Source: a virus. From it: a stretch of 64,000 nucleotides of DNA. The notes beneath the pieces are model-generated. The model was given only the letters and a program-made list of their open reading frames with translations, was not told where the DNA came from and did no database searches. Position numbers and translations under genes: made by a program. Location of the stretch: positions 19,901 through 83,900 of IMG/VR virus record IMGVR_UViG_3300029955_000013; one strand, given 5' to 3'. Below, one piece after another: positions 1 through 64,000 of this stretch (position 1 is the stretch's first letter; each line of letters begins with the position of its first letter).

Positions 1-347
1 GAAACAACCAGCTTGCAATAGGCAGCGGAGGGACGACTTGGATAGGTGGCACCGGAGGGGCTATACAGATCCCCAACCTCGCAGGCTCAGGCTCGAGGGT
101 TGTAGTAGCCGACGCGTCAGGAAACCTAACTGCAACACAGCAGTTATCCAACATGTTCGTAACGGACGCTGACATTGTTGCAGCAATAACTGGGGCGACT
201 TACAACTCTGGAAACAATTTTACAGCAGCGATAACACCAGCAAGTCTTAAGGTGTTCAACCAGGGATTCTGGTACAAAGACCCGGCGTCAGCGTTCCTTT
301 ACTATGCCGTAGCAAACAACGCTTCATTCAGAATAACAGGCAGCTAA
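1..347 (+). CDS. C-terminal part of a virion protein (5' end outside window)
   Basis: The frame is open from the first bases of the window to a TAA at 345-347, so this is the tail end of a longer gene and the ATG at 153 is only an internal methionine. The visible part is rich in Gly, Ser, Thr and Asn with short beta-like stretches, as in phage tail fibre or adhesion proteins. The stop overlaps the next ATG (TAATG), so the two genes are translationally coupled. The structural role is inferred from composition and from the following gene. Confidence 0.6.
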   Translation, partial: NNQLAIGSGGTTWIGGTGGAIQIPNLAGSGSRVVVADASGNLTATQQLSNMFVTDADIVAAITGATYNSGNNFTAAITPASLKVFNQGFWYKDPASAFLYYAVANNASFRITGS

Positions 348-1636
348 TGATACCTTGCACGTCGTTCGTTTTTTCAGCCGGGAATCTCATACCATACATA
401 GACGGGTCATTCGTGCTGCGAATGGTAGGTCTAAGATTCCCGCAAACTGCTTCCACAAGCGTCGTGGGGGCTATATCTTTGACATTCAGCGCCCCTACGA
501 GCGTGTATGTTGACTTTGGAGACGGCAACTCGACTACGTATAACACTACGTCGTTTGGGGGTAATAACGTCTTCTACATGGGTGATAAAGGAATTAATTC
601 CACCCAAACCCTGCCACCGTACGCTACGGCGGTACACGTCTATGCGGACGAAACGTCTTCGCCAAGGATAATTTCGTTTAACTTCGACAACAACCTATTA
701 ACAGGCATAACCGTAGCGCTCATGATACTTTCGCATGGAGACCTGGACTTCGAGTTCGCTAATTACTCAAACTTGAAAACCTTCAATTTTCAGCAGGTCT
801 CTTCTGTAGTAAATTTGAATCTTTTAAACGCGTCATTGTCGAGCCAGTTAACAAGTATATATATAAACAATACTTTTACATCGACGTCTCCGTATTACAA
901 CTACATACCATTGGAATTGCTTAACATGCCACTCATCTCGCTTGGCGTTGGCACTGAGGGGTTCGGTGCATCAAATTTCGAAACTAACAATATGGCAAGC
1001 ATCGTAAATTGCGCCGCCACATTACAAACTCTAATAATACAGGGGGCCAACATAGGAGACGACGATCATGGCGAAGGCGCCCTGCCCGCCAACTTTGTCG
1101 ATTTAGTTAACCTGCGCAGCCTCGGTATATACGGGACCCTACACACGACATTTCCAGCCGTTATAAACAGCATGACCTGGCTAACAAGCCTCAATATGGC
1201 TTATACCGGCCACCTTACTGGTTTTGGCGACTTTTCGGCCCTTACAAACCTTACGGCCCTAAGCACCGCTTCTACCCCAAACCTTTCAGTTACGCTTCCT
1301 TCTTGGCTCAACAGCCTCATAAAATTAAAAAGCTGGAATTGGCTTGCAGTAGGCAGCACGATACCTGGCGCGCTTGACACGTTCGTCGGAAACATCTATT
1401 CTTTCGTGACGACGAACGCACCGATAACTGGCGTAAGCACGGACCCCTTCAGGAACATGTCATTCAACATCTCCCCTTACTATATCGGAGACGGCACCGA
1501 GATACCAAGCGGCACCTTCCAACAGCCAACTGGTTACATACTCGGCTCATCAAACGGATCGCCGGCATCGAGCCTGGAGATGATATGGGTCATGACGAAT
1601 CAGTACAAACACAGCTGGGTTTACAGAACAGTCTAA
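347..1636 (+). CDS. Leucine-rich-repeat-like tail or adhesion protein
   Basis: A 429-residue protein starting in TAATG overlap with the upstream gene. Residues about 40-65 (including VDFGDGNSTTY) resemble a PKD/Ig-like beta sandwich. Residues about 110-370 show irregular leucine-rich repeats (for example LVNLRSLGIYG, LTNLTALSTAS), a fold used for binding. No signal peptide is visible. LRR proteins in virion regions often form host-recognition tips, so a tail-tip adhesin is the best guess. The repeats are visible; the role is inferred. Confidence 0.6.
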   Translation: MIPCTSFVFSAGNLIPYIDGSFVLRMVGLRFPQTASTSVVGAISLTFSAPTSVYVDFGDGNSTTYNTTSFGGNNVFYMGDKGINSTQTLPPYATAVHVYADETSSPRIISFNFDNNLLTGITVALMILSHGDLDFEFANYSNLKTFNFQQVSSVVNLNLLNASLSSQLTSIYINNTFTSTSPYYNYIPLELLNMPLISLGVGTEGFGASNFETNNMASIVNCAATLQTLIIQGANIGDDDHGEGALPANFVDLVNLRSLGIYGTLHTTFPAVINSMTWLTSLNMAYTGHLTGFGDFSALTNLTALSTASTPNLSVTLPSWLNSLIKLKSWNWLAVGSTIPGALDTFVGNIYSFVTTNAPITGVSTDPFRNMSFNISPYYIGDGTEIPSGTFQQPTGYILGSSNGSPASSLEMIWVMTNQYKHSWVYRTV

Positions 1637-1639
1637 GTA

Positions 1640-1647
1640 TATAAATA
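1640..1647 (+). promoter_or_regulatory. TATAAATA late-promoter-like box
   Basis: The octamer is identical to the T4 late promoter consensus and lies 9 bases before the ATG at 1657. The same placement recurs before the portal gene (5625-5632) and before a small gene at 47580. Confidence 0.45.
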
Positions 1648-1656
1648 AATAAAACA

Positions 1657-2394
1657 ATGTGGAACTCAATTATCAGCTTCATTTTGGGCCTCTTCGGCTC
1701 GAATAAGGCAAACACAAGCCAAACACAACAAACGCCCGTAACGGAGCCCGTAACGCCAACCGCGAGCGTCCCTGCCGCACCTGTCGTAGAATCTCCCGCA
1801 GTTACGACGCCTGTCGCGGTCGCGCCTACCCTTGTCGTCGCGCCGGCTGTAAACTACGACAACCCTAAAATAAAAAACGCATACCCAAACGTACCCGTCA
1901 TACAATACCAGAAAACTTCCGTATCTGACGCTGACACGGTGGCGTACATGCTCGGCCTAAACCAACCACTTAACGTAAAGAGAGCCGCGTACACAATATT
2001 CTACATAGAGAGCGCTGACGGCAAGGACGGCTTGAATAACAACTACGAAGGGATTCAGGCGGACGGCGATAAGCTCGGGGAACCGTGGGACGATCTCGTA
2101 ATAGCTACGATCGTAGAGCCCGAGACGATGACCGGCAACCCGAGAAGGTTCTGCGTCTTCGCCAACTGGTCCGACCCTCTCGACTACCTTATAAACAGGG
2201 TATCAGGAAGGGGCCTTTACATAGGCGGCTACGCGCACCCCTACGCAAACATGAACGTCACCGATCCCACGTCGTTCGGCCTCGCTTACTACCGCGAATG
2301 GGTGGAGGGAGACGGAACGGCGACGCCTTCTGCAAGCGACCTAAACGACATCGTGGAGGTCTACAACAAGTCGGTAACAGTAATAACGAAATAA
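1657..2394 (+). CDS. Putative lysozyme-like cell-wall hydrolase with N-terminal anchor
   Basis: 245 residues. Residues 1-15 are hydrophobic and amphipathic (SIISFILGLFG), residues about 17-65 form a Pro/Thr/Ala/Val-rich linker, and residues about 70-245 form a globular domain. The segment FYIESADGKDGLNNNYEGIQ resembles the catalytic Glu region of lysozyme or glucosaminidase folds (Glu followed by an NNxxGIQ turn), and a later RGLYIGGY segment fits that fold. It probably attacks peptidoglycan, either as an endolysin or as a virion hydrolase tethered by its N-terminus. Its position after tail genes and before a terminator fits a lysis or virion role. The family assignment is by eye. Confidence 0.4.
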   Translation: MWNSIISFILGLFGSNKANTSQTQQTPVTEPVTPTASVPAAPVVESPAVTTPVAVAPTLVVAPAVNYDNPKIKNAYPNVPVIQYQKTSVSDADTVAYMLGLNQPLNVKRAAYTIFYIESADGKDGLNNNYEGIQADGDKLGEPWDDLVIATIVEPETMTGNPRRFCVFANWSDPLDYLINRVSGRGLYIGGYAHPYANMNVTDPTSFGLAYYREWVEGDGTATPSASDLNDIVEVYNKSVTVITK

Positions 2395-2424
2395 AAAAGG
2401 GAGCATTTGCTCCCTTTACTTTTT
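2393..2424. terminator. Bidirectional intrinsic terminator between convergent genes
   Basis: A perfect 10-bp stem, AAAGGGAGCA (2396-2405) pairing with TGCTCCCTTT (2408-2417), has A-rich and T-rich flanks. It lies between the plus gene ending at 2394 and the minus gene ending at 2416, and can end transcription from both sides. Confidence 0.8.
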
Positions 2425-2790
2425 GCCGAACCAGTCGTTCCAACTAACCCAACCATTACCCTCGTACACCTTGTTTGGCGCCGTCGGTATGTTGTCAGGC
2501 CGCTTGCAAGACTTATAATATCTACGCCATTCGTTGAAGCTCTTTATGTTGACATCGTGTATGAACGACCTCGCTTCAACGAATGGCAAAAACGTCTTCT
2601 TATTGTTTATCCAGTCGTTCCAGTTTACCCAGCCACGACCTTTGTAGAATAAGTAAGGGTTAGCCGGCACGTTAGCAGGGCGTTTCCCAGACTCCACGTA
2701 ATCTATCCAGTCGTTGTGCGTCTTTAGTTTAAGCCCATGGACAAACTCCCTCGCCTCCTCAAATGATAAAAAATCTCTCTTAGTGTTCAT
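2416..2790 (-). CDS. Protein made of two phage-integrase-repeat (INT_rpt-like) units
   Basis: 124 residues consisting almost entirely of two copies of a repeat of about 55 residues (roughly 7-60 and 67-121). Each has the pattern F-x-EAR-x-F-h-x-K-x-x-N-[ED]-W, then SGKRP or SCKRP, N/D-[VI]-P, and an ending W-x-x-W-x-D-W. This matches the short repeat often found beside phage integrases and in helicase-associated proteins, thought to bind DNA or zinc-free protein partners. No integrase domain is present, so the protein is repeats only. It stands alone between a terminator and a minus-strand TATTTAAA box at 2849-2856. Confidence 0.65.
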   Translation of the reverse strand: MNTKRDFLSFEEAREFVHGLKLKTHNDWIDYVESGKRPANVPANPYLFYKGRGWVNWNDWINNKKTFLPFVEARSFIHDVNIKSFNEWRRYYKSCKRPDNIPTAPNKVYEGNGWVSWNDWFGKK

Positions 2791-2848
2791 AACTAAATTT
2801 TTACTCCTTCTATGTATGTGAACTTCGTCTTTCTTTCCGGTTTAAAAC

Positions 2849-2856
2849 TTTAAATA
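2849..2856 (-). promoter_or_regulatory. TATTTAAA box upstream of the integrase-repeat gene
   Basis: Reads TATTTAAA on the minus strand, 58 bases before the ATG at 2790. It lies just downstream of the terminator of the preceding minus-strand operon. The spacing is longer than for other copies of this box. Confidence 0.35.
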
Positions 2857-2890
2857 AAAAATGTCTCGTATCTTACGAATACGAGACAAA
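2857..2890 (-). terminator. Intrinsic terminator of the minus-strand nuclease operon
   Basis: A 10-bp perfect stem (TGTCTCGTAT 2862-2871 with ATACGAGACA 2881-2890) is followed on the minus strand by a T-rich run. It lies 31 bases beyond the stop at 2921. Confidence 0.75.
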
Positions 2891-2920
2891 TATACAAACA
2901 AATCCCTGGTGTACAGCCGC

Positions 2921-3286
2921 TTACGAACCGTAATCAATTGCAACTATTCGGCCGTTTAGCCATCCGAAGCTGTCGCTCTTGTGCTCGACCGGAATTACAT
3001 AATCGCCCATATTGCAGAACTTCTCAACTTTGAAGTGCTTAAACTCTTCGTTTTTCATCACCGCGGCCCTCCTCATGACGTTCAGCAAGCCGAGTGGCAG
3101 ACTGAATACGATCTGGCAGAATTTATCGATCGGAAACGCACCTTCTTTAGCATACTCATAAGTCTTATACTCGAATACGTTTGAACGTAGGCCTCCGAGG
3201 AAGTCGGTATAACTATGAAGGGATGGCAGCTTAAACGCGTACCTACCTAAGCAAATAACCCACCTTGTTGCGCCTTTTCGTATCAT
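2921..3286 (-). CDS. Small protein of unknown function, weakly kinase-like
   Basis: 121 residues. The pattern ARxWVICLGRYAFKLPS near the start, NVFEYKTYE in the middle and a closing GRIVAIDYGS weakly recall the glycine-rich strand, helix C and DFG-like turn of a minimal kinase fold, but most of a kinase is absent. It is the last gene of a three-gene minus operon; its ATG overlaps the TGA of the gene before it. The function is unknown and the kinase resemblance is speculative. Confidence 0.6.
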   Translation of the reverse strand: MIRKGATRWVICLGRYAFKLPSLHSYTDFLGGLRSNVFEYKTYEYAKEGAFPIDKFCQIVFSLPLGLLNVMRRAAVMKNEEFKHFKVEKFCNMGDYVIPVEHKSDSFGWLNGRIVAIDYGS

Positions 3287-3588
3287 TTTACTTTATAGAA
3301 CCTTACAAATTGATTCGGACTGTAATACGCGGAAACTATATCGTTATCTGGATACACACCTACTGCCTGCTCGACCACGAGAATCTGATCCTTGTCGTAC
3401 TGATCGGTGTTGTAGTTGTAGTGGCTCGAGTAGAAGGCATTATAGCAATATATTTTACTGCCGTCCACCATCTCGACGCAGTAGTGTATCTCGCCTGCCT
3501 TGTAGCTCATTTTATCCTCTGTTATGAGAATAAACATAAACAGCCAGATGAAAGCGATAAGTATAAGAATATCACGTATGAACCTCAT
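3283..3588 (-). CDS. Small single-pass membrane protein, unknown
   Basis: 101 residues. Residues 5-22 (RDILILIAFIWLFMFILI) form one membrane segment or uncleaved signal anchor, followed by a soluble domain of about 75 residues with two cysteines (YC, YC) and many Tyr. It is the middle gene of the operon; it starts at the stop of the nuclease gene and overlaps the downstream gene by 4 bases. Sitting beside an exported nuclease it may act in the envelope; no family was recognised. Confidence 0.65.
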   Translation of the reverse strand: MRFIRDILILIAFIWLFMFILITEDKMSYKAGEIHYCVEMVDGSKIYCYNAFYSSHYNYNTDQYDKDQILVVEQAVGVYPDNDIVSAYYSPNQFVRFYKVK

Positions 3589-4244
3589 TAGTTGTAGAAG
3601 TTGATTAGCTTGTAACCGAGACGCCCTTCGACGCTATCTTTAGTAAGGTCGAGCCTTATCAGGCTGATGTCGTTCTTGGCGTAAATCTTGTTGGCCGCGA
3701 GGAACTCCTCCTTGTGGCCCTTGTAGACGAGTATCTTGTAGTAGTAGTCCGGTATGCTCAACTTGCCGAGCTTCTTGTCAGAGTAGATACAGCCAGTCGT
3801 AACGAAGACGCTATCGTACTGTAAAGCGACCTTCCTGGTGTAGTTCTCCACCATCCTCCACAAACCGCGGTTAAAACTCTTCACCTGCGGTGCGGCGTTC
3901 GTGTAAAGCATAGACTCGGCCTGTGCGATGCTGTCAAACCTAAAGTCGTCGTCTGGTGCGAGGTGACCGCGATCGTAAATGTCGTTGTACTCACTGCCGT
4001 TGCTCTGCAGCCTCTTAGGCAGTGAAGTATCCATCTTGAACGGCGTCCTGTCGTAAGTGCCTACTTCGTGAGCCTTAGTCAACCAATACTCGGTGTAAAG
4101 TGGAACGAACCTCGTCGTGTCGAAATCGCTAACGTAAAAATGCTTCCTCAAAACCACCGAAGGCGAACCGCCATCGTCGAAAGACAACATCAAGCAGACC
4201 ACAAAGAGATACACACAAGTCAATAAACCAATAATCCTCTTCAT
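3588..4244 (-). CDS. Exported DNA/RNA non-specific endonuclease (NUC1 family, DRGH motif)
   Basis: 218 residues. An N-terminal signal sequence or anchor (residues 4-21) precedes the nuclease domain. The catalytic DRGH motif is at 91-94 (YDRGHLAPDDDF) with His94 as general base, and Asn116/Asn125 with the FNRGLW-x-x-xE segment supply the metal-binding part of the beta-beta-alpha metal fold. Family members are Mg-dependent sugar-non-specific nucleases active in the periplasm or outside the cell. The length is near a minimal family member. A phage could use it to degrade incoming rival DNA or host nucleic acid in the envelope. First gene of a minus operon behind a TACATTTG box. Confidence 0.88.
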   Translation of the reverse strand: MKRIIGLLTCVYLFVVCLMLSFDDGGSPSVVLRKHFYVSDFDTTRFVPLYTEYWLTKAHEVGTYDRTPFKMDTSLPKRLQSNGSEYNDIYDRGHLAPDDDFRFDSIAQAESMLYTNAAPQVKSFNRGLWRMVENYTRKVALQYDSVFVTTGCIYSDKKLGKLSIPDYYYKILVYKGHKEEFLAANKIYAKNDISLIRLDLTKDSVEGRLGYKLINFYN

Positions 4245-4257
4245 TCATAAATTTTTA

Positions 4258-4265
4258 CAAATGTA
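4258..4265 (-). promoter_or_regulatory. Bacteroidota-type -7 box (TACATTTG) for the nuclease operon
   Basis: On the minus strand TACATTTG matches the TAnnTTTG -7 consensus and lies 13 bases before the ATG at 4244, so the leader is nearly absent. Confidence 0.55.
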
Positions 4266-4313
4266 GTACAAAATCCTTGAATATGTCAAAACTGGAGTTA
4301 CATAACACCACAC

Positions 4314-4370
4314 CTGGAACTTTCTATTATAATATATACAATATATCCGTATATAGTGCGCGGATTTCAC
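4314..4370 (+). repeat. 57-bp perfect repeat, copy 1 (plus orientation)
   Basis: This segment begins CTGGAACTTTCTATTATAA and ends GCGCGGATTTCAC; its exact reverse complement occurs at 23074-23130. It contains an internal inverted pair, TATATAC and GTATATA, around a 9-base centre. It stops 6 bases before a TATTTAAA box (4377-4384) and 20 bases before an ATG. The second copy has the same relation to a minus-strand operon, so it is probably a regulatory or promoter region. Confidence 0.85.
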
Positions 4371-4376
4371 GGCCAG

Positions 4377-4384
4377 TATTTAAA
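4377..4384 (+). promoter_or_regulatory. TATTTAAA box before the Vsr-like gene
   Basis: The octamer lies 6 bases before the ATG at 4391. Comparable boxes: 4847, 8324, 8773, 10042, 23456, 23917, 25518, 45201, 52065, 53768, 59311, 59931 and 61331 (last base G). Confidence 0.5.
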
Positions 4385-4390
4385 AATAAG

Positions 4391-4846
4391 ATGAAAGCAA
4401 AGAAACTAAAACCTCTTAAGCCGCTGAAAACCATTGCAAAGATCAAAAAAAAGAGGAAAAAGAGGCCAATAACGAAGGAAACAGTAGGAACTTCTAAACT
4501 CGAAAAAAAATTCGGGGAATTCATGAATAGCATCGGGATTGAGTTTGATACACAGTTTCAGCTTTCGTGGAAATTCTACGACTTCATCATAAAGGACACC
4601 AATATAGTTGTAGAAATGGATGGTGACTTCTGGCACTGCAACCCTGCGGTTTACAAAAATGGTCCAATAAACAGCCAACAAAAGAAGGCAAAAAAAAACG
4701 ACAAGCTTAAAAATCACTTGGCGGAAGTGGCCGGCTACGACTTAGTAAGAATATGGGAAAAAGACTTCAAAGACAACCAAGACATGGTTAAAGAACTGTT
4801 ACTTAAAAAGCTCGAAAAGTATCATGAGAAGAAGAAAAATAAGTAA
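4391..4846 (+). CDS. Vsr-like / DUF559-type PD-(D/E)XK endonuclease
   Basis: 151 residues from the ATG at 4391. A frame extension back to a TTG at 4277 is rejected because it would run through the 57-bp repeat and the TATTTAAA box. A very basic N-terminus (MKAKKLKPLKPLK) precedes the nuclease core: KLEKKFGEFMNSIGI, then VVEMDGDFWHCNP with the catalytic Asp and WH-type strand, then a basic helix (QKKAKKNDKLKNHLAEVAGYDLVRIWEKD). This order is typical of very-short-patch-repair-like nucleases, many of which in phages are free-standing homing endonucleases. It sits beside one copy of the repeat, which suits a mobile element. Confidence 0.75.
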   Translation: MKAKKLKPLKPLKTIAKIKKKRKKRPITKETVGTSKLEKKFGEFMNSIGIEFDTQFQLSWKFYDFIIKDTNIVVEMDGDFWHCNPAVYKNGPINSQQKKAKKNDKLKNHLAEVAGYDLVRIWEKDFKDNQDMVKELLLKKLEKYHEKKKNK

Positions 4847-4865
4847 TATTTAAAATAAAAAATCA

Positions 4866-5519
4866 ATGTGTGATATAAACAAAAGCTGTTCTTGCGGTTG
4901 CAAAAAAGATCTTAAAGAGAGCATAGAAACCAAAAAGTTCATGATACTCGCGAAAGATCCTGACGGTTCGCTTGAGAGTATAATGAAGGCATTACAAACG
5001 AGAGGAAACACTGGTCACTCATTCTCTGTGGAAATGGACAAAGATGATGATGATGGCGGGGAAATTTTCGGTTGGGATGGCGACGGTGGAGCATACATAA
5101 AGAGCATCGAGGTGGAAACCATCGACGATAAGAAGAAGAAGAACAAGGAGGAACTCGACGAGGACGTGAAGGCTGACGATGCCGCGTATTACGAGAAGGA
5201 AGCAAAGGCCCTCGCCAAGAACGGCTACAAGAGGGAGGCGGCTAAAGTGAAAAACAAAGCTAAGCTCGCAGCGCAAGGCAAGCTCGTAGACGGTGAGCTC
5301 GTCGAGGCGAAGATGAACCTTAAGATCACGTCGAATACGAAGAGGGAGCTCATCAAGCAGGCCAAGACCGCGCTCGACTCGATATACAACATATACAACA
5401 TTTGCGAGAAGCAAGGCATAACTGTAGCGGCGTTCATGAGGGACCTTGACATGGCTTTCGAGGGGACAAACGAGATGCTGACCGCCTTGGTTATACAGGA
5501 CTCTGTGGAAAAGAAATAA
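4866..5519 (+). CDS. Acidic/basic charged protein of unknown function
   Basis: 217 residues. The N-terminus has a cysteine cluster (CxxxxSCSCGCKK), then an Asp/Gly-rich acidic stretch (KDDDDGGEIFGWDGDGG), a long charged helical middle with Lys/Glu runs, and a helical C-terminus. It stands alone between a TATTTAAA box and a terminator, just upstream of the portal gene, so a head-assembly role (scaffold or core) is possible. No family was recognised. Confidence 0.6.
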   Translation: MCDINKSCSCGCKKDLKESIETKKFMILAKDPDGSLESIMKALQTRGNTGHSFSVEMDKDDDDGGEIFGWDGDGGAYIKSIEVETIDDKKKKNKEELDEDVKADDAAYYEKEAKALAKNGYKREAAKVKNKAKLAAQGKLVDGELVEAKMNLKITSNTKRELIKQAKTALDSIYNIYNICEKQGITVAAFMRDLDMAFEGTNEMLTALVIQDSVEKK

Positions 5520-5540
5520 ATACTGATAAAAATGATTATA

Positions 5541-5570
5541 AATGACGACAATTAGTCGTCATTTTTTATT
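5541..5570 (+). terminator. Intrinsic terminator upstream of the portal gene
   Basis: AATGACGAC (5541-5549) pairs with GTCGTCATT (5555-5563) around a 5-base loop and is followed by a T-run. Confidence 0.8.
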
Positions 5571-5624
5571 TATGATGAAATAAAATAAATTCAAAATAAT
5601 TAAAAAATAGCATATATAACCGGA

Positions 5625-5632
5625 TATAAATA
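5625..5632 (+). promoter_or_regulatory. TATAAATA box before the portal gene
   Basis: A T4-late-promoter-like octamer that ends one base before the ATG. Transcripts from it would be leaderless or would start downstream of the ATG, so a second upstream promoter is possible. Confidence 0.35.
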
Positions 5633-5633
5633 A

Positions 5634-8288
5634 ATGGCAAATAAAAAGAGTAATTTCTTCAACAATATGAGTAATTTCTTCAAAAAGGTCGACGGCAGCG
5701 ATCTGATGAAGTTTACAGACAACGGCATTAAGACGTTCGATACGCCTATCTCAAGGAGAGAACTCGATAAGAAAAGGGAACTCCAGGTGTTCAGGCAGTA
5801 CCTCCAGTCGAAGAACTGGACCCAGAAGCACATAGAGTTGTATGACGAATACAGGAGGATGGACAACACGTTCCCTATAATAAATGCAGCTATAAGGTTG
5901 TACGGCCAAGAGGTATGTTTGACTGGGGATACGATAGTTACCACGCCTGGCGGTGACAAGACCATAAGGGAGTTATACAATACTAAGAAGGACTCATTCT
6001 ACGTGAAGTCATTTGACAAGATGTTCAACAGGGTAGAGTGGAATGAGGCGACCAACATACAGAACAATGGTGTCAAGCCGGTATTCAAGGTTACCGTCGC
6101 GAGGAACATAAGCTACGACTCCGCGGAGTGGGACAACAAGCTCGAGGCGTCGTTCAAGTGCACCGACAACCACGAGATAATGGTCGGGCCTGGGTTGTTC
6201 AAGCAACTCAAGGACCTTAGGGTGGGCGACAAGATATGGTCTATGTATTACTCTGTAGACCCCGCATGTAGTTGTAAGGTGGCAAACTTCAACACTACTG
6301 TGATAGAGAGTATAGAATCGGCCGGCGAGGAGGAAGTATTCGATCTCGTACACGTGGTCCCTAACCACCACTTTATGATTAAGTTGACTGATAGCTTCTA
6401 TGTTAGCGTGCATAACTGTACGAAGGACACGGATGGTAACGTTATCAAGATCATAACGGAGGACAAGAGGATAAAGAAACTGCTCGAAGACTGCTTCTAC
6501 AAAAACCTAAAAATAAATTCAACATCGTATTACCACGTAAGGAGCCTGCTGAAATTCGGCAACCACTATTCCTTCTTGGACACGAGGCAGGGTGTAGGTG
6601 TACTTGATCTAATCCATCTGCCACCAGAGTCGATAAGGATACAACTTCTTGACAATTCAGCGAGCCTCGATGATTTCAAGTACACTTGGTACGGTCATGG
6701 TCTTGAGTTCGAGCCTTGGGAGATAGTTCACTGGAAGAACATAGAGGATCTTGAAACTGAGCCGTACGGCCAGTCGATCTTGAGGTCTATAGTAGACACC
6801 TACAGAAGGATAATACTGATGAGGGAGGCTATGATAATATACAGGATTACTCGTGCACCACAGAGGCTCCTTTTCAAAATAGATACTACTGGTCTTGGTG
6901 CTGACGATGCGCTTAGGTATGCTGCAGAGTTGAAGAAGCAGATGATGAAGAGGCCGCTTGTTAATCCAATGACAGGTGAGCTTGACTACAAGCATAATCC
7001 GATCTCTATTATGGAGAACCTTTACATGCCAACTGTTGAGGGTGATACGTCTGACGTTAGGGTGCTCGAAGGTGCAACTAATATGGGCGACCTCGAGGAC
7101 TACAAGATAATAAAGGACGATTTGTTTGCCGGCCTATTGATACCTAAGAGTTACTTGACGTTTGAGGAGGATTTGTGCCTTAGGGAGAACACAAAGATAC
7201 TTACCACAGACGGCGTCCTAACTATAGGCGAGATTTCGAGGCTCCTGGAGAGCGACGAGCCGAAGAAGATATACTCTTTATCTTCAAACAAGTATGGCAT
7301 CATACTTAGCGGCAAGATACTTTGGTGTAAAAAGACAAAAGTCGTGGATATGCTTTATAGGATAACCATAAATGGTAAGCACATAGTTGAATCGACGGAT
7401 AACCACCCATTCATGCTCGAAAACTTGAGCTACAGGAGGGCGGATGAGCTTAAGATCGGTGATAGGTTAAAAAACATATTTGATGAGGACTATTACGTTT
7501 CAGACATAGAGGTTTTGAATCTCGATGTCGAAGAATACGTGTATGACCTTGAGGTTGATGAGTATCACAACTTTGCTCTTGAGAGTGGTGTATTTGTTCA
7601 CAATAGTAACAAAGCCGCCCTCGCGCAAGAGGATTTGCGTTTCGCTGGTGCGATTAGGCAGTATCAGGGCAACTACATAGAGGGGTTGCTGCACATAGCA
7701 CTTGTCCATCTACACATGAATGGCTGTTCGCAAGAGGAACTCGGGTCGTTCCAGATACAGATGAACATAAACTCAACCCTTGCCGAGAAGACTAAGAATG
7801 AACTGTTGCAGCAGAGAATAGACCTTGTTAAGAGTGCTTGGGATCCTTCTAATCCTGGTCTAAATGTTATGTCTTACACTGATAGTTTGAAGGAGTTGCT
7901 TCACTACACCGACGAGGAGATTGAGAAGACTTTCAAGGACCAGATGATAGAGAAAAAGATAAACTGGAGACTTTCACAGTTGAATGAGAATGGGTTCTAC
8001 GAGGAGCCTGCAAGCGAGCAAAGGAAAGCATCGCTGCTTGGTATGAGCAGTGAGAACAACGTGTTTTCAAACCTTAACTTCGAGGGTGTTGATAGTACAC
8101 CAGATATTAAGAGAATACTAACAGAGAAGCTCAATATGGAAATAAATGCGTTGCTGCACAAGGTGACTGCGTCCCCGTCCTTGAAGATGATAGAGTCTGT
8201 TATAAGCGAGAATTATAATTATACGAGCAAGCTTAGCAAGACGAGGAGGAACGCAATACGTGTCAAGAAGGAATTGGGTCTCGATTAA
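5634..8288 (+). CDS. Portal protein (T4 gp20-like) interrupted by two mini-inteins
   Basis: 884 residues as encoded, about 574 after splicing. The host protein matches the gp20-type portal, the dodecameric ring at the DNA-packaging vertex: FPIINAAIRLYGQEV, then after splicing CTKDTDGNVIKI, then the YTWYGHGLEFEPWEIVHWKN wing, PYGQSILR, a long RLLFKIDTTG region, and a C-terminal half with KLNMEINALL. Intein 1 covers residues 95-261 (Cys1; ends His-Asn; next residue Cys). Intein 2 covers residues 515-657 (Cys1; ends His-Asn; next residue Ser). The start ATG lies directly behind a TATAAATA box (5625-5632). The nucleophiles and splice-site Asn residues are intact, so both should splice. Confidence 0.9.
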   Translation: MANKKSNFFNNMSNFFKKVDGSDLMKFTDNGIKTFDTPISRRELDKKRELQVFRQYLQSKNWTQKHIELYDEYRRMDNTFPIINAAIRLYGQEVCLTGDTIVTTPGGDKTIRELYNTKKDSFYVKSFDKMFNRVEWNEATNIQNNGVKPVFKVTVARNISYDSAEWDNKLEASFKCTDNHEIMVGPGLFKQLKDLRVGDKIWSMYYSVDPACSCKVANFNTTVIESIESAGEEEVFDLVHVVPNHHFMIKLTDSFYVSVHNCTKDTDGNVIKIITEDKRIKKLLEDCFYKNLKINSTSYYHVRSLLKFGNHYSFLDTRQGVGVLDLIHLPPESIRIQLLDNSASLDDFKYTWYGHGLEFEPWEIVHWKNIEDLETEPYGQSILRSIVDTYRRIILMREAMIIYRITRAPQRLLFKIDTTGLGADDALRYAAELKKQMMKRPLVNPMTGELDYKHNPISIMENLYMPTVEGDTSDVRVLEGATNMGDLEDYKIIKDDLFAGLLIPKSYLTFEEDLCLRENTKILTTDGVLTIGEISRLLESDEPKKIYSLSSNKYGIILSGKILWCKKTKVVDMLYRITINGKHIVESTDNHPFMLENLSYRRADELKIGDRLKNIFDEDYYVSDIEVLNLDVEEYVYDLEVDEYHNFALESGVFVHNSNKAALAQEDLRFAGAIRQYQGNYIEGLLHIALVHLHMNGCSQEELGSFQIQMNINSTLAEKTKNELLQQRIDLVKSAWDPSNPGLNVMSYTDSLKELLHYTDEEIEKTFKDQMIEKKINWRLSQLNENGFYEEPASEQRKASLLGMSSENNVFSNLNFEGVDSTPDIKRILTEKLNMEINALLHKVTASPSLKMIESVISENYNYTSKLSKTRRNAIRVKKELGLD
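5916..6416 (+). other. Mini-intein 1 within the portal gene
   Basis: 167 residues. Block A begins at Cys95 (CLTGDTIVTTPGG), block B includes CTDNHEIMV with the conserved His, block F is EEVFDLVHVVPNHHFMI and block G ends FYVSVHN before Cys262. There is no LAGLIDADG or HNH endonuclease domain, so it can splice but cannot home by itself. Confidence 0.9.
7176..7604 (+). other. Mini-intein 2 within the portal gene
   Basis: 143 residues. Block A starts at Cys515 (CLRENTKILTTDG), block B is STDNHPFML, block F is EYVYDLEVDEYHNFAL and block G is GVFVHN before Ser658. It also lacks an endonuclease domain. Its sequence differs clearly from intein 1, so it is not a recent copy. Confidence 0.9.
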
Positions 8289-8348
8289 GTGTGTTCGCGT
8301 AGTTTAAAAAACAACGAGAATACTATTTAAAAAAGAAAATTATTAGTA

Positions 8349-8723
8349 ATGAGCATCTTACTGGACACGGGTATTATACAAGGCCTTGGTAATGATATTT
8401 TGGTATCCATAGGTGCTGCCGCTGCTTCATTGATTGGCGGTTACATACTTATCAGGGAGAGGATCCTGAAGAACGAGTTGAAAACCAACGCTATGTCAGA
8501 GTACATCGACGGGAAGTATCAGTTGCTCGAGAACAAGATAGCGGAACTGCAAAAAGACATATTAGAGTTCAAGCAGCTTAACAAGGAGACGACCAACTCG
8601 CTGATAGAAAATACGGCGGCCATAAGGGAATTAAAGGCTGTTCTCTACATACTAAAGGAACAGCTTGGCGTCAAGGGCGCCAGGAAGGTTCGGAACATGA
8701 TTGAAGATGAAATTGAAAATTAA
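8349..8723 (+). CDS. Membrane-anchored coiled-coil protein
   Basis: 124 residues. One membrane segment at about 15-35 (ILVSIGAAAASLIGGYILI) is followed by a long charged helix with heptad spacing (LLENKIAELQKDILEFKQLNKET). The shape fits a holin, spanin-like or membrane-docking protein but no family was recognised. A TATTTAAA box (8324-8331) lies 17 bases before the ATG and a strong terminator follows, so it is a single-gene unit between portal and virion genes. Confidence 0.65.
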   Translation: MSILLDTGIIQGLGNDILVSIGAAAASLIGGYILIRERILKNELKTNAMSEYIDGKYQLLENKIAELQKDILEFKQLNKETTNSLIENTAAIRELKAVLYILKEQLGVKGARKVRNMIEDEIEN

Positions 8724-8732
8724 TATAAATAC

Positions 8733-8761
8733 GAGGCCACCTTATGGTGGCCTCTTTGTTT
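8733..8761 (+). terminator. Intrinsic terminator
   Basis: GAGGCCACC (8733-8741) pairs perfectly with GGTGGCCTC (8746-8754) around a TTAT loop and is followed by TTTGTTT. Confidence 0.85.
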
Positions 8762-8791
8762 ACTCTAATTAGTATTTAAAATTAAAATGCA

Positions 8792-9247
8792 ATGAGTCAG
8801 CCATCCGGTTTTAATACTTTTACTACTGATTACGACAAGGTTGATCTTATAGACATAAACACTTGGGCGTACAAGAAGACTTACGATGAGAAGCCTTTCC
8901 TTGTTGTGCCGAATTATAAGTTTAACTTAAAGCTCGGCGACACGATGCCTTGTTTCAGATGCTTCGTAAAGAAACTTGGGGAGCAATTCGGCGACCCAAT
9001 AACGTTGCCGAACTTGGACCAGTACGTTATATACTTGAATGTATTTAACTACAGCGACAACATAATATTCAAGGGCAGGATGAATATAGTTAATCTTTCG
9101 TTGGGTGAGCTTGGCTATCAGATGACGCACCTGGACTTCTCTTGCGCTGGTGTTTATTACGCCGAAGTGGAATTCACAGACCCTAACGGGATGATATTTA
9201 CGCTGCCGGACACGCATATTAAGTATGAAATAATAGTAAGAGAGTAA
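8792..9247 (+). CDS. Probable virion/baseplate protein, Ig-like
   Basis: 151 residues, first gene of an operon behind a TATTTAAA box (8773-8780). It has alternating beta strands ending GVYYAEVEFTDPNGMIFTLPDTHIKYEIIV, a pattern seen in N-terminal domains of phage baseplate upper proteins (BppU-like). The resemblance is weak; a virion role is inferred from the operon. Confidence 0.55.
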   Translation: MSQPSGFNTFTTDYDKVDLIDINTWAYKKTYDEKPFLVVPNYKFNLKLGDTMPCFRCFVKKLGEQFGDPITLPNLDQYVIYLNVFNYSDNIIFKGRMNIVNLSLGELGYQMTHLDFSCAGVYYAEVEFTDPNGMIFTLPDTHIKYEIIVRE

Positions 9248-9669
9248 TGTCAAGAGGCCAAACAAACTTTTGGAACAACGGCCAGGTTAAGTGGGTCGAC
9301 AAGACCAACAACACGCCTGCACAAGCTGCCGTGGTGCCTTCGTACAACGACATATTAACGCAGAACCTGATAGGCTGTGATGTTAAGACGGACATCGTAA
9401 ACGTGTCCATGAAGATAGAAAAGAATGGCACCATACTGAAGCTTTTCAACATAGCTGATATAGTTTCTTGGCAGATTGACAACAACATAATAAAGCTGTT
9501 TATGAAGTCTTCGGCTCCTTATTCACTTCTGTTCATATCGGTTGCGCAAGCCGTGAAGGCGGACCTGAGGATGTATCTCATTACAAACGGGAACGACATA
9601 CAAGGCTGCGACGATGACCAGGCTTACGTTTGTGGCTCTATTGGAAACTTAAACGCAATATTTGAATAA
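9247..9669 (+). CDS. Small virion-type protein, paralogue of the next gene
   Basis: 140 residues starting in TAATG overlap. It begins FWNNGQVKWVDKTN and ends with a beta-rich part (IIKLFMKSSAPYSLLFISVAQAVKADLRMYL). The neighbouring 121-residue protein shares the same layout. It looks like a short beta-sandwich virion decoration or tail protein; function unknown. Confidence 0.6.
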   Translation: MSRGQTNFWNNGQVKWVDKTNNTPAQAAVVPSYNDILTQNLIGCDVKTDIVNVSMKIEKNGTILKLFNIADIVSWQIDNNIIKLFMKSSAPYSLLFISVAQAVKADLRMYLITNGNDIQGCDDDQAYVCGSIGNLNAIFE

Positions 9670-10034
9670 TGCTTACAGGATCAGATTTTTTCTCGGATGG
9701 CAGCCCGATGTGGAGCCCGGTGTACAACAGCTCAAAGGCGGTTACAATAATTCCCGTTTCGCAGGGCCAGAACAACGTCCTGGAGGGGCTCGTGTGTAAC
9801 GACGTGGAGGTGGACAGCAACACGGCTTGTTTCACTGTTAATAAAAACACACAGTTCATATTCGTGGAGAGGGCGCAGATAAACGTCATACAGGTACAGG
9901 GGTCCATGCTGACGGTAAATACGATGGACAACGTGCCGTACGTCATGGTGTTCGTTGACTCCGCCAATATGAATTCGGCATTGACGAGAATAACCGCGAT
10001 GATGAATGGCGAATTTGATCCAGGTTGTGCATAA
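9669..10034 (+). CDS. Small virion-type protein, paralogue of the previous gene
   Basis: 121 residues beginning FFSDGSPMWSPVYNSS, parallel to the start of the preceding protein. The C-terminal LTVNTMDNVPYVMVFVDSA aligns by eye with the neighbour's IIKLFMKSSAPYSLLFISVA. The pair therefore arose by tandem duplication. The gene starts in TAATG overlap and ends its operon. Confidence 0.6.
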   Translation: MLTGSDFFSDGSPMWSPVYNSSKAVTIIPVSQGQNNVLEGLVCNDVEVDSNTACFTVNKNTQFIFVERAQINVIQVQGSMLTVNTMDNVPYVMVFVDSANMNSALTRITAMMNGEFDPGCA

Positions 10035-10063
10035 TAGTTAATATTTAAAAAACAAATTAATAA

Positions 10064-10777
10064 ATGAGCTTATATTCAGCGAAACAGATTAATAAAATAA
10101 TCACCGCGCCTATTAAAATAACAAACCTTTCGGTGGGCTCCGGTTCGCTGAGTGTGTCTGTCACCTCCGCCCTTACGTCCGCACTGGCTATAGCCGGAAA
10201 CAACGGTGTATCAGTGCCCGTGCAGGTAAGCACTGACGTGTTTACTACTGGCATCATCACGTCTTCGCCTCTCAACAAGGCCGAGGTATTCGATTCCACG
10301 AGCAAGGAGAAACTGTCTACTAATACGAACAATGAAGTGTACGGTAGAATAACCTACTCATCGGGCTACGTGCTTAGTTTCTATTACCTCGACAGTTCTG
10401 GCATAGAGCAGACTTACACGTTTTCCGCCACGCAGAACGTTGATTTCGATTTCGTCTACAGGTTTACTTTCGCGACGCTACCGACAGATGCACTGGTCTC
10501 TTCCGTTTCGAGAAACATAAACCAGGATCCGGTCGGGGCGAGTTCTATACCAAAGACGGAATTGTTGACCGTGACGGCTCTAAATGTTGTGTCCAACCTC
10601 TCTCTGACACCTAACAACGCAGCCAATGTTACTCTTATCGTTAATGGGAAGACGGAGTTTGCTGTTGGGTCGGGCCCTTCGTTCGGCGTCGCCTCTACTA
10701 CGATAACTTGGAACTCATCCAACGCCGGGTACAATCTCGAGACGACGGATATTGTTTACGCACAATACTACATTTAA
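10064..10777 (+). CDS. Beta-rich virion or adhesion protein
   Basis: 237 residues, Ser/Thr/Val-rich with many short strands and almost no charged helices; the C-terminus includes LTPNNAANVTLIVNGKTEF and TTITWNSSNAG, typical of fibre or tail-surface domains. It heads an operon behind a TATTTAAA box (10042-10049) and its stop overlaps the next ATG. Function inferred from composition and context. Confidence 0.55.
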   Translation: MSLYSAKQINKIITAPIKITNLSVGSGSLSVSVTSALTSALAIAGNNGVSVPVQVSTDVFTTGIITSSPLNKAEVFDSTSKEKLSTNTNNEVYGRITYSSGYVLSFYYLDSSGIEQTYTFSATQNVDFDFVYRFTFATLPTDALVSSVSRNINQDPVGASSIPKTELLTVTALNVVSNLSLTPNNAANVTLIVNGKTEFAVGSGPSFGVASTTITWNSSNAGYNLETTDIVYAQYYI

Positions 10778-11124
10778 TGGCAGGATACAAGGCTAAACAG
10801 TTAGATATTAGTGACGTGTCCAATGGTATTGGAGCGGCTGTTCAAGATTCCCAAACGCTTAGGAATATGTACAACTACAGCCAGTATTCTGCTTACTTCT
10901 TGCAGTCGGCAGCACAGCTAACTGTGGGCCAGGTTAACGTGGATGTCATATATGGTGGTGGCACACCGGCATATTATTTTCTTTTCAGGAACGGCTTGAA
11001 ACTAATAGATACCGTGGATTTTACAGTCACCGTGGCGGATGGATTTAACAACCCGAGATTTGTATTAACAAACCCAATAAATAACAGCGGGACGGAAACG
11101 GTCGAGGCCATTCTGTTCACATAA
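10777..11124 (+). CDS. Small virion-associated protein, unknown
   Basis: 115 residues from the ATG at 10777, chosen over an earlier in-frame start because it forms the TAATG junction common in this operon. It has a helical N-terminal half (ISDVSNGIGAAVQDSQTLRNMYNYSQY) and a beta-rich C-terminal half (YYFLFRNGLKLIDTVDFTVTVADGF), suggesting attachment plus a surface domain. No family was recognised. Confidence 0.55.
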   Translation: MAGYKAKQLDISDVSNGIGAAVQDSQTLRNMYNYSQYSAYFLQSAAQLTVGQVNVDVIYGGGTPAYYFLFRNGLKLIDTVDFTVTVADGFNNPRFVLTNPINNSGTETVEAILFT

Positions 11125-11134
11125 TAAACAATAA

Positions 11135-11683
11135 ATGTCTACAGCAAACCTATCTTGGGATCCAGCCAGTGGAGCGGTCGATTATAAAGTTGAGTATAAG
11201 CTAAGCTCCGATTCCTCATACACGTTGTTCAATGCTCACAATTCGACTACGTCTTGTGTAATCACAGGCTTGTCGGAGGGTAATTCCTATGACTTCAGGG
11301 TGACGACGAACTGTTCATCAGGAAGCGCGTCTGGGGTCGTATACACGGCATCAACACCTTGTCTCGACGTTACCGATTACGTAGCATCTTTCTCTGGCAC
11401 TACGGCCAATTTGCAGTGGGACAAAAAACCGACGGCAATATCTTACGCCATAAGTTACAAGCTGCACTCGGATTCGGTCTACACGACTGCATCCGGCTCG
11501 CCACTGTCAAACACAGGTGCGCCAGACCCGGTCCTTTTCTCGATAAGCGGGCTGACATCAGGCGCCGCCTATGACTTCATGGTCGTTGTAAACTGTATAG
11601 ACAGCGCATCATCTGCTGGAGAGGTTGTGTCCGCCACATCTACTTGTCCGAATGTTACTACCTTAACGGCTACTTTTTCTTAA
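11135..11683 (+). CDS. Two-domain fibronectin type III protein
   Basis: 182 residues with two fibronectin III domains: about 1-75 (NLSWDPASGAVDYKVEYKL ... SYDFRVTTNC) and about 85-170 (ANLQWDKKPTAISYAISYKL ... AYDFMVVVNC). Each shows the Trp after strand B, the Y-x-V-x-Y strand C and the closing YDF-x-V. Such domains sit on phage heads and tails and are thought to bind cell-surface carbohydrate. The first domain is nearly identical in layout to the start of the protein at 11968. Confidence 0.8.
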   Translation: MSTANLSWDPASGAVDYKVEYKLSSDSSYTLFNAHNSTTSCVITGLSEGNSYDFRVTTNCSSGSASGVVYTASTPCLDVTDYVASFSGTTANLQWDKKPTAISYAISYKLHSDSVYTTASGSPLSNTGAPDPVLFSISGLTSGAAYDFMVVVNCIDSASSAGEVVSATSTCPNVTTLTATFS

Positions 11684-11700
11684 TAGCTAAATAAGAATAG

Positions 11701-11964
11701 ATGACAAAAGAAATGGTGAACCTTTACCTCAGGAAGACCATGGGTGTTCCCATAGAATTCAAAGCTGAAGAAGAGGTGCTTTACATAAAATTCGACTTCC
11801 TGCCTTATAGGGTGAGATCGTTCATACACGCCAAACCAGACTACGATCCATCTAAAATGAAGAAGATGGAGAGGGAGTGTGCTTGTGGGCAAGCTTATTT
11901 CTATGAGGCGGATAGCTTTTACAATTACTTAACAGATTACGAGGATCCAAAATTCACACCATAA
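11701..11964 (+). CDS. Small cytoplasmic-looking protein, unknown
   Basis: 87 residues, charged and not fibre-like, with an ECACGQAYF segment that has two close cysteines. It lies between two fibronectin III genes and differs from them in composition. It starts 17 bases after the previous stop and ends 3 bases before the next ATG. Function unknown. Confidence 0.5.
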   Translation: MTKEMVNLYLRKTMGVPIEFKAEEEVLYIKFDFLPYRVRSFIHAKPDYDPSKMKKMERECACGQAYFYEADSFYNYLTDYEDPKFTP

Positions 11965-11967
11965 CAA

Positions 11968-13422
11968 ATGTCAACTGTAAACTTATCTTGGGACGCGGCA
12001 AGCGGAGCGGTAGGCTACCAGGTTGACTACCGGATAACCGGTGCTGGCGCCTGGACAAACTCCACTCCAAACGAGCCGAACACTACTTGGAGTATTTCAG
12101 GCCTAACTGACAATACGGATTACGACTTTAGGGTCATAACTATTTGTGCATCCGGTACTTCTACCGGAACGGTCATTGGCAGTGTCATAACGCCAAACTA
12201 CGTGTGGATAGAAGACACCTACGTCTGCGAGCAGGAAGAGGTGTTCGATCTGATTAACTATTGGACAGGCTTTAGTTCGCCGGCATATCTTTTTTATGAT
12301 AGCACGAGCGGCTTGATATATTGCATTGATGAGGATGACGCGACGAGTAACGTGTTTAGTTTCGACCCGGCCGTTCTATCTGCGATTAGCTCCCACTCCG
12401 GTGGATTCAGCAGCGTGACTCATAGGATAGGCCTGACGGATTATATATACGCCGCCAAAATTGATCCTGACAATAGAAGGCTTTATATGGTTGGTAAAAA
12501 TACCGGCGGCTTGGCTGTGTACGACATCAATTCGGATTCTTTTATTCTGCCCTCCTCAAATGCAAATCTCGCCTATGGTTGGGATGTGAACACACACACC
12601 TCAACCGGCAATGGGTTTAACAGATTAAGCTTGTCTTTGTTCAGCACCCAAATAATAGCATACGACGATTATTCTGTTACCTTAACGGTATTTGACAGGG
12701 TGTCGCTTACTAAGACGCTTGATAATGTTGCAATATCGACCATAACAGATGGCTCATCCTATATAGACGGCGGCACTCTGTATTTCGAGGTAAACGGAAA
12801 GGCATGGGTTTTGGTGAATGAATCTTCTGCGGCCGGTCATGATTACATCGCCATATACAACCTCGACTTCTCCGGGACCCCTTCGACTATTAACATCGGT
12901 GCATATAGAGCAGTTGCTTTTTACGGCTCTCAGTATTGGTGTTCTGGTTTTTTTGACAGCTATTACCAAAAGCTTTACATATTCGACTTCGGTTCTAACA
13001 TGATGTTTGTTGTTGATACCGACTCCACGTCTGGTACATACCAGACGGTTGTATACAGTTATACCTTTAACAACAGGCAGGGAAAAAGCAACATATCGTT
13101 TGGCATAATCCAGGACCCTATAACCGGAGAGCTATTTGTATCTGGCAATTACTCTGAAGGCAATCCTGGTGCGGACGGATCACCAATATCCGTTACGTAC
13201 AAAATACAGCGAGATCCGTCCGCACCGGACGCTTACAAAATACAGGAATTATATGCTAACACTGTTTTTTCCACATTGACCCAGGTTGGTGGTACGAACA
13301 CGCTTTTCGGCGCTGCACCAGGGGCACCAAAGTGGTCATACGCAACGAGCTGGGGAACAGTAGATACTGCCTCCTCATCGGTGTGGTCGACCGACGGTCA
13401 AATATCACAATATTCGAGATAA
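11968..13422 (+). CDS. Fibronectin III domain fused to a beta-propeller-like domain
   Basis: 484 residues. Residues 1-75 form a fibronectin III domain whose start (MSTVNLSWDAASGAVGYQVDY) copies the neighbour at 11135. Residues about 85-470 contain repeated blade-like segments (AKIDPDNRRLYMVGKNTGGLAVYDIN, YYQKLYIFDFGSNMMFVVDTDSTSG, IIQDPITGELFVSGNY), consistent with a beta-propeller. This suits an exposed binding protein on the virion. The stop overlaps the next ATG. Confidence 0.7.
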   Translation: MSTVNLSWDAASGAVGYQVDYRITGAGAWTNSTPNEPNTTWSISGLTDNTDYDFRVITICASGTSTGTVIGSVITPNYVWIEDTYVCEQEEVFDLINYWTGFSSPAYLFYDSTSGLIYCIDEDDATSNVFSFDPAVLSAISSHSGGFSSVTHRIGLTDYIYAAKIDPDNRRLYMVGKNTGGLAVYDINSDSFILPSSNANLAYGWDVNTHTSTGNGFNRLSLSLFSTQIIAYDDYSVTLTVFDRVSLTKTLDNVAISTITDGSSYIDGGTLYFEVNGKAWVLVNESSAAGHDYIAIYNLDFSGTPSTINIGAYRAVAFYGSQYWCSGFFDSYYQKLYIFDFGSNMMFVVDTDSTSGTYQTVVYSYTFNNRQGKSNISFGIIQDPITGELFVSGNYSEGNPGADGSPISVTYKIQRDPSAPDAYKIQELYANTVFSTLTQVGGTNTLFGAAPGAPKWSYATSWGTVDTASSSVWSTDGQISQYSR

Positions 13423-13865
13423 TGGCAAACACAGGAAATAAAATAGTCTTATTGCTTAAGCAGGTCGACAGTAATCACGGGGACACGCCTACCGGACTAA
13501 CGGAGGCGAACACGGTAGACGTCGCGGGTAGCGATTATATCCCGCCGTACCAGAACCTGACCGAGTGCCCTCTGTCATCGCCAACTACCGATTGCCCTAT
13601 TCCTGTGTATGTGACGAATACGTCGAGCACTACCGTGTTCAATTTTGAGTTCTCACTCAACAGCACGACGTTTACAAACTCTAATATAGCGAAGATAACC
13701 GCTACGATAACCGCATCAGGTCACCCTACATACTCGGTTGACTTTACAATGCCTATGACGAACAACTACTTTTCGGGTTCGTTTACCGGGCTGTCTAACG
13801 CGAGTCTGTACACTCTCGTATTGACATATTACGACGCGAGCAACACACTACTACAAACATGCTAA
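13422..13865 (+). CDS. Small beta-rich virion protein
   Basis: 147 residues from the ATG at 13422, which overlaps the upstream stop as TAATG; the longer frame upstream is rejected. It contains IPVYVTNTSSTTVFNFEFSLNSTTF and FSGSFTGLSNASLYTLVLTYYDASN, a single Ig- or fibronectin-like sandwich. It shares the operon with the fibronectin III genes. Confidence 0.55.
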   Translation: MANTGNKIVLLLKQVDSNHGDTPTGLTEANTVDVAGSDYIPPYQNLTECPLSSPTTDCPIPVYVTNTSSTTVFNFEFSLNSTTFTNSNIAKITATITASGHPTYSVDFTMPMTNNYFSGSFTGLSNASLYTLVLTYYDASNTLLQTC

Positions 13866-13999
13866 TGAAACAAGCATTAATAAAGTTATTTATAAGGACC
13901 GTAAACCTTATATTTAAGTCCAACCTTTTCTACTTGTACTCTGACGATAACTTCAAGGAGTTAAGGTACAAACACAAAACTGAAGTTGGTAATGGATAA
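13865..13999 (+). CDS. 44-residue basic membrane-associating peptide gene
   Basis: Starts in TAATG overlap with the preceding gene and overlaps the next gene by 8 bases, which supports it as a real gene. The product is basic and amphipathic at the N-terminus (MKQALIKLFIRTVNLIFKSN) and polar after that. Function unknown. Confidence 0.45.
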   Translation: MKQALIKLFIRTVNLIFKSNLFYLYSDDNFKELRYKHKTEVGNG

Positions 14000-14186
14000 A
14001 GATATTAATACTGAGTTGGCGGAAGTGTTCGACGAGTTACAGAGCAGTAAATCATTCATAATAAATACCGTGAAGTGTTTTGACGGCAACACGGCTTACA
14101 TAGGTATGCAATTAGGGCTTCTGTTGTGCCAACTGACGGATCTCCAGAATAAAATTAAGTCTATAGTAAAAAAGGACGATGAGTAA
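13992..14186 (+). CDS. Small helical protein, unknown
   Basis: 64 residues from the ATG at 13992 (a TTG two codons earlier is less likely). Mostly helical with two cysteines (VKCFDGN, LLCQLTD). It overlaps the glycosyltransferase gene by 8 bases, implying coupled translation. Confidence 0.5.
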   Translation: MDKDINTELAEVFDELQSSKSFIINTVKCFDGNTAYIGMQLGLLLCQLTDLQNKIKSIVKKDDE

Positions 14187-15267
14187 AACAAGCATGCACT
14201 TCGTATCAGAGATGGCTGGATCCATAGGAGAAGTAACCGGTGATCTGTCCGAGTGTTTCGAAAAGGAATTCGAGCTTACAAAAGAATGGGAAAAACAGCA
14301 GCCTTCGAATAAAGAACTGCTGTTTTGTCATTTTATACAGCCAGAGTTTGTCAAGAGCGAAGACTTCCAAGGCTATGACGTCAAAGTGATCATTCAGCCG
14401 ATCGACGGCACCTCAATAAAGGATGATGTGGTAGACATGCTCAACATGTTCGACCTGATAATCACACCAGGCACCGCAGGTAGGTCCATAATGCTCCAGA
14501 ACGGAGTTTTAAAGCCCATTGTGGTCATACCAAACTTTTTTAAGCCTAACATACTGCGTGCGGAAACAAGCCAAGAATTCAAGTCCTATGTCGACCGTGA
14601 GGTAGGCGATAGAACCGTCATATACCACGAGTCGACGTTTCACCCAAGAAAGGGGATAGAAATACTTTACGAGTCTTACATAAAGGCGTTTTCAGACAAG
14701 GTGTATACCAAAGACGTCGTACTGCTGCTCAAAGACTCCAAGCTAAGCCCTGGGACGATTCTAAACAACGAGAGCATGAAGATGAATGCGGTGAGACTAC
14801 AGAGGAAGTACAAACACCCGGCGAAGATATTGAAGATTTCCTGCAACCTGGAAGAAGACGAGCTCGCATACCTGTGGGACCGGTGCGATATATACGCCTC
14901 CTTCTCGAAGATGGAGGGGTTTGGCATCCCGTTGATGAGGATGATGGTGATGGGAAAACCCATTATAACGCTCAATAGCGAAAATAACGGATATATGGAT
15001 TATTTAAACAATGATAACGCGATACTCGTCCCAACAAAAGACGTCGTTGCGAAGGAGGAGTTCATGTGGCTTTACAAGGAAGACACCAAGTGGTCCGTCC
15101 CGAACATAGACGATTGCGTATCAGGATTCGAAAAAATCTATAGTTCTTTAAAGGAAGTAGACTACATAAAAACAAGTAAGGAAGTTTATAGATTCAGCTT
15201 CGAGAATGTTTGCAATATGTACGTCAGCACATTGAAAAGTCTTATAAAATCAAAAAAAATTAAATGA
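14179..15267 (+). CDS. Glycosyltransferase, GT4-like (GT-B fold)
   Basis: 362 residues. The N-terminal half ends in the LIITPGTAGRSIMLQNGV and VVIPNFFKPNI segments of GT-B enzymes. The C-terminal nucleotide-sugar site shows YHESTFHPRKGIEIL, a helix with DELAYLWDRCDIYASFSKMEGFGIPLMRMM (E-x7-E-like), and GKPIITLNSENNGYMDYLNNDNAILV. Such phage enzymes modify virion proteins, DNA or host surface sugars. It lies between fibronectin III virion genes and the prohead protease, so decoration of a virion protein is plausible. The target is unknown. Confidence 0.85.
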   Translation: MSKTSMHFVSEMAGSIGEVTGDLSECFEKEFELTKEWEKQQPSNKELLFCHFIQPEFVKSEDFQGYDVKVIIQPIDGTSIKDDVVDMLNMFDLIITPGTAGRSIMLQNGVLKPIVVIPNFFKPNILRAETSQEFKSYVDREVGDRTVIYHESTFHPRKGIEILYESYIKAFSDKVYTKDVVLLLKDSKLSPGTILNNESMKMNAVRLQRKYKHPAKILKISCNLEEDELAYLWDRCDIYASFSKMEGFGIPLMRMMVMGKPIITLNSENNGYMDYLNNDNAILVPTKDVVAKEEFMWLYKEDTKWSVPNIDDCVSGFEKIYSSLKEVDYIKTSKEVYRFSFENVCNMYVSTLKSLIKSKKIK

Positions 15268-15899
15268 GCGAAAAGTTTTTTGCGGAGAAGTTGAAGTATT
15301 CTTCGGAATTCGGCGTTAGGTTCGACAGCAGGGTTATACATGTGTTCGGTGAGCTCACAGAGGACATAGGCTCGATACTCAGGATAAAGTATGAACTAAT
15401 AAAACAGTGGTGGAAAGTAGTAGAGAACAAAGATTTTAACGACATAACGCTCGACATATCGAGCTGCGGCGGCTCGATATATTCTATATCGGCCGCGCTT
15501 GATTTTTACGACGAGCTGAAGAGGGAGGACGGTGTAATAGTTAACACTAAAGCGCAGGGTATATGCATGAGCGCGGCCACTATATTGCTCGCCGGCGGAA
15601 CGGGTGTGAGGTCCGCTACAAAGAGGTGTAAGTTCATGTTACACGACATGCAGATTGAGGGTGTCGGCGGCACAGCGAATCAGGTACAGAACACTGTAAA
15701 AAACATATCTGACGAGCAGCTCGAGTTGTTTGCGCTGTACGCTCACTACTCGCGAAAGGGCCAAGAGGACCTTTCCGAAAAGGAACTCGTAAAAGAGGCG
15801 AAGAAATGGCTCAAGCAGTACACCAAAGACGGGTTCGATCATTACGTCAGCGCGGAGGAAGTACTCGGTCTGAATCTTATAGATAAGATTTTAGTTTAA
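15264..15899 (+). CDS. ClpP-like prohead maturation protease (S14 family)
   Basis: 211 residues. The ClpP fold is clear: ITLDISSCGGSIYSISAALDFYD (oxyanion strand), QGICMSAATILLAGG with nucleophile Ser103, and CKFMLHDMQ with catalytic His127; a downstream Asp completes the triad. In tailed phages this family cleaves scaffold and capsid proteins during head maturation. The ATG overlaps the glycosyltransferase stop by 4 bases. The capsid gene is not in the window. Confidence 0.85.
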   Translation: MSEKFFAEKLKYSSEFGVRFDSRVIHVFGELTEDIGSILRIKYELIKQWWKVVENKDFNDITLDISSCGGSIYSISAALDFYDELKREDGVIVNTKAQGICMSAATILLAGGTGVRSATKRCKFMLHDMQIEGVGGTANQVQNTVKNISDEQLELFALYAHYSRKGQEDLSEKELVKEAKKWLKQYTKDGFDHYVSAEEVLGLNLIDKILV

Positions 15900-15925
15900 T
15901 ATAACTATGTATCATATTTGTATTT

Positions 15926-16471
15926 ATGGAGAAAGAAAAAATGTCTAACAAAAAAGAATCGGTATTCGAAAACATACCAGAAAGAACAATAGCGCCGGAA
16001 ATGAAGGCACCCATACAACAGGGTGCCTTCGCTGGCGCAGAACTCGAGGTTGTCAACAAGCAGAATAAAATATATTCCATCATGTCCGGCAAGGATGAAG
16101 GCGAGTATTACTCGTTCAACCTGCCAACGTTCGCCGACGGCGAGCTAATAGTGCACGAATACTTCAAAAAGGGTGTCATATCTCAGAAGATACTTAACGA
16201 GAACATAGAGGAGTACTATTGCGACTGGCCAGATGACGAGGACATGAAAATGAGTCTCGACTTCGGCATATTCATGCAGGCATACGAGATCGACAGTATA
16301 TATTGGCTAAACAACACGGTCGTGACGGCGAATCAGAGTCTGCAAGCGAAGGTTATAGAGAAGTACCAAGCGATCGTCCCCAATCTGATTCAGAGGATAA
16401 CAAACCTCGAGAGCCAGCCGGCACACAATAACGTAAAACAAAGGCAGCAGAGCAACCTAATAGAACTTTAA
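15926..16471 (+). CDS. Protein of unknown function beside the prohead protease
   Basis: 181 residues from 15926, or 176 from the ATG at 15941. The second start fits better if the CATATTTG sequence at 15913-15920 acts as a -7 box. The N-terminus is disordered and Pro-rich (IPERTIAPEMKAPIQQGAF), the middle acidic (YYCDWPDDEDMKMS), and the C-terminus helical and Gln/Asn-rich. Its stop overlaps the next ATG. It may be a head or neck assembly factor by position only. Confidence 0.55.
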   Translation: MEKEKMSNKKESVFENIPERTIAPEMKAPIQQGAFAGAELEVVNKQNKIYSIMSGKDEGEYYSFNLPTFADGELIVHEYFKKGVISQKILNENIEEYYCDWPDDEDMKMSLDFGIFMQAYEIDSIYWLNNTVVTANQSLQAKVIEKYQAIVPNLIQRITNLESQPAHNNVKQRQQSNLIEL

Positions 16472-16689
16472 TGACTCGTGAAACGGAGATAGAGAAGATA
16501 CTTGATATATGCGAGCTGCTCGCAGAAGTGTGCGCGATGATACCTGACAACCCTGGCGTAACACTGCTTGCGGAGGTGGAGGCGAAAATAGCCGCGATGC
16601 GATTGGTCGAGCTTACTGTGATAGCCAGGCAGGACCTTGCCGCTCTTGATTCTAATCAGATCATAAAGAAAATAAACGATATAAAATGA
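16471..16689 (+). CDS. Small helical protein, unknown
   Basis: 72 residues, almost entirely helical with regular hydrophobic spacing (ILDICELLAEVCAMI, LLAEVEAKIAAMRLVELTVIA). It overlaps both neighbours. This looks like a small assembly chaperone or tail-assembly protein but cannot be assigned. Confidence 0.5.
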   Translation: MTRETEIEKILDICELLAEVCAMIPDNPGVTLLAEVEAKIAAMRLVELTVIARQDLAALDSNQIIKKINDIK

Positions 16690-17048
16690 TAATGATAAAA
16701 CAAAAGGCAAAGAAGAAGAAGATGCTGGATTATTTTGTATCGTTTAGGAAGAAACAAAATTTTATGGAGACTGACGATTCGTCAATATATTCCATAATAC
16801 CTATAGGTACGGCGCTTAAGTTTAACGTGCTAATAAAGGACTTCTTGCTTCACTCACTTCTTGTCAAGAAGAGGAAATTCTACGAGGATATTGAATTTAT
16901 AACTACTAAGAAAGAGCTTATTGAAATAATAACTAAGGTGCTTGATCTGGAGCTCGTAAAGGAGCCTGGTAAGAGCGAGATGAGCGACGATGCAATCAAC
17001 GAACTCGTCGCGGCGCATACAAGATTAACTAAGAAAAAAGCTAAGTAA
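16686..17048 (+). CDS. Small basic protein, unknown
   Basis: 120 residues with a very basic N-terminus (MIMIKQKAKKKKMLDYF) and C-terminus (RLTKKKAK) around a helical core. Overlapping start and stop with its neighbours places it in the protease operon. Function unknown. Confidence 0.5.
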   Translation: MIMIKQKAKKKKMLDYFVSFRKKQNFMETDDSSIYSIIPIGTALKFNVLIKDFLLHSLLVKKRKFYEDIEFITTKKELIEIITKVLDLELVKEPGKSEMSDDAINELVAAHTRLTKKKAK

Positions 17049-17503
17049 TGGTGAACCAGTATATGTTTGAGGTGGTAGACCAGGTTATCATATTCTCACA
17101 GCAGTTTGCGGCCGAGATAAGGCGGGAAGCGGATGGTCTCGCCAAGTATTACAACAACAACAGGAGCGGTCTTATAGACTCTATGCTGGAGATAAAGAGC
17201 GTCGACGACCAAGACGACTACTACACCAACTACTTTCAGGATGCCGCCGGTAAGGTCATAGAGAACATTGGCAATAATAAATTCAGCTTCAAGGATGAAT
17301 ACCTCATAGACAGCTACGATAAGATACTAAAGCAGATAAACAAAATACCGATAGCCCACAGGCTCGAGAACCCGGTCGTGAAGGTTTTCTTCTACGACCT
17401 GCTCGAGAGCCCAGCAGAGGACACAAACCTGAAGATAATATTGTCCTCTATGTCAATACAGTGGGTCATGTTCCTCGACTTCTATCAAAGGAAGCTTAAT
17501 TAG
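17048..17503 (+). CDS. Small helical protein, unknown
   Basis: 151 residues, helical, with NNNRSGLIDSMLEIKSVDDQDDYY and a hydrophobic C-terminus (IQWVMFLDFYQRKLN). It is the last plus-strand gene before the convergent minus-strand baseplate block. Possibly a neck or head-completion protein by position; no family recognised. Confidence 0.5.
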   Translation: MVNQYMFEVVDQVIIFSQQFAAEIRREADGLAKYYNNNRSGLIDSMLEIKSVDDQDDYYTNYFQDAAGKVIENIGNNKFSFKDEYLIDSYDKILKQINKIPIAHRLENPVVKVFFYDLLESPAEDTNLKIILSSMSIQWVMFLDFYQRKLN

Positions 17504-17523
17504 TTGTCGCCACAATTATAATC

Positions 17524-20250
17524 TTAGAAGGCTGGCTGGAAATCATTGTAATCGCTAATCGGTTGAGCGATGTTTGTGTTTGCGTTTTCTTGCGCATAGT
17601 ATGCTGCCTTCTTCTGGCTGTTCAGCAGTGAATTGTAATCTTCTGTACCTATTGATTTCACGCAGCTTATTTCGGAAATAAATTTTCCATCTTCACTTAG
17701 TATGTGTTTAACCGTAGAGATCACATACTGTCCGTCGAATAATCCGGTCCCTTTCATAAAGGCAGGATCCCCAACACTCAGCCAAGGGTGGGCAATTGCT
17801 TTTATGTCAGCGTTTCTAAGAGTAGTTAAATAATAATTCTGTTCTGTTCTTTTCTGTTCGAACGTTATAGCGCCTGTAGTCGGCACATCCGGCGGGTTAA
17901 TCACGTCTTTGTTTATGTTGTTCGCCGCGTTCTGCGCGCCCTGTATCCCTGGACCAGTAGGAGTCGGATTGCCTTTTATTTTTATATCCTCCACAAGCGA
18001 CCCCATAAATCTGAATGAAAACACATCGTCCGGTATGACGAGCCTGTTGGTGCCGGTGACACCTATAAACTGTGTTTGTGAAGTGGATAATATGCTGCTT
18101 TGTTTTATAACGGATTCGTCTGTTAGCTGGACAGGGTCGTCCCATATAATAAAGAACCTTCCGTTAGGATTTGCCAGGTCAGAGTCGCCAGGCCCGCTTA
18201 CTGTCATGTGGTTGTTAGACAACACTGTTTGCACCCAAGTCAACAGAAGTGTGTCGCTGTTTTTGGCATTTATGTTAGTTGTCAAAAACTTCACATCATC
18301 GCCAGTTATATTTATGTGTATGTCGTGCGGCGGCGTTGTTATATTTTGGTGGTTCACCCTCCTAACCTGTAACCACGACGAATCATAAACAGCTGTCGGC
18401 CTTTGATTGTGAGCATAACTCGTATTGATGCCATTAGGATTAGTGTAGGCAGATGAATTTGGATTTATAGCGTTGTTAGAGTACTGACTATAGTTTTGGT
18501 CTTGCTTTAAAAATGCAAAGTTATCGTTTAGGAATGCACTTATAAAGTCGAGCAAGTTTGTAGTCAGACCGTTTTTATCATTTGCAAGCTTATGCATGTT
18601 CATTGCAAGATTTATAGGGCAGAAGCAGTTTGCAAAAGTATTATTGTAACGATAGTGGACGTCTGCGCTAAGCGATCCATCTTGTGAATTAACCGTTATG
18701 TCTGAAGACAGTATAGAAATCAATCCATAGTGTTCTATAGTCAATTGCCTATCTATCTGAAAGACGGCTATGTCGTCAACAGTTTTAATCGTATACCCGG
18801 GGTACCAAAGCGAGTTTATGGAATTTGACTGCGTAAGCGATATTGTATAATCGTTAGCCGCCGCCTTGTTCATTATGTCTTGCTTCAAGGTGCCATTGTC
18901 AAAAAGTATCCAGCCAGGGTGATTCCAGAACTTATAGGCAGAGCTGTTTATGTCCTTATCATCCTTCGGTATCCTTAGCTGCCATCCGTACCTGAAATAG
19001 AAATCGCCGGCCTGCTTCGGCGGGTTTATAAGGAAAGACCACGGTGAAGCTATGTCAAAGAATTTGTTTCCCTGTACGTCAAGAAGTTTTAGGGTTATTA
19101 AAGAGAGGCCCTTGCCGAGCTGCAAGCCGGCTTGTACCTCTATCGACTTAAAGCCAATAGCTCCAGCTTTAGATGTAGAGCCGACGTTTGCCGAAGGGCT
19201 CATGACCAAGCTGCCTAAAATTCTATAGCCGAACCCTCTGCCTGTTGACGTGCTCTTTAATGCCGTGTTCGCGGCGTTGTCCATGTATAACCCGGTAGAG
19301 TAATCTTGAAACGGGTCGAGCGTCATTAAATCTATGCCGCCGTTAGCCTGTATACCACTACTTCCGTCAGCGCCTATCAAAGAAGTCCTCATTGCATTAA
19401 ACCTGCTAATGTCATTTGTATTTAGATCTGTTTCAAGAGCACTCATCCCGGCGTTAGACGCCTGTGGCTGGTCTATGAAAAACACAGGTATCAACTCCAC
19501 AAACGGTATAAACGATTGCGGGTAATACCTTGACGCAAGATACATTATGAACTGCCTCAAACCAATCCAGTCAGAACTTTCGCCCTTATCGGACCGCGAG
19601 CCCCATGTAACATAAGAATTATCGTTCTCTATGTTACTAATGTTTGCATTGAGGTTTGCCAGTTCGTTTAACAACGACAAGTCGTTCGGTGGAGCAATCG
19701 AAGGCGCACTGTAAGGTTTTAAGAAATCTGAAGCATAGTTTACATTCGTTACATCCGATGCAGTGTTAGATAACGGTCCCAGCCCTTTATTCCTGTAATA
19801 GTTAGAACTTACACCACTCAAGTAGTCGGCAGTCTTCCCTGCCACATCTTCCCCAGGTGTGCCATTCAAGAAATAAGAATTCTTAGCGAGTGCGTTTACA
19901 TAACTTGTCGGATCTGTAACGGTAGAAAAATCCGAGTAATGGCGATTCAAGTATCTACCTATTTCCGCCCCTGAGTCAGTAACGTTCGGATAAGCGGCAT
20001 AATAACCGCCACCAGGCTGCGGCCGCCCTTGTGTTATACCGCCAGTCGTCTGACCCACATAGTTATAACCGAACACGTTGTTATCACTCGAGGTGGCCTC
20101 TATCGAATTCCAGTTCTGTCCGCTCTCTTGCTGCGATTGTGCCACGGCAAGGTTAGCGAGCAGGGTCGCCTGATCTGTTGTGTATGGTCCGAATGGCGGC
20201 GCTAATTGTGAATATACGCCATTGTATATCTGATTACCGTAGTCTGGCAT
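17524..20250 (-). CDS. Baseplate hub protein with N-terminal cell-wall hydrolase domain
   Basis: 908 residues. Residues about 25-150 resemble a glucosaminidase or lysozyme-like domain (LAVAQSQQESGQNWNSIE, NNVFGYNYVGQ, YYAAYPNVTDSGAEIGRYL). The rest is beta-rich, and the stretch from about 826 (VGDPAFMKGTGLFDGQYVISTVKHILSEDG) matches the closing domain of gp27/late-control-D/VgrG-like hub proteins. The protein would form the centre of the contractile-tail baseplate and cut peptidoglycan during injection. It is the last gene of a minus operon with the LysM and large baseplate genes. Confidence 0.75.
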   Translation of the reverse strand: MPDYGNQIYNGVYSQLAPPFGPYTTDQATLLANLAVAQSQQESGQNWNSIEATSSDNNVFGYNYVGQTTGGITQGRPQPGGGYYAAYPNVTDSGAEIGRYLNRHYSDFSTVTDPTSYVNALAKNSYFLNGTPGEDVAGKTADYLSGVSSNYYRNKGLGPLSNTASDVTNVNYASDFLKPYSAPSIAPPNDLSLLNELANLNANISNIENDNSYVTWGSRSDKGESSDWIGLRQFIMYLASRYYPQSFIPFVELIPVFFIDQPQASNAGMSALETDLNTNDISRFNAMRTSLIGADGSSGIQANGGIDLMTLDPFQDYSTGLYMDNAANTALKSTSTGRGFGYRILGSLVMSPSANVGSTSKAGAIGFKSIEVQAGLQLGKGLSLITLKLLDVQGNKFFDIASPWSFLINPPKQAGDFYFRYGWQLRIPKDDKDINSSAYKFWNHPGWILFDNGTLKQDIMNKAAANDYTISLTQSNSINSLWYPGYTIKTVDDIAVFQIDRQLTIEHYGLISILSSDITVNSQDGSLSADVHYRYNNTFANCFCPINLAMNMHKLANDKNGLTTNLLDFISAFLNDNFAFLKQDQNYSQYSNNAINPNSSAYTNPNGINTSYAHNQRPTAVYDSSWLQVRRVNHQNITTPPHDIHINITGDDVKFLTTNINAKNSDTLLLTWVQTVLSNNHMTVSGPGDSDLANPNGRFFIIWDDPVQLTDESVIKQSSILSTSQTQFIGVTGTNRLVIPDDVFSFRFMGSLVEDIKIKGNPTPTGPGIQGAQNAANNINKDVINPPDVPTTGAITFEQKRTEQNYYLTTLRNADIKAIAHPWLSVGDPAFMKGTGLFDGQYVISTVKHILSEDGKFISEISCVKSIGTEDYNSLLNSQKKAAYYAQENANTNIAQPISDYNDFQPAF

Positions 20251-20255
20251 TCCTG

Positions 20256-20528
20256 TTATATGTCTTTATTGATTAACCATGTCGATGTCACTCTCGTTAG
20301 AGGGTACGGTATCCTTAAAACTGCGTTTATCGGTACCTCGAACTCGTTGTCGAACTGAGGGTTGCCGTACATTATTATCCACGACAAACCAGGGTCGAGG
20401 TAATACACATTAGCAAGATTATCAAGCCTCTCGCCCATCTTGAGCGTATGAAATAGGTCCGTGTTCGCCGGCAATATCTGCCTGATCGGCTGCGGCACGT
20501 CTGTACTTAAGTCATATCTATTAATCAT
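20256..20528 (-). CDS. LysM-like baseplate wedge protein (gp53/gpX-like)
   Basis: 90 residues. LFHTLKMGERLDNLANVYYLDPGLSWIIMYGNPQFDNEFEVPINAVLRIPYP follows the LysM pattern of T4 gp53 and P2 gpX. In phages this small module links baseplate parts rather than peptidoglycan. It sits directly between the hub gene and the large baseplate gene. Confidence 0.75.
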   Translation of the reverse strand: MINRYDLSTDVPQPIRQILPANTDLFHTLKMGERLDNLANVYYLDPGLSWIIMYGNPQFDNEFEVPINAVLRIPYPLTRVTSTWLINKDI

Positions 20529-20558
20529 TGTTGTTAAGATTAAAAATACGTAAAAAAA

Positions 20559-23024
20559 TTAACCAACGTTACTCCCAATATAACTACCAGTGTTAACAAT
20601 ATCGCCTGCCTGACTCGCAGGCGGAATGGCGTTGCTTATAGGTGTTAACTGCGTGCTCGGTGCCGAAGGCGTTGTCTTGACGCTCTTGTTTATTATGTCC
20701 TGCAGTGTTTGAGGCTGGGATACGAGAGGGGCGGTAGTCGATATGTTGTTCGCAGACTTAGGTATCACCACCGGGCTTCCATTTATTATCAAGTCCGTGT
20801 TCGTTATATCTTGGTTACTCGCGCTGCTGCTGTATTGTTTGCTCTGCGTGGTAGTACTGTTGCTGTTCTGAGGGATGGACGCGCCGCCTATGACGGAAAC
20901 ACTGTTGCTACCGATGCCCATTTGCGCGGCTATCTGGTTGGCCACGTAAGCCACCCTTATGTATGCGTTCATAGCATCCTGCGCCGCCTGTTTTGCGGCC
21001 AAAGAGCTCGTTGTATTTTGCGTCACAGTCGTTAAGTTGTTGTAAGAGCTTTTATATGAGCTCAATTGGTTATTGTAATTAGCCGTGCCGTTCTGCAACA
21101 CAGAAGGGTTCGCGCTGGTGCCGTTAACCGGATTCGTCGTAGAGGACCCGGAAGAGTTGTTGTTGTCTATACTCAACAACCCCACACCAGTCTGCCTGCT
21201 TATTTCGCCGTTGTCGAACTCCCTTCTGTTATAGAAACCGAAATAGTTCGACGAAGGCTCGTCGTCGTGTATTACCTGGAGGTTCATATTGACTTTAACG
21301 GCCATTGGTACGTGGCCTATATACGATGGATTCAAGTCGATCATGTTGCTGAAATCGTTGAAGTCGAGTGTATAGTCTTTTATGGTGCAAACGAGGTCGA
21401 ACATGTCGGTTACCCTCAGTCTGATCAGCGGCTGCTCTTTCATTTTGCCGTCAGTTCTGTAGTAAGGATACACGCACTGGGCCAAGAAGTTCAACTTGAG
21501 CCACAACGTGTTAGGTGTGTCCGAATACTTGCCGGGTATGTGGTTTCCTACCTGGCCATCATATTTCTGTATTGGTGGTATCATGTAGCCGTTTCCCCAG
21601 TCGAGCTTTGCGTCCTGTATTGCTTGTATTTGATCGACAACATTCGTCGAGTTGGCGATCGCTTGATTCAATTGCTGCATAGCAGCGAAGTAGTCGAGCG
21701 AGAAGTCTGCGATTATAGAAAAGGATATGCTCATTGACCTCGTAGTGTTCTTATACATGGAAACACTCTCCCCCCTTCCAAGGAAATTGTACTCAGACTT
21801 CTGAGAAGAAAACTGGTCAGAAAACCCATCTATGTAGGCGGAGAAAACCATCCTGTTGCTCAAGTTGTTGTTGCCTGTTATGCCGAGCTGTGACGCAATA
21901 GGGTTCTTCTTATAAGGGTCACCATTGTCGTACCTTCCGTGCAGTTTTTCTATAAAAAATCTGTAGGCTCCTGGAGGGGTGTCGATGCTTGCCTTGCCGT
22001 ACATTTGCTGTATGGAATCGTTTATCTCCTGGCTGAATGGCGTGTCCTTCGTGCTCATCTTGGCCGCGTCTGGTATAAATTTCTTGCCCTTAGGCGTCGT
22101 CCTGCTGGCCCAACCCTTGAATAGCGTTGGGTCGTTTTGAGTGCTTGATGCGCCGTAAAACTGTACGTGTTGCGGGTTGAAGTCCTGATTATTAGCGTTG
22201 AAATCCGATATGTTCTGCATCAGATTGTTATACACGTAATCTTTACCATGTATGGGATAGTTGTCGAGCGGTTGAAATGTATCGACCGTTTTATTGGTCC
22301 CAGAATGAGATATGTCCATGGACCCTGGCGTCTGCTCAAGGTCAAAGCCAACGTTGGTGACGCCTGGAGTGTTAATGTATATTTTTTTGTTGTCTTGTTG
22401 TGATGTAGTGGCTGCGTCTTTGTTTATGTTATAACTATCAGTTGTGTTTCTATTTATAAGTTCAGTATGTACGTGATCGGACACCGCGAGCCAAAGCGGC
22501 TGGATGTCACCGTTGTTGAAGTCTGTGTTTATGTACTGGCTCGTATCAATCGTCTTGTCGTACTTTAACGGGTTCTGAACCGACGGGTCTGGAGCCTGTG
22601 TTATGCTATCAATGTTGTATACGAGCACATCATCAGAAATGTCGCTGGTGTTTGCCAGGTAGTTACTTATGTCACTATTCTGAGAGTTCATCGCATCAAA
22701 TACGTTCGAGTACTGGCTGTCAGCAAGCATCTGGCCGGCCACACCAGCGATTTCGACGTCTTGTACCGCTATTTGAATTCTGCTGTCGGCGTAGTATGCG
22801 AGAGTTGTGGCCTCTATTTCTGTCAGAACCTTAATGTAGTTCTCGTCCATCGTATCGGTAGGGCTGAACAGGCTCGCGCTCGTCTGGTTTATGAGCGCGA
22901 GCAATGCTCCATAAGTCGGGTCAACTCCCGTAACTGCATCCGTCACCGGCAATAGGGCGTTCGTCACGACCGAAGGCACACTGACTGGTATCGATAAGGG
23001 AAGACCTGGAATGTTTATAGGCAT
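20559..23024 (-). CDS. Large baseplate / tail-tube-initiator-like protein
   Basis: 821 residues. The N-terminus is Val/Pro-rich and hydrophobic (LPLSIPVSVPSVVTNALLPV). The core (about 400-620) has FSAYIDGFSDQFSSQKSEYNFLGRGESVSMYKNTTRSMSISF and RVTDMFDLVCTIKDYTLDFNDF ... HVPMAVKVNMNLQVIHD, typical of phage baseplate proteins that cap the tail tube. The C-terminal 200 residues are low-complexity Ser/Asn/Gln/Thr. It heads the minus operon behind TATTTAAA (23038-23045) and copy 2 of the 57-bp repeat. Confidence 0.65.
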   Translation of the reverse strand: MPINIPGLPLSIPVSVPSVVTNALLPVTDAVTGVDPTYGALLALINQTSASLFSPTDTMDENYIKVLTEIEATTLAYYADSRIQIAVQDVEIAGVAGQMLADSQYSNVFDAMNSQNSDISNYLANTSDISDDVLVYNIDSITQAPDPSVQNPLKYDKTIDTSQYINTDFNNGDIQPLWLAVSDHVHTELINRNTTDSYNINKDAATTSQQDNKKIYINTPGVTNVGFDLEQTPGSMDISHSGTNKTVDTFQPLDNYPIHGKDYVYNNLMQNISDFNANNQDFNPQHVQFYGASSTQNDPTLFKGWASRTTPKGKKFIPDAAKMSTKDTPFSQEINDSIQQMYGKASIDTPPGAYRFFIEKLHGRYDNGDPYKKNPIASQLGITGNNNLSNRMVFSAYIDGFSDQFSSQKSEYNFLGRGESVSMYKNTTRSMSISFSIIADFSLDYFAAMQQLNQAIANSTNVVDQIQAIQDAKLDWGNGYMIPPIQKYDGQVGNHIPGKYSDTPNTLWLKLNFLAQCVYPYYRTDGKMKEQPLIRLRVTDMFDLVCTIKDYTLDFNDFSNMIDLNPSYIGHVPMAVKVNMNLQVIHDDEPSSNYFGFYNRREFDNGEISRQTGVGLLSIDNNNSSGSSTTNPVNGTSANPSVLQNGTANYNNQLSSYKSSYNNLTTVTQNTTSSLAAKQAAQDAMNAYIRVAYVANQIAAQMGIGSNSVSVIGGASIPQNSNSTTTQSKQYSSSASNQDITNTDLIINGSPVVIPKSANNISTTAPLVSQPQTLQDIINKSVKTTPSAPSTQLTPISNAIPPASQAGDIVNTGSYIGSNVG

Positions 23025-23037
23025 TAACTATTTTTAT

Positions 23038-23045
23038 TTTAAATA
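23038..23045 (-). promoter_or_regulatory. TATTTAAA box before the baseplate operon
   Basis: Reads TATTTAAA on the minus strand, 13 bases before the ATG at 23024 and about 28 bases after the 57-bp repeat. Confidence 0.5.
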
Positions 23046-23073
23046 AGACAGAAGGCTCGTTTTTTACGTTTTT

Positions 23074-23130
23074 GTGAAATCCGCGCACTATATACGGATA
23101 TATTGTATATATTATAATAGAAAGTTCCAG
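23074..23130 (-). repeat. 57-bp perfect repeat, copy 2 (minus orientation)
   Basis: Exact reverse complement of 4314-4370. Each copy faces the operon it heads (Vsr-like gene on plus, baseplate operon on minus). Partial similarity (ACACCACA) extends on the upstream side of both. Confidence 0.85.
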
Positions 23131-23164
23131 AAAATATGGAGCTGTGGTGTGTTCTTCTATCTTA

Positions 23165-23196
23165 TTTGTGCTTTTTGAAACTTATGTACATATTTG
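23165..23196 (+). promoter_or_regulatory. Bacteroidota-type promoter (TTTG-N20-CATATTTG)
   Basis: TTTG at 23165-23168 and CATATTTG at 23189-23196 approximate the TTTG-N19-TAnnTTTG consensus. The next ATG at 23201 starts 4 bases later, implying an almost leaderless mRNA. Confidence 0.45.
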
Positions 23197-23200
23197 CTCT

Positions 23201-23410
23201 ATGAAAAGGAATAGCAAAACATACTTGATTTTCGTAGCGTTAATGCTCGTTTGTATTTTATTGGAAGATTTTTTTTGTCGGCTCGCTTTCGGCACTTGGC
23301 GCGTACAGGAATACCCCGTGTTCGGCATTGTCATTTGGCTATTCAGTTTGATCTGGATCGGGCGAGAGTGTGCAGACCTGAGCATAATTCTTACTGAAAA
23401 CGAAAAATAA
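23201..23410 (+). CDS. Small two-span membrane protein
   Basis: 69 residues from the ATG at 23201; an upstream GTG is rejected because it precedes the promoter-like sequence. Two hydrophobic segments (YLIFVALMLVCILLEDFF and YPVFGIVIWLFSLIWIG) are joined by a short polar loop. Function unknown; the size suits a holin or an envelope-modifying early protein. Confidence 0.55.
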   Translation: MKRNSKTYLIFVALMLVCILLEDFFCRLAFGTWRVQEYPVFGIVIWLFSLIWIGRECADLSIILTENEK

Positions 23411-23411
23411 A

Positions 23412-23442
23412 TTTTTTTATTTCGGAATTACCCATATCTTTG
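23412..23442 (+). promoter_or_regulatory. TAnnTTTG promoter of the tmRNA
   Basis: TTTTTTTATTTCGG (23412-23425) and TATCTTTG (23435-23442) precede the tmRNA. The same 14-base T-rich element occurs before the lipoprotein operon at 46600. A TATTTAAA box (23456-23463) follows. Confidence 0.55.
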
Positions 23443-23484
23443 TCTTCTAATTGGGTATTTAAAGTATTAGTTCTTTTACATTAT

Positions 23485-23899
23485 GGGGCCAAACAGGTTA
23501 TCGACTTAACGGTGTATGAGTCAGTAGTCATGCAGGGACAATTCGAATTGAGTTCCTCTAATAAATACATTCGATGCTATAAACGCAAAAAACAAAAGAA
23601 TCGCTGAAGGCGGCGCAATTCTAAGAAACATTTTCAGCAAGTCCGAAGCACCTTGTGCTATCGCAGCCTAATAAGCTTGCTGGAGAGTGCGCAAACTACT
23701 AAGTGTTTGCCAAGTGTGGTCGGGTAAATGTGGTTTCGCTTTTCTGCCATTGAGCGTAACTGCAGCACTTAGCAAAATGCTGTTATACCGAGATATAAAT
23801 GCAATCTGATATTCTCCTGGAAGAAACCAGCGATAAGCATGTGAGTTCCTACAGAACGTAAACGTTAAACACGAGGGTTCGACTCCCTCTGGCTCCACC
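23485..23899 (+). ncRNA. ssrA: tmRNA (transfer-messenger RNA)
   Basis: The 5' end GGGGCCA pairs with TGGCTCC (23890-23896) to form a tRNA-like acceptor stem, and the T-arm GAGGG-TTCGACT-CCCTC sits just before it. An internal frame starts at GCA (23585), preceded by TATAAAC, and runs 28 codons to TAA TAA (23669); the tag starts AKNKRIAEGG and ends EAPCAIAA, close to the usual ALAA protease signal. Pseudoknot-prone GC-rich segments follow the tag. After the discriminator A the gene reads CCG, so CCA is not fully encoded. tmRNA frees stalled ribosomes and tags their products for Clp proteolysis. Confidence 0.9.
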
Positions 23900-23938
23900 G
23901 AACCTAAATTTAATAGTATTTAAAGTGTAAAGTTTTGA

Positions 23939-24862
23939 ATGAATTTGAATTTAGGTAAACAGAAATTTTTTGTGATCTATCAGATTACCAATTTATTGAA
24001 TGGTAAGATTTATGTCGGTGCACATTGTACTTATGATGTGAATGATAAGTACATGGGTAGCTCCAAACACCTCAAAAAAGATATTAAAGAGTTAGGCCGA
24101 CAGAATTTTGCGAAGGAGATTTTACATGTCTTTGACAATAAAGAAGACATGATGGCAAAAGAGGCAGAAATTGTTGATCAAGAGTTCTGTCATCGAACTG
24201 ATACTTACAATCGTATGATTGGCGGGATAACAGAAATGTTATGGAATAATATGGTTTCGGTTCGAGATAAGGATGGAAACTATTTGAAAGTGTATAATGA
24301 TGATCCGCGTTATCTTTCCGGAGAATTTGTTGGTTGTACTAATGGTTTTGTTCCAGTAAAAGATGTTGAAGGAAATTTTTTACAAGTTGCTAAAGATGAC
24401 CCACGTTATTTGTCTGGTGAATTAGTTAGTTCTGCAAAAGGAATTTTTAACGCCAAGGATAAAGACGGTAATGTTTATCAAATCAGTAATAAAGATATAA
24501 GGTGGTTATCTGGAGAGTTGGTTGGATTAACTGCTGGTTTACATGGCAATTGTGCGTTCAGTGGTAAAAAACATTCAGAAGAAACAAAAGCCAAGATCGG
24601 AAAGAAAAATTCTTTAGCTCAAAGTGGAAGTGGTAATTCAATGTTTGGTAAAAAGCAAACAAAAGAATCTAACGATAAACGGCTTGATAAGATGGGTAAA
24701 AGTTTTTTTGTATTTGATACTGATGGCAATTTTATTTCGCAAGAATTTGGAATAAATCAATATGCGAATAAAAATAACTTAACTGCCACAAGCATTGTTC
24801 AGTGTTTGAAAGGTAAACAAATAAGTCATAAAGGTTTTAAGTTTTTATACGAAAATATTTGA
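23939..24862 (+). CDS. GIY-YIG homing endonuclease with NUMOD-type DNA-binding modules
   Basis: 307 residues. The GIY-YIG catalytic domain covers about 1-95 (FFVIYQITNLLNGKIYVGAH, then KEILHVFDNKEDMMAKEAEIV with catalytic Glu). Three tandem repeats of about 34 residues follow (pattern V/A-K/R-D-x-D/E-GN-x-x-x-x-x-x-DPRYLSGE, residues about 105-200), then NUMOD3-like helices (FSGKKHSEETKAKIGKKN, SMFGKKQTKESNDKR) and a NUMOD1-like helix-turn-helix end. Codon use is T/A-ending, unlike the C/G-ending virion genes, so recent acquisition is likely. It lies 40 bases after the tmRNA with its own TATTTAAA box. Confidence 0.88.
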   Translation: MNLNLGKQKFFVIYQITNLLNGKIYVGAHCTYDVNDKYMGSSKHLKKDIKELGRQNFAKEILHVFDNKEDMMAKEAEIVDQEFCHRTDTYNRMIGGITEMLWNNMVSVRDKDGNYLKVYNDDPRYLSGEFVGCTNGFVPVKDVEGNFLQVAKDDPRYLSGELVSSAKGIFNAKDKDGNVYQISNKDIRWLSGELVGLTAGLHGNCAFSGKKHSEETKAKIGKKNSLAQSGSGNSMFGKKQTKESNDKRLDKMGKSFFVFDTDGNFISQEFGINQYANKNNLTATSIVQCLKGKQISHKGFKFLYENI

Positions 24863-24866
24863 GATT

Positions 24867-25115
24867 ATGGGTAGTTTCAGGATTGAGATTAATGCAGTCG
24901 GTGGTCATGGTGTCGATAGGGATGTAAAGGATGGAGAAATTGTAAACTTCTTTAAGGAGGGAAGTACTACTCCAGATGCGATTGCAAAGTCGATTGTTTT
25001 GATCTTACAGCACCACGGCGTTATGGTTGACACTGCTACTCTAACACACTGGCCGGGCCAGGAAGGAGAAGTCCAGGACAATCTGATAACCGGCAAGCGA
25101 AAAGGAAATTTTTAA
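24867..25115 (+). CDS. Small conserved-looking phage protein, unknown
   Basis: 82 residues with a His/Gly-rich opening (FRIEINAVGGHGVDRDVKDGE), then a helix with HH and an ATLTHWPGQ segment. It follows the homing endonuclease after 4 bases and is followed by a terminator. Function unknown. Confidence 0.6.
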   Translation: MGSFRIEINAVGGHGVDRDVKDGEIVNFFKEGSTTPDAIAKSIVLILQHHGVMVDTATLTHWPGQEGEVQDNLITGKRKGNF

Positions 25116-25118
25116 TTT

Positions 25119-25162
25119 GAAGCCCAACCTCATCGGAATTGGACTGATGTTTGGGTTTTTTA
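25119..25162 (+). terminator. Intrinsic terminator
   Basis: CCCAA and a later TTGGG arm enclose a long loop and are followed by TTTTTT. The stem is imperfect, so confidence is moderate. Confidence 0.55.
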
Positions 25163-25171
25163 ATTTTATTA

Positions 25172-25351
25172 ATGTATGTAGTTATATTCATTTTTACGGT
25201 AGGAATGCTTTTGGTAATTGAACGGTTAATAAAGCGAACACTCGAGGTCAAGCAACATTTGTTTGGTCTCAGGGATGAATTCAAAAAATTAACCGACGAT
25301 ATGATTAAAAGTGATTTTGCTATGAATGAAAAGGCTGCTCTACAAGATTAA
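25172..25351 (+). CDS. Small membrane-anchored helical protein
   Basis: 59 residues from the ATG at 25172 (an earlier TTG lies inside the terminator). One membrane span (YVVIFIFTVGMLLVIE) and a charged helix follow. It overlaps the next small gene by 26 bases. Confidence 0.5.
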   Translation: MYVVIFIFTVGMLLVIERLIKRTLEVKQHLFGLRDEFKKLTDDMIKSDFAMNEKAALQD

Positions 25352-25472
25352 ATGTGAATGGTTTAAAGTCCACACCTTTAAACGTGATTCTATTTATTTT
25401 TTTAGAGGCAATTTGATCAGGAGGTACAGGTGCATACATTGCGGCGAGACGGTTATAGTGGAGAAGAAATAA
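25326..25472 (+). CDS. 48-residue zinc-ribbon-like protein
   Basis: The frame starts with ATG at 25326 inside the previous gene. The product is basic, with a Cys at position 10 (IKCEWFKVHTFKRD) and a CIHCGE knuckle near the end, as in small phage zinc-ribbon proteins. Three cysteines are visible, so metal binding may need a His (VHTF). A strong terminator follows 6 bases after the stop, supporting a real gene. Confidence 0.55.
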   Translation: MKRLLYKIKCEWFKVHTFKRDSIYFFRGNLIRRYRCIHCGETVIVEKK

Positions 25473-25477
25473 AGCAA

Positions 25478-25503
25478 ACGGACACATTTTTGTGTCCTTT
25501 TCT
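25478..25503 (+). terminator. Intrinsic terminator
   Basis: GGACACA (25480-25486) pairs with TGTGTCC (25491-25497) around TTTT and is followed by TTTTC. Confidence 0.8.
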
Positions 25504-25539
25504 ATTTATAACTCTAATATTTAAAATATAAATACTTAA

Positions 25540-27033
25540 ATGGCCAGTAGGGAATTTGCTGAACAATTACAGACAAGACGTTTTGAAGAGGTAAAGGCGC
25601 TTTTCGCGAGTGTTATCAAAAAGGCGAGAATACTTCAGAAAGGCCTTGACAAGGAAAAGAGGTCTACGGACGACTTTGCATACATGATCGGCGAGCTGCT
25701 TGAGATACAGGAGCACTTCCAGAATTACAGCAAGGAAAAAACTGTTGCCGCACCGAGGGAGAACAACTTCGAGTACTTTAAGGCACTTGCCCGCAACGTA
25801 ATGGTCAGCGTTTCAAATCTTTACAAAGAGCTTGTCAAAGGCGGCTATACCACCGACGATCTCGGCTACGTCAAAGGCATCCTCAGGGACCTTAACAATA
25901 GGCTTTCCGGGTATGACACTATAAAGGAGGGCAGGACGCCGGTTGTTCGCACGAACAGGGTTAGGAGTATTATAAACAAGTTCTCTGGCAACATACTTAC
26001 GATAGAGGACGTCGAGGCTTTCTTCGCCGCGCTTACCAACCAACTTGGTATAGATTTTCACCCAGAAGACAGCTTCTATGATTACATAGACAATAACGGC
26101 CACATGACATTCTCGCCTGCGGACGCAACAGACCTCGACGAGATCATGTCCAATTGCGATGATGTTTGTTCGAGTAAAGGCTTGGATGTAAACCAGGTGG
26201 CGCTCGATACGGTCAATAATAACAAAAGCAACCCGCCTGCGGATGATGACGCCTCACAAGTAGAGGACGAGCAGCCGCTTGAGGAAGAGGACGAGCCGGA
26301 TTATAGCGACGAGGACAACGAGCATGAAAATTCACAGCAGGTCGATGACTTCATTTACAACCTTAAGACGGCCGCAGCGGGTAACCCTAACGCCCTCATC
26401 AAGAAGGCGCAAGAGCTTTCACAGAATTTCAGTTTGGATTTCATGGAATACCTAATAGACGTGCTCGAGCAGAATAATTACAGGGCTGCGGCGGCTGGCG
26501 TAAAGCAGAGCTTCGAGCAGAGGAGCAAAAGCGAGGAGTATAATCACTTCAAGGACAAGATTGATATGAACAGTCGCCTGAATTCTTCTAACTTCAACGA
26601 GAGCGAGTTTGATGATTTCGATACACAGCAACAACCTGAGGAGCAGGATGTCGAGGACTATGGCGACATGGACCAAGAGCCAGTATCGCAGGACGTGATT
26701 GACGAGCTTGAGCACTTCATCAAGCAGGTGAAGATAAACGCGTTGAGGAACCAAAATAATATAAACGACGAGGCTGGCGCCGCGTTCGCCCAATCTTCAG
26801 GTTATAGCAAAGAGGAGCTTGCTGAGTTTTTAAAGGTCCTGAAAGATCACGGAGGTTTCGACCAGATTGTCAAAGGCATAACTGAGGCGATGAGCGACGA
26901 CGGTAGCAACGATGAGGCGCCTATGTGTCATGCATGCAACGGTACTGGAGAGGGGCCTGCGAGCGGTACTTCCTGCCGTTCATGTGGAGGAAGCGGCGTG
27001 GAAGATGTAAGAAATACCTACCAGGACTATTAA
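25540..27033 (+). CDS. Large acidic protein with C-terminal DnaJ-type zinc-finger motif
   Basis: 497 residues. The N-terminal 220 residues are helical with paired similar segments (FEEVKALFASVIKKA..., YFKALARNVMVSVSNLYKELVKGGYTTDDLGYV). Residues about 230-275 are very acidic (DDDASQVEDEQPLEEEDEPDYSDEDNE). A second helical region carries repeated acidic linkers. The end has two CxxCxGxG knuckles (CHACNGTGEG, CRSCGGSG), the DnaJ zinc-binding pattern, without a J domain. It is a single gene behind a TATTTAAA box; a chaperone or scaffold role is conceivable. Confidence 0.65.
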   Translation: MASREFAEQLQTRRFEEVKALFASVIKKARILQKGLDKEKRSTDDFAYMIGELLEIQEHFQNYSKEKTVAAPRENNFEYFKALARNVMVSVSNLYKELVKGGYTTDDLGYVKGILRDLNNRLSGYDTIKEGRTPVVRTNRVRSIINKFSGNILTIEDVEAFFAALTNQLGIDFHPEDSFYDYIDNNGHMTFSPADATDLDEIMSNCDDVCSSKGLDVNQVALDTVNNNKSNPPADDDASQVEDEQPLEEEDEPDYSDEDNEHENSQQVDDFIYNLKTAAAGNPNALIKKAQELSQNFSLDFMEYLIDVLEQNNYRAAAAGVKQSFEQRSKSEEYNHFKDKIDMNSRLNSSNFNESEFDDFDTQQQPEEQDVEDYGDMDQEPVSQDVIDELEHFIKQVKINALRNQNNINDEAGAAFAQSSGYSKEELAEFLKVLKDHGGFDQIVKGITEAMSDDGSNDEAPMCHACNGTGEGPASGTSCRSCGGSGVEDVRNTYQDY

Positions 27034-27078
27034 GGAAAACGGGTTTCTGGGAAAAAAACAAGAAAATTTTTGAAAAAA

Positions 27079-27110
27079 TTTTTTTATTCTGGAAAAGTAC
27101 CGTACATTTG
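27079..27110 (+). promoter_or_regulatory. TAnnTTTG promoter upstream of the first tRNAs
   Basis: TTTTTTTATTCTGG at 27079-27092 and TACATTTG at 27103-27110 match the layout of the tmRNA and lipoprotein promoters. Confidence 0.5.
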
Positions 27111-27155
27111 TACTCTAAATAGCAAATAAGCAAATTTAAAGTATATAAAATATAT

Positions 27156-27248
27156 ATGAACAACAAGGTAAACATATTGATATTAGGCACCGAAGGCACA
27201 ACAGAGATTCTCGAAGGAATCCACTGGCTCCCAGCTCTATGTTCGTAA
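27156..27248 (+). CDS. Possible 30-residue peptide gene
   Basis: A short frame (MNNKVNILILGTEGTTEILE...) lies between a TAnnTTTG promoter and a strong terminator, with AT-rich sequence before the ATG. It could be a leader peptide or chance. Confidence 0.3.
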   Translation: MNNKVNILILGTEGTTEILEGIHWLPALCS

Positions 27249-27271
27249 GTTTACATTATGAATAAATTCGA

Positions 27272-27303
27272 AGCCTGGGAATAATCACCCAGGCTTTTTT
27301 ATT
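27272..27303 (+). terminator. Intrinsic terminator
   Basis: AGCCTGGG (27272-27279) pairs with CCCAGGCT (27288-27295) and is followed by TTTTTATTTT. Confidence 0.85.
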
Positions 27304-27308
27304 TTAAC

Positions 27309-27384
27309 GGGAAAATCGCATAGTCAGGTCTATTGCCTCTGCCTTCCAAGCAGGTGTTCGTCGGTTCGAATCCGTCTTTTCCCT
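27309..27384 (+). tRNA. tRNA-Gly (TCC)
   Basis: GGGAAAA/TTTTCCC acceptor, anticodon loop CTTCCAA in a TCTGC/GCAGG stem, T-arm GTCGG-TTCGAAT-CCGTC with one mismatch. CCA is not encoded. It precedes a GlyRS-like gene. Confidence 0.8.
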
Positions 27385-27441
27385 CACACGGGGCTCAGAT
27401 ACAAAGGTATCGTCTGCCCATGTTCTTTGACATATTATTAA

Positions 27442-27520
27442 GCCATGGTGGCACAGTGGTCGACTGCACCGGTCTTGTAAACCGGAATACAACACGTGGG
27501 TTCGAATCCCACCCATGGCT
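27442..27520 (+). tRNA. tRNA-Thr (TGT)
   Basis: GCCATGG/CCATGGC acceptor, perfect CCGGT/ACCGG anticodon stem with loop CTTGTAA, T-arm GTGGG-TTCGAAT-CCCAC. The variable region is about 10 bases, longer than usual for Thr. Confidence 0.85.
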
Positions 27521-27526
27521 CATTAT

Positions 27527-27598
27527 CATCCTGTAGTCTAACGGTTAGGACGTCAGATTTTCACTCTGGAGATGGGGGTTCGATTCTCCCCAGGATGG
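27527..27598 (+). tRNA. tRNA-Glu (TTC)
   Basis: CATCCTG/CAGGATG acceptor, D-arm GTCT-AACGGTTA-GGAC, anticodon loop TTTTCAC, T-loop TTCGATT. Confidence 0.87.
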
Positions 27599-27631
27599 CG
27601 ATTTTTAAAAGCTAATTTATAAATTCGTTTT

Positions 27632-28351
27632 ATGGAAAATCTTTATGACATTAACGGCCTCGTTTTCTGGAGCAAGAGGGAGATACAGTTTAGGAGGTAT
27701 GCGCAGGAATTTTTTTCGAGGGAGATAAGTGACCTGCTCATATTTGAGAACAAGAGCTGGTCTTTCCATGAGACTGAAGGCCCGCTGCTCATTCCTAAGT
27801 CCTTAATCAACGCCGATTATACCAACGAGGACATTTGGGTACAGGAAGTAATTGGCGACGATAACGAGCTCGTATTGAGGCCTGAGACTACTCCAAGCTC
27901 TTTCCGGTATGCGGTTTCTTTGATAAATAACTATGTTTCGCTCCCACCTATGGTTGTGGAGCAGACCGGCAAGTCATTCAGGCGGGAGCAGGATCAGGTC
28001 TCAAAGAACATGAGGCTCAAGGAATTCTACCAGCAGGAGTTCCAGTGCATTTATGCGGCGGACACCTTTAATGATTATCAGTCTAAGATATTGCCCGGCT
28101 TGGTGGCGGTTTTCCAAAAGCTGATTGGTAAGCCTTGCAGGATGGTAGATAGCGACAGGCTGCCTTCTTACAGCTTAAGGACTGTCGATGTGGAGGTGAA
28201 TAATGGTAACAAGTGGATGGAGGTTTGTTCTGTTTCAAAACGTACGGATTTTCCTATTCAAGTTAAGTTTGGTTCCAAGGAACCGAAGCCTATGCTGGTT
28301 CTCGAGATCGCGATAGGCCTTGACAGGTGCGTTTACAATTACTTTTTATAA
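27632..28351 (+). CDS. Class II aminoacyl-tRNA synthetase core, glycyl-like
   Basis: 239 residues. Class II motifs: LRPET at 82-86, motif 2 FRRE (116-119) with EFYQQEFQ (131-138), and motif 3 EIAIGLDR (225-232). MEVCSVSKRTDFPIQ (196-210) resembles the glycyl-enzyme segment that ends in an RTDYD-like motif. Bacterial-type GlyRS enzymes with these motifs are over 400 residues; this one has only the catalytic core and no C-terminal anticodon-binding domain. It lies just after tRNA-Gly(TCC). It may charge phage tRNAs or have another adenylate-forming job; activity is not shown. Confidence 0.75.
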   Translation: MENLYDINGLVFWSKREIQFRRYAQEFFSREISDLLIFENKSWSFHETEGPLLIPKSLINADYTNEDIWVQEVIGDDNELVLRPETTPSSFRYAVSLINNYVSLPPMVVEQTGKSFRREQDQVSKNMRLKEFYQQEFQCIYAADTFNDYQSKILPGLVAVFQKLIGKPCRMVDSDRLPSYSLRTVDVEVNNGNKWMEVCSVSKRTDFPIQVKFGSKEPKPMLVLEIAIGLDRCVYNYFL

Positions 28352-28368
28352 TATTTTGCGGCCGAAAA

Positions 28369-28439
28369 GCATTTGTAGTTCAGTGATAGAACATGCCTCT
28401 CGTAAAGGTAAAACAGCAGTTTGATTCTGCTCTAATGCT
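28369..28439 (+). tRNA. tRNA-Thr (CGT)
   Basis: Anticodon loop CTCGTAA in TGCCT/AGGTA, D-arm GTTC-AGTGATA-GAAC, T-arm AGCAG-TTTGATT-CTGCT; acceptor GCATTTG/CTAATGC with one mismatch. Confidence 0.82.
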
Positions 28440-28446
28440 CATAAAG

Positions 28447-28479
28447 TTTTATTACTCTGGGGATTTCGATGTACATTTG
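28447..28479 (+). promoter_or_regulatory. TAnnTTTG promoter
   Basis: A T-rich element with CTCTGGGG from 28447 and TACATTTG at 28472-28479; transcription would start about 10 bases before the ATG at 28497. Confidence 0.5.
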
Positions 28480-28496
28480 CTTTGAAACATTATTCT

Positions 28497-29015
28497 ATGT
28501 ACAACATAAACAAGCGAGCGTTGGATATAAGGAAGATGTTTGGTGAGATTGCAGACATGAACAGTCCTTATGCTGGAACTCTGGATCTCGTTGTTAGGGA
28601 GGAAAAGATTTTCTGCATACTTGCCGAGTCGGTTAGCCAAACGCAGGCGAACTTCATGGTTCAAGAAATCTCAATGTCTTTCTTCCAGGACACGAAGAAC
28701 ATGTTGCTGTCGCAGGCCAAACTGATGCAGAATTTCATAGACACTTATTCTTCGTACGGTCCTGAGTTTAAGATAATAGAAGGGCAGCGAATGGCGTACC
28801 AGAATATGCTTAATTCAATAAATGGTTTGATCGAAGATGTTGACTCACATATAGAATTGTACACTCAATATATTGCGACCAACAACATAATAAAGAAAAG
28901 TATGAAGAAGACTATGAGGGAATGGAAGAAGAACGGTTTTCCTGATCGTTTTGCCGACTCGAGAGATATTCAGATAGTTCCAGACATAATGGGTAATGGT
29001 ACCACACCACCATAA
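28497..29015 (+). CDS. Helical protein of unknown function
   Basis: 172 residues from the ATG at 28497; a TTG at 28482 would lie at or before the expected transcription start. Mostly helical (FFQDTKNMLLSQAKLMQNFIDTY, YQNMLNSINGLIEDVDSHIELYTQYIA). It has its own TAnnTTTG promoter and is followed by a tRNA 8 bases after the stop. No family recognised. Confidence 0.6.
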   Translation: MYNINKRALDIRKMFGEIADMNSPYAGTLDLVVREEKIFCILAESVSQTQANFMVQEISMSFFQDTKNMLLSQAKLMQNFIDTYSSYGPEFKIIEGQRMAYQNMLNSINGLIEDVDSHIELYTQYIATNNIIKKSMKKTMREWKKNGFPDRFADSRDIQIVPDIMGNGTTPP

Positions 29016-29023
29016 ATTAAAAT

Positions 29024-29095
29024 GCTCCGCTCTTCTAACGGTTAGGATGTGACCCTCTCACGGTTACGATACGGGTTCGATTCCCGTGCGGAGTA
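29024..29095 (+). tRNA. tRNA-Glu (CTC)
   Basis: GCTCCGC/GCGGAGT acceptor, anticodon loop CTCTCAC in TGACC/GGTTA, T-arm ACGGG-TTCGATT-CCCGT. Confidence 0.85.
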
Positions 29096-29110
29096 CAAAA
29101 AATAATTGAA

Positions 29111-29308
29111 ATGGGTTGGAAATGTACGCAGATTTTGACGAGACAGGAGGCGATAAATTTGATTGTTAGGTTGTCTGATGTGAGCATCTTGGAGAGCCTT
29201 TCTGACGACGATTTGTCAAACGTGGTTGACGGATTTTGTGGAGATAACATGGATATGCCTTATTATGGCTGCAACTTCATGGTCTCCGATGTTATAGATA
29301 ATGATTAA
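29111..29308 (+). CDS. Small acidic protein, unknown
   Basis: 65 residues, helical, acidic C-terminus (CGDNMDMPYYGCNFMVSDVIDND) with three cysteines overall. It fills the gap between tRNA-Glu and tRNA-Gly. Confidence 0.5.
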   Translation: MGWKCTQILTRQEAINLIVRLSDVSILESLSDDDLSNVVDGFCGDNMDMPYYGCNFMVSDVIDND

Positions 29309-29311
29309 ATA

Positions 29312-29385
29312 AGCAGGAATAGCACAATGGCCAGTGTACGGGTTTGCCAAATCTGATATGGGAGTTCGATTCTCCCCTCCTGCTC
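29312..29385 (+). tRNA. tRNA-Gly (GCC), copy 1
   Basis: AGCAGGA/TCCTGCT acceptor, anticodon loop TTGCCAA, T-arm GGGAG-TTCGATT-CTCCC. Closely similar to the tRNA at 32314. Confidence 0.85.
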
Positions 29386-29398
29386 TGTGTGTGCAAAT

Positions 29399-29468
29399 AA
29401 AGTTCGAATCTTTACCTTATGTACCGGTTAGGGTAGGGTTAGTTCAATTGGTAGAACGGCACAGTGTC
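29399..29468 (+). pseudogene. tRNA fragments
   Basis: A T-arm-like piece AAAG-TTCGAAT-CTTT (29399-29413) and a 5' half-like piece GGGTTAGTTCAATTGGTAGAAC (about 29437-29458, split here by description only) stand without matching halves. They look like remnants of deleted tRNA genes. Confidence 0.4.
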
Positions 29469-29541
29469 GGGCATGTAACTCAGCGGTTAGAGTAGTTCGC
29501 TCATAACGAAAAGGTCGTAGGTTCGATTCCTACCTCGCCCA
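29469..29541 (+). tRNA. tRNA-Met-type (CAT)
   Basis: Anticodon loop CTCATAA, D-arm ACTC-AGCGGTTA-GAGT, T-arm GTAGG-TTCGATT-CCTAC. The acceptor GGGCATG/CTCGCCC has two mismatches. One of three CAT tRNAs; one could be the lysidine-modified Ile tRNA reading AUA. Confidence 0.75.
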
Positions 29542-29561
29542 CCTTAAAAGCAAGAATACGA

Positions 29562-29771
29562 ATGGATAAAAATGAGTTAAAGAAGGTTATTTACAAGACA
29601 CAACCGATTGCGATTTTGCTTAATGTCAGGAAAGACGGATTGTCTTATGCTGCGAGTGTCGATAACAAGATAGTAAAGTTCTTTATACCATACGATGAGA
29701 TTGGTGAAGTGGTTTGGTTTGCAGAGATGCCGGCAAAGTTGCTGATAAGGTATTTGATAGATGTTGATTAA
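29562..29771 (+). CDS. Small protein, unknown
   Basis: 69 residues with a beta-rich start (PIAILLNVRKDGLSYAASVDNKIVKFFIPYDEIGEVVW) and a helical end. Between tRNA genes. No family recognised. Confidence 0.5.
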   Translation: MDKNELKKVIYKTQPIAILLNVRKDGLSYAASVDNKIVKFFIPYDEIGEVVWFAEMPAKLLIRYLIDVD

Positions 29772-29780
29772 ATATTTTTT

Positions 29781-30062
29781 ATGGAAGCCAAAGAGAAAAG
29801 ATTTCAGGGCCCTAATGGCGAGTTCGTACCGAGTAAACCGCTCAAGAAAGGCTACCTTTCTATAAAGCAAGCTGATGAAATATGTGAGTGGGTTTATTGT
29901 CACGACTCGTTTAGCGACGAAGAGAAGTTAAAAATGATACTTGGGGTGGAGACGCTGATCGGGGACATAATATCTGAGAACCTTGGAGACTTCAATGTGG
30001 CTTATGTTCCAACCTGGTCAACAAAGTTTAATGACAAAACGCCAATATCGTCTAACGGTTAG
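29781..30062 (+). CDS. Small protein whose end overlaps a tRNA gene
   Basis: 93 residues (GPNGEFVPSKPLKKGYLSIKQADEICEWVYCHDSFSDEEKLKM...). The stop TAG at 30060-30062 lies 20 bases inside the tRNA-Glu gene starting at 30041, so the last codons and the tRNA 5' end share sequence. Function unknown. Confidence 0.5.
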   Translation: MEAKEKRFQGPNGEFVPSKPLKKGYLSIKQADEICEWVYCHDSFSDEEKLKMILGVETLIGDIISENLGDFNVAYVPTWSTKFNDKTPISSNG

Positions 30063-30113
30063 GATTGCTCGTTTTCAGCGAGAAAGATGTCGGTTCGAAT
30101 CCGTCTATTGGTT
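30041..30113 (+). tRNA. tRNA-Glu (TTC), second copy
   Basis: GCCAATA/TATTGGT acceptor, D-arm GTCT-AACGGTTA-GGAT, anticodon loop TTTTCAG in CTCG/CGAG, T-arm with TTCGAAT. Second gene for the same anticodon. Confidence 0.85.
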
Positions 30114-30198
30114 CAAAACTTGGAGGAATCTGGGTCTATCCTGAATTAATAAAGTGCGAGCAAGTGTACATATCTCGCCGCAATAAAGTAAGAGGGAT

Positions 30199-30270
30199 CG
30201 TGGATTAGCTCAGTGGTAGAGTAGCAGGCTGATGGACTGTTGGTCGGTGGTTCAAATCCACCATCCACAA
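30199..30270 (+). tRNA. tRNA, probably Ile (GAT)
   Basis: D-arm GCTC-AGTGGTA-GAGT and T-arm GGTGG-TTCAAAT-CCACC are clear. The anticodon arm reads GCAGG-CTGATGG-ACTGT with a G-A mismatch next to the loop, so the anticodon is GAT if the loop has 7 bases, or the loop has 9 bases. Confidence 0.6.
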
Positions 30271-30352
30271 CAAACCAGATAGGAATGTCTGGTGTGCTCT
30301 GGTAATGAGAGTGTGAATAAGCGCGAATAAAACACACTGGTAAGAAACAGAG

Positions 30353-30424
30353 TGTACTATAGGGTAGTGGTAGCCCGTCGGCATCAACAGCCGAAGATCT
30401 CAGGTTCGATTCCTGGTAGTGCAA
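30353..30424 (+). tRNA. tRNA with Leu anticodon (CAA) but short variable loop
   Basis: TGTACTA/TAGTGCA acceptor, D-arm GGGT-AGTGGTA-GCCC, perfect anticodon stem TCGGC/GCCGA with loop ATCAACA (anticodon CAA), 5-base variable loop AGATC, T-arm TCAGG-TTCGATT-CCTGG. Bacterial Leu tRNAs have a long variable arm; this one does not. A normal long-arm CAA tRNA lies at 45053. Confidence 0.75.
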
Positions 30425-30430
30425 CAATTT

Positions 30431-30769
30431 ATGGCTGAATATTATCATATAACTAATAGTAAAAACCTTAGTAATATCCTTACGGAAGGCCTGATACCAA
30501 ACAAGGGATATGGCATGAGCCGTAGGTTAATAAAGCATAACAAAAACTTTATTACGGATAATATTGCCTACATAATTCATAAGCAGATAGGCTTCAAAAG
30601 GTTTATTACAAAAGATTATGTAGTTCTTAATATCGAGCCATACGGTTTAAATATCAAAGAACACACTTATTGGGATCATATAAACCATAAACATGAAGTT
30701 GCAAAGCATGAGTTTGTTTGTTTTGACGTAATATTACCGAACAAAATTAGTGTAATGCAGAACAATTAA
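30431..30769 (+). CDS. ADP-ribosyltransferase-fold-like small protein
   Basis: 112 residues from the ATG at 30431 (a start at 30419 would lie inside the tRNA). The opening YYHITNSKNLSNILTEGLIPNKG follows the H-x-T...NL-x-x-IL-x-x-GL-x-P signature of ADP-ribosyltransferase-like folds, including the tRNA phosphotransferase KptA and DarT-like enzymes. YVVLNIEPYGL could be the later core strand. T/A-ending codons are more frequent than in its neighbours. Substrate unknown; a role in tRNA processing or host modification is speculative. Confidence 0.5.
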   Translation: MAEYYHITNSKNLSNILTEGLIPNKGYGMSRRLIKHNKNFITDNIAYIIHKQIGFKRFITKDYVVLNIEPYGLNIKEHTYWDHINHKHEVAKHEFVCFDVILPNKISVMQNN

Positions 30770-30778
30770 AATAATTTT

Positions 30779-31651
30779 ATGAACACACGTATTGCGCCTT
30801 CCCCAACAGGCTTTTTTCATCTGGGGACTGCACGGACAGCTTATCACAACTGGCTTGTGGCTCGCGCAACGGGTGGCTTGTTCACCCTGAGGATCGACGA
30901 CACCGACGACGACAGGAACGATGAGGGTCATGTACAGATGATCTACGACTGCATGGACTGGCTTGGTCTCGATTATGACGATACTTTCAGGCAGAGCGAC
31001 CGGAACAAGATTTATGTTGATTACGCTCAGTTCCTTTTGGACATTGATTATGCTACTGTTGCCGACAATGGTGCTATAATGTTTAGATTTCGTGATGAAG
31101 ATTTAATTCACTTTTTTAACGACACTATCGCCGGCAAGATAGAAACTAAGCAGGATGACATCGACAATCTTAGGAGCCTTGTTCTTATGAAGTCTGATGG
31201 TAACCCTACTTATAACTTCTGTTCCATTGTCGACGACTACCTAAGCAAGATAGACTGGATAATTCGTGGCGCCGATCACATAAAGAATACGATAAAACAG
31301 CTACATGTCATAGAGGCAGTTCAGTCTTTGGATAATCCGGTTAATTATTGGAAACCAAAGTTCACCCATGTGGGCCTTATACACGACATGAGCAACAAGA
31401 AGCTGTCCAAGAGGACCGGTGCGAAAAGCGTGCTCGACTACAAGAACGAAGGCGTAAAGCCGGGTGCTCTGCTCAACACGCTGCTTAGGATTGGCTGGGC
31501 GCCTACCGACCCGAACTTCGACTCGAAGCATAAGATCGTGACGAAGGACATGGCGGTGGACATGATACTCAAGGAAGGTAACTTCAGGTCTGCTCCCGGT
31601 AAGTTCGATCCGATGAAACTCGCATACTACAATAAAAAGCATAGTAATTAA
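30779..31651 (+). CDS. Glutamyl-tRNA synthetase catalytic core (class I, truncated type)
   Basis: 290 residues. The start RIAPSPTGFFHLGTART carries the HIGH signature as HLGT (14-17), RIDDTD (38-43) matches the RIEDTD strand, GNPTYNF (141-147) and DWIIRGADHIKNTIKQ line the active site, and KLSKR (208-212) is the KMSKS loop. A complete GluRS has about 470-500 residues; the C-terminal anticodon-binding domains are missing, as in the GluRS-like enzyme that modifies tRNA-Asp. Three tRNA-Glu genes lie within 3.3 kb upstream. It may charge them or modify a tRNA. Confidence 0.85.
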   Translation: MNTRIAPSPTGFFHLGTARTAYHNWLVARATGGLFTLRIDDTDDDRNDEGHVQMIYDCMDWLGLDYDDTFRQSDRNKIYVDYAQFLLDIDYATVADNGAIMFRFRDEDLIHFFNDTIAGKIETKQDDIDNLRSLVLMKSDGNPTYNFCSIVDDYLSKIDWIIRGADHIKNTIKQLHVIEAVQSLDNPVNYWKPKFTHVGLIHDMSNKKLSKRTGAKSVLDYKNEGVKPGALLNTLLRIGWAPTDPNFDSKHKIVTKDMAVDMILKEGNFRSAPGKFDPMKLAYYNKKHSN

Positions 31652-31656
31652 AAAAA

Positions 31657-31676
31657 TGTCGCACATCAGTGCGACA
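31657..31676 (+). other. Stem-loop between GluRS-like gene and tRNA-Thr
   Basis: TGTCGCAC pairs perfectly with GTGCGACA around ATCA. No T-run follows; the tRNA starts 3 bases later, so it may be a processing signal or weak terminator. Confidence 0.6.
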
Positions 31677-31679
31677 CTC

Positions 31680-31750
31680 GCCCGTATAATTTAATGGAAG
31701 ACTAATCCTTTGGTATGGGATATGCATCAGTTCGATTCTGATTATGGGCT
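31680..31750 (+). tRNA. tRNA-Thr (GGT)
   Basis: GCCCGTA/TATGGGC acceptor, anticodon stem ATCCT/GGGAT with loop TTGGTAT, T-arm ATCAG-TTCGATT-CTGAT. Third Thr tRNA. Confidence 0.82.
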
Positions 31751-31766
31751 CATAAAATTTCAATTA

Positions 31767-31937
31767 ATGCAGTTATCGTTTGGTATTGGTGATACGGTTT
31801 ACGCGAACGTTGGTGGCCAGGAGATGAAAATATTGGATGTCTCTGGCAACACGTATATTTGTCAGGTAATTGTTGACGGTAAGACGGAAAAGGTTAACTT
31901 CGAAAAGGGAACAGTACACAAGAAAATAAGGAAATAA
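31767..31937 (+). CDS. Small beta-barrel-like protein
   Basis: 56 residues from the ATG at 31767; longer in-frame starts fall inside the tRNA. FGIGDTVYANVGGQEMKILDVSGNTYICQVIVDGKTEKVNF is a typical SH3/Tudor-like five-strand pattern. Function unknown. Confidence 0.5.
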   Translation: MQLSFGIGDTVYANVGGQEMKILDVSGNTYICQVIVDGKTEKVNFEKGTVHKKIRK

Positions 31938-31975
31938 TTTATAAATGGAAAACATTCACGTCTCGTCTGGATAGC

Positions 31976-31998
31976 TCATCATTGATCAACAATGATGA
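31976..31998 (+). promoter_or_regulatory. Hairpin covering a start codon
   Basis: TCATCATTG (31976-31984) pairs perfectly with CAATGATGA (31990-31998) around ATCAA. The ATG at 31992 lies in the 3' arm, so the hairpin would block initiation of the gene that follows. Confidence 0.55.
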
Positions 31999-32195
31999 CT
32001 ACAATTACAAGAACTCGATTTTGGAGAGTCGAGTGGATCCATAGAAATGGATACCGTGCACCACATTCGTTTGTGGAAGCAAAAAACAAGAAAGAGGCTG
32101 TGAAAATAGCCCAAGATAATTCCAGGTTTACTGATTTTCCCAAGACTTGGTCCTTTAATCTTGTCCGCTTAGTGGAGAAGGGAGAGGAAGAATAA
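31992..32195 (+). CDS. Small basic protein, unknown
   Basis: 67 residues (RTRFWRVEWIHRNGYRAPHSFVEAKNKKEAVKIAQDNSRF), the pattern of a small beta-alpha domain. Two overlapping ATGs (31992, 31995) lie in a 9-bp hairpin. No family recognised. Confidence 0.5.
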   Translation: MMTTITRTRFWRVEWIHRNGYRAPHSFVEAKNKKEAVKIAQDNSRFTDFPKTWSFNLVRLVEKGEEE

Positions 32196-32286
32196 ATGAC
32201 TTAAAACCGAACGGGTTTGTGGACAAGCAACAACCTGCTCCTGGCCAGCAATGGTATATGGAAAAACCACTTTAAATATGTTGTCG

Positions 32287-32310
32287 TGAAAGGGGGCGGT
32301 GACCCTTTCA
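32287..32310 (+). other. Stem-loop before tRNA-Gly
   Basis: TGAAAGGG pairs with CCCTTTCA around an 8-base loop, 3 bases before the tRNA. The rest of 32196-32286 shows no gene. Confidence 0.5.
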
Positions 32311-32313
32311 AAT

Positions 32314-32384
32314 GCGGGAGTAGCACAATGGTAGTGCACGGGCTTGCCAAGTCTGATACGAGGGTTCGATTCCCTTCTCCCGCT
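32314..32384 (+). tRNA. tRNA-Gly (GCC), copy 2
   Basis: GCGGGAG/CTCCCGC acceptor, anticodon loop TTGCCAA, T-arm GAGGG-TTCGATT-CCCTT. Probably a duplicate of the tRNA at 29312. Confidence 0.87.
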
Positions 32385-32419
32385 CAGGGTTAAAAAGAGT
32401 TTAAAATAAAAACAATTCT

Positions 32420-32692
32420 ATGAGTAATTTAAAGATACCTTCTTTTGAAGAGGTATTAGCGAATGATGGCAAGGCTGAAGACCTTGAGCTTATTAAGATA
32501 GAAAAGCAATCTCAGCTTGACACCCAGGTCAGGACCATAGAGGTTAAGATAGCAAGGGCACGCAAGCTTTTTGCGAAGTCTGTGATCGACCCGAAGATTG
32601 ACACTTTGGCGATTGCCTCAGAACTAAAGATATTGACTGCGGAACTCGAGCTTGCGAAGGAAATAAGAGAGGCGGTTTTCCCAAAAAATTAA
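32420..32692 (+). CDS. Small coiled-coil protein, unknown
   Basis: 90 residues, helical and charged (LDTQVRTIEVKIARARKLFAKSVID ... ASELKILTAELELAKEIREAVF). It follows tRNA-Gly and precedes an unknown gene by 4 bases. No family recognised. Confidence 0.55.
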   Translation: MSNLKIPSFEEVLANDGKAEDLELIKIEKQSQLDTQVRTIEVKIARARKLFAKSVIDPKIDTLAIASELKILTAELELAKEIREAVFPKN

Positions 32693-32696
32693 TTTG

Positions 32697-33476
32697 ATGA
32701 GCGTTATTGATGAACTTTGGAAACCTCAGCAAGAATCCGTTCACGATTATGACGACACTGTAAAAGAACTGCATCCGTACAAGGATTATATCCAGGAGAA
32801 GTATCGGCCGGAGCCTTGCGATTACAACAATTCGCCGCCTCGTTTTTATTATGGTTATGGCAACAGTTCTATTTTAATCACCAAGCAGCGTGGAAGGCGT
32901 AGGCATCTTGGGAAGCATATCATCATCAAAAAGACGCTTAAAAGCACCTATCTCGATTTTGAGCTTCCTGACAAACTTTACGTTACTGTAGAGGGTTTGA
33001 TCGTACATGAAAGCGATTTCTATTGTACTGATGACTCGTTCATGGAGGCGGAATACTTTACTAACAAGTCCATTTACCTGCAGTTTAAAGACGTTAGTTG
33101 CGACATCAACTTAATAGCTTATTTCTTGACCAATAAGGAGTATGATGATTACGAGAAGGAAGACTATCGGTATAGGAGCATGGGCATGATGAGTCCTGTG
33201 CTGGAAATTTACAAGTATCTGCACGAGGGTCGTTCGAAGATAGAGATCGTTTACTGCAATACCTTCTTTGATGATCCGAACAAGCATGTCATAAATAACA
33301 TGTTAAATACGAGTAAGTTTTTGATAGACCCGGTGGCCCCAATCGTACAAAGTGTTTGTGATCTCGGCCGGCATCTGTTCGTCAGCTCTAATGGTTACAT
33401 CTGTCACTGGAAGTTTTATACCAGATTAGATACAGACTTACTGATAAGACATGCTAAAAAACTTGTATTTCTATGA
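32697..33476 (+). CDS. Protein of unknown function
   Basis: 259 residues from the ATG at 32697. The N-terminus has RFYYGYGNSSILITKQRGRRRHLGKHIIIKK, then a beta-rich middle with aromatic residues; a C-terminal LFVSSNGYICHWKFYTRLDTDLL may be a strand pair. The last codons overlap the start of the P-loop gene by 4 bases. No family recognised. Confidence 0.55.
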   Translation: MSVIDELWKPQQESVHDYDDTVKELHPYKDYIQEKYRPEPCDYNNSPPRFYYGYGNSSILITKQRGRRRHLGKHIIIKKTLKSTYLDFELPDKLYVTVEGLIVHESDFYCTDDSFMEAEYFTNKSIYLQFKDVSCDINLIAYFLTNKEYDDYEKEDYRYRSMGMMSPVLEIYKYLHEGRSKIEIVYCNTFFDDPNKHVINNMLNTSKFLIDPVAPIVQSVCDLGRHLFVSSNGYICHWKFYTRLDTDLLIRHAKKLVFL

Positions 33477-33964
33477 ACATATTTGTGCTCGGCGGTACCA
33501 AGTCCGGTAAATCCACCATTGCGAAGTATATTGCTGATACGTATGGCTTCAAACTCATACAGATGTCCAAGCCGCTGAAAGATAGGTTCGAGCGTGGGGA
33601 TCTGAACATAGACGTTTACACGAACATGTTGGTTAAGACCACGCTTAGTTACATAGGTTCCAAAGAGAGGCGTAAATCTGAGTATTTCTTGAATTACGCT
33701 TTGCTGGAAATGGGGCCTAATAATGTGTTCGACGGTGTGCGGAACCCTCGTGACTTCATGAGGCTTTTCAATCACTTCGAGGACATGGTTATAAAGATGC
33801 CTGGCGAAGGCATAAATGCTTTTGAGGTGGATGGCTTAAGAGCTATATTCGGCTGCCACAGGTATATGTACAAGTACATGAGCGCAAAGCCGCTGATCAA
33901 GTACCATTACGATCTGGAGCTATCCATAGAGGAGAATTTCCAGAACAACAAAATAGTCATTTAA
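33473..33964 (+). CDS. P-loop kinase, dNMP/adenylate-kinase-like
   Basis: 163 residues. Walker A GGTKSGKST at 7-15, then a QMSKPLKDRFERG lid/base-binding region and FDGVRNPRDFMRLF, which resembles the strand and arginine segment of phage deoxynucleoside monophosphate kinases. The likely reaction is phosphoryl transfer from ATP to a dNMP. Other nucleotide genes lie at 56-58 kb. Substrate not predictable. Confidence 0.7.
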   Translation: MNIFVLGGTKSGKSTIAKYIADTYGFKLIQMSKPLKDRFERGDLNIDVYTNMLVKTTLSYIGSKERRKSEYFLNYALLEMGPNNVFDGVRNPRDFMRLFNHFEDMVIKMPGEGINAFEVDGLRAIFGCHRYMYKYMSAKPLIKYHYDLELSIEENFQNNKIVI

Positions 33965-33973
33965 AAGTAGCTT

Positions 33974-35185
33974 ATGGTTTCTAAATTCGCAATGGACGAC
34001 GCTTATGCTGTACAGGCAGACATTATAGAAGGTTGGTACACGAAGTACAAGTCCATGGATTTGCCTAACGGCTTCAAGAGGGTGTTGTATAGCTTTTCTA
34101 AAAGCGGCGTATCTGTTGCTCTCGGCAGGAATGAAAAATACGGGTATTTCATCTGCGCTTACGGTCAGGGCGAATATTCTTTCGTGATGACAGAAGCTGA
34201 TAGCGAGAACATTCCTGCCGAGGAAGTCTTTGACGTTAAAACTAAGGAAGGATTTATAAAGCATTTCGAGAGGTTTTGCAGGGAGTATAATTACTTGGAT
34301 TTCGAGGTAGTCGATAATGTAAGAGCCTATGATGACACGACGCTTTTCTGCCCGGCCGGGATGCAGAAGTATAAGAACGTGTTTAAGGCGGAGTGCCCAG
34401 AGGATGCTGACAAGGCCGTAAGGCGTCAGTACATGAAGCTAAATGAGAGTGTTATAGCAAATATTCAACCTTGCATAAGGATGAACGATTTGGATGATAT
34501 TGGTGACGGCACGCATTTGCTTTACTTCAACATGATGGGCCTTTTTGCATTTAGGACTCCTGGCTTTGGTGTTAGGCATGCTGTAAAATTTTGGCTTGAT
34601 TTCCTTGAGACGATCGGCTTGAAACCGGATCTTGTTACTGTCCACCCAGACAAGCAAGATTGGATATTTTATTACCAAGATGAAACGGTAGAGCAGAAAT
34701 ATGTAGACGATTTTCTTCAGTATAACGGGCCTGATTTCCTGCTCGATCCAGATTGCACGTGGACTGATGGCGAGATTGGAGGTTACTGTACGGAGTTCTA
34801 CATAAAGGACGTGGAGATAGGCAACATTGTGAATCCGCTTGGTAACTGCATAGATTGCGGCTTTGGCCTCGAGAGGATTCTGTATATACTCAATAATGAG
34901 TTGACTATCGCAACCGATTTGGACACGCTTAAGGAAACCATACTTAAGATATTAGACAGCGGTTACACGCCATCTAATCTCAAACAGGGCTATGTTTTAA
35001 GGAAGCTGTTGAGGGAGTTCGTCAAGAAGGGCGGCGAGATGGATCACGAGGTGTTTCTCGACGAGAAGGATAGGCAGCGAAAAATATATGACAGGTGGCT
35101 GCTGCTCAAGGATAAGCACAAGGACAAGAGCCCTGAATGGTGGTATGATACGCACGGGATTGATTTGAAAATGATAAACGGTTAA
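33974..35185 (+). CDS. Alanyl-tRNA synthetase-like class II core with N-terminal extension
   Basis: 403 residues. Residues about 1-95 are an extra domain not seen in AlaRS. From about 120 the AlaRS pattern is clear: DDTTLFCPAGMQKYKNVF (usual form DPTLLFTNAGMNQFK), then QPCIRMNDLDDIGDGTHLLYFNMMGLFAF (165-193, motif 2) and GNCIDCGFGLERILYI (motif 3). The editing and C-terminal oligomerisation domains of the roughly 870-residue enzyme are missing. No tRNA-Ala is seen in the window, so it may act on the host tRNA or on one outside. Confidence 0.75.
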   Translation: MVSKFAMDDAYAVQADIIEGWYTKYKSMDLPNGFKRVLYSFSKSGVSVALGRNEKYGYFICAYGQGEYSFVMTEADSENIPAEEVFDVKTKEGFIKHFERFCREYNYLDFEVVDNVRAYDDTTLFCPAGMQKYKNVFKAECPEDADKAVRRQYMKLNESVIANIQPCIRMNDLDDIGDGTHLLYFNMMGLFAFRTPGFGVRHAVKFWLDFLETIGLKPDLVTVHPDKQDWIFYYQDETVEQKYVDDFLQYNGPDFLLDPDCTWTDGEIGGYCTEFYIKDVEIGNIVNPLGNCIDCGFGLERILYILNNELTIATDLDTLKETILKILDSGYTPSNLKQGYVLRKLLREFVKKGGEMDHEVFLDEKDRQRKIYDRWLLLKDKHKDKSPEWWYDTHGIDLKMING

Positions 35186-35188
35186 TTT

Positions 35189-35506
35189 ATGACCAAAGCG
35201 CCTTTTGACGTCTTCTTTACTTTTGATATAAGTTTGAATATTGTGTCTTATGATTCGGATAGTGATACAATGAATTGGTTTAGCCGGTCTGTTCGTAATC
35301 AGATTAAGCTTCACGAGGAAGTTGGAAAGAAGATGGAAGACAGAGGCTATCTTTATGGCTGGTATGAAATATTGGAGACTGATTTTAACTTTCTCACACC
35401 GGCTAAAGAGTCGATCCAGGATAAAAAGGTAAAAGTAAAAGTCGGCGCCTATAAGGATGAACAGTTTATGTATTCTAAGAAAGAATTGGAAAAAATGGTA
35501 AGTTGA
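35189..35506 (+). CDS. Small charged protein, unknown
   Basis: 105 residues, Asp/Ser-rich start, then a helical and basic end (DKKVKVKVGAYKDEQFMYSKKELEKMV). It starts 3 bases after the AlaRS-like gene, implying shared translation. No family recognised. Confidence 0.5.
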   Translation: MTKAPFDVFFTFDISLNIVSYDSDSDTMNWFSRSVRNQIKLHEEVGKKMEDRGYLYGWYEILETDFNFLTPAKESIQDKKVKVKVGAYKDEQFMYSKKELEKMVS

Positions 35507-35516
35507 TAAGTAAGAT

Positions 35517-35592
35517 GGGCGATTACTCCCTCACCCTTATAAGGTGTTGAAAGGATAGTTGGTACAGTTCGGTTCGATCCCGAAATCGCCTA
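35517..35592 (+). tRNA. Aberrant tRNA, Ile-type anticodon (TAT), D-arm displaced
   Basis: The acceptor GGGCGAT/ATCGCCT and T-arm TTCGG-TTCGATC-CCGAA are perfect, and an anticodon hairpin TCACC-CTTATAA-GGTGT gives TAT. Only TACTCCC lies where the D-arm should be, while a D-loop-like AGTTGGTA lies after the anticodon arm in a 20-base variable region. Could be a rearranged or inactive gene. Confidence 0.6.
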
Positions 35593-35594
35593 CA

Positions 35595-36071
35595 ATGATT
35601 TACGATGAATTGTGTGGAGAGATTTATGACGAGGTGATAAAGTTTAATATTTTTAAACAGTACCTCGAGAATTACGATGTAGATTTGCCTAAGTTAAGAG
35701 TTGAGACGCTCGATTTTTGTTCACAGACAGTCGATGGCAGGGATGCGGATTATATGGCCAGGATTGCCGCGGCAAAGCCGAAGATTTATTTCGCTACTCT
35801 TATAAAGAGCAAGATACTTGGCGAGCTCGTTAAAATCAAGAAACGTCAAGATTTACTCGAGAAATGGCAGGCATCAGGCATATTGGATGGCTTACACCAG
35901 GGAGTTAACACTAATATTGTTGCATTGATGGAAAGCCAGTCGGAGCAGAGTATTACTGAAAACAGGAGCGCTGAGTTCTATTGGGACACAGTAAGGCTTC
36001 CGCTCGTAAGGAGTGTGTTAATTGATTCTTTAATCAAAGAAGCAGAGCATGACCAGGAAGAAAAGGTATGA
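35595..36071 (+). CDS. Helical protein of unknown function
   Basis: 158 residues from the ATG at 35595, which lies after the tRNA; the longer frame runs into the tRNA and is rejected. Mostly helical with AKPKIYFATLIKSKILGELVKIKKRQDLLEKW. It overlaps the next gene by 23 bases. No family recognised. Confidence 0.55.
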   Translation: MIYDELCGEIYDEVIKFNIFKQYLENYDVDLPKLRVETLDFCSQTVDGRDADYMARIAAAKPKIYFATLIKSKILGELVKIKKRQDLLEKWQASGILDGLHQGVNTNIVALMESQSEQSITENRSAEFYWDTVRLPLVRSVLIDSLIKEAEHDQEEKV

Positions 36072-36429
36072 ACTTACGAAATCGTCTGCCGATAAATTGA
36101 CAGACGCCATTGGGTGCAAGATAGATTTTAAGATAAAAGAGCTTGTAGTTTATCTTAACTTAAATAAGTTCGTTACATTTGCATCTTGTCAGGGACATAG
36201 GAGTCACGGCTTGCGTTACCCTTGGATTGATTTCGACATAAAGTCATACAATGGTTTATTCGATTTTATAAAGAGGCACAAAATCGTCGGCCTTGAAATA
36301 AAGCTCTTGGAAAGCGGTGATGGTTTCGTTATGAGGCTACAACCGGTAGACAAGACCAGGATAAAGGCGGCGAGGGATATTTTTCACATGCTTGAGAAGA
36401 AGTTAAGTAAAAGTTTTTGGAATAAATAA
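36049..36429 (+). CDS. Small basic protein, unknown
   Basis: 126 residues with a basic start (MTRKKRYELTKSSADKL) and a striking FVTFASCQGHRSHGLRYPWIDFDI segment that may form a metal or nucleotide site (Cys, two His, Asp). Overlaps the previous gene. No family recognised. Confidence 0.55.
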   Translation: MTRKKRYELTKSSADKLTDAIGCKIDFKIKELVVYLNLNKFVTFASCQGHRSHGLRYPWIDFDIKSYNGLFDFIKRHKIVGLEIKLLESGDGFVMRLQPVDKTRIKAARDIFHMLEKKLSKSFWNK

Positions 36430-36480
36430 GTGATTCTTAGTTTCATCGCTGTAGGGATTCTATTAATCAAAACAGTTAAA

Positions 36481-36834
36481 ATGAAAGATCTAAGAATGGC
36501 CTTTGAGGGTTTGAGGAAAAACCCAGTATTCGTTGAAAATTTCTCTTGTGTAGAAGACGTCTTTAATGGTTTTGTCACATCGGAAGAACAAGAGCAGGGA
36601 GTAGAGATACTATATGCTGCTTACCATAGACCAGATTGGGAAGGCTATGCTACAGTTTACTTCTACAATGCGATCTCCGGAAAGTATTACGAGGTACACG
36701 GCTCACACTGTTCCTGCTACGGCTTGGAAGGTCAATGGGTCCCAGAGGAATTATCGTTAGAGGGATTGCAATACATCCTCGACAATGGTAATTCACACGA
36801 GTATGACGACTTTAGAGAAATCTTGGGAAGTTAA
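36481..36834 (+). CDS. Small phage protein of unknown function
   Basis: 117 residues from the ATG at 36481 (a GTG at 36430 adds a doubtful hydrophobic extension). LYAAYHRPDWEGYATVYFYNAISGKYYEVHGSHCSCYGLEGQWVPEE is compact, aromatic-rich and contains His/Cys residues that could bind metal. It ends at a structured intergenic element. Confidence 0.6.
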   Translation: MKDLRMAFEGLRKNPVFVENFSCVEDVFNGFVTSEEQEQGVEILYAAYHRPDWEGYATVYFYNAISGKYYEVHGSHCSCYGLEGQWVPEELSLEGLQYILDNGNSHEYDDFREILGS

Positions 36835-36838
36835 AAAA

Positions 36839-36885
36839 ATGGTATCAAAGTATTGGGTGAGATTCCCAGTATTCCCTGATACCAA
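36839..36885 (+). other. Two-tier RNA hairpin
   Basis: TGGTATCA (36840-36847) pairs with TGATACCA (36877-36884), and inside it TATTGGG (36851-36857) pairs with CCCAGTA (36865-36871). An A-run precedes it and tRNA-Ile starts 4 bases after it. It may be a terminator or a processing signal. Confidence 0.55.
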
Positions 36886-36887
36886 AC

Positions 36888-36960
36888 AGGCCTGTATATC
36901 ATCGGTTAGATAGCCATGCTGATAACATGGAAGCAGTTGGTTCGACTCCAACCTGGCCTA
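36888..36960 (+). tRNA. tRNA-Ile (GAT), copy A
   Basis: Anticodon arm CCATG-CTGATAA-CATGG, D-arm TATC-ATCGGTTA-GATA, T-arm GTTGG-TTCGACT-CCAAC, acceptor AGGCCTG/CTGGCCT with one mismatch. Confidence 0.87.
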
Positions 36961-36975
36961 CACTAAAAGAATTTT

Positions 36976-38142
36976 ATGAAAGTAGATGTTAACCAGTTCA
37001 AGGAGATACCTTCTCCTCACGGAGTTGGATTGTGTGTCTACGGCGGCATGAGCGATGAAATCAAGGCATGGACCGAGTATCACGATATAAAGACAGAATT
37101 CCACGGAAGATTTACTAATTTTCTGTTTGACGGCCAGGATCTCGATAATTGTTTCAACGAGGGGAAGGTGTACGATTACGTGGATGGTTTTTCGCCGAAT
37201 CTTAATAAGCATTTGCACCTCGGTCATGCGTCTAATTTTGTAATAGCGAAAGCGTTGCAGAACATGGGAATTGGCAAGAAGTACATTGCGAACCTTGGTG
37301 ATACTGTTACTGGAGCTGTTGATAAGTTCGAGGCGCTCGAGGCTTTGAGTGACCTTTGGGACAAGTTTGATTACAAGGTCGATAAGATTTACTTCGCTAC
37401 ACAATTGGTAGGCGATGTTGAGATGGAGGATGGTACTGGCGATTATGTCGGCACGAAGGTTTTCGACGTGAACGGTCAGAAGATAGTTGGCCAGAAGAGC
37501 AACGGTAATTATAGTTACTTTTACCATGACGTCGTTCTCGCGAGCAAGTTGAAAGGCGAGACTCTGTATATGACCGGTTTCGAGCAGAAGGAGCACTTTG
37601 AGAGCTTGAAGTGTCTTTACCCCGGCACTAACCACCTGATGCTTGGCCTCGTGACGATCGACGGCAGGAAGATGTCGAGTAGCGAGGGTAACGTGATTAT
37701 GTTGGCGGACGTCATGGACACGCTCAGGACCGAATTTGGAGACGATCACCTTGCTTGGAATGTTTTGAGTGGTTATATACTCAAGTCAGACGTGGACTCG
37801 GTTAAGGACATCAATATGGCCAACATAGACAACCCACGACAGTCTCTCGGTTTGTACTTCAGTTACACGCTCGCAAAGTTGAAGAGCGCCGGCATGAATG
37901 TGGAGCTGAAGGAAAAGTTTAATTCTTTTCGGATGCAGTACAAGTTCTTGAAGGCAAAGACGAACCTGCAGCCGAGAATATTGTTCGACGGCATTTTCGA
38001 TGTTGCAAAGAAGATTAGTACTCTATACGTAAACCACCACATAGCAGGCAACAAGAAAAACCAGGAGCTGTACCAGCCTTTGATGGAGGATTTGCTGCTC
38101 GGCATGGTAAAGCTTGGCATGTTTGACGTAGATAAGGTTTAA
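36976..38142 (+). CDS. Arginyl-tRNA synthetase-like class I core
   Basis: 388 residues. YVDGFSPNLNKHLHLGHASNFVIAKAL (about 67-95) is the ArgRS opening with HLGH at 81-84 as HIGH; ANLGDTVTGAVDKFEAL follows; GLVTIDGRKMSSSEGNVI carries KMSSS at 232-236. The C-terminal 140 residues are helical as in the ArgRS anticodon-binding domain but shorter; bacterial ArgRS is about 550-590 residues. No tRNA-Arg is seen in the window although AGG codons are common, so it may charge a host tRNA. Confidence 0.78.
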   Translation: MKVDVNQFKEIPSPHGVGLCVYGGMSDEIKAWTEYHDIKTEFHGRFTNFLFDGQDLDNCFNEGKVYDYVDGFSPNLNKHLHLGHASNFVIAKALQNMGIGKKYIANLGDTVTGAVDKFEALEALSDLWDKFDYKVDKIYFATQLVGDVEMEDGTGDYVGTKVFDVNGQKIVGQKSNGNYSYFYHDVVLASKLKGETLYMTGFEQKEHFESLKCLYPGTNHLMLGLVTIDGRKMSSSEGNVIMLADVMDTLRTEFGDDHLAWNVLSGYILKSDVDSVKDINMANIDNPRQSLGLYFSYTLAKLKSAGMNVELKEKFNSFRMQYKFLKAKTNLQPRILFDGIFDVAKKISTLYVNHHIAGNKKNQELYQPLMEDLLLGMVKLGMFDVDKV

Positions 38143-38249
38143 AGATAGTGCACCGGGATGGGATACCGGAACAGAATGCGATCCTCAAAGAATATAGCAA
38201 TTAGGCCGCCTGTGGCTATGTGTTAAATGGTATGAGGCATCCCAACAAT
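38143..38249 (+). other. Intergenic stretch, no gene seen
   Basis: Contains a CCGG...CCGG hairpin near 38152-38168 but no plausible gene or complete tRNA. Confidence 0.4.
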
Positions 38250-38323
38250 GGGGAGGTGGCCAAATGGTGAAGGCACTTGACTGATAATCAAGAGATGTGT
38301 GAGTTCGAGCCTCACTCTCCCCA
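38250..38323 (+). tRNA. tRNA-Ile (GAT), copy B
   Basis: GGGGAGG/TCTCCCC acceptor, anticodon arm CTTGA-CTGATAA-TCAAG, T-arm GTGAG-TTCGAGC-CTCAC. Sequence differs widely from copy A, so not a recent duplicate. Confidence 0.87.
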
Positions 38324-38468
38324 CGAGGCAATAGCAGGTAGCTCATGTACGTACCCTTCTGCAGACGTGGTCAAATCGTGAGCGAAGCATCAATCGTACC
38401 TGTCCACTGTAACGTGCAGTAGTAGCTGACTAAAAATACGAGACAAGTTGCGGAGAGACGCAACAAAC
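38324..38468 (+). other. Intergenic stretch with secondary structure
   Basis: CAGGTA (about 38335) and TACCTG (about 38396) can pair around a 55-base segment, and GTTGCG-GAGAGA-CGCAAC forms a hairpin near 38449-38466. No gene or full tRNA is seen. Confidence 0.4.
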
Positions 38469-38547
38469 GGTGAGGTGATGGAATTGGCAGACATTGGGGA
38501 TAGGATTCCCCTGCGCAAGCGTGGAGGTTCGAGTCCTCCCCTTACCA
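38469..38547 (+). tRNA. tRNA-Leu-like with long variable arm, odd anticodon loop
   Basis: GGTGAGG/CCTTACC acceptor, Leu-type D-arm (ATG-GAATTGGCAGA-CAT), short variable stem CGC-AA-GCG, T-arm GGAGG-TTCGAGT-CCTCC. The anticodon region GGGGATAGGATTCCCC gives a 6- or 8-base loop; TAG (Leu) is the likely anticodon. Confidence 0.65.
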
Positions 38548-38562
38548 CTTAAATTTAACGTT

Positions 38563-38829
38563 ATGACAAGTTTATTGAAGTTTAACAAGTCTGTTACCGA
38601 CAGGTTTACGCCTGCCGAGATCGGTGACATGTTGGTTGGCGAAAAGAAGTATGCCTTAGAGGTTGAGGGTGGTAACCGCGAGCCTACGGGCATCTTTAAG
38701 GACGAGGATGGCGACCTGTATGTTACCATACATGGTTACAAGGTTGGCCGCACAGACCTCGAGGTAGAGTTCGTGGTATTTCCACAATATGACAATCACA
38801 CAATTTTTCAAGCGAGGGTACAGATTTAA
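38563..38829 (+). CDS. Small beta-rich protein, unknown
   Basis: 88 residues from the ATG at 38563, after the tRNA. IFKDEDGDLYVTIHGYKVGRTDLEVEFVVFPQ is beta-rich. Its stop overlaps the next short gene. Confidence 0.5.
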   Translation: MTSLLKFNKSVTDRFTPAEIGDMLVGEKKYALEVEGGNREPTGIFKDEDGDLYVTIHGYKVGRTDLEVEFVVFPQYDNHTIFQARVQI

Positions 38830-38912
38830 TGGTAAAGAAGATATTGAGATTTTTCGGTTTGTGTAAACCAGAGAGCGTAGAAGATTTTAAACAGCGTATA
38901 TCCAATAGGTAA
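38829..38912 (+). CDS. 27-residue basic peptide gene
   Basis: Starts in TAATG overlap with the previous gene and ends in TAATG overlap with the next, which supports translation. The product is basic (MVKKILRFFGLCKPESVEDF). Function unknown. Confidence 0.45.
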   Translation: MVKKILRFFGLCKPESVEDFKQRISNR

Positions 38913-39334
38913 TGGCAAACTATTTCACGGTTCGGGATCTTATTGAGTTCATAACGAATAACAACATCCCAATGGATGCAAGGATTTATATGCAGCGTGT
39001 GGAAGACGTCTATTTCAACGGAGTGGATATTGGTGGGTGTGGCGGCTATGTGGACGATAACGGTGTTCGCAGTTGTTTTCCGCCTGGTTCTAAAGCTGAT
39101 GGGTGGAAGACTGTCAAGAAAGAGGGTTATGCTTATCGTAAGGCTTTGGAGTTGAACAGAAGGGTAGATGCTGGAGATTTTCACAACAAGGAAGATTTCC
39201 CGGATCTGGAAGACCCTGAGGTTTTAAGGTCGAGCGAGGAAAGGCTCGAGGAGCTCAAGGAACAGTATTATCCTTGCTTCTCTCCGGTTTACTATGCTGA
39301 TCAGAAGGATTTGTTTTTGGATGCACACTATTAA
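38912..39334 (+). CDS. Small protein, unknown
   Basis: 140 residues. Opens FTVRDLIEFITNNNIPMDARIYMQRVEDVYF, a pattern common in small phage proteins of about this size, then a Gly-rich VDIGGCGGYVDDNGVRSCFPPGS loop and an acidic helical end. Function unknown. Confidence 0.55.
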   Translation: MANYFTVRDLIEFITNNNIPMDARIYMQRVEDVYFNGVDIGGCGGYVDDNGVRSCFPPGSKADGWKTVKKEGYAYRKALELNRRVDAGDFHNKEDFPDLEDPEVLRSSEERLEELKEQYYPCFSPVYYADQKDLFLDAHY

Positions 39335-39345
39335 ATAAAAATTAT

Positions 39346-39564
39346 ATGGGATTGGTAGTTAACGTTACTTCTAAAGAGATTATTAGTGGCAAGTTTATGA
39401 AAACGCTCATGAAGTTGCAGGGTTATATTCAGGAAGCCAAGGGTGACATTGAGGTTAGCCAGAGTTACAGTGCTAAAGCTGTGCACTCACGGATGGAGCG
39501 GATCATGGAACTTATGGAAGAAGACATGACCGCATTGGCAAACTCGATACAATTACCAGAATGA
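39346..39564 (+). CDS. Small helical protein, unknown
   Basis: 72 residues, helical, Met/Glu-rich (MERIMELMEEDMTALANSIQ). Overlaps the next gene by 4 bases. Confidence 0.5.
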   Translation: MGLVVNVTSKEIISGKFMKTLMKLQGYIQEAKGDIEVSQSYSAKAVHSRMERIMELMEEDMTALANSIQLPE

Positions 39565-39806
39565 ACAAGTTTCTGCAAGAGGATTTTAAGGAAATTATTG
39601 ATCAGTTGTCAGAAAAGCTTGATCCAGGTAGCAAAAAAGTATTGCAAGAGGTGATAATGGATAATCTTGTCGAAATAAAAGAGAAATATCGTCTTTACAA
39701 GAATTCAGGCTCTGGCAGGATTAGCCTTAATTATACCCGTATTGCTATTGATTACTGGAGCCAAGTGCCTCATTTGATTGAGTTTCTTGAAAAATTTTTA
39801 GAGTAA
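39561..39806 (+). CDS. Small helical protein, unknown
   Basis: 81 residues, charged and helical (EDFKEIIDQLSEKLDPGSKKVLQEVIMDNLVEIKEKY). A tRNA begins 2 bases after its stop. Confidence 0.5.
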   Translation: MNKFLQEDFKEIIDQLSEKLDPGSKKVLQEVIMDNLVEIKEKYRLYKNSGSGRISLNYTRIAIDYWSQVPHLIEFLEKFLE

Positions 39807-39807
39807 T

Positions 39808-39880
39808 GGCACTGTAGACCAACGGGAGAGTCAACGGCTTTAAACCCCGTCAAGTGTCGGTTCGAGTCCGACCAGTGCTA
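39808..39880 (+). tRNA. tRNA with Leu anticodon (TAA), short variable loop
   Basis: GGCACTG/CAGTGCT acceptor, anticodon arm ACGGC-TTTAAAC-CCCGT with one C-C mismatch, variable loop CAAGT, T-arm GTCGG-TTCGAGT-CCGAC. Aligns well with the TAG tRNA at 40921; neither has the usual Leu long arm. Confidence 0.72.
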
Positions 39881-39894
39881 CAAAAAATAAAAGC

Positions 39895-40428
39895 ATGCCG
39901 CAATCTACGATTGAGTTAAGGGATAAGTTTTGGCACAGGGACGAAGATGGTGTTCCAACGTCGGATGGGATAGAGGAGTGTGAGGACATACTAAGGAAGT
40001 ATGGCGTTACATTTGCTCGTGGGTACATAAGTACCACCGGAATCGATGTTGACATATCTGAAGAACTTAACGATGCCATCGAGTTCTTGGTTTATGAGTG
40101 GGACTATGCTTTCGACGGTTACGTCCAGGACAGGAGTCCGGAGAAAGAGACAGTATCAATATCCAAGGAACTTGCGATAGAGATCATAAAGGTCATAACT
40201 GATAAGACGGATAACGGTTATGAGTGGCGCAATCTCGCAGGCATAGAGTATGAGTTGTTCAAGTTCATGTTCATAGAGGAGATGCCTTATAACTCATACA
40301 AGGACCTAAGCGACGACGAGCTGCGTAAAGCAGTTCACATCTATGCGAAGGACAATCAGTACAGGTGGTATGGTCAGCCCATAGATCAAATAGAAGACGT
40401 GGAAGTAAATGCGGAGGATTTTGGTTAA
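39895..40428 (+). CDS. Acidic protein, unknown
   Basis: 177 residues, strongly acidic (ISEELNDAIEFLVYEWDYAFDGYVQD, QPIDQIEDVEVNAEDFG), mixed alpha/beta. Single gene between two tRNAs. After it, a short sequence (TAATAAAGTCGGTG) occurs twice at about 40427 and 40471. No family recognised. Confidence 0.55.
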   Translation: MPQSTIELRDKFWHRDEDGVPTSDGIEECEDILRKYGVTFARGYISTTGIDVDISEELNDAIEFLVYEWDYAFDGYVQDRSPEKETVSISKELAIEIIKVITDKTDNGYEWRNLAGIEYELFKFMFIEEMPYNSYKDLSDDELRKAVHIYAKDNQYRWYGQPIDQIEDVEVNAEDFG

Positions 40429-40534
40429 TAAAGTCGGTGGCATTGTTTGACTTGTGATTTTTTAGTGTAATAAAGTCGGTGCGAATTCTGGATTCGAGTT
40501 GTAAACCGAATAATAAAAACTAAAATTGAAGCAA

Positions 40535-40891
40535 ATGTTTAAGTATGTGTCTATTGACGAGTTAGTTGGTAAGGTCTTTAAAGAAGTAACTGCAAGTGTT
40601 GACGAAATGTATTTTATCGCGGAGACGGGAGAGAGATACACGTTCTATCACGACCAGGACTGTTGTGAGTGTGTTAGCATAGAGGATATTGATGGAGACA
40701 TCAGTGATCTTGTTTGCACTCCGATCACGATGGCTGAGGAGACTGTAATGGCAGCAACGGAAGAAGAGTGTAGTGAAAGTGGCACCTGGACTTACTACCG
40801 TTTTGCGACTGTAAGAGGTTACGTTACGGTTAGGTGGTTTGGTTCTTCTAACGGCTATTATTCTGAGGGCGTTTCGTTCGTGAAGTGTTAA
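40535..40891 (+). CDS. Small acidic Cys-containing phage protein
   Basis: 118 residues from the ATG at 40535. ITxYTFYHDQDCCECVSIEDIDGDISDLVCTPITMAEE (starting at TGERYTF) is a recognisable pattern of a widespread uncharacterised phage family (F-Y-H-x-Q-D-C-C-E-x-V-x-I-E-D-I). The paired Cys and acidic residues could bind metal. Function unknown. Confidence 0.65.
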   Translation: MFKYVSIDELVGKVFKEVTASVDEMYFIAETGERYTFYHDQDCCECVSIEDIDGDISDLVCTPITMAEETVMAATEEECSESGTWTYYRFATVRGYVTVRWFGSSNGYYSEGVSFVKC

Positions 40892-40920
40892 GATGTTTGG
40901 GGTGAAACTCCCCATAAATT

Positions 40921-40993
40921 GGTCCTGTAGCCCAATGGCAGAGGCGATAGGCTTAGAACCTATTTAGTGTCAGTTCGAGTCTGACCAGGACTA
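40921..40993 (+). tRNA. tRNA with Leu anticodon (TAG), short variable loop
   Basis: GGTCCTG/CAGGACT acceptor, D-arm GCC-CAATGGCAGA-GGC, perfect ATAGG-CTTAGAA-CCTAT anticodon arm, 5-base variable loop TTAGT, T-arm GTCAG-TTCGAGT-CTGAC. A canonical class I tRNA in every arm, though Leu tRNAs are class II. Confidence 0.8.
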
Positions 40994-41008
40994 CTTTAAA
41001 ATGAGCAA

Positions 41009-41167
41009 ATGGGTGTTGTAATTTTCTTTGCGTTATTGTTAGCAGCTTTTTTGATCGCTATGGTTATCGTTGCTTATGATTTTTACTGCGAGAGGAAGGA
41101 GAAAGATGGCAACTTGACATGGAAGCAATATTTTGATAACAAGAAACCTGATATGGGTGACTATTAA
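41009..41167 (+). CDS. 52-residue membrane protein
   Basis: ATG at 41009 gives a membrane span (VVIFFALLLAAFLIAMVIVAY) followed by a charged tail (CERKEKDGNLTWKQYFDNKK). A competing ATG at 41001 gives only six residues. Function unknown. Confidence 0.5.
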   Translation: MGVVIFFALLLAAFLIAMVIVAYDFYCERKEKDGNLTWKQYFDNKKPDMGDY

Positions 41168-41195
41168 CGTTTAATATTGCTCTATAAATAATTTT

Positions 41196-41657
41196 ATGAA
41201 AGATTTTGTTAAGAAGATCGACTCTATAGATCAGTTTCCGCCAGAATGTCTTGCGGAATGTTTGCCTGATTTTTTAAAGAAGTCTCGTTCGAAAGATAAT
41301 GAGCTTGAGTTGGACGATCTGATAGAGGTCATAGTTTGTTATGGCGATCGCGAGGAGTCAATCGAATCGCTTTACGTTAATTTCACTTATAGCTACACAA
41401 CAAAGAACTGGTTGTTCCAAGCTTTCGGTAGCCAGTATCGTAAGGGTGATTTGCTTTGTGATGAGGAAAATGAAAACTACATAACGGTTACAGACATTGC
41501 TGCGAAGAATAAGTACAATGAAGAGCGGCATGATAAGAAGAAGGAGGCTCGCATAAGGCAGTGGGGTGATTTGTTTTCGAGGCACACGAAAGAAGAGTTA
41601 CTTGTAGTGCTGAGCCAAATTGATTTCCCTAAAAGCATTATCGGCAAGATAAGATAG
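41196..41657 (+). CDS. Helical protein, unknown
   Basis: 153 residues with an acidic N-terminal part (DNELELDDLIEVIVCYGDREESIESLYV), a SYTTKNWLFQAFGSQYRKGDLL middle and a basic helical end. No family recognised. Confidence 0.5.
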   Translation: MKDFVKKIDSIDQFPPECLAECLPDFLKKSRSKDNELELDDLIEVIVCYGDREESIESLYVNFTYSYTTKNWLFQAFGSQYRKGDLLCDEENENYITVTDIAAKNKYNEERHDKKKEARIRQWGDLFSRHTKEELLVVLSQIDFPKSIIGKIR

Positions 41658-41670
41658 TTATAAAAATGTT

Positions 41671-41742
41671 AATCGAGTACCTCAGAGGCCAGAGGCCAGA
41701 GGGATCGACGGAAAGTCGGTGGTTCGACTCCACTCTCGATTT
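41671..41742 (+). pseudogene. tRNA-like element without a recognisable anticodon arm
   Basis: Acceptor AATCGAG/CTCGATT and T-arm GGTGG-TTCGACT-CCACT are intact and total length is 72 bases, but the middle is a direct repeat (AGAGGCC twice plus AGAGG) and a CGAC-GGAAA-GTCG hairpin. No 7-base anticodon loop can be placed. Confidence 0.55.
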
Positions 41743-41757
41743 CAATAAATTATTCAC

Positions 41758-42066
41758 ATGATAGTCAAGAAGAGATTTCCAAGTTTTTTCAGCGGCTACG
41801 AGGCCGACAAGACGATACACGAGGTATCTACGCATGATGAGCTGATGGAAATAAATTGGGTAAAGGACAAGGTTAAAATTCCAGGTCACATTGGGATTTT
41901 CTACTCGAAGATTCACTTGAACGATACGCCTTATTATCTCATGGCTCTTTCCAAAAGTGATAAAGAAATTATTTATTCTGTTATAGGATACGTGTACGGT
42001 GATGCGGCCCTTTTAGGTTTGACCGACTATACAGACTATATCAAGAAATACAACAGTACCAAGTGA
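41758..42066 (+). CDS. Small protein, unknown
   Basis: 102 residues, mixed alpha/beta (VKIPGHIGIFYSKIHLNDTPYYLMALSKSDKEIIYSVIGYVYG). Located between two irregular tRNA genes. No family recognised. Confidence 0.5.
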   Translation: MIVKKRFPSFFSGYEADKTIHEVSTHDELMEINWVKDKVKIPGHIGIFYSKIHLNDTPYYLMALSKSDKEIIYSVIGYVYGDAALLGLTDYTDYIKKYNSTK

Positions 42067-42112
42067 AATTAGCTGTACCGCTTCAAGAGATAGTGGAGTT
42101 TGCGGTACGAAT

Positions 42113-42214
42113 GCCCGGTTGGCGAAACTGGTAGACGCACTGCCTTGTACTTTTAACGAGGAACAAGGTGGCAGCGCCCGAAAGGGTGTGGGAGTTCGAA
42201 TCTCCCATCGGGTA
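42113..42214 (+). tRNA. tRNA-Leu-type gene with about 18 surplus bases in the anticodon arm
   Basis: GCCCGGT/ATCGGGT acceptor, Leu-type D-arm GCG-AAACTGGTAGA-CGC, variable arm CGCCC-GAAA-GGGTG and T-arm GGGAG-TTCGAAT-CTCCC are all regular. The anticodon stem CTGCC/GGCAG encloses 25 bases instead of 7 (starting TTGTAC and ending ACAAGGT). An alternative stem CCTTGT/ACAAGG can form inside. This is either an intron-like insertion or an inactive gene. Confidence 0.7.
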
Positions 42215-42284
42215 GGAGTATAAAGTTAATACCTGCACGTGGTATGCTCTGCACACAGATTTATTCTGTGACTAAATTTAACTT

Positions 42285-42521
42285 ATGATCGCGGAATTTA
42301 CTGACGACCTGGTTGATTTCGTCGATCACCATGATTGTTCCATGCACCTCGACATGTTCGACAGCGCCAAGGATAAGGTTTTTAAGTTCGGCGACTGGAA
42401 GCTTAGGTTTGTCCACGACGAAATTGCTGATTGTGATGTTTTTTACGTTTCTTTGATCTCAGATTTAAAGAGACTGAACAATGAGTACAAGCCATACCCG
42501 AATTCCGGAAAGCCTCGATGA
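42285..42521 (+). CDS. Small acidic protein, unknown
   Basis: 78 residues rich in Asp and His (FTDDLVDFVDHHDCSMHLDMFD). Its 3' end overlaps the next gene by 41 bases in another frame. Confidence 0.5.
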   Translation: MIAEFTDDLVDFVDHHDCSMHLDMFDSAKDKVFKFGDWKLRFVHDEIADCDVFYVSLISDLKRLNNEYKPYPNSGKPR

Positions 42522-42885
42522 GGCGGTAGACATAATAGTATCAAGCACCTCGCCGGAGGTGATAGAGAAATACAAGACCCTCACTGAAAAAGAGATCCTC
42601 AGCGGATCGCACCACTCGCTCGGCATGAGCATTAGGAACAACTGGCACCTATGGTGGGAGGAAAGTCATACTTACGATGAGTGGCCAAAAGAAAAACCAA
42701 AGTTAGTAGAAGAGTTTAATGCGCTCGGCATATACCATGCAGACGACATGAGCGGCATCATATTGTCTTCCGCCATAAGGCGGATACAGGACAAGCCACG
42801 TAAGCTCAATGAGGAAGTTGCGAAGTACAAGAAGTTCTGGGCGAAGCAGGGCTTCGAGGATGGGATATTTAAACCTAAAAAATAA
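42481..42885 (+). CDS. DUF6794-like protein
   Basis: 134 residues. IPESLDEAVDIIVSSTSPEVIEKYKTLTEKEILSGSHHSLGMSIRNNWHLWW followed by LGIYHADDMSGIILSSAIRRI matches a family known from bacteria and phages with the order P-x-[ST]-L-x-E-A ... HHxLGxxIRNxWxLW ... DDMSxxI. Biochemical function is not established. It precedes the RNA ligase gene by 15 bases. Confidence 0.7.
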   Translation: MSTSHTRIPESLDEAVDIIVSSTSPEVIEKYKTLTEKEILSGSHHSLGMSIRNNWHLWWEESHTYDEWPKEKPKLVEEFNALGIYHADDMSGIILSSAIRRIQDKPRKLNEEVAKYKKFWAKQGFEDGIFKPKK

Positions 42886-42900
42886 TTATATTTTACATAA

Positions 42901-44037
42901 ATGTTTGGACAGATTAACACAAGGAAGGACTTGCCGCACTATGGTTACCCTTCGATCGAGCAGTTTAGGACGGTGATACACAATGTGAACCACAAGGCTC
43001 ACTACGTTGGCCAGGACGAGAACGGAGATGCCATATACGATCAGACGAGACAGAAGCCGACGCTAAAATTCATCGGTACCACGAAGCTGCATGGCACTAA
43101 CTGCGCGGTGGTAATTGACATCAAGAACGAGATAGTTTACTTCCAGTCGAGAGATAACGTGATAACGCCGGCTGAGGACAATGCGGGAGCAGCTACTTAC
43201 CTCGCCTCTATACAGCAGGACATTGTGAATATGGTTAAGGAGGTGATCCAGGAAGAATTCTACGCAAACGAAGTGTATAATTTCACGATACTCGAGACTA
43301 TGCACAAAGAGGACAAGAACAAGTTCGATACGATAGTTATTTACGGCGAGTGGTGCGGCGGCAGCATTCAGAAGGGAGTGGCTTTGAACGGGCTTGACAA
43401 GATGTTCGTAGTGTTCGACGTCGCCTTCATAGACAGCACCGCCGAGATAAAGCACAAGCGCTGGAAGTCTTACGATTTCGTGCAGAGGATCAAGTTGCCA
43501 AGCAAGAGGGTTTACAACATACTCGACTACAAGGTTTGGGACATCGACATCGATTTTAAGGCGCCTACGTTGTCGCAAAATGATTTGATTGACATAACTA
43601 CTGAGGTTGAGGCTCACTGTCCCGTTGGGCTTGCTTTTGGCAAGGATGGCATAGGAGAGGGAGTTGTTTGGAAGTGCATTACGCCGCCCTACGACGGTGA
43701 TTCGGGCTACTGGATGAAGGTCAAGGGGGAGAAACACTCTTCCTCGAAGGTGAAGACAATTGCGGCAGTCGATGTTGAGAAAGTAAGGAACGTGATTGAG
43801 TTCGTCGACAACGTCGTGACGGAGAGCAGGTGTCTGCAGTCGATCGACAAATTGAGGGAGGCTGGCAAGCCGCTGACGAGAGCGAGCCTCGGCGATTACC
43901 TCAGGTGGATATTCAACGACATCGTAAAGGAGGAGACCGACACGATGGTCGCGAACGGCATAGAGGCCAAGGCTGTTGGCGGTGCGATTTCCAACAAGGC
44001 GAGGGAGTGGTTCTTCGCGAACGAGTTGAATTTTTAA
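42901..44037 (+). CDS. RNA ligase, T4 Rnl2-like
   Basis: 378 residues. Nucleotidyltransferase motifs in order: I, KLHGT with adenylated Lys62 (62-66); Ia, FQSRDN (81-86); III, VIYGEWCGG (146-154); IV, EGVVWK (253-258); V, WMKVKG (271-276). Rnl2 enzymes join 3'-OH and 5'-phosphate RNA ends, typically to repair nicked duplexes such as cleaved tRNAs. The C-terminal 100 residues are helical as in Rnl2. Its placement in a tRNA array suggests repair or processing of tRNA. Confidence 0.88.
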   Translation: MFGQINTRKDLPHYGYPSIEQFRTVIHNVNHKAHYVGQDENGDAIYDQTRQKPTLKFIGTTKLHGTNCAVVIDIKNEIVYFQSRDNVITPAEDNAGAATYLASIQQDIVNMVKEVIQEEFYANEVYNFTILETMHKEDKNKFDTIVIYGEWCGGSIQKGVALNGLDKMFVVFDVAFIDSTAEIKHKRWKSYDFVQRIKLPSKRVYNILDYKVWDIDIDFKAPTLSQNDLIDITTEVEAHCPVGLAFGKDGIGEGVVWKCITPPYDGDSGYWMKVKGEKHSSSKVKTIAAVDVEKVRNVIEFVDNVVTESRCLQSIDKLREAGKPLTRASLGDYLRWIFNDIVKEETDTMVANGIEAKAVGGAISNKAREWFFANELNF

Positions 44038-44047
44038 ACATAATAAA

Positions 44048-44080
44048 TGGGAGGAGGCATAAAGGCTTCCTTCCTCTTTT
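44048..44080 (+). terminator. Probable intrinsic terminator after the RNA ligase gene
   Basis: AGGAGGC and GCTTCCT form a 7-bp stem with one G-T pair, followed by a CTTTT run. Confidence 0.6.
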
Positions 44081-44084
44081 AAGC

Positions 44085-44537
44085 ATGAAACCTATACTGG
44101 AGATAAAGAGCAAAACAGGCGTGTTGCATTTCAGGCGTTGGAAGCTGTTCGGTACGGCCTGGTTCAGCGTTTTCCTGCACGGTATCTATGAGAGCGACAA
44201 AGACAAACACATGCACAACCATCCGTGGTCCTATTGCTCGATAATAGTCAAGGGTGAGTATGTTGAGGAGTATCTCGATGGATCGGACACGAAGATTAGG
44301 TTCAGAAATTCGAGGCCTTTGAGGAACTTTTACAATCCAAAGTACTGGCCTCAACTGTTCAAGTTTCAGCCATCGACGAGGTTCCACAAGATTCTAAAAC
44401 TGGTTACGCCGGTTGTTTACTCAATCGTAATCGCGAGGACGAACGACACGAGGCTTTGGGGATATAACGTTGACGGCAAATTCATCGACAACATTACTTA
44501 CAGGGAATTGAAGAATAATGGGAAACTTGAAGATTGA
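44085..44537 (+). CDS. Cupin-like small protein
   Basis: 151 residues from the ATG at 44085; the frame stays open upstream through the RNA ligase gene but that part is a shadow. KDKHMHNHPWSYCSIIVKGEYVEEYLDG has the H-x-H...G-x-Y-x-E pattern of the cupin metal site, and FHKILKLVTPVVYSIVI gives the later strands. Function unknown; common as an unassigned phage protein. Confidence 0.65.
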   Translation: MKPILEIKSKTGVLHFRRWKLFGTAWFSVFLHGIYESDKDKHMHNHPWSYCSIIVKGEYVEEYLDGSDTKIRFRNSRPLRNFYNPKYWPQLFKFQPSTRFHKILKLVTPVVYSIVIARTNDTRLWGYNVDGKFIDNITYRELKNNGKLED

Positions 44538-44585
44538 TATAACCACCGGTTTCAGTTAAAATGTTTTTATTAAATTTTAAGTAGA

Positions 44586-44846
44586 ATGACGAGGCTTGAG
44601 AAGATAAATGGTTTCCTGTCAGATCCTGTATTTATGGCCAAGGCGAAGCCTGAGGTTATAGAAAAGTTCAAGAAAGAGGCTGCTTACCTTGATGGGGTGG
44701 TATTCGATACGATCGTATTGCCGGTTGTGGAGTGGCTCAAGAGCACAAAAGTGAAAGTTAATTTCGACCCCGAGAATAAGTTCGTACATTTGAAGTTCAG
44801 AAGCGACATAAAAAACCACGTAATACATGAGATACACTTCTCTTAA
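44586..44846 (+). CDS. Small protein, unknown
   Basis: 86 residues with a helical start and a beta-rich end (VKVNFDPENKFVHLKFRSDIKNHVIHEIHF). Nine bases separate it from the next gene. Confidence 0.5.
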   Translation: MTRLEKINGFLSDPVFMAKAKPEVIEKFKKEAAYLDGVVFDTIVLPVVEWLKSTKVKVNFDPENKFVHLKFRSDIKNHVIHEIHFS

Positions 44847-44855
44847 AACAATTTT

Positions 44856-45053
44856 ATGAAGATAGTAGACACTTTTCTGGTATACGATGCTGACGATCGC
44901 TATTACAAGACCTTTAAGAAGATACATTTGCTTGTAAATGGCAGTTACGTAGAGGAGATTCCGGGCATGAAGGACACGGATTATAAGGTAGTGTCGAAGG
45001 AAGACTTCGACCGTTGGTCCGCAATGATGTCCGAGAAATTAAAAGTTAGTTAG
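44856..45053 (+). CDS. Small protein, unknown
   Basis: 65 residues (FLVYDADDRYYKTFKKIHLLVNGSYVEEIPGMKD...). The last base of its TAG stop is the first base of the following tRNA. Confidence 0.5.
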   Translation: MKIVDTFLVYDADDRYYKTFKKIHLLVNGSYVEEIPGMKDTDYKVVSKEDFDRWSAMMSEKLKVS

Positions 45054-45133
45054 CCCCTTGCTGTAATTGGTTAGCCAGGTTGGTCTCAAAAACCAGCGCA
45101 GAAATGCATGAGGGTTCGATTCCCTCAGGGGTT
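45053..45133 (+). tRNA. tRNA-Leu (CAA), class II
   Basis: Anticodon arm TTGGT-CTCAAAA-ACCAG, variable arm with GCA-GAAA-TGC, T-arm GAGGG-TTCGATT-CCCTC, acceptor GCCCCTT/CAGGGGT with one mismatch. This is the normal long-arm form for Leu. Confidence 0.82.
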
Positions 45134-45200
45134 ACGCAGTCTTTTCTGTGGTCGTAAAAATATAATTTTGGACTTAATTTTTTTTTCATTTACTCCGTTG

Positions 45201-45208
45201 TATTTAAA
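45201..45208 (+). promoter_or_regulatory. TATTTAAA box before the GT-A glycosyltransferase
   Basis: 17 bases before the ATG at 45226, following a T-rich tract. Confidence 0.5.
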
Positions 45209-45225
45209 GAAAAAACGGGGTAAAA

Positions 45226-46056
45226 ATGAAACTGGAAGCAGTGGTAGTGTCTATAAATTATAGCGATTTTCTCAAACACACTCTATCTCAGAACAAGCAG
45301 TTCTTCGACAAAATTGTCGTTGTTACTGATGATAAGGACTTGGATACCAAGAAGGTGTGTGATTTTTACGGCGTCGAGTGTGTTTGCACCGGCCTCGTTT
45401 ACGAGGGTGACAGTAAGGTTCCCAACAAGGGGATTGCTATTAACGAGGGCCTGAAGAGGCTCGATTTGGACGGATGGGTCATTCAGCTCGATGCTGATAT
45501 ATGGTTGCCAAAGCTTACCAGGGAGTTGCTCGACAGGTTCCCGCTCCAGAAAGACCACATTTACGGCGTTGACAGGTTCATGTGTAACTCTTATGAGGAT
45601 TGGATGAAGTTCTTAAATGAGAACAAGAAACCAATGCACGAGAGCTGGATCTACATGCACACCGATTTCTTCCCAATAGGGACGAGGCTCGTTCAGTACA
45701 AAGGTGAGGGATATTGGCCGATAGGATTCTTCCAACTTTGGAATCCGAACGGGAGTGGTGTAAAGACTTACCCTACTCATAAGGTTGGTTTCGACAGGAC
45801 CGACGTTCTTCACCTGAAGCAGTTCAAGAAGGGGAAGAGGTCTTTCATACCGGACTTCATTTGCGTTCACCTTGCGAGCCAATCACACGCACAGGGCCAA
45901 AACTGGAGGGGAAGGAGCACGGCTAAATTCGGTCCTAAGGACGATAGCCTTACGGAGGTGCCTAAGAAGTCTATTTGGAAAAAAATATTTGACATATTAA
46001 CCTTTGTATTGGATTTGTTCCTAAATTTGTTTAGGAAAGGATACAAATCAGAATAA
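45226..46056 (+). CDS. Glycosyltransferase, GT2-like (GT-A fold)
   Basis: 276 residues. LEAVVVSINYSDFLKHTLSQNKQFFDKIVVVTD is the nucleotide-binding start, VPNKGIAINEGLKRL and WVIQLDADIWLP give the DxD metal site (LDADIW). The acceptor region has YGVDRFMCNSYEDW and VHLASQSHAQGQNWRGR. The C-terminal 25 residues are hydrophobic and basic (IFDILTFVLDLFLNLFRKGYK) and may bind membrane. It heads a unit behind a TATTTAAA box. It may modify a surface or virion sugar. Confidence 0.8.
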   Translation: MKLEAVVVSINYSDFLKHTLSQNKQFFDKIVVVTDDKDLDTKKVCDFYGVECVCTGLVYEGDSKVPNKGIAINEGLKRLDLDGWVIQLDADIWLPKLTRELLDRFPLQKDHIYGVDRFMCNSYEDWMKFLNENKKPMHESWIYMHTDFFPIGTRLVQYKGEGYWPIGFFQLWNPNGSGVKTYPTHKVGFDRTDVLHLKQFKKGKRSFIPDFICVHLASQSHAQGQNWRGRSTAKFGPKDDSLTEVPKKSIWKKIFDILTFVLDLFLNLFRKGYKSE

Positions 46057-46062
46057 AAATTT

Positions 46063-46473
46063 ATGAACCAGTTAGGCAAGCTTCTGTTCGATATACATAC
46101 TCATGCAGAAATCGTGAGTGACGAGAACTCGGACCAGATCGTTTACAGGGAGAAGGATGTGATAGAGCTACTGATAGACCTTGGACATGATAAGCCTGAT
46201 TTTTCGCTGTCTACAGCGGAATTGGTACGCATACCACAAGAAGTGGTTGCTAAGGTTGACAATAGTTTTGAGGCCAAACTTCAGAATGATCTTGGTGGTG
46301 ATTATAAGAGGGTGTGGATAGGAAGGGGGAGATACAGTCTTATAGTTACGCTTTTTTCGAATGCGGGTGATTACAAGATACTGGTCTTCAAGGAAGTGTT
46401 CCATGGTTTAAGCCAGGAACTTGTTTATGAAGATGTGTTGAAATTAGTTTTAGATAAAGTGAAGGAGCCTTAA
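46063..46473 (+). CDS. Protein of unknown function
   Basis: 136 residues, acidic and mixed alpha/beta (LGGDYKRVWIGRGRYSLIVTLFSNAGDYKILVFKEVFHG). It starts 6 bases after the glycosyltransferase. The hairpin AGGAGCC/GGCTCCT (46463-46482) overlaps its end. Confidence 0.5.
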   Translation: MNQLGKLLFDIHTHAEIVSDENSDQIVYREKDVIELLIDLGHDKPDFSLSTAELVRIPQEVVAKVDNSFEAKLQNDLGGDYKRVWIGRGRYSLIVTLFSNAGDYKILVFKEVFHGLSQELVYEDVLKLVLDKVKEP

Positions 46474-46488
46474 CTGGCTCCTCAAATG

Positions 46489-46557
46489 GCGGTTAACCTA
46501 TGTGGCGTGGGAGCAGTCTGCAAAACTGTGTGAGTTGGTTCGAATCCAACAGCCGCT
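46489..46557 (+). tRNA. tRNA-Cys (GCA)
   Basis: Anticodon arm GCAGT-CTGCAAA-ACTGT, T-arm GTTGG-TTCGAAT-CCAAC; acceptor close to GCGGTTA/CAGCCGC with one mismatch. The D-arm is short. Confidence 0.82.
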
Positions 46558-46575
46558 TCCAACTTAGCAGGAGGC

Positions 46576-46610
46576 AAAGGGAATTCAGAAATGAGTTCCT
46601 TTTTTTATTT
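46576..46610 (+). terminator. Intrinsic terminator
   Basis: GGAATTC (46580-46586) pairs with GAGTTCC (46593-46599) with one G-T pair, followed by seven T. The T-run doubles as the T-rich element of the next promoter. Confidence 0.7.
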
Positions 46611-46632
46611 CGGGGATTCGGTGCTACATTTG
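46600..46632 (+). promoter_or_regulatory. TAnnTTTG promoter of the lipoprotein operon
   Basis: TTTTTTTATTTCGG (46600-46613) and TACATTTG (46625-46632). The ATG at 46637 follows after 4 bases, so the mRNA would be leaderless or nearly so. Confidence 0.6.
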
Positions 46633-46636
46633 TTCT

Positions 46637-46900
46637 ATGAAATATCTGATAGTAATTTTCGCTTTTGCGACGTTAGGTTGTGACTGGTCATGGAATGTGC
46701 CAGTTTATAAGAGATACAATGGAATAGTAGTGGACAAACTGATTGTTCCACAAGACAGAGCTCTAACTGAGTATTACGTAGTTTTCAAGGCAGACTCACT
46801 CAGCAAGAACATTTCTGTTGAAATGGAATGGAAAAGGTATATAAATACCAAAGTTGGCCAGAGAATATCCTTTAATTTAACCGAAAGCGACATAAAATGA
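46637..46900 (+). CDS. Lipoprotein 1 of a tandem trio
   Basis: 87 residues. The signal peptide MKYLIVIFAFATLGC ends in a lipobox (TLGC, Cys15). The mature part has YNGIVVDKLI, EYYVVFKADSLSKNISVEMEWKRYINTKVGQRISFNLTE, which aligns with the two following proteins. A small phage lipoprotein in the envelope suggests superinfection exclusion or receptor masking, by analogy with known phage lipoproteins; this is inference. It overlaps the next gene by 4 bases. Confidence 0.7.
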   Translation: MKYLIVIFAFATLGCDWSWNVPVYKRYNGIVVDKLIVPQDRALTEYYVVFKADSLSKNISVEMEWKRYINTKVGQRISFNLTESDIK

Positions 46901-47172
46901 GATACATAATATTGACAGCTGCAATATTTTTAGCATCTTGTAATTCGGATTACACTGAGGTGAAGATGCATACTGGCATAATAGTAGACAAATTCATGAG
47001 ATCATCTGGGGACGATAATGGAGGTTCAACTCCAGTAATCGTAATGAGGGACGATTCTATTGTTAGAAACATACCAGTATACGTTAATCTTGGAATCTAT
47101 ACGAACGTGTGGGTTGGAAAAAAAGTGACACTATACTTATCGCAAGAAGCTATTGATACTTACTCGAGATAA
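46897..47172 (+). CDS. Lipoprotein 2 of a tandem trio
   Basis: 91 residues. MRYIILTAAIFLASC has a lipobox (LASC, Cys15). The mature part (HTGIIVDKFM, VIVMRDDSIVRNIPVYVNLGIYTNVWVGKKVTLYLSQ) follows the same strand order as its neighbours. Divergence is high, so the duplications are old or under strong selection. Confidence 0.7.
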   Translation: MRYIILTAAIFLASCNSDYTEVKMHTGIIVDKFMRSSGDDNGGSTPVIVMRDDSIVRNIPVYVNLGIYTNVWVGKKVTLYLSQEAIDTYSR

Positions 47173-47185
47173 ATAAATTTGCAAA

Positions 47186-47482
47186 ATGAGAAGGAATAAT
47201 TGGAGTATAATCGTGTGTGCATTCATAGGCATGTTTCTGTTTGGCATTGCAGTTGGTTGTAAGCCTGGTCGGACGTACCATATTGCCGGCAAGGTGACCT
47301 CAAAGTTTACTCTTGCACGTGGTAAGAGTGATGATGATTTGTTTATAGTCGTTTACAGCGACTCTATGCACCAGAAGGTGCCGATCGAAGTTACCATGTC
47401 GACCTACATCAACCATGACGTGGGTGAATACATCGAGTTCGATCTCGACCAGTTCGACATAGATCGGGCGTTGAACTACTGA
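47186..47482 (+). CDS. Lipoprotein 3 of a tandem trio
   Basis: 98 residues. A longer signal peptide ends in GIAVGC (Cys25). The mature part (IAGKVTSKFTLARGK, LFIVVYSDSMHQKVPIEVTMSTYINHDVGEYIEFDLDQ) is homologous to the two upstream proteins. It uses more G/C-ending codons than the first two. Last gene of the operon. Confidence 0.7.
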   Translation: MRRNNWSIIVCAFIGMFLFGIAVGCKPGRTYHIAGKVTSKFTLARGKSDDDLFIVVYSDSMHQKVPIEVTMSTYINHDVGEYIEFDLDQFDIDRALNY

Positions 47483-47565
47483 TTTCTGGAACGCCGGCAA
47501 AATAACTGCCCGGTTTGTTTGTTGTGGTAATATTGCCTATTTTTATGTCGATATATTGTATCACA

Positions 47566-47573
47566 TATAAATA
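47566..47573 (+). promoter_or_regulatory. TATAAATA box
   Basis: T4-late-like octamer 6 bases before the ATG at 47580. Confidence 0.4.
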
Positions 47574-47579
47574 AAAGTA

Positions 47580-47738
47580 ATGATTATTATCTTGATTTTG
47601 ACGCACATAGGTGCATTTGCTGCCGGCGCATTGGTGTTCCGTAATAACTCGTCAAAGATTGAAACTACCGTGGACGCTGTGACAGCAACGGAGAAGACTG
47701 TTGTAGCCGACGTAAAAGATGTCGCCGCAAAAGTTTAA
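47580..47738 (+). CDS. 52-residue membrane peptide
   Basis: A short hydrophobic N-terminus (MIIILILTHIGAFAAGALVF) and a Val/Thr/Ala-rich tail with repeats of V-x-x-V (TTVDAVTATEKTVVADVKDV). It has its own TATAAATA box. Possibly a small holin-like or membrane protein. Confidence 0.5.
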   Translation: MIIILILTHIGAFAAGALVFRNNSSKIETTVDAVTATEKTVVADVKDVAAKV

Positions 47739-47767
47739 AAAAATTTTTTTTAGTATTTAAAATATTG

Positions 47768-47775
47768 TATATTTG
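47768..47775 (+). promoter_or_regulatory. TAnnTTTG box before a micro-gene
   Basis: TATATTTG follows a T-run and a TATTTAAA box (47754-47761), so both promoter styles overlap here. Confidence 0.5.
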
Positions 47776-47793
47776 CATCGTAATAATAAAGCA

Positions 47794-47871
47794 ATGAAAA
47801 ATTTATCATCATACAGCTCAAGTTGGTCTTGGTCCTCTAAAAGGGATGAGAGCGGAACTGTATTGTGGTAA
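47794..47871 (+). CDS. 25-residue Ser/Trp-rich peptide gene
   Basis: The frame begins MKNLSSYSSSWSWSSKRDE and ends VLW. It has its own promoter 19 bases upstream and a strong terminator 25 bases downstream, so the transcript would be little more than this peptide. It may be a real micro-protein or a small RNA with a chance frame. Confidence 0.45.
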   Translation: MKNLSSYSSSWSWSSKRDESGTVLW

Positions 47872-47896
47872 GTGAAATACTTTAAATACATTTGAG

Positions 47897-47927
47897 CCTC
47901 GTCCTAAACAGACGAGGTTTTTTATTT
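47897..47927 (+). terminator. Intrinsic terminator of the micro-gene
   Basis: CCTCGTC (47897-47903) pairs with GACGAGG (47911-47917) and is followed by TTTTTTATTT. Confidence 0.85.
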
Positions 47928-47931
47928 ACAT

Positions 47932-48004
47932 ACGTCGTAGCATAATGGTATGCACCCGGTCTCCAAAACCGTGGATAGACAGAGTTCGATTCTCTGACGG
48001 CGTG
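47932..48004 (+). tRNA. tRNA-Trp (CCA), copy 1
   Basis: Anticodon loop CTCCAAA with CGGT/ACCG stem, T-arm CAGAG-TTCGATT-CTCTG, acceptor ACGTCGT/ACGGCGT. Confidence 0.83.
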
Positions 48005-48019
48005 CTTTAAAAAGTGATA

Positions 48020-48277
48020 ATGAAGGCAAGTGAGTTGATTGTGAAGTTGCAGAAGGCTGTGAGCGAGCATGGAGACATGTTGGTGTTGGTCCAGGAAAAC
48101 GGTTTCGGTGGTTACTCCATGAAGATAGCGGAATCGGATGAGGGCGACTTGATGTACTTAGGTGACAAAGAACTCGAGAATCTCGACGATGACGAAATTA
48201 AAGAGCACGGCATCAAGGTGAATGAGGACAATTTTGTGTTTACGATCAACAGCCATACGACTTTGTTTTCGACTTAA
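48020..48277 (+). CDS. Small acidic protein, unknown
   Basis: 85 residues from the ATG at 48020. MKASELIVKLQKAVSEHGDMLVLVQENGFGGYSMKI is the opening common to many small phage and bacterial proteins of unknown function (helix, then D-x-x-V-x-V). Acidic C-terminal half. Lies between the two Trp tRNAs. Confidence 0.6.
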   Translation: MKASELIVKLQKAVSEHGDMLVLVQENGFGGYSMKIAESDEGDLMYLGDKELENLDDDEIKEHGIKVNEDNFVFTINSHTTLFST

Positions 48278-48286
48278 CAAAATATA

Positions 48287-48359
48287 CACGGGTGTAGTTC
48301 AATGGTAGAATAAGAGTCTCCAAAACTCCAGATGTGGGTTCGAATCCGTCCATCCGTGC
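48287..48359 (+). tRNA. tRNA-Trp (CCA), copy 2
   Basis: CACGGGT/ATCCGTG acceptor, anticodon arm GAGT-CTCCAAA-ACTC, T-loop TTCGAAT. Differs from copy 1 in the stems. Confidence 0.85.
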
Positions 48360-48385
48360 TTTTTTCAAATGCTAAGTATTGTGCA

Positions 48386-48583
48386 ATGGATATGTTGAAA
48401 TGTAGAAAAGGAAGCCATATTGCGGTTAAAGTGCCCATGATAGGGCTGGAGACGTTCGCCAAGGACGAGCGGGACGTCCCGGTTGCGATTTCGGAGGCCG
48501 TGGTCGCGTTCTGTATCGCGGCCGAGAAGTTTGGCCGCGGGATCGAGGTGGAGCTGGCGGAGGCGATCGAAAACGAGTTATAG
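48386..48583 (+). CDS. Small Ala/Glu-rich protein, unknown
   Basis: 65 residues from the ATG at 48386. IAVKVPMIGLETFAKDERDVPVAISEAVVAFCIAAEKFGRGIEVELAEAI. The gene is GC-richer than its neighbours. No family recognised. Confidence 0.5.
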   Translation: MDMLKCRKGSHIAVKVPMIGLETFAKDERDVPVAISEAVVAFCIAAEKFGRGIEVELAEAIENEL

Positions 48584-48678
48584 CGTGGACTAAAAATTTA
48601 GATCTTTGACATTGTGGAGGCTAATAAATGATTGTATTAGTCAGTATTATCTGTTATATTCGTGTAACAAATAAGTTA

Positions 48679-49629
48679 ATGGATAGGAAGGATGTTTATG
48701 CCGTGATAGACGGCGAGAGGAATTACCAGGATAACAAGTGGGGCCCGCAGGCTAATTCAAACAAACCGGTTGAGAGCTACATAGTTTACATGCAGGCTTA
48801 CTTGGCCGATGCCATACAGGCGATCTCCAAGAACGCCGGTACAAAGCTCGCTCTCGACGAGCTGAGGAAAGTGGTTGCTCTCGGCGTGTCTTGTTTTGAA
48901 GTCAACGGCGTCCCTAATAGAAAAGCAACGGTAGAGAATGAAGATGGACTTACGACGCCGGAAAAGTTTATCGAGTTCATTTCCGAAAATTGGATCAGGA
49001 GCGGCCTTTACAAGGAAAATCAGTTTTATAAGAGCTTTTACGCTATTGAGCCGATCTCTTTCGAAGAAAAAGAGGTGAAGTCTAAGTTCAATTTTGGCAC
49101 GGAGCTGTTCCAGTCTATTTGTTCCAGCTATACTTGTACGCCTAAAGAAGATTTGCTTTCCGAGTTGTACGGGATGTTCATGGAGCAGCTGTGTATGGAA
49201 GCTTTGACTGCTACTGTTAAAATGCTTGATGTTGAAGTTAAGGACATGACTTTCGTTAAGTCTGTTGATTCCATTCCTTTCGTCGGAAACATGATGATGG
49301 GTCCAGAGATGTTGGCTAATTTGTATCATGATTATAAATGCACGCCTAACAATATTAGCGATTTTTCCCCGCTTTTTATGGGGGCTGAGAGGTGTGCGAA
49401 GTTCAAAGACAAGAATGTATACGTTAATCCTTTTTTACCGGAAGACGTATTTCTGTTGTTCAATGAGGGCTTCATGAACTTCGATATTCTGTTCGATCCA
49501 AGGAAATCTGATTATGGCTATTACATGTTCAATTTGAAGATAAGGGTGAATAAGAATAACGTCAGGAGGTATAAAATTTCCGACGCACCGAGGTGGGAAC
49601 ACCCGGCATATTGTAACATTTTTAAATAG
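48679..49629 (+). CDS. Protein with N-terminal phage ERxYQDxKWG-type domain
   Basis: 316 residues from the ATG at 48679 (an earlier ATG at 48628 adds a hydrophobic stretch without support). Residues about 1-85 (VYAVIDGERNYQDNKWG ... AYLADAIQAI ... LDELRKVVALGVSCFEVNG) match a small helical domain common in phages and sometimes linked to MazG-like fold proteins. Residues about 120-316 form an unrelated mixed alpha/beta region not recognised. It appears to be a fusion of a usually stand-alone domain to a second domain. Confidence 0.6.
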   Translation: MDRKDVYAVIDGERNYQDNKWGPQANSNKPVESYIVYMQAYLADAIQAISKNAGTKLALDELRKVVALGVSCFEVNGVPNRKATVENEDGLTTPEKFIEFISENWIRSGLYKENQFYKSFYAIEPISFEEKEVKSKFNFGTELFQSICSSYTCTPKEDLLSELYGMFMEQLCMEALTATVKMLDVEVKDMTFVKSVDSIPFVGNMMMGPEMLANLYHDYKCTPNNISDFSPLFMGAERCAKFKDKNVYVNPFLPEDVFLLFNEGFMNFDILFDPRKSDYGYYMFNLKIRVNKNNVRRYKISDAPRWEHPAYCNIFK

Positions 49630-49637
49630 GTTGTAAT

Positions 49638-49952
49638 ATGTTTGAACACATTGGTTTCTATTTCAGCAAGGACACGTACGGCGGCAACTGTTGGAAAAGC
49701 TTCGAGACCGTTGATGAGCTGAAGAGGTATAAGACTGAGTACGAGATGTTGTATGCAAATATACAGCAATGCGTCTCGACCGTGCCTACGCCGAGATTCA
49801 AAATAAAGCTTAACGTGAGGGGTACTTTTTATGTAGCAGACATGCAATACGTCAACGTAAGGGATACAATAGTTAAGACGGCAGAGGATGCGATCGAACT
49901 TATAAAAAACTGGAGAGAATATGACCCCGTTGAAACACAAGATTTATCTTGA
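49638..49952 (+). CDS. Small protein, unknown
   Basis: 104 residues, aromatic-rich start (FEHIGFYFSKDTYGGNCWKSF), beta-rich middle, helical end. Overlaps the M23-like gene by 32 bases. No family recognised. Confidence 0.5.
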   Translation: MFEHIGFYFSKDTYGGNCWKSFETVDELKRYKTEYEMLYANIQQCVSTVPTPRFKIKLNVRGTFYVADMQYVNVRDTIVKTAEDAIELIKNWREYDPVETQDLS

Positions 49953-50580
49953 CAAGATTCCGGCCCAAGGCCGTTTCGGCGCCATAAGGAAGCATGACAT
50001 CCACACTGGCGTTGACCTACACTGTCCTGAGTTTGCACTCGTGTATGCGATGGAGACTGGCACCGTAGTGAACATCTGTCCTTTCACTGGGGATGACGCA
50101 GGATCACCCTGGTGGAATGACACGTCAGCCGTTCTAATCAAGGGAAGATCCGGCATTGTTTTGTACGGCGAGGTTGGCCTCATAAAAGTAAAGGTAGGCG
50201 ACAGAGTCACAAAGGGCGATAACTTTGCTTGCGTATTCAAGGTTTTGAAGAACGATAAAGGCCTGCCTACGAGCATGCTTCACGTAGAGCTATATCATAA
50301 GGACTATATCGGGGATGGCGAGTGGTGGAAGCACGACGAGCCGCAGCCGAGACACCTGAAGAATGTAGAGGCAATGCTTAAGAGGGTTGACGAGAGGAAC
50401 GATCCTTATCTACAGATGAAGAAGCGAGGGCTTACAGATGCGGAGATCGCTGATGGAACAGTATTCGATGCTTCGTATTACATGGAGCCGCTCGAGGCGG
50501 AAAGGTCGGGGAAGGAAATAATGGAAGAGTTTAGGAAGCACAGACAAAAAATGAAAAATGAAATTGAAGCTGGTAATTGA
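49921..50580 (+). CDS. M23 (LytM-like) peptidase-fold protein
   Basis: 219 residues. FGAIRKHDIHTGVDLHCPEFALVYAMETGTVV carries His28 and Asp32 of the LytM HxxxD zinc site; LYGEVGLIKVKVGDRVTKGD is the typical barrel strand and turn; SMLHVELYHKD supplies His121. The usual HxH catalytic His is replaced by Met119, so it may be an inactive or altered peptidase. The C-terminal 60 residues are charged helix. It could act on peptidoglycan or as a structural barrel. Confidence 0.7.
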   Translation: MTPLKHKIYLDKIPAQGRFGAIRKHDIHTGVDLHCPEFALVYAMETGTVVNICPFTGDDAGSPWWNDTSAVLIKGRSGIVLYGEVGLIKVKVGDRVTKGDNFACVFKVLKNDKGLPTSMLHVELYHKDYIGDGEWWKHDEPQPRHLKNVEAMLKRVDERNDPYLQMKKRGLTDAEIADGTVFDASYYMEPLEAERSGKEIMEEFRKHRQKMKNEIEAGN

Positions 50581-50785
50581 ATATTGTGATACGATAGCGT
50601 TGGAGGATCCAAGCGCAGCATACATTGGGTATTTTGATGATTTCCCGATATGCGTCGTCGGAAGCAGCCCGGAGCATGTCTTCGAGGAAGTGATGACCTC
50701 TATAAAGATAAAGATTGCGCACGACTCTGGTTTATCACATTTAATTCTGAAAGGCAATGACAAGAAAGAGCAGCTTACAGCTTAA
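50558..50785 (+). CDS. HicB-like small protein
   Basis: 75 residues. IEYCDTIALEDPSAAYIGYFDDFPICVVGSSPEHVFEEVMTSIKIKI follows the partly degraded RNase H-like fold of HicB antitoxins (hydrophobic strand, GyFdDFP, V-x-G-x-S-x-E-h-x-x-E). No HicA toxin is next to it. Starts within the M23-like gene and overlaps the next one. Confidence 0.5.
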   Translation: MKLKLVIEYCDTIALEDPSAAYIGYFDDFPICVVGSSPEHVFEEVMTSIKIKIAHDSGLSHLILKGNDKKEQLTA

Positions 50786-50969
50786 GAGCCTGTTCGATTC
50801 GAAGGGTGCATTGTCTATCTGGGTGAAGAGTGCCCCGGAGCCGTATTTTAAGAACTTAAAACCTGGCAGCATAGAGATGGACGACGCAGGGAATCTTTGG
50901 ATCGACCAGGGCACAACGGTGTGCTACGTACCGGAGCACAACATCGCGCAAATTGTGTTCAAACCGTAG
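50757..50969 (+). CDS. Small protein, unknown
   Basis: 70 residues, beta-rich (LSIWVKSAPEPYFKNLKPGSIEMDDAGNLWIDQGTTVCYVPEHNIAQIVF). Overlaps the HicB-like gene by 29 bases. No family recognised. Confidence 0.5.
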   Translation: MTRKSSLQLKSLFDSKGALSIWVKSAPEPYFKNLKPGSIEMDDAGNLWIDQGTTVCYVPEHNIAQIVFKP

Positions 50970-50985
50970 GAATATTGTAATATAA

Positions 50986-51077
50986 GGAAGGTTGGGCGAG
51001 TGGTTTATGCCGTTAGTTTTGAAAACTAAAGATCGTGTGATGAGCATGATCCGTCGGTTCGAATCCGACATCTTCCT
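50986..51077 (+). tRNA. tRNA-Ser (TGA)
   Basis: GGAAGGT/ATCTTCC acceptor, anticodon arm TTAGT-TTTGAAA-ACTAA, long variable arm, T-arm GTCGG-TTCGAAT-CCGAC. Confidence 0.88.
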
Positions 51078-51089
51078 CAAAATATAATT

Positions 51090-51440
51090 ATGGAATTTGA
51101 GCTTTTCACAGTCATCAGTATAGACGACAGCAATTGCATCGTTTTTATAAATAACTACGAGCGTCCTGATGCCGTTTTGGTTGATTTGCAAGACCAGCTT
51201 CGTACGCTCGATTTCAACGGCGAGGTTTATTTTGATCTGCTTCTTCCGAACGGCCCAAGTCAAAGGTTCTTTTCAATGAACTTCGACGGCTACGTATTTG
51301 AGCTGAATACGATGAAAGCATTGGAGTTTGTGCCGGACGATGTGTTTGGTGTATCGAGTAAGTACTTCAAGGAGAACAAGCATTTGTTGGGACGAGGCGT
51401 TTTGCTGAAGTATCAGATTGAAGAGTTTATGAATGCTTAA
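51090..51440 (+). CDS. Protein of unknown function (weak RnlB-like features)
   Basis: 116 residues. Beta-rich with LRTLDFNGEVYFDLLLPNGPSQRFFSMNFDGYVFEL, which slightly recalls RnlB-type antitoxins. The likeness is weak and no toxin partner is seen. Between two Ser tRNAs. Confidence 0.45.
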   Translation: MEFELFTVISIDDSNCIVFINNYERPDAVLVDLQDQLRTLDFNGEVYFDLLLPNGPSQRFFSMNFDGYVFELNTMKALEFVPDDVFGVSSKYFKENKHLLGRGVLLKYQIEEFMNA

Positions 51441-51451
51441 CTGCATTACAA

Positions 51452-51536
51452 GGAGAGGTGTCAGAGTGGTCTATCGTAACAGTTTGCTAAACTGTTGACT
51501 GTAACAGGTCCAGGGGTTCGAATCCCCTCCTCTCCT
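51452..51536 (+). tRNA. tRNA-Ser (GCT)
   Basis: GGAGAGG/CCTCTCC acceptor, anticodon arm ACAGT-TTGCTAA-ACTGT, variable arm with TGTAACAGGTCC, T-arm GGGG-TTCGAAT-CCCC. Confidence 0.88.
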
Positions 51537-51565
51537 CTGAAAAACAAAATGACAAATACATTTAC

Positions 51566-51922
51566 ATGCCACTACTTACGGATTATTTTATGGGTATTGA
51601 TATTGGGGATGGCACCATAGATAACTTATCATGTTTGGTGGTTATGAATAGCGATAAACTTGTTATATATCAAACTCTTATATGTGATAAAAAGCAGTTT
51701 AAAGAGGAGGTTAACAGGGTAAAAAAGTTTTATAATATCCCAAGTGAAAATATTTTAATTGTTAAACATAACATAAATAAAAGGAGTGTCTACACTACCG
51801 ATTTTCATGCAGAATTATTGGAGGGTTGGCAGAGCGGTCGAATGCGGCAGTCTCGAAAACTGTTGGCTGTAACAGGTCCGGGAGTTCGAATCTCCCACCC
51901 TCCTCCGGGTATTAATGTCTAA
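51566..51922 (+). CDS. RNase H-fold-like fragment reading into a tRNA gene
   Basis: 118 codons. The first 85 encode YFMGIDIGDGTIDNLSCLVVMNSDKLVIYQTLI..., an Asp-Gly-containing strand pair recalling the RNase H fold of terminase or RuvC-type nucleases. The last about 33 codons are simply the tRNA-Ser(CGA) gene (51820-51904) read as protein, so the gene probably lost its 3' part when the tRNA arrived, or ends there by chance. AT-rich codon use. A truncated nuclease remnant is the best guess. Confidence 0.4.
   Translation: MPLLTDYFMGIDIGDGTIDNLSCLVVMNSDKLVIYQTLICDKKQFKEEVNRVKKFYNIPSENILIVKHNINKRSVYTTDFHAELLEGWQSGRMRQSRKLLAVTGPGVRISHPPPGINV
51820..51904 (+). tRNA. tRNA-Ser (CGA)
   Basis: GGAGGGT/ACCCTCC acceptor, anticodon arm GCAGT-CTCGAAA-ACTGT, variable arm like that of tRNA-Ser(GCT), T-arm GGGAG-TTCGAAT-CTCCC. 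Confidence 0.88.
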
Positions 51923-52018
51923 GTTCGTGGTCAAGAAGTGAACCGGCTGGATCAGGAGCCAGTTGTGAAAGGCTGGTGGGCTCTAACAGGCCTTGGGAGT
52001 TCGAGTCTCCTCACTTAT
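51920..52018 (+). pseudogene. Aberrant Ser-type tRNA-like sequence
   Basis: The T-arm GGGAG-TTCGAGT-CTCCT and a variable-arm piece CTCTAACAGGCC resemble the Ser tRNAs upstream, and AAGTGA/TCACTT can form an acceptor. Two competing stems (GGCT/AGCC and CCAG/CTGG) leave no regular anticodon loop; the best loop is TTGTGAAAGG. Confidence 0.45.
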
Positions 52019-52064
52019 TCTTTGGTTTAAACCATTATTAATTCGTTGTATTCTTTTGGGTTTG

Positions 52065-52072
52065 TATTTAAA
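52065..52072 (+). promoter_or_regulatory. TATTTAAA box
   Basis: 15 bases before the ATG at 52088; first box after the Ser tRNA array. Confidence 0.5.
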
Positions 52073-52087
52073 GTATAAACGTTATTA

Positions 52088-52660
52088 ATGTCGTACAACG
52101 TGTTTGATATATACTTTATAACTATCGTCCTAATCGTTGCTGTACTTTGGTTTGTGAAGACTTACCTCAATACCTCTCGCATTGGGTTCTTCAGGAACCA
52201 AGAGCAGAAGATACAGGACTCGGAGGAAATATCGAGCACGCTTGGCAAGATAGTTATGGATTTTGGTGCGTTCAGGGCGTTCATCTTCAAGTGTTTTGGC
52301 GATCCGGACCCGAAGTACGGCAACGATTGGTTTTTGAAGATATTGTTTCAGCAGGGGTACACCGAAGGCATGCTGCCTAAGTACGACTGGAGGACCCTTG
52401 ACCACGTGTATTTGGGCATGATTGCAAAGACCGCTAAGGACGGCATTAATGCTTTCTACATTGAAGACCTTCCGGAGTGTCTTACGAAGAGGTTGTATAA
52501 GGAGCTTAATGTTGATTATGCTGTTATGTACTACCTGCAGGGTGACTCGCACAATATAATATATTCGAGCATTAGTTTCAAGAGGGCGCAAGACTTTTTT
52601 GACAACAAGGATGACATCATGAAGATGTTTAAGAGGCTTGGTAAGCTTTACAAAAAATAA
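52088..52660 (+). CDS. Membrane-anchored protein, unknown
   Basis: 190 residues. One membrane span (IYFITIVLIVAVLWFVKTY, about 8-26) then a soluble domain with FGAFRAFIFKCFGDPDPKYGNDWFLKILFQQGYTEGMLPKYDW. It may be exposed to cytoplasm. No family recognised. Confidence 0.6.
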   Translation: MSYNVFDIYFITIVLIVAVLWFVKTYLNTSRIGFFRNQEQKIQDSEEISSTLGKIVMDFGAFRAFIFKCFGDPDPKYGNDWFLKILFQQGYTEGMLPKYDWRTLDHVYLGMIAKTAKDGINAFYIEDLPECLTKRLYKELNVDYAVMYYLQGDSHNIIYSSISFKRAQDFFDNKDDIMKMFKRLGKLYKK

Positions 52661-52714
52661 TTTATGAGTTGATCGTTCTACGAATCCCACTTATTTATGT
52701 TATAAAAATATTTT

Positions 52715-53086
52715 ATGGTAGGTATATTCGACGAGCCTATGCCGCTCGATAGGGTTAATGAGTTTCTGCAGAAGCCTACAAACATAGGCGTCGAGGCCTT
52801 CCACAAGCTGCTGTGGTGCCTCAGCATCGGGACTATAAAGTTCTTCGATAGGCTTTTAGTTGAAGGTTCGTTGTTCGAATGCATCGTCAACATAGGCTTC
52901 ATGGAGTCCAAGGGCGACATACGCAGGATGATGAAGAACAACGGCCTGAAGGTGTCGGGCAAGATGCTGACGGAGAAGTTCGTCGTGTCGGAAGATTGCT
53001 GGTTTGATGTTGAAGGTTCAAAGATAAAGTTTCTCGTGTTGCAGAAGGGCAGGAAAAGTTTTGACTTACTATTTAAAGTTATATAA
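52715..53086 (+). CDS. Orphan S4 RNA-binding domain protein (TyrRS C-terminus-like)
   Basis: 123 residues. ESKGDIRRMMKNNGLKVSGKMLTEKFVV ... KIKFLVLQKGRKSFDLLFKV matches the S4 domain at the C-terminus of tyrosyl-tRNA synthetases (S-x-[GS]-[ED]-x-R-R-x-[IM]-x-x-x-G-[LV]-x-[VI]-[SN]-G ... LVLxKGKKxF). The catalytic part is absent from this region. Residues 1-55 are an N-terminal extension. It may bind tRNA or rRNA; either an independent RNA-binding factor or half of a split enzyme. Confidence 0.7.
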   Translation: MVGIFDEPMPLDRVNEFLQKPTNIGVEAFHKLLWCLSIGTIKFFDRLLVEGSLFECIVNIGFMESKGDIRRMMKNNGLKVSGKMLTEKFVVSEDCWFDVEGSKIKFLVLQKGRKSFDLLFKVI

Positions 53087-53093
53087 ATTTTGA

Positions 53094-53621
53094 ATGAAAG
53101 CGAACAAATTAGACGAGTTGAACACTACATCTTACGCGAAAGCTATGGACAGCACTGAAAACTTCCCCTTTGCGCAGATGCTTGCGGGCGACAACAAGGA
53201 TTTTAAGAATCGTGCCGACAAAATGGCAAACGTCAACAGCCTTGCGAAAAGAGGCTTCGAGGCGAGCTGGAATAAGGAGTTCAAGGGTACGCCCATAACC
53301 TTCATAGGCAAGAAGACGAACAAGGCTTATACCTACCCTGTTTTTGGCTTGAAGTTCAACGCGAACTACACGAACTTCGACATACTTTTGTCTACGGACG
53401 GCGATCTCGGCAGGTCCTTGATTTGGGTCAAGAATCCTTTGTACATAGACCAGCACGGCATGGAAAAAATCGCTCCCGAGCCAGTGACGTTGGACCCGAA
53501 GTCGAGGGAAATGTTCAAGAAGATGTTCTCGTTTGGTTTCAGTGCGGATCATGCCAGCAGGGGTCAGATAGGTGAGAGCATTGTGGAAAAGATAATGAAA
53601 GAAGCTGTAAGCAGCAAATAA
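53094..53621 (+). CDS. Protein of unknown function
   Basis: 175 residues. A helical, charged N-terminus (KMANVNSLAKRGFEASWNKEF) and a central beta region (PVFGLKFNANYTNFDILLSTDGDLGRSLIWVKN). Its TAA is directly followed by tRNA-Ser(GGA). No family recognised. Confidence 0.55.
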   Translation: MKANKLDELNTTSYAKAMDSTENFPFAQMLAGDNKDFKNRADKMANVNSLAKRGFEASWNKEFKGTPITFIGKKTNKAYTYPVFGLKFNANYTNFDILLSTDGDLGRSLIWVKNPLYIDQHGMEKIAPEPVTLDPKSREMFKKMFSFGFSADHASRGQIGESIVEKIMKEAVSSK

Positions 53622-53710
53622 GGAGAGGTGCCCGAGTGGTTGATGGGGCTCGCCTGGAAAGCGTGTTGTCGGGTCAAACTGGCACAAGGGTTCGAATCCC
53701 TTCCTCTCCT
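53622..53710 (+). tRNA. tRNA-Ser (GGA)
   Basis: GGAGAGG/CCTCTCC acceptor, anticodon loop CTGGAAA with CTCGC/GCGTG stem, long variable arm, T-arm AAGGG-TTCGAAT-CCCTT. Confidence 0.87.
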
Positions 53711-53791
53711 CCGAATTTAATTTTCGATTAGTGTTTGTTTGGTTTTCTATGATATTTTTTATACGAATATTTAAAAACCAAACAGCCCTGA

Positions 53792-55486
53792 ATGAATCTA
53801 CACGATCTAAACATATACTTACAACAGGTCAAAAATGCTAATAGGCCGCTCGTGTTAGATCCGAGAATAAAGCTTTCAATACCGCAGCAGGAGGCCATAG
53901 AAATTGGCGGTGGTGGAGGCATAGTAGAAATCGCTCTCGCGGACATTACAACTCTCATAAGTACTTCTTCTTTATCGCCAGGCACTTACTACGTTATTAG
54001 TGGCGTCGACGTCGGTTTATACGGAGGCACGACGATAATACTGCAAGCTATTACGGCTTCATACATGGCGCAGTCCGGCTTCGGACAGTTCCAGAACCCT
54101 TTGTATTCATCGTATTCGATGTGGGATCCAGGCAACTCATACGAGACCGGCATGTACGCGATATGGGGCGGCAAGGTTTGGGTGAGCAGCAACGGCGAGA
54201 CAGGCAGCTCTATAGACCGCTTTAACCTTGATGATAACTGGACGGTAGTCAACGACCAATCTTTCTACAATACGGTTTGGGACCAGATAACTTATTCTTT
54301 TCAGTTTGATTTCATTACATCAAGGTTTGACGTAAACGTGAACAATTATGTCGCATGCGATTACGTCTCCAATGAGTGGTTCGAGGAAGGAACTCGTTCT
54401 ATAGCCGTGTTCAAATGGGGTTACTATTCGAATTTCGAGCAGGTAGTTTCTGATTGCTTCATAGAGAACTCTTACATAGATTGTTTGAACGTGCTTGGCT
54501 CGATCCAGAACTTGAACATGACAAACTACAGCTACGTTTCTGGCCTATACCTCGACGCCGACTCCATATTCGGCGTGGCGAACATAGAGAATTTTTGCTA
54601 CATAACGGGGATAACGATAACAGGCTCTGAGGTTTATAATTTGCATTTGAACAACGCGAGCTATATGTCGAGTGTTACTTTTGCCAATGCTTCTGTTTTA
54701 AACCTTGATATGTTCAACGAGTCCTCAATTAGCGACAGCACGATTACTTCTGGTGCTTTTGAGGACGTTTTATTGTCGAACACCTCTATTTGGACTAATA
54801 ATAATCTGACGAGTAGCACTGTAAACGGGTGTGTCTTCGTTAATAATTCTTACTTGGGTTCGAACACGTTAAACAGTTCTGAGATGAACAACGTGAACCT
54901 TGACGGCTCTTCTATTGGCTCTTTGAATTTGACGGAATCTTACATAAACTTTTTGTACATGAGGGATGGAGAGTTTGGCAACTTTACCACCACTTCTTCT
55001 ACTCTGAACAATGTGTTTATTGATGCTTTTACTGTTTATCCGGCATCTGTAGACGGAATAATTTGGGGCGTTGCGAGGTTCATAGTTAACACGATCAATT
55101 ACCAGTTTGGCTTAAGCTTTAGCGGTGATGATGGCGCAGGTGGCATAGGAGCCATAACGTTGCCTTATATGATGGTGCCTGGCGGCTTCTACATCGAGAG
55201 GGTTATAATAAGCCAGCAGAACATGGCTGGAGATCCAGGGGCTGTCATCAACCTCGGCATATCAAACGGGACCGGTACGGAAGGAATCAACAACACCACT
55301 GGCTTGAAGTCAAACCTCGACAACAAGATTTCCTATTTCGACATGTCTAACGGCTTGGTGTCCGGCCTGCCGTCCGGAGGTATGAGTACTATAGTCGCGT
55401 CAGTCCAGAATGACGTAATATCTGAAGGCACCTGGGAGGTTGAGATAGTCTTAAAAAATATTAATTATGTTTCAACAAACGAATAA
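53792..55486 (+). CDS. Beta-helix tail fibre or adhesion protein
   Basis: 564 residues. An N-terminal attachment part (residues 1-80), a middle (about 180-420) of repeated short turns such as NLHLNNASYMSSVTFANASVLNLDMFNESSISDSTI and NNVNLDGSSIGSLNLTESYI, the pattern of a right-handed parallel beta-helix, and a C-terminal jelly-roll-like domain (GGFYIERVIISQQ ... GTWEVEIVLKNI). Such proteins bind or cleave cell-surface polymers. A TATTTAAA box lies 16 bases before the ATG. It stands apart from the other fibre genes. Confidence 0.7.
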   Translation: MNLHDLNIYLQQVKNANRPLVLDPRIKLSIPQQEAIEIGGGGGIVEIALADITTLISTSSLSPGTYYVISGVDVGLYGGTTIILQAITASYMAQSGFGQFQNPLYSSYSMWDPGNSYETGMYAIWGGKVWVSSNGETGSSIDRFNLDDNWTVVNDQSFYNTVWDQITYSFQFDFITSRFDVNVNNYVACDYVSNEWFEEGTRSIAVFKWGYYSNFEQVVSDCFIENSYIDCLNVLGSIQNLNMTNYSYVSGLYLDADSIFGVANIENFCYITGITITGSEVYNLHLNNASYMSSVTFANASVLNLDMFNESSISDSTITSGAFEDVLLSNTSIWTNNNLTSSTVNGCVFVNNSYLGSNTLNSSEMNNVNLDGSSIGSLNLTESYINFLYMRDGEFGNFTTTSSTLNNVFIDAFTVYPASVDGIIWGVARFIVNTINYQFGLSFSGDDGAGGIGAITLPYMMVPGGFYIERVIISQQNMAGDPGAVINLGISNGTGTEGINNTTGLKSNLDNKISYFDMSNGLVSGLPSGGMSTIVASVQNDVISEGTWEVEIVLKNINYVSTNE

Positions 55487-55788
55487 TGGGCAAACACAAA
55501 GATCTTATTAACGCTGTTAAGAAGGACAGCTTCGATAAAAACAAAAAATTGCTCGTGCAGCCGAACGAAAAAACCATGAAGATAGCTGTCGCCGACTTTA
55601 TCACGTTCGTGTCTAAGGTCTACAAGAGCACTTCGGCCCAAGCTATGAACGCAATAACGAATGGCGACGTATCAGTTAACGGCGAGATAGTGAGCGTGAC
55701 TACATACATAGTTAAGGCTGGTGATGTGGTTAGGGTGGACATAGGCCACTACCTAAGGAATTCTGGGTACATGGCTGTGGCCGAGTAA
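55486..55788 (+). CDS. Second small S4-like RNA-binding protein
   Basis: 100 residues. FVSKVYKSTSAQAMNAITNGDVSVNGEIVSVTTYIVKAGDVVRVDIG matches the S4 pattern (helix, then G-x-V-x-VNG-x-x-V ... K-x-GD-x-V-x-V). The N-terminus is basic (MGKHKDLINAVKKDSFDKNKK). It starts in TAATGG overlap with the fibre gene. It may bind rRNA or tRNA. Confidence 0.6.
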   Translation: MGKHKDLINAVKKDSFDKNKKLLVQPNEKTMKIAVADFITFVSKVYKSTSAQAMNAITNGDVSVNGEIVSVTTYIVKAGDVVRVDIGHYLRNSGYMAVAE

Positions 55789-55831
55789 ATATTTTTACGT
55801 TCCGTGGATTATCTATAATATTGTGTTATAA

Positions 55832-56287
55832 ATGGAAGCGAGAACAATAAAATCTACCAAGAGGATAGCCCTCGTAGCACACGACAACAAGAAAGCCGAC
55901 CTGGTCGACTGGGCGGTCTTCAACAAGACGACGCTTTCTAAGCACGAAATATATGCCACTGGCACTACTGGCAAGCTGCTCGAGGATAATCTCGGCATAG
56001 AGGTTGTAAAGCTAATGAGCGGGCCTTACGGTGGCGACCAGCAGATAGGATCTATGATCGCAGAGGGAAACCTCGACATGCTTATCTTCTTCTGGGATCC
56101 TCTCGAGGCTCAGCCGCATGATAGCGATGTTAAGGCGCTGCTTAGGCTTGGCGTTCTGTGGAACATACCGATAGCGTGCTGCAGGTCTACTGCCGATTTT
56201 ATTCTAACATCGAAGCTGATGGACCAGGATTATGAGCCTTTCCTTCCGGATTATGGCACTTACCTTTCGAGGGATGATAAAAATTAA
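55832..56287 (+). CDS. mgsA: Methylglyoxal synthase
   Basis: 151 residues, the usual length. All catalytic features are present: [11 protein letters not shown] with His17, [10 protein letters not shown] phosphate loop (41-50), [16 protein letters not shown] with Asp69 as base, [21 protein letters not shown] with His96 and Asp99, and CRSTADFI. The enzyme converts dihydroxyacetone phosphate to methylglyoxal and phosphate, a bypass of lower glycolysis that releases phosphate and makes a toxic aldehyde. It is followed after 3 bases by a nucleotidase gene. Rare as a phage metabolic gene. Confidence 0.92.
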
Positions 56288-56290
56288 TAT

Positions 56291-56734
56291 ATGAGGCGAA
56301 TTTACGTGGACATGGATGACACACTCTGCAAGTTTATGCAGAGGTACCAGGAGATGATGCAAAAGAACCCGTCTATACGCTACCCCCAGTCGCAATACGG
56401 CTTCTTTACGGACCTCGAGCCGATAGACGACGCAATATCAAGCATGCACACGTTGCGCGAGGTGTATGACGTCTGGATACTCACCAGGCCGTCCTACATG
56501 AATCCGCTGTGCTACACCGAGAAGAGGGTTTGGGTGGAGAAGCACTTAGGCATCAATTTTTGCAAGAAGCTGATACTTTGCCCGGATAAGTCTTTATTGA
56601 AGGGTGATTACCTCATTGACGACATAAAGTGGCCTGGTTTCGAGGGTGAGCAGATACTTTTCGGGTCTGAGAAGTATAGGAATTGGAAAGCTGTAATAGA
56701 TTACTTATATTGGGATAAATACTGGGAGAGGTAA
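56291..56734 (+). CDS. HAD-family 5'(3')-deoxyribonucleotidase-like
   Basis: 147 residues. DMDDTLCKF (7-15) gives the nucleophile and acid/base Asp pair, ILTRPS is motif II, and LLKGDYLIDDIKWPGF provides the motif III Lys and motif IV acidic residues. Family members remove phosphate from (deoxy)nucleoside monophosphates. It overlaps the next gene by one base (TAATGG). Confidence 0.82.
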   Translation: MRRIYVDMDDTLCKFMQRYQEMMQKNPSIRYPQSQYGFFTDLEPIDDAISSMHTLREVYDVWILTRPSYMNPLCYTEKRVWVEKHLGINFCKKLILCPDKSLLKGDYLIDDIKWPGFEGEQILFGSEKYRNWKAVIDYLYWDKYWER

Positions 56735-56925
56735 TGGAAAAATACAAGGGTTATACCGAGGAGGATGGCATAGTGTACGTGCAGGATCCGGTATCCGGCC
56801 ACTACACTGTTTTCCTCGCAAGAAGGCCTTACGTCATTGCTGAGGATGAAACAAAAGAGAAGGCGAAAGATCGACTTATGAACTTACTTGATATATTTGT
56901 AGACATGGAGGGACTGAACAGATGA
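56734..56925 (+). CDS. HicB-like or small beta-rich protein
   Basis: 63 residues. YKGYTEEDGIVYVQDPVSGHYTVFLARRPYVIAEDETKEKAKDRLMNLLDIFV has the strand-strand-helix order of HicB-like domains. No toxin partner. It overlaps the next gene by 4 bases. Confidence 0.5.
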   Translation: MEKYKGYTEEDGIVYVQDPVSGHYTVFLARRPYVIAEDETKEKAKDRLMNLLDIFVDMEGLNR

Positions 56926-57182
56926 TAGCTAATTGGATGGTGCTTTGTTATAAGGATAACGGGCCTGTGGAAGACGGCAGGAACATAATCGTAAAGCACA
57001 CTTGTGTGTATGAGGACGAGCCGAACGATAATGACATAACAAGTCTCATTAACGAGCTTAGCACTGTTGCAGACTTCGGTATGGTTGGTGACGAGGATTA
57101 CGATATGGCCAAGTTCAATCGCAATACTGAAATGGGTCAGTTCTGGTTTAAGCAGATGAATATACCAGAGGGGATAATTTAA
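56922..57182 (+). CDS. Small acidic protein, unknown
   Basis: 86 residues, acidic, Asn/Asp-rich (VYEDEPNDNDITSLINELSTVADFGMVGDEDYDMAKF). In an operon between nucleotide-metabolism genes. No family recognised. Confidence 0.5.
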   Translation: MIANWMVLCYKDNGPVEDGRNIIVKHTCVYEDEPNDNDITSLINELSTVADFGMVGDEDYDMAKFNRNTEMGQFWFKQMNIPEGII

Positions 57183-57190
57183 AAGATTTA

Positions 57191-57586
57191 ATGGCAAGAA
57201 TATTTTTGGGCGGAACATGTAACAATTCTACATGGAGAGATGATTTGATTAAGAAGTTGGAAGTAGATTACTTTAATCCAGTAGTACCAGACTGGACGGA
57301 GGAGGCTTACCAACAGGAGTTGGCAGAGCGAGAAACTTGTGACAAGTGTTTGTATGTGATAACGCCTAAGATGACAGGCGTTTATTCGATAGCTGAAGTA
57401 GTTGATGATTCGAATAAGAGGCCTGAAAAGACCGTGTTTTGTTTCATTGGATTCGATCAGGGGTTGGCCTTCGACAAGGGACAGGCCAAGAGCCTCGACA
57501 AGGTTGGCGTGATGGTCGAAAGCAATGGCGGCAAGTACTTAAAGACGCTTGATCAGGTTGCCAATTATCTCAACAGCAGTATATAA
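57191..57586 (+). CDS. Nucleoside 2-deoxyribosyltransferase-like protein
   Basis: 131 residues. RIFLGGTCNNSTWRDDLIKKLEVDYFNPVVPDWTEEAYQQELAERETCD and YVITPKMTGVYSIAEVVDDSN match the deoxyribosyltransferase-like family (GGTCN start, NPVVPDW, Y-x-I-[ST]-P, S-x-A-E with catalytic Glu). Such proteins cleave or swap the N-glycosidic bond of deoxynucleosides or nucleotides. Grouped with nucleotidase and RdgB-like genes. Confidence 0.8.
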   Translation: MARIFLGGTCNNSTWRDDLIKKLEVDYFNPVVPDWTEEAYQQELAERETCDKCLYVITPKMTGVYSIAEVVDDSNKRPEKTVFCFIGFDQGLAFDKGQAKSLDKVGVMVESNGGKYLKTLDQVANYLNSSI

Positions 57587-57596
57587 TATTATACAT

Positions 57597-57668
57597 GGCG
57601 TATTCGTATAATGGCAAGTACAAAGCTCTCATAAAGCTTCGGAGGTGGTTCGATTCCACTATACGCTA
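57597..57668 (+). tRNA. tRNA-Met-type (CAT), second
   Basis: GGCGTAT/ATACGCT acceptor, anticodon arm AAGCT-CTCATAA-AGCTT, T-arm GGTGG-TTCGATT-CCACT. Confidence 0.85.
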
Positions 57669-57678
57669 CTTTTTTCAA

Positions 57679-57750
57679 ATGGTAAAGTACCTTTGGTTTG
57701 TAACCTATAAGGCCTTGTTCATTGGGCCAGCTAACCAACGAATTTTTTGA
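57679..57750 (+). CDS. Possible 23-residue peptide gene
   Basis: A short frame (MVKYLWFVTYKALFIGPANQ...) ends in TGA immediately before the ATG of the next gene. No promoter of its own. May be chance. Confidence 0.25.
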   Translation: MVKYLWFVTYKALFIGPANQRIF

Positions 57751-57969
57751 ATGGAAGTAACCAGTGTTGTTGTGAGCGATTTATTTTATGTCGGCGATGG
57801 TTTTTCACCGAGGAAAGAGGCGGTAATAACATTCAATTACGATCCTGAAATAATACAGGATCTTTATGGATTAAATACTTTTGACTTAGAGGAGCAGCTT
57901 GCGGAGATTTATGGAAAAAAATTGATAAGAGCTCTTGTAGATTACAAGGTTTGCACAACTGAGAAATAA
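57751..57969 (+). CDS. Small protein, unknown
   Basis: 72 residues, mixed alpha/beta, acidic middle (DPEIIQDLYGLNTFDLEEQLAEIYGKKL). Its stop lies 2 bases before a tRNA. No family recognised. Confidence 0.5.
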   Translation: MEVTSVVVSDLFYVGDGFSPRKEAVITFNYDPEIIQDLYGLNTFDLEEQLAEIYGKKLIRALVDYKVCTTEK

Positions 57970-57971
57970 TA

Positions 57972-58044
57972 TGCAGGTTAGAGCAGTGGTAGCTCGCCAG
58001 GTTCATTTCCTGGAGGTCATGGCGTTCGAATCCCATACCCGCAA
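57972..58044 (+). tRNA. tRNA-Met-type (CAT), third
   Basis: Anticodon arm CCAGG-TTCATTT-CCTGG, D-arm GAGC-AGTGGTA-GCTC, T-loop TTCGAAT; acceptor TGCAGGT/ACCCGCA with one mismatch. Its loop lacks the usual purine after the anticodon. Confidence 0.78.
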
Positions 58045-58049
58045 CAGAG

Positions 58050-58197
58050 TTTAAATAATACAACGCTCCGTGCGTCTGAAGGTAGGGCCGAAAGGTTAGC
58101 ACCGTTCCCGTATTATTAAAGTGCGATTTTCAACTCACCCCGCCTGGGATAGCATCCCAGGTCCGACCATCCTCACGAGGGATGGTTTCTTTTTTTT
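58050..58197 (+). ncRNA. Candidate structured RNA ending in a terminator
   Basis: AATAATAC (58054-58061) pairs with GTATTATT (58110-58117) and encloses two hairpins, ACGC-TCCGT-GCGT (58063-58075) and a GAAA-loop hairpin between GGT (58081) and ACC (58101), giving a three-way junction. Two more hairpins follow: CCTGGGAT/ATCCCAGG (58143-58161) and the terminator. No open frame fits. No known riboswitch class was recognised. Confidence 0.55.
58166..58197 (+). terminator. Intrinsic terminator
   Basis: ACCATCC (58166-58172) pairs with GGATGGT (58180-58186), followed by a long T-run. Confidence 0.85.
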
Positions 58198-58246
58198 ACG
58201 TATGCTTTGGGGAATCGCTTGTATATTCGTATCAAATTGAAAAGTA

Positions 58247-58825
58247 ATGGACAAGCCGTCTCTGATATTCGCCACGAACAACCAGGACAAGATAAGGGAA
58301 GTTGTTTCATACTTGGGCGACACGTTCGACGTGATAACGCTCAAGCAGGCCAACATCGACATAGACATCCCGGAACCGTACGACACAATACAGGAAAACG
58401 CTTTTATCAAGGCGAAGACTATCTACAACATGACCGGCAATAACTGCTTTAGCGAAGACACCGGCTTCTTCGTTGACGCATTGTACGGCAAACCCGGCGT
58501 TAAGGCGGCAAGGTATGCCGGCGAAAAGGCCACGTACCAGCAGAATATCGACAAGATGCTTTCAGAAATGCAAGGAAAGGCTAACAGGAGGGCCTATTTC
58601 AGGACGTGCATGATACTGCTGGTTAATGGTGTTCAGTATTCATTCGAAGGCGATTGTTTCGGCACCATAACCGAAGAACGACACGGCACCGGCTTTGGCT
58701 ACGATCCAATTTTTATACCTGATGGCGCCGATAAGACCTTCTCTGAAATGGACGTGAGCGAAAAAGCCCTGTACAGCCATAGGATTAGTGCGCTTAAGAA
58801 AATGATTAGTTTTCTCGGTAGGTAA
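58247..58825 (+). CDS. rdgB: dITP/XTP pyrophosphatase (RdgB/HAM1 family)
   Basis: 192 residues, full family length. LIFATNNQDKIREV gives the ATxNxxK-type substrate loop, IPEPYDTIQENAFIKAKTIY the metal-binding Glu, FSEDTGFFVDALYGKPGVKAARYAG the catalytic Asp, GTGFGYDPIFIPDG the base pocket and SHRISALKKM the closing SHR motif. The enzyme cleaves dITP and XTP to monophosphates and keeps deaminated bases out of DNA. It is a single gene between two terminators. Confidence 0.9.
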   Translation: MDKPSLIFATNNQDKIREVVSYLGDTFDVITLKQANIDIDIPEPYDTIQENAFIKAKTIYNMTGNNCFSEDTGFFVDALYGKPGVKAARYAGEKATYQQNIDKMLSEMQGKANRRAYFRTCMILLVNGVQYSFEGDCFGTITEERHGTGFGYDPIFIPDGADKTFSEMDVSEKALYSHRISALKKMISFLGR

Positions 58826-58946
58826 GTATATAAATCATAATAGAACTCAATGAGCCTCTCCACGATGCGCAACTACACAGAACTGAATTAACAGTTATCG
58901 CGCTTGGTCAATCATGATACACGGCCAGCGAGTGAGTCATTTTATT

Positions 58947-58996
58947 AGAATGCAGGATGATGCCTCTGTCGGGCGTTTTTCCTGCATTCTTGTTTT
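58947..58996 (+). terminator. Intrinsic terminator
   Basis: AGAATGCAGGA (58947-58957) pairs perfectly with TCCTGCATTCT (58980-58990) around an inner hairpin, followed by TGTTTTG. The 58826-58946 stretch before it holds no gene. Confidence 0.8.
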
Positions 58997-59021
58997 GCAT
59001 ATATTCATGCAAAGTAAATGA

Positions 59022-59270
59022 ATGTTAGAGGAAAGCGGTTTTATAAATGGAACTGATTTGGTGTTTACGGATATATCATCCGAGGATTTCAGGGTGTATG
59101 AGTTCGAGGCGATGAATCTCGTCAGGATAGAAAAGCCTTTGAGGTTGCACGTTAGCGCAAGCGGCGGCCACAGAATATTTGACGCACAGGGATTCAGCCA
59201 TTACATACCGTCTGGATGGCGCCGGCTTATGTGGAAGGCTAAGCCTGGCCAACCGAACTTCGTGAAATAA
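59022..59270 (+). CDS. Small phage protein, unknown
   Basis: 82 residues (FTDISSEDFRVYEFEAMNLVRIEKPLRLHVSASGGHRIFDAQGFSHYIPSGW), compact and beta-rich; the type recurs in phages as an unassigned protein. A terminator hairpin starts right after its stop. Confidence 0.55.
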   Translation: MLEESGFINGTDLVFTDISSEDFRVYEFEAMNLVRIEKPLRLHVSASGGHRIFDAQGFSHYIPSGWRRLMWKAKPGQPNFVK

Positions 59271-59275
59271 TTTAT

Positions 59276-59297
59276 GGCACCTCTGGTGCTTTTTTTA
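59276..59297 (+). terminator. Intrinsic terminator
   Basis: GCACC (59277-59281) pairs with GGTGC (59285-59289) followed by TTTTTTT. Confidence 0.7.
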
Positions 59298-59310
59298 TGT
59301 CCTATTTTAA

Positions 59311-59318
59311 TATTTAAA
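59311..59318 (+). promoter_or_regulatory. TATTTAAA box
   Basis: 6 bases before the ATG at 59325, just after a terminator. Confidence 0.5.
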
Positions 59319-59324
59319 ACTGTA

Positions 59325-59930
59325 ATGAAGAACTTACAAGATATAACACTTGACGACGTCAAGACGCTATTGGTCTCGAAATCTTATAAAACATTTACGG
59401 ACGGCAAGCCTAACATAGTCGGCATAAGGAACGCTTCGCCGGACGCCGATGATTCATTCAACGACCTGTGTTGGGTGTGGTGGACGGATGGCGGCCAGGA
59501 GGTGTCTCACAGCTATACGATTACGACCCACCCGGGCTTCACCTACCTGCAGAATCCGATCGCGGGCACTACTGGGACTGCGATTCTCGTTCCGGGCCAG
59601 TATTTTGACACATGGGAGCTCGGGATGCATAAAGGCAAGCAGTTCGCGTTATGTCAGAATGATGGGCCTGTAAAGGTCTACAGGGACAATAATAAGGACA
59701 CCATACTTACTTGCGATCCTAAAACGATAGAGTCGGGGTACTTCGGGATTGATTTGCACCACGGTTCTATAAACGACACGAACGTGATAGGCCCTTGGTC
59801 CGCCGGCTGCCAGGTCTGGCGCTTTAGCGGGCCGCACGAGGACCTGATGCAGGATTTAAAGGCGTTGTCTGCGAAGTACGGCTACAGCTCTTTTTCTTAT
59901 ACGTTGGTTAACCAGGAAGACTTCGCCTAA
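59325..59930 (+). CDS. Putative cell-wall enzyme with YkuD-like HG...SAGCQ signature
   Basis: 201 residues from the ATG at 59325; an upstream in-frame ATG lies within a terminator and is rejected. Order: IVGIRNASPDADDSFNDLCWVWW, TYLQNPIAGTTGTAILVPGQYFDTWELGMHKGK, VYRDNNKD, then GIDLHHGSINDTNVIGPWSAGCQVW. The last part has the His ... Ser-x-Gly-Cys spacing of L,D-transpeptidase (YkuD) active sites; proteins of this layout are seen in phage lysis or tail regions. Either peptidoglycan hydrolysis or cross-link editing is possible. Confidence 0.5.
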   Translation: MKNLQDITLDDVKTLLVSKSYKTFTDGKPNIVGIRNASPDADDSFNDLCWVWWTDGGQEVSHSYTITTHPGFTYLQNPIAGTTGTAILVPGQYFDTWELGMHKGKQFALCQNDGPVKVYRDNNKDTILTCDPKTIESGYFGIDLHHGSINDTNVIGPWSAGCQVWRFSGPHEDLMQDLKALSAKYGYSSFSYTLVNQEDFA

Positions 59931-59938
59931 TATTTAAA
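59931..59938 (+). promoter_or_regulatory. TATTTAAA box before the last structural operon
   Basis: 8 bases before the ATG at 59947. A related box (TATTTAAG) at 61331 precedes the next gene. Confidence 0.5.
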
Positions 59939-59946
59939 AAATAAAA

Positions 59947-61305
59947 ATGTTTGCTTACAATACATTTATCGCCGCTTATGGTAGCAACGACCGTACTATT
60001 AGGGTGCTTGATACGACAGGTGCTGTTGCCTATACTTTAAATGTGTGTAACTACCAGAAGAGTTCTGTCAACGGCTCGAGCCTTAACATATCCATGCAGG
60101 ACAACTCAACCGAGTACTCCCTGCCGTTCTCATCCAACAACGAGGCCAAGCTCGCCATAGTTGCCTTCAAGGTTGCCATAGATACGCTCAGGGTGAATTG
60201 CAATCCTTCTTCCGGGTCCTCTTCGAGTCCGTCAACTGCTATAGCGGTAAGTTATTTGCAATACAAAGCCATGGCTTCAGTGGCTGGGCTTACTGAACTC
60301 CAGTGGTACGACGTGACGGATTCTACGAATCTGCTTTTTCAAGATGCCACCTATACGATGAGGCTGTTTGCTAAGACGAACAACGACAAGCATCCGAGGG
60401 GGCAGCTTAACGCTAATCAGGCTTATGTTTCGATAGATGTGGCGAACAACAAGGTGCTGAGCTACGAGTACGCCGCGAACAGCATTTACATATTGAACAG
60501 CGTGCTGTATTCAACGTTCAGCGGTAGCAGTAACATCAGCGTTATAAACAACAGCCGTGTGCAAGCCACAAACACCTCTTACGTCGTTGTTGAGAACAAT
60601 TCCATAGCCGTGTTGGACACGTGCTCTAATCTAAAGATAAGCAACTCTTCTAACGTGACTGTTAGCAATGCCAGTAATTGCACGATAGACAATATACAAC
60701 AGGATTTGACCACCATGGGTTTCAACTTGAGTAACGTAGCAATTGACAGGAATTTAAGCGTTGGCCTCGCCGGCTCGAATCTAAATGTTAATTCTGGAAG
60801 CTTCGGCCTACTCGCCTATAGGGATAAGACCGATCAGATTATAAATTTCACGAACAGCCATAACAATATCTCTATTACGTTGGATAACCAGATAGTGCAG
60901 GCCAACGCGGTTTTTAGGTTGAAATATGTCGGGTCTGGATCTAACAACACTATACAAATACTGGACGCCTCAGGCGATGTATTGTTTACGATAGTAGATG
61001 GTTACAAGAACTGCGTTGCGTTGTTTGCGTTCAATGTCGGCAACGGCCAATTTGAGTTTAAAGAAATCGAGCTCGACATGTCTAACAAGTTGACTATCAA
61101 CACATTCACGCCTACCAATAACCAGACGGTTTTCGCTTTGACTGTCGCTCCGGTTGACTCATCTAAGCTTGAGATGTTCATAAATGGCCAGAAGCAACTG
61201 ATCTCTTTGGACTTCACTTACAACGGTTCAAACAACACGGTAGTATATACAAATAGGAATTTCTCCCTTTCCACTACGGATGAGATGGAAATAAGAATAT
61301 ACTAA
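59947..61305 (+). CDS. Beta-helix-containing virion or fibre protein
   Basis: 452 residues. A globular N-terminal domain (about 1-95), a Ser/Pro-rich linker (NPSSGSSSSPSTA), and a repeat stretch (about 190-250) of Asn/Ser/Val turns (NISVINNSRVQATNTSYVVVENNSIAVLD, LKISNSSNVTVSNASNCTIDN) typical of a thin beta-helix. The C-terminal 60 residues (FALTVAPVDSSKLEMFINGQKQLISLDFTYNG) form a beta-sandwich seen at the end of many phage surface proteins. Likely a tail fibre or head fibre. Confidence 0.65.
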   Translation: MFAYNTFIAAYGSNDRTIRVLDTTGAVAYTLNVCNYQKSSVNGSSLNISMQDNSTEYSLPFSSNNEAKLAIVAFKVAIDTLRVNCNPSSGSSSSPSTAIAVSYLQYKAMASVAGLTELQWYDVTDSTNLLFQDATYTMRLFAKTNNDKHPRGQLNANQAYVSIDVANNKVLSYEYAANSIYILNSVLYSTFSGSSNISVINNSRVQATNTSYVVVENNSIAVLDTCSNLKISNSSNVTVSNASNCTIDNIQQDLTTMGFNLSNVAIDRNLSVGLAGSNLNVNSGSFGLLAYRDKTDQIINFTNSHNNISITLDNQIVQANAVFRLKYVGSGSNNTIQILDASGDVLFTIVDGYKNCVALFAFNVGNGQFEFKEIELDMSNKLTINTFTPTNNQTVFALTVAPVDSSKLEMFINGQKQLISLDFTYNGSNNTVVYTNRNFSLSTTDEMEIRIY

Positions 61306-61351
61306 TTCTAAAAACATAACTTTTTATTTATATTTAAGGATAAAGAGTTAA

Positions 61352-62668
61352 ATGTATTACAGGCTATATCCGTGCAAAAACAATACCATATTTAAGTATA
61401 CGCAGTCAGATGGCGTATCAGACGTTGCATGGTCTACCAGCATCAATACTGGCCAGAGCTCGATAATGGAGATGCAGGACGGTGCCGGCCAGAGTCGTTT
61501 ACTGTTCGGTTTCGACATACCGGCTTGGCTGAGCAGTAAGCTGACTGACTATAGCTTTACGGCTAACTTGAAGCTTTTCGATGCTGGCGCGTTGTACAAC
61601 AGCCTTGCTGCGCTGAAGAATGTTACATTAAATTTATTTTACAACGATTTCAGCGAGGGTGACGGCTGGTCTTTCCTACAACCAACTGCGATCTCCGAAA
61701 CCTCAAACTGGGGTTTCAGTCAGGACGGTATCGCTTGGGACTTCACTACCTTCCAGAAGATAACGGATTACTTCCCCAACAGTTTCCATGAGGATTTTGT
61801 TTTCGACGTTAGCGCCGCTTTTGCTCAGGCTGTGTCGTTAAACGATTCGCCTAATTTTTCCTTAAACATAACGGATCACGCTTATGCAGCAAACGTGCAA
61901 GCCAAGTTCATATACAGCAAGTATACGAGGACGGTTTTCCAGCCTTATGTAGAGTTTTTTATAAATGACGAGATTATAGATGGGTGCTTTAATATGACTG
62001 CTGGGTTGTCTAATAAGATATTCTTTGTGAATGAGAACGGCATGGACTTCTCTGGCGTCATAACAGCAACCGCAATACTTAACAGCAATACGATCGTTAA
62101 TCTATCCTCCACCAAGGTTTCAACTGGTGTTTATTACGTAGAAGTAATACCTGCCGAGCCAATGTACTCTAACAAGAAGGAGTACGTCATATTGACATGG
62201 CAGATTGGTGGCGTTGACTACTACAAGCAGACTATACAGGTACAGCCGCAGAACAAGCTGTCCACTGGCCCTAACCTGGCGAATCTGTTCTTCTATCCGG
62301 CCACTCCATACTCACACAACATCGTTAGGCAGGGTGACATAATGCCGTTCGAAGTCGTTTCGCAGATAAGAGGTTCTGGCAATATAGTAGACACTGATTA
62401 TCAGTTCAAAGTGGTCACTATGGATGGCTTCGAGATGATACCTTGGATGCCGGTTAGTACGTACAGGGAGAAGATGTACTTTTTCATCGACACTTCCTTC
62501 TTTTTCCCGGAGCAGACATACGAGGTGATAACGAGGAACGTGAAACCTAACTTCACAATATCCTCTAATCTGACTTATAAATTCCAGCTGGTGCAAGACG
62601 CGCAGAGTCAATTGAGGGAGCTCAACGCGAGCCCTTACTATGCCAGGGATTCATTCTTTTCAAAATAA
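61352..62668 (+). CDS. Large virion surface protein, DNRLRE-like start
   Basis: 438 residues. The N-terminal 200 residues (DNTIF-like KNNTIFKYTQSDGVSDVAWS, QSRLLFGFDIPAWL, SFTANLKLFDAG, FDVSAAFAQAVSL) follow the pattern of DNRLRE-type beta-sandwich domains. Ig-like domains follow (GVYYVEVIPAEPMYSNKKEYVILTWQIGG). A role as a virion or tail surface protein is inferred from position in the operon. Confidence 0.6.
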   Translation: MYYRLYPCKNNTIFKYTQSDGVSDVAWSTSINTGQSSIMEMQDGAGQSRLLFGFDIPAWLSSKLTDYSFTANLKLFDAGALYNSLAALKNVTLNLFYNDFSEGDGWSFLQPTAISETSNWGFSQDGIAWDFTTFQKITDYFPNSFHEDFVFDVSAAFAQAVSLNDSPNFSLNITDHAYAANVQAKFIYSKYTRTVFQPYVEFFINDEIIDGCFNMTAGLSNKIFFVNENGMDFSGVITATAILNSNTIVNLSSTKVSTGVYYVEVIPAEPMYSNKKEYVILTWQIGGVDYYKQTIQVQPQNKLSTGPNLANLFFYPATPYSHNIVRQGDIMPFEVVSQIRGSGNIVDTDYQFKVVTMDGFEMIPWMPVSTYREKMYFFIDTSFFFPEQTYEVITRNVKPNFTISSNLTYKFQLVQDAQSQLRELNASPYYARDSFFSK

Positions 62669-62673
62669 CAAAA

Positions 62674-63822
62674 ATGCAGAATCAATTACTTAAGTACATC
62701 ATAACAGACAACACCGTTGACAATAACTATGCTATAAATCCTACTAAGCAACAGTTGTTTTACGTACCGAAGGAAGAGAGCCAGATGATAACCGGGAAGA
62801 CGTTTAGTTTTACCGGCACGAGGCCGGTCGGCTACAACAACGACCCGCTTAACGAGACTGTAAACAGGGACTCTACCGTAGCTAATGGAATTACGGCGAA
62901 CACCTCCTTTACCGATACTGATTACGTGGGGTTGTCTGTATACGACGTGCCTACATTTCTCGTGGAGGGTTATTACGATTTCACGATTATAGACCTCATA
63001 AGGACGAGGAATATGATAGTGAACACGACCAATAACTATTTGACCAACGTAGCAAATGGCATACAGTTAATAAGGGTGCCTTCTGGTTTGTTAAATGTGG
63101 TGCTGACTGACGCGACGGCTATAGCAGCGAACAACGGCAGCACTCTGAAAAAATACTACGGCGATTACTACTTTACCATAACGCCTAAGTTCTTTACGAC
63201 TTCCGTTATCGCCGTGGATAGCAGGGGTCAGTATGACACTAACAATTTGAACGATGATGTTAATAGTACGGATCCTGATAACATAGTTCCTACATACAAG
63301 AGGAGAACCGTCTACGAGTGCAACAAGACAGATGGTCTTGGACTATTGTGGAACTTTGAGCAGAATGGTTTGCAGTCGGGCAGGCTGATAGGCTCTGTTG
63401 TCGAAGTGTGGGACTCTTCGCAAACCGTGTTGAAGCAAGTGAAGGTGATAAACGAAAGCGAGTTTAATTTCACAGACGTCTCGAAGAACTTTAATATCGT
63501 TATGAGTCCCGACACTGTAGGGTATGATTCGCCCGTTCAGGCAGTTGGTGTCGGTGACGTGCTTAAGATATACCCGAGAGAAACGAGCTTTAACCAATTG
63601 ACGATACTGCTGTCTTACCAGAACCAATCAACGCAAACTTCGAGCGCGCTATCATTTTTGATGAATGACGTTGCGAGGGACATGACCACCGGTGTGTATG
63701 AAATATACGACAGCAACGGTATTACTATAGACTCGAGCGGTAATTTCAACGGCAATGTAATTCAGCAGTACCAAATAACGCAAGTAAACGGTTACGAGAT
63801 AAGAAAGAGAATAAATGGCTAA
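62674..63822 (+). CDS. Virion structural protein, unknown family
   Basis: 382 residues, beta-rich with few Cys and many Asn/Thr/Tyr (TSFTDTDYVGLSVYDVPTFLVEGYYDFTIID, YYFTITPKFFTTSVIAVDS). It starts 5 bases after the previous gene and overlaps the next by 8 bases, so it belongs to the same structural operon. No family recognised. Confidence 0.6.
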   Translation: MQNQLLKYIITDNTVDNNYAINPTKQQLFYVPKEESQMITGKTFSFTGTRPVGYNNDPLNETVNRDSTVANGITANTSFTDTDYVGLSVYDVPTFLVEGYYDFTIIDLIRTRNMIVNTTNNYLTNVANGIQLIRVPSGLLNVVLTDATAIAANNGSTLKKYYGDYYFTITPKFFTTSVIAVDSRGQYDTNNLNDDVNSTDPDNIVPTYKRRTVYECNKTDGLGLLWNFEQNGLQSGRLIGSVVEVWDSSQTVLKQVKVINESEFNFTDVSKNFNIVMSPDTVGYDSPVQAVGVGDVLKIYPRETSFNQLTILLSYQNQSTQTSSALSFLMNDVARDMTTGVYEIYDSNGITIDSSGNFNGNVIQQYQITQVNGYEIRKRING

Positions 63823-64000
63823 TCTAATTAACAACAATCCTCTTGGTGCGGATTCGATCAAGGGCGGTATATTTTTTGGTTCAAACTTAACACCGAATGG
63901 TACGTTTCCTAATGTGCCATCTTTTTATACGCCAGCCCAGATAACCCAGCAGGAGCCTGCTCTTATGCTTACGCTGCAGAAGGTGAAGGAGTCGCTCGCG
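63815..64000 (+). CDS. Start of a virion protein (3' end outside window)
   Basis: ATG at 63815 overlaps the previous gene; 62 codons are visible to the window edge with no stop (MANLINNNPLGADSIKGG..., then TPAQITQQEPALMLTLQ). Composition suits a structural protein. Confidence 0.6.
   Translation, partial: MANLINNNPLGADSIKGGIFFGSNLTPNGTFPNVPSFYTPAQITQQEPALMLTLQKVKESLA

Follow-up and report, generated by a model that had tools for sequence, protein, structure and literature searches.

Small phage lipoproteins held in the host envelope by a lipid anchor, namely Llp of T5, Cor of T1 and phi80 and Rtp45 of phage Rtp, are among the closest described counterparts of the locus reported here. Superinfection exclusion is established for Llp and Rtp45, which act from the periplasmic side of FhuA or LptD (PMC9586334, PMC12685063). 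The structurally characterised exclusion lipoproteins contain an intramolecular disulphide and are encoded beside a receptor-binding or tail-tip gene (PMC9586334, PMC12685063). Those that we found are all from coliphages, and little has been described of the proteins that phages of Bacteroidota direct to the envelope.

The DNA analysed, 64 kb in length and referred to below as the window, comprises positions 19901-83900 of the 83.9-kb IMG/VR virus record IMGVR_UViG_3300029955_000013. ARAGORN detected 27 tRNA genes and one tmRNA, class II aminoacyl-tRNA synthetase domains were found with Pfam, and in its regulatory motifs the window resembles the DNA of a Bacteroidota phage. Three genes, A (46637-46900), B (46897-47172) and C (47186-47482), lie head to tail on the plus strand and encode products of 87, 91 and 98 aa. 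Lipoboxes were assessed with the PROSITE rule PS51257 (basic N-region, hydrophobic stretch, cysteine at 15-35), which all three match, with the lipid cysteine at 15, 15 and 25, respectively. The rule also matched 3 of the 216 ORFs of at least 60 aa, every one of them on the opposite strand. By this measure A, B and C are the only credible lipoproteins of the window, each carrying a predicted signal-peptidase-II signal and lipid anchor. A first-pass annotation had placed three lipobox proteins at 46637, 46897 and 47186, and its coordinates, strand and lipoboxes are all borne out.

The trio differs from the coliphage proteins in several respects. Where Llp, Cor and Rtp45 hold an intramolecular disulphide, mature A, B and C each contain the lipid cysteine alone, with no second one. 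Their genes are found not beside a receptor-binding or tail-tip gene but in a tRNA/accessory region, with tRNA-Cys (46488-46561) on one side and two tRNA-Trp genes (47932 and 48288) on the other. The ORFs and tRNAs at 43-51 kb form tRNA/accessory surroundings that include an RNA ligase, and among them no receptor-binding or tail gene was recognised beside the cassette, several of these ORFs being without assigned function. The trio further departs from the coliphage proteins in its predicted OB-type barrel, in having three paralogues and in having no PDB sequence match, the matches returned by a PDB sequence search being due to chance only. Because the disulphide and the gene neighbourhood are missing, we do not file the trio with the Llp/Cor/Rtp45 family; it could work similarly to Llp and Rtp45. 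Our preferred reading, held tentatively and as a whole at a little less than an even chance, is that a large, tRNA-rich phage with a Bacteroidota-type host carries the locus as an accessory cassette, and that this cassette encodes periplasm-facing, envelope-binding accessory lipoproteins for which exclusion would be the likeliest single role.

The three proteins share one domain. BLASTP identity was 27% over 88 residues for A/B, 29% over 58 for A/C and 31% over 64 for B/C, and Smith-Waterman alignment of the mature domains in a shuffle test gave z of 10.9, 14.7 and 8.9, respectively, with 0 of 2000 shuffles reaching the observed scores. A, B and C are mutual best matches among the 480 ORFs of the window and have in common a strand running from an invariant G to K, a D-S turn and the motif Y-x-N-x-x-V-G. 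On this sequence evidence they are, as the first-pass annotation had proposed, diverged paralogues; they have one common domain, and their divergence is saturated.

The mature domain of A is predicted to be an OB-type beta-barrel. AlphaFold2 models reached pLDDT 69.6 and 84.5, the latter for mature A from an alignment that combined the trio with one viral homologue, with the element order b-b-b-a-b-a. The solved structures nearest to the A model in Foldseek were DUF2500 (PF10694, 3q6c), PROPEN_03304 (3rd4) and other OB-type barrels, including the lipoprotein 3f1z. DUF2500 and PROPEN_03304 have the closest fold and a comparable length, but the trio has no significant Pfam sequence match and the Foldseek E-values were 0.008-0.02. 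For the B model, the top viral fold neighbours were DUF3592-annotated proteins of Pectobacterium phage PM2 and Citrobacter phage Merlin and the NrdC.7-like protein of Pseudomonas phage 201phi2-1; these differ in their length (about 135-154 aa), show 13-21% identity at Foldseek E 0.002-0.006 and find no Pfam counterpart in the trio. Since the nearest neighbours are OB proteins and yet no Foldseek match has E < 1e-3, the small OB-type beta-barrel is a reasoned assignment, short of proof.

Sequence searches placed the trio in no described family. No Pfam or NCBIfam family was found above cut-off for A, B or C, and neither the DUF2500 and DUF3592 Pfam models nor the PADLOC anti-phage defence models matched at E up to 1. 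Gene product C weakly matched phrog_2547, whose function is not known (residues 4-94, E 3.7e-4), and B weakly matched phrog_890, a lipoprotein family (E 0.019); A matched neither. Among 13 named phages of Bacteroidota hosts no copy of the trio was detectable, and phrog_2547 was without a match there. A match in Klebsiella phage ZX1 was rejected as a different protein lacking a lipobox. Likewise set aside were two IMG/VR contigs (L048, 1316-1840; L049, 2751-3275) encoding a 174-aa, spanin-like lipoprotein with a C-terminal TM helix, which closely resembles A in the signal peptide and is unrelated to it in the mature part. Apart from the huge-phage domain described below, no usable match came from searches of IMG/VR, GTDB genome contigs and INPHARED for close relatives of A, B and C and of their profile. 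A, B and C are real and, as judged from these searches, belong to a family so far undescribed.

The spanin-like contigs bring up the possibility that the trio comprises accessory lysis or spanin-type lipoproteins aiding outer-membrane breach. The o-spanins are among the small lipoproteins of phages, there is an M23 peptidase ORF at 49921-50580, which is 2.4 kb downstream, and the related signal peptide MKYLIVIFA..GC is attached to a spanin-like protein on both contigs. Resemblance to A ends with that signal peptide, however, and the mature domains of the trio are predicted to be compact beta-barrels, without the coiled coil, proline-rich linker or C-terminal TM of a spanin. No holin or endolysin was recognised next to the cassette, and a spanin has no need of three paralogues. 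We consider a lysis function very improbable.

The one outside relative validated by sequence is a domain in a protein of the 735-kb phage LR756501 (L031, 2282-2818), where a TM helix flanks it on each side; its z is 10.5 against A, 8.2 against B and 6.2 against C. A near-identical copy of this two-TM protein is present in IMGVR_UViG_3300028283_000235. The five phages above 634 kb are predicted infectors of Bacteroidetes (PMC7162821). The LR756501 protein shares the domain and a membrane tether with the trio and differs in being anchored by its two flanking TM helices rather than by lipid, in its single copy and in its gene surroundings. That the extracytoplasmic barrel is tethered to the membrane by two kinds of anchor supports a predicted binding role there. 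It also bears on a rival reading in which the lipoproteins take over the envelope for the phage without exclusion, binding inner-membrane or periplasmic host machinery, possibly for stress sensing, lipoprotein or lipid traffic or peptidoglycan synthesis, and keeping the envelope stable or productive over a long infection. The two-TM protein is an inner-membrane form, and its gene adjoins metabolic accessory genes, namely polyphosphate-kinase-2-like and ADP-ribosylglycohydrolase-like ORFs (recognised by eye), not adsorption genes; the fold neighbours DUF2500 and DUF3592 are not adsorption proteins either, and a putative promoter element of the cassette, TTTTTTTATTTCGG, is common to the tmRNA and tRNA genes. 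A set of three divergent copies of a single binding domain is, on the other hand, more typical of conflict than of housekeeping. We regard this takeover without exclusion as a realistic alternative, doubtful rather than probable. In either case, a family with lipid-anchored and TM-anchored forms, in a tRNA-rich phage and a 735-kb phage, offers concrete candidates for exclusion or envelope takeover.

The preferred reading places the trio on the periplasmic side. In Bacteroidota, lipoproteins exposed at the surface have an acidic export signal immediately following the cysteine, such as CXK(D/E)2, SDDDD or SDDFE (PMC5080379). The mature N-termini of A (CDWSWN) and C (CKPGRT) match none of these Bacteroidota signals; A has one acidic residue (+2), and C has a lysine and an arginine near the anchor. 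Since A and C are without the acidic signal and B (CNSDYTE) resembles it in part only, a periplasm-facing orientation would be the likelier. The partial likeness of the B start to the F. johnsoniae signal SDDFE would suit lipoproteins of the outer leaflet that are exposed at the surface as decoys or to mask receptors, but the missing signal in A and C speaks against such a role, and we hold it to be improbable.

In the periplasm-facing reading that we prefer, the cassette would encode a single kind of small extracytoplasmic OB-type domain in three versions that have diverged strongly, and each of these would be exported, lipidated and left facing the periplasm for want of a clear surface-export signal. 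The beta-barrel would most likely dock on host envelope proteins, with a different partner for each paralogue, and the purpose that we infer to be the single likeliest is to protect the infected cell against other phages, through a receptor altered from its periplasmic side or a block to DNA passage. Against this, the OB fold is compatible with many functions and no homologue of known function was found. The first-pass annotation had taken the genes for exported, lipid-anchored paralogues with host-type leaderless starts, which the lipoboxes and the boxes before A and C support; the superinfection exclusion or receptor blocking that it expected of them is possible, and nothing in the DNA itself demonstrates blocking of other phages. 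A bolder version sees here a new multi-specificity exclusion cassette: one OB-type scaffold would have been diversified into a set of periplasmic lipoproteins, three in number, so that each jams its own host receptor or entry pathway, and megaphages of Bacteroidota would have a two-TM version. This seems to us unlikely.

Expression signals are present before A and before C. A terminator-like hairpin (46576-46603, plus strand; 12 pairs, loop of 4, then a T-run) lies 3' of tRNA-Cys and would insulate the cassette from transcription on that side. The TTTTTTTATTTCGG element (46600-46613, plus strand), upstream of the A promoter box, recurs before the tmRNA gene (23412) and, as a near-identical copy, before the tRNA array (27079), giving 3 matches against 0.5 expected. 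Because it overlaps the T-run of the terminator, its meaning as a promoter element is something that we only infer. In Flavobacterium psychrophilum the sigma-A box TAnnTTTG lies at -12 to -5, and leaderless mRNAs make up 5.5% of the total in that study (PMC9723704). A Bacteroidota sigma-A type -7 box, TACATTTG (46625-46632, plus strand), precedes the ATG of A by 4 nt, and a second, TAAATTTG (47174-47181, plus strand), precedes that of C by exactly the same distance, with TTG at -33. With the box spacing of F. psychrophilum, +1 falls on the ATG of A and of C, and both are therefore predicted to be leaderless, each from its own TAnnTTTG box. The pattern TANNTTTGN4ATG has 3 sites in the 64 kb, where 0.92 would be expected, and 5 of 100 shuffles have at least that many; the third of these sites is antisense within a gene, so a single box is modest evidence. 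The start of B falls within the stop codon of A (ATGA overlap), and B is probably translationally coupled to A. A and B would be expressed from one host-type promoter and C probably from a second. Of the shared host-type leaderless promoter that had been claimed for the trio, the host-type boxes and the leaderless spacing hold for A and C, while a single promoter for all three genes is rejected in view of the box before C.

The tandem layout suggests duplication, and repeated duplication and divergence had been put forward as the origin of the trio. This origin is supported only in part. A is as close to the huge-phage domain (score 77, z 10.5) as to B (score 74, z 10.9), and a tree does not resolve the trio as a clade against that domain (bootstrap 33). 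The GC3 of A (0.39) and B (0.34) is the lowest among 32 genes (mean 0.56, sd 0.08), whereas that of C (0.57) is typical. Given the GC3 values and the tree, an arrival of A and B together, fairly recently, next to a C that had been resident for longer appears to fit better than repeated duplication in place. The cassette is absent from the related 115-kb record G003, which shares the portal gene and may itself be incomplete, and so may be dispensable or fast-changing.

Several other features of the window were recorded. The portal-protein ORF (5634-8288, plus strand) apparently contains two in-frame intein-like insertions, CLTGDT...HN and CLRENT...HN, and its counterpart in G003 is similarly long, at 54% identity. 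A DNA/RNA non-specific endonuclease (3588-4244, minus strand; PF01223, E 1.8e-33) begins with the export-like signal MKRIIGLLTCVYLFVVCLMLS and is possibly a periplasmic nuclease and an independent exclusion candidate. The tmRNA is phage-encoded (23485-23899, plus strand), with the tag AKNKRIAEGGAILRNIFSKSEAPCAIAA and the TTTTTTTATTTCGG plus TATCTTTG promoter type upstream. Several aminoacyl-tRNA synthetase-like genes, some apparently partial, are interleaved with tRNA genes at 27632-38142 (plus strand); Pfam matched tRNA-synt_2b at 27632 and tRNA-synt_2c (Ala) at 33974, and a GluRS-like gene at 30779 and a TyrRS-like gene at 36976 were named by eye.

About 300 bp downstream of the trio, a candidate ribosome-mediated attenuator (47768-48005, plus strand) precedes a phage tRNA-Trp gene; it possibly merits closer study than the lipoproteins do. 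On the plus strand, a TATATTTG box at 47768 with a predicted transcript start at 47780 is followed by an ORF for the leader peptide MKNLSSYSSSWSWSSKRDESGTVLW (47794-47871; 3 Trp in 25), a terminator (47894-47920) and, 3' of it, tRNA-Trp(cca) at 47932. Three Trp codons were found in only 2 of 444 short ORFs. Rfam matched only the tRNA in the region, and a literature search of limited scope found no report of a phage tRNA attenuator. GGAUGAG in the leader ORF (47844-47850) can pair with CUCGUCC in the terminator (47898-47904), and the whole leader fold has a z of -3.6. In this one sequence, the leader, terminator and antiterminator resemble an attenuator of the trp type, placed ahead of a tRNA gene of a phage. 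With a ribosome stalled at WSW, the structure formed by the free downstream RNA is the competing antiterminator (-20.2 kcal/mol); with the ribosome at the stop codon, it is the terminator only (-14.2 kcal/mol).

Follow-up and report, generated by a model that had tools for sequence, protein, structure and literature searches.

An intact methylglyoxal synthase gene next to a deoxyribonucleotidase-like gene in phage DNA

Methylglyoxal synthase (MGS) acts on dihydroxyacetone phosphate (DHAP), which loses its phosphate to give methylglyoxal, and the roles of H98, K23, S65 and T45-G49 in the enzyme have been described (PMC7843640). In most microorganisms, though not in all, MGS is strongly inhibited by phosphate (PMC8600716). 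Two metagenome surveys have counted the gene, mgsA, among viral auxiliary metabolic genes (PMC8066274, PMC11252502), and a literature search, with subscription papers largely outside its scope, returned no functional study of a viral MGS. The question at stake is whether sugar phosphates serve phages as a source of phosphate, and a phage-made metabolite that is toxic and diverts glycolysis would be an unusual form of control over host metabolism.

The DNA studied here (the window) is a 64 kb stretch of an 83.9 kb IMG/VR record. An open reading frame on its plus strand, at 55832..56287, runs from an ATG at 55832 to a TAA at 56285-56287 through 151 codons with no internal stop, and encodes an intact MGS of the long form (mgsA-like, 151 aa). 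The protein exceeded both NCBIfam equivalog cutoffs for MGS (NF003559, 209.5 bits, 1.7e-62, cutoff 84; TIGR00160, 179 bits, cutoff 146.9), scores that rule out a chance reading frame, and it matched the Pfam MGS profile at 62.7 bits and the closest solved MGS structure, by sequence, with an E value of 1.5e-57. A search of PHROGs gave no match to the protein. Alignment, numbered after the E. coli sequence, showed that H19, D20, K23, T45-T48, S65-P67, G70, D71, D91, H98, D101 and R107 are all kept, so that the catalytic set (D71, D101, D20, D91, H19 and H98) and the phosphate site (K23, T45-T48 and S65) are complete. A tyrosine occupies the position of E. coli Met68 in the SGP(M/L)GGD loop, and among the viral and bacterial residues listed this was seen in the phage protein only. 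An AlphaFold2 model of the monomer (pLDDT 89.2) superposed on the Elizabethkingia enzyme 6phe (TM 0.86, 60% identity) and on E. coli 1b93 (TM 0.86), with carbamoyl-phosphate synthetase (CPSase) and PurH as more distant fold matches. The intact frame, the equivalog scores returned by the profile search and the complete residue set uphold the original prediction of a full-length MGS with all its catalytic residues, and the enzyme is predicted to be active.

The position of the gene within phage DNA was established from its flanks. To the left lies a portal protein gene (5634..8288, plus strand; phrog_213, 2.6e-41), and to the right, at 61352..63822 on the same strand, lie two genes that sit near the portal in the related records G002 and G003 (41-46% identity, same order in both). 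In those two relatives the portal gene and the genes at 8792, 61352, 62674 and 63815 have homologs that form one block, while in the window ~50 kb of accessory DNA carrying the MGS gene separates the portal-side genes from those at 61352, 62674 and 63815. Because this accessory DNA splits the structural block, the MGS gene has phage genes on both sides within a single contig. Another IMG/VR record, G001, matches window positions 1-25184 and a further 19.9 kb upstream at 99.98% identity; it stops at 25184, before the MGS gene, and so confirms the left part of the contig only. The MGS gene has a GC3 of 0.583, equal within error to the phage mean of 0.590 (SD 0.05). The phage genes on either side, the G001 record and the synteny with G002 and G003 ruled out host contamination or misassembly, and the proposal that the gene is phage-encoded withstood this check for host DNA. 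The fragments G001-G004 may not cover the MGS locus, and its absence from them is uninformative. Together with the portal, the window carries a tmRNA, 27 tRNAs, aminoacyl-tRNA synthetase-like genes, an RNA ligase and other phage genes, and the phage is probably a large phage of Bacteroidota.

Several other features of this DNA were recorded. The portal gene seemingly contains two intein-like insertions, judged by eye from Cys...HN motifs. The ~50 kb of accessory DNA (9667-61351) holds the 27 tRNAs, the tmRNA, the synthetase-like genes and the MGS operon; a GIY-YIG/NUMOD3 homing-endonuclease-like gene comes right after the tmRNA (23485-24862, plus strand, for the pair). The synthetase-like genes (30779-31651, 33974-35185 and 36976-38142, all plus strand) comprise one of Glu/Gln type, one probably of Ala type and what is probably a class I enzyme; they look short for such enzymes and are possibly trimmed or specialised. 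An RnlB antitoxin homolog (51090-51440, plus strand; PF15933, 65.7 bits, cutoff 27) also lies in this tRNA-rich region. The Dmd protein of phage T4 neutralises RnlA/RNase LS-type defence, and by analogy the RnlB homolog could act against such a defence in the host.

The MGS gene sits in a compact set of plus-strand genes. Immediately upstream is an S4-domain protein gene (55486..55788; PF01479, 24.7 bits, cutoff 22.8). Downstream, starting 3 bp past the MGS stop codon, is a gene for a 147-aa 5'(3')-deoxyribonucleotidase-like HAD phosphatase, here NT5C (56291..56734; PF06941, 59.3 bits; phrog_2643). Its HAD motifs DxD, T, K and DD were invariant across 14 phage homologs, and its AlphaFold2 model (pLDDT 94.8) had as best PDB match the deoxyribonucleotidase-like protein 3bwv (TMq 0.82). 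The suggestion that MGS shares an operon with a nucleotidase agrees with this spacing and with the PF06941 match, and the two genes are probably co-transcribed. Two small open reading frames with no Pfam match follow, one of 63 aa (56734..56925) overlapping the NT5C stop by 1 base and one of 86 aa (56922..57182) whose start overlaps the stop of the 63-aa frame, and then a nucleoside 2-deoxyribosyltransferase-like gene (57191..57586; PF15891, 42.2 bits, cutoff 30). Beyond these lies a Ham1/RdgB-type (d)ITP/XTP pyrophosphatase gene (58247..58825; PF01725, 192 bits; TIGR00042 over cutoff), the product of which is 57% identical to Chitinophaga Ham1; a search with Ham1 found no viral relative. Between the operon and Ham1, at 58165..58187 on the plus strand, a terminator-like hairpin of a 9-pair stem and then the T-run TCTTTTTTTT was recognised by consensus match only, and it is possible that Ham1 is transcribed apart from the MGS operon. 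Of 23 phage loci that are related or carry NT5C, none had an MGS, and NT5C was absent from 80 MGS loci.

The nearest cellular proteins to the phage MGS were those of Chitinophagaceae, at 70-72% identity. In a tree of 174 sequences the phage protein grouped with Segetibacter sequences (SH-aLRT 91) within the Chitinophagaceae set, apart from the main viral clades and as a lone viral branch. This placement points to a separate acquisition from Chitinophagaceae, and a Bacteroidota host is likely. An MGS above the cutoff was present in only 30 of 150 Chitinophagales genomes, so that for some hosts the reaction would be new. Scans of IMG/VR with an exact 34-mer of the MGS gene and with a nearby structural gene both found no close kin with the same locus.

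MGS relatives are nevertheless widespread among viruses. A profile scan of IMG/VR found at least 367 stretches that encode them, many on contigs of 200-545 kb, the viral status of the contigs being that given by IMG/VR. In the same tree most viral sequences fell into three large clades of 43, 14 and 14 sequences (SH-aLRT 99, 99 and 98), the others forming single lineages. Several viral acquisitions are likely, since the virus label required eight changes on the tree, only two of which are forced by strongly supported branches. All 93 distinct viral sequences keep H19, D20, K23, T45, G46, T48, S65, G66 and P67, and likewise G70, D71, D91, H98, D101 and R107; these tallies include two isolate-genome records that were not relied on as viral, L001, where the gene is at a contig end, and L256. 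Within the large short-form clade dN/dS was ~0.01-0.14, and synonymous sites were saturated in many of the pairs; the values indicate purifying selection. In one viral clade (L260, L261, L269, L276-L279 and L293) long stretches are inserted ahead of the SGPLGGD loop and CDN replaces WDP, with the catalytic residues retained. Among cultured phages in GenBank, only 22 unannotated fragments matched MGS, at <60% identity, and some of these may be host DNA. As a family, the viral enzymes are numerous, well conserved and of long standing in phages. The novelty implied by the original prediction was overstated, because mgsA had already been listed on viral DNA (PMC8066274, PMC11252502) and hundreds of IMG/VR stretches carry an MGS gene; the single gene is of less interest than the breadth of its family and the phosphoesterases that recur beside it.

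At 12 of 40 distinct viral loci, a calcineurin-like phosphoesterase gene (PF00149) starts between -1 and 20 bp downstream of MGS. The enzymes belong to two sequence classes; the gene downstream of MGS in L276 was grouped by BLAST with one of the classes and, having no Pfam match, was not counted as PF00149. PF00149 was the sole Pfam family to recur among immediate neighbours (4 of 45 unrelated clusters, representatives scanned; one of the four is at a long-form MGS locus, L238), and it was present in at most 1 of 89 non-adjacent control clusters, an upper bound drawn from the 25 of 67 control families listed. A one-sided Fisher calculation by hand gave p ~0.04 with one control match and ~0.01 with none, a modest effect in a test chosen after the pattern had been noticed. 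Genes for RNA ligase, cREC (cyclic-phosphate receiver domain) and HAD_SAK, which belong to RNA repair, also lie near PF00149 at viral MGS loci, and for this reason the phosphoesterases might serve RNA repair. The recurrence of PF00149 fits, and does not prove, a role for viral MGS in phosphate release and nucleotide turnover. Separately, one immediate neighbour of a viral MGS gene matched the Thoeris inhibitor Tad3 (PF25185, 9.6e-23) and one matched the NADAR domain (PF08719, 4.3e-27).

The best-supported interpretation of these data, to which we give an even chance, is that a working MGS was taken by the phage from a Chitinophagaceae-type Bacteroidota host and retained as an auxiliary metabolic gene within a module for phosphate release and nucleotide turnover. 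During infection MGS would convert DHAP to methylglyoxal and free phosphate, the probably co-transcribed deoxyribonucleotidase would split dNMP into deoxynucleoside and phosphate, and the two, with the nearby nucleoside-handling enzymes, would sustain the phosphate supply and the glycolytic flux at a time when phosphate is being locked into nucleic acids. Methylglyoxal would be disposed of by the host's own pathways; this step, the enzymatic activity, the co-transcription and the phosphate role are what we infer. The tight spacing of MGS with NT5C and the deoxyribosyltransferase-like gene counts in favour of the module, and so do the family and fold, the residues kept in all 93 viral sequences, the low dN/dS of the large viral clade, the scarcity of MGS in Chitinophagales genomes and the failure to find a glyoxalase in the 32 window frames scanned together. 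Against it count the pairing with NT5C at this locus only, the modest and after-the-fact enrichment of PF00149, the possible service of PF00149 in RNA repair and the fact that phosphate inhibition is not universal. Where that inhibition holds, as in most microorganisms, the enzyme would act when phosphate is low (PMC8600716). With this behaviour and the recurrence of PF00149 beside other viral MGS genes, phosphate salvage, one of the two purposes first suggested for the gene, stands as its most plausible role, albeit by inference. It could also be that MGS, widespread and acquired repeatedly, forms the core of a strategy of phosphate release in large phages, paired with a phosphohydrolase of either kind (PF00149 or NT5C), a generalisation that we put forward as tentative and rather doubtful. 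If it is true, such pairs free phosphate from metabolites of the infected host, a strategy of which no description was found in the literature.

The same enzyme with the same residues could also serve to reroute glycolysis, bypassing its lower part and drawing DHAP off the routes to glycerol-3-phosphate and lipids; glyoxalases of the host would convert methylglyoxal to D-lactate and pyruvate, and phosphate would be a by-product. A methylglyoxal route in Salmonella helps the cell use glucose while other steps are under repression (PMC12096831). However, the recurring neighbours of viral MGS are phosphoesterases and not carbon-metabolism genes, and no lactate or glyoxalase gene was seen in the phage reading frames scanned (for glyoxalase, 32 window frames scanned together, short frames being partly covered); we consider rerouting possible but distinctly less than probable. 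Methylglyoxal is also toxic and reacts with DNA and protein (PMC12096831), and its build-up might halt the host or co-infecting phages, the other purpose originally suggested. It would, however, damage phage DNA and virion proteins too, and with no protective glyoxalase in the scanned frames and no defence-like context specific to the MGS gene, sabotage of host or rivals found no specific evidence and is very unlikely.

The tyrosine at the Met68 position, beside the active-site loop and peculiar to this protein among the residues listed, might alter the kinetics, or the protein might be a non-catalytic sensor of nucleotides or phosphate like the MGS domains of CPSase and PurH, which were among its more distant fold matches. 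Retention of every catalytic residue and scores above both equivalog cutoffs make either form of this reading highly improbable. Finally, the gene might be a passenger, picked up by accident along with accessory DNA and hardly useful to the phage, as its lone viral branch and its place in a variable region, absent at the corresponding position in relatives, would allow. Its intact frame, phage-like GC3 and fit within the operon, together with the purifying selection on the wider viral family, speak against this and leave it very unlikely.

The mgsA genes of the Lake Baikal and deep-sea brine pool surveys (PMC8066274, PMC11252502) were called on viral scaffolds or genomes, where the phage MGS lies too, but are survey listings without comparison, context or test. 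Bacterial long-form MgsA (EC 4.2.3.3; E. coli 1b93, Thermotoga 1vmd and Elizabethkingia 6phe) has the same length and fold and the same catalytic and phosphate-site residues, at 50-60% identity to the solved enzymes; the phage MGS differs in its phage location, in the tyrosine for Met68 and in an aspartate at E. coli Arg150. The enzymes of Chitinophagaceae come closest in sequence (up to 72% identity, and the grouping with Segetibacter), and the phage MGS is set apart from them by its operon with NT5C and its long end branch (0.53). Phage 5'(3')-deoxyribonucleotidases (phrog_2643) share HAD motifs and fold with the neighbouring gene, but their coupling to MGS was seen in this contig only. The short-form viral clade from IMG/VR resembles the phage MGS in its large-phage contigs, catalytic residues and enzyme family and has phosphoesterase neighbours, whereas its members are 120-135 aa long, form a separate clade (SH-aLRT 99) and are paired with PF00149 instead of NT5C.
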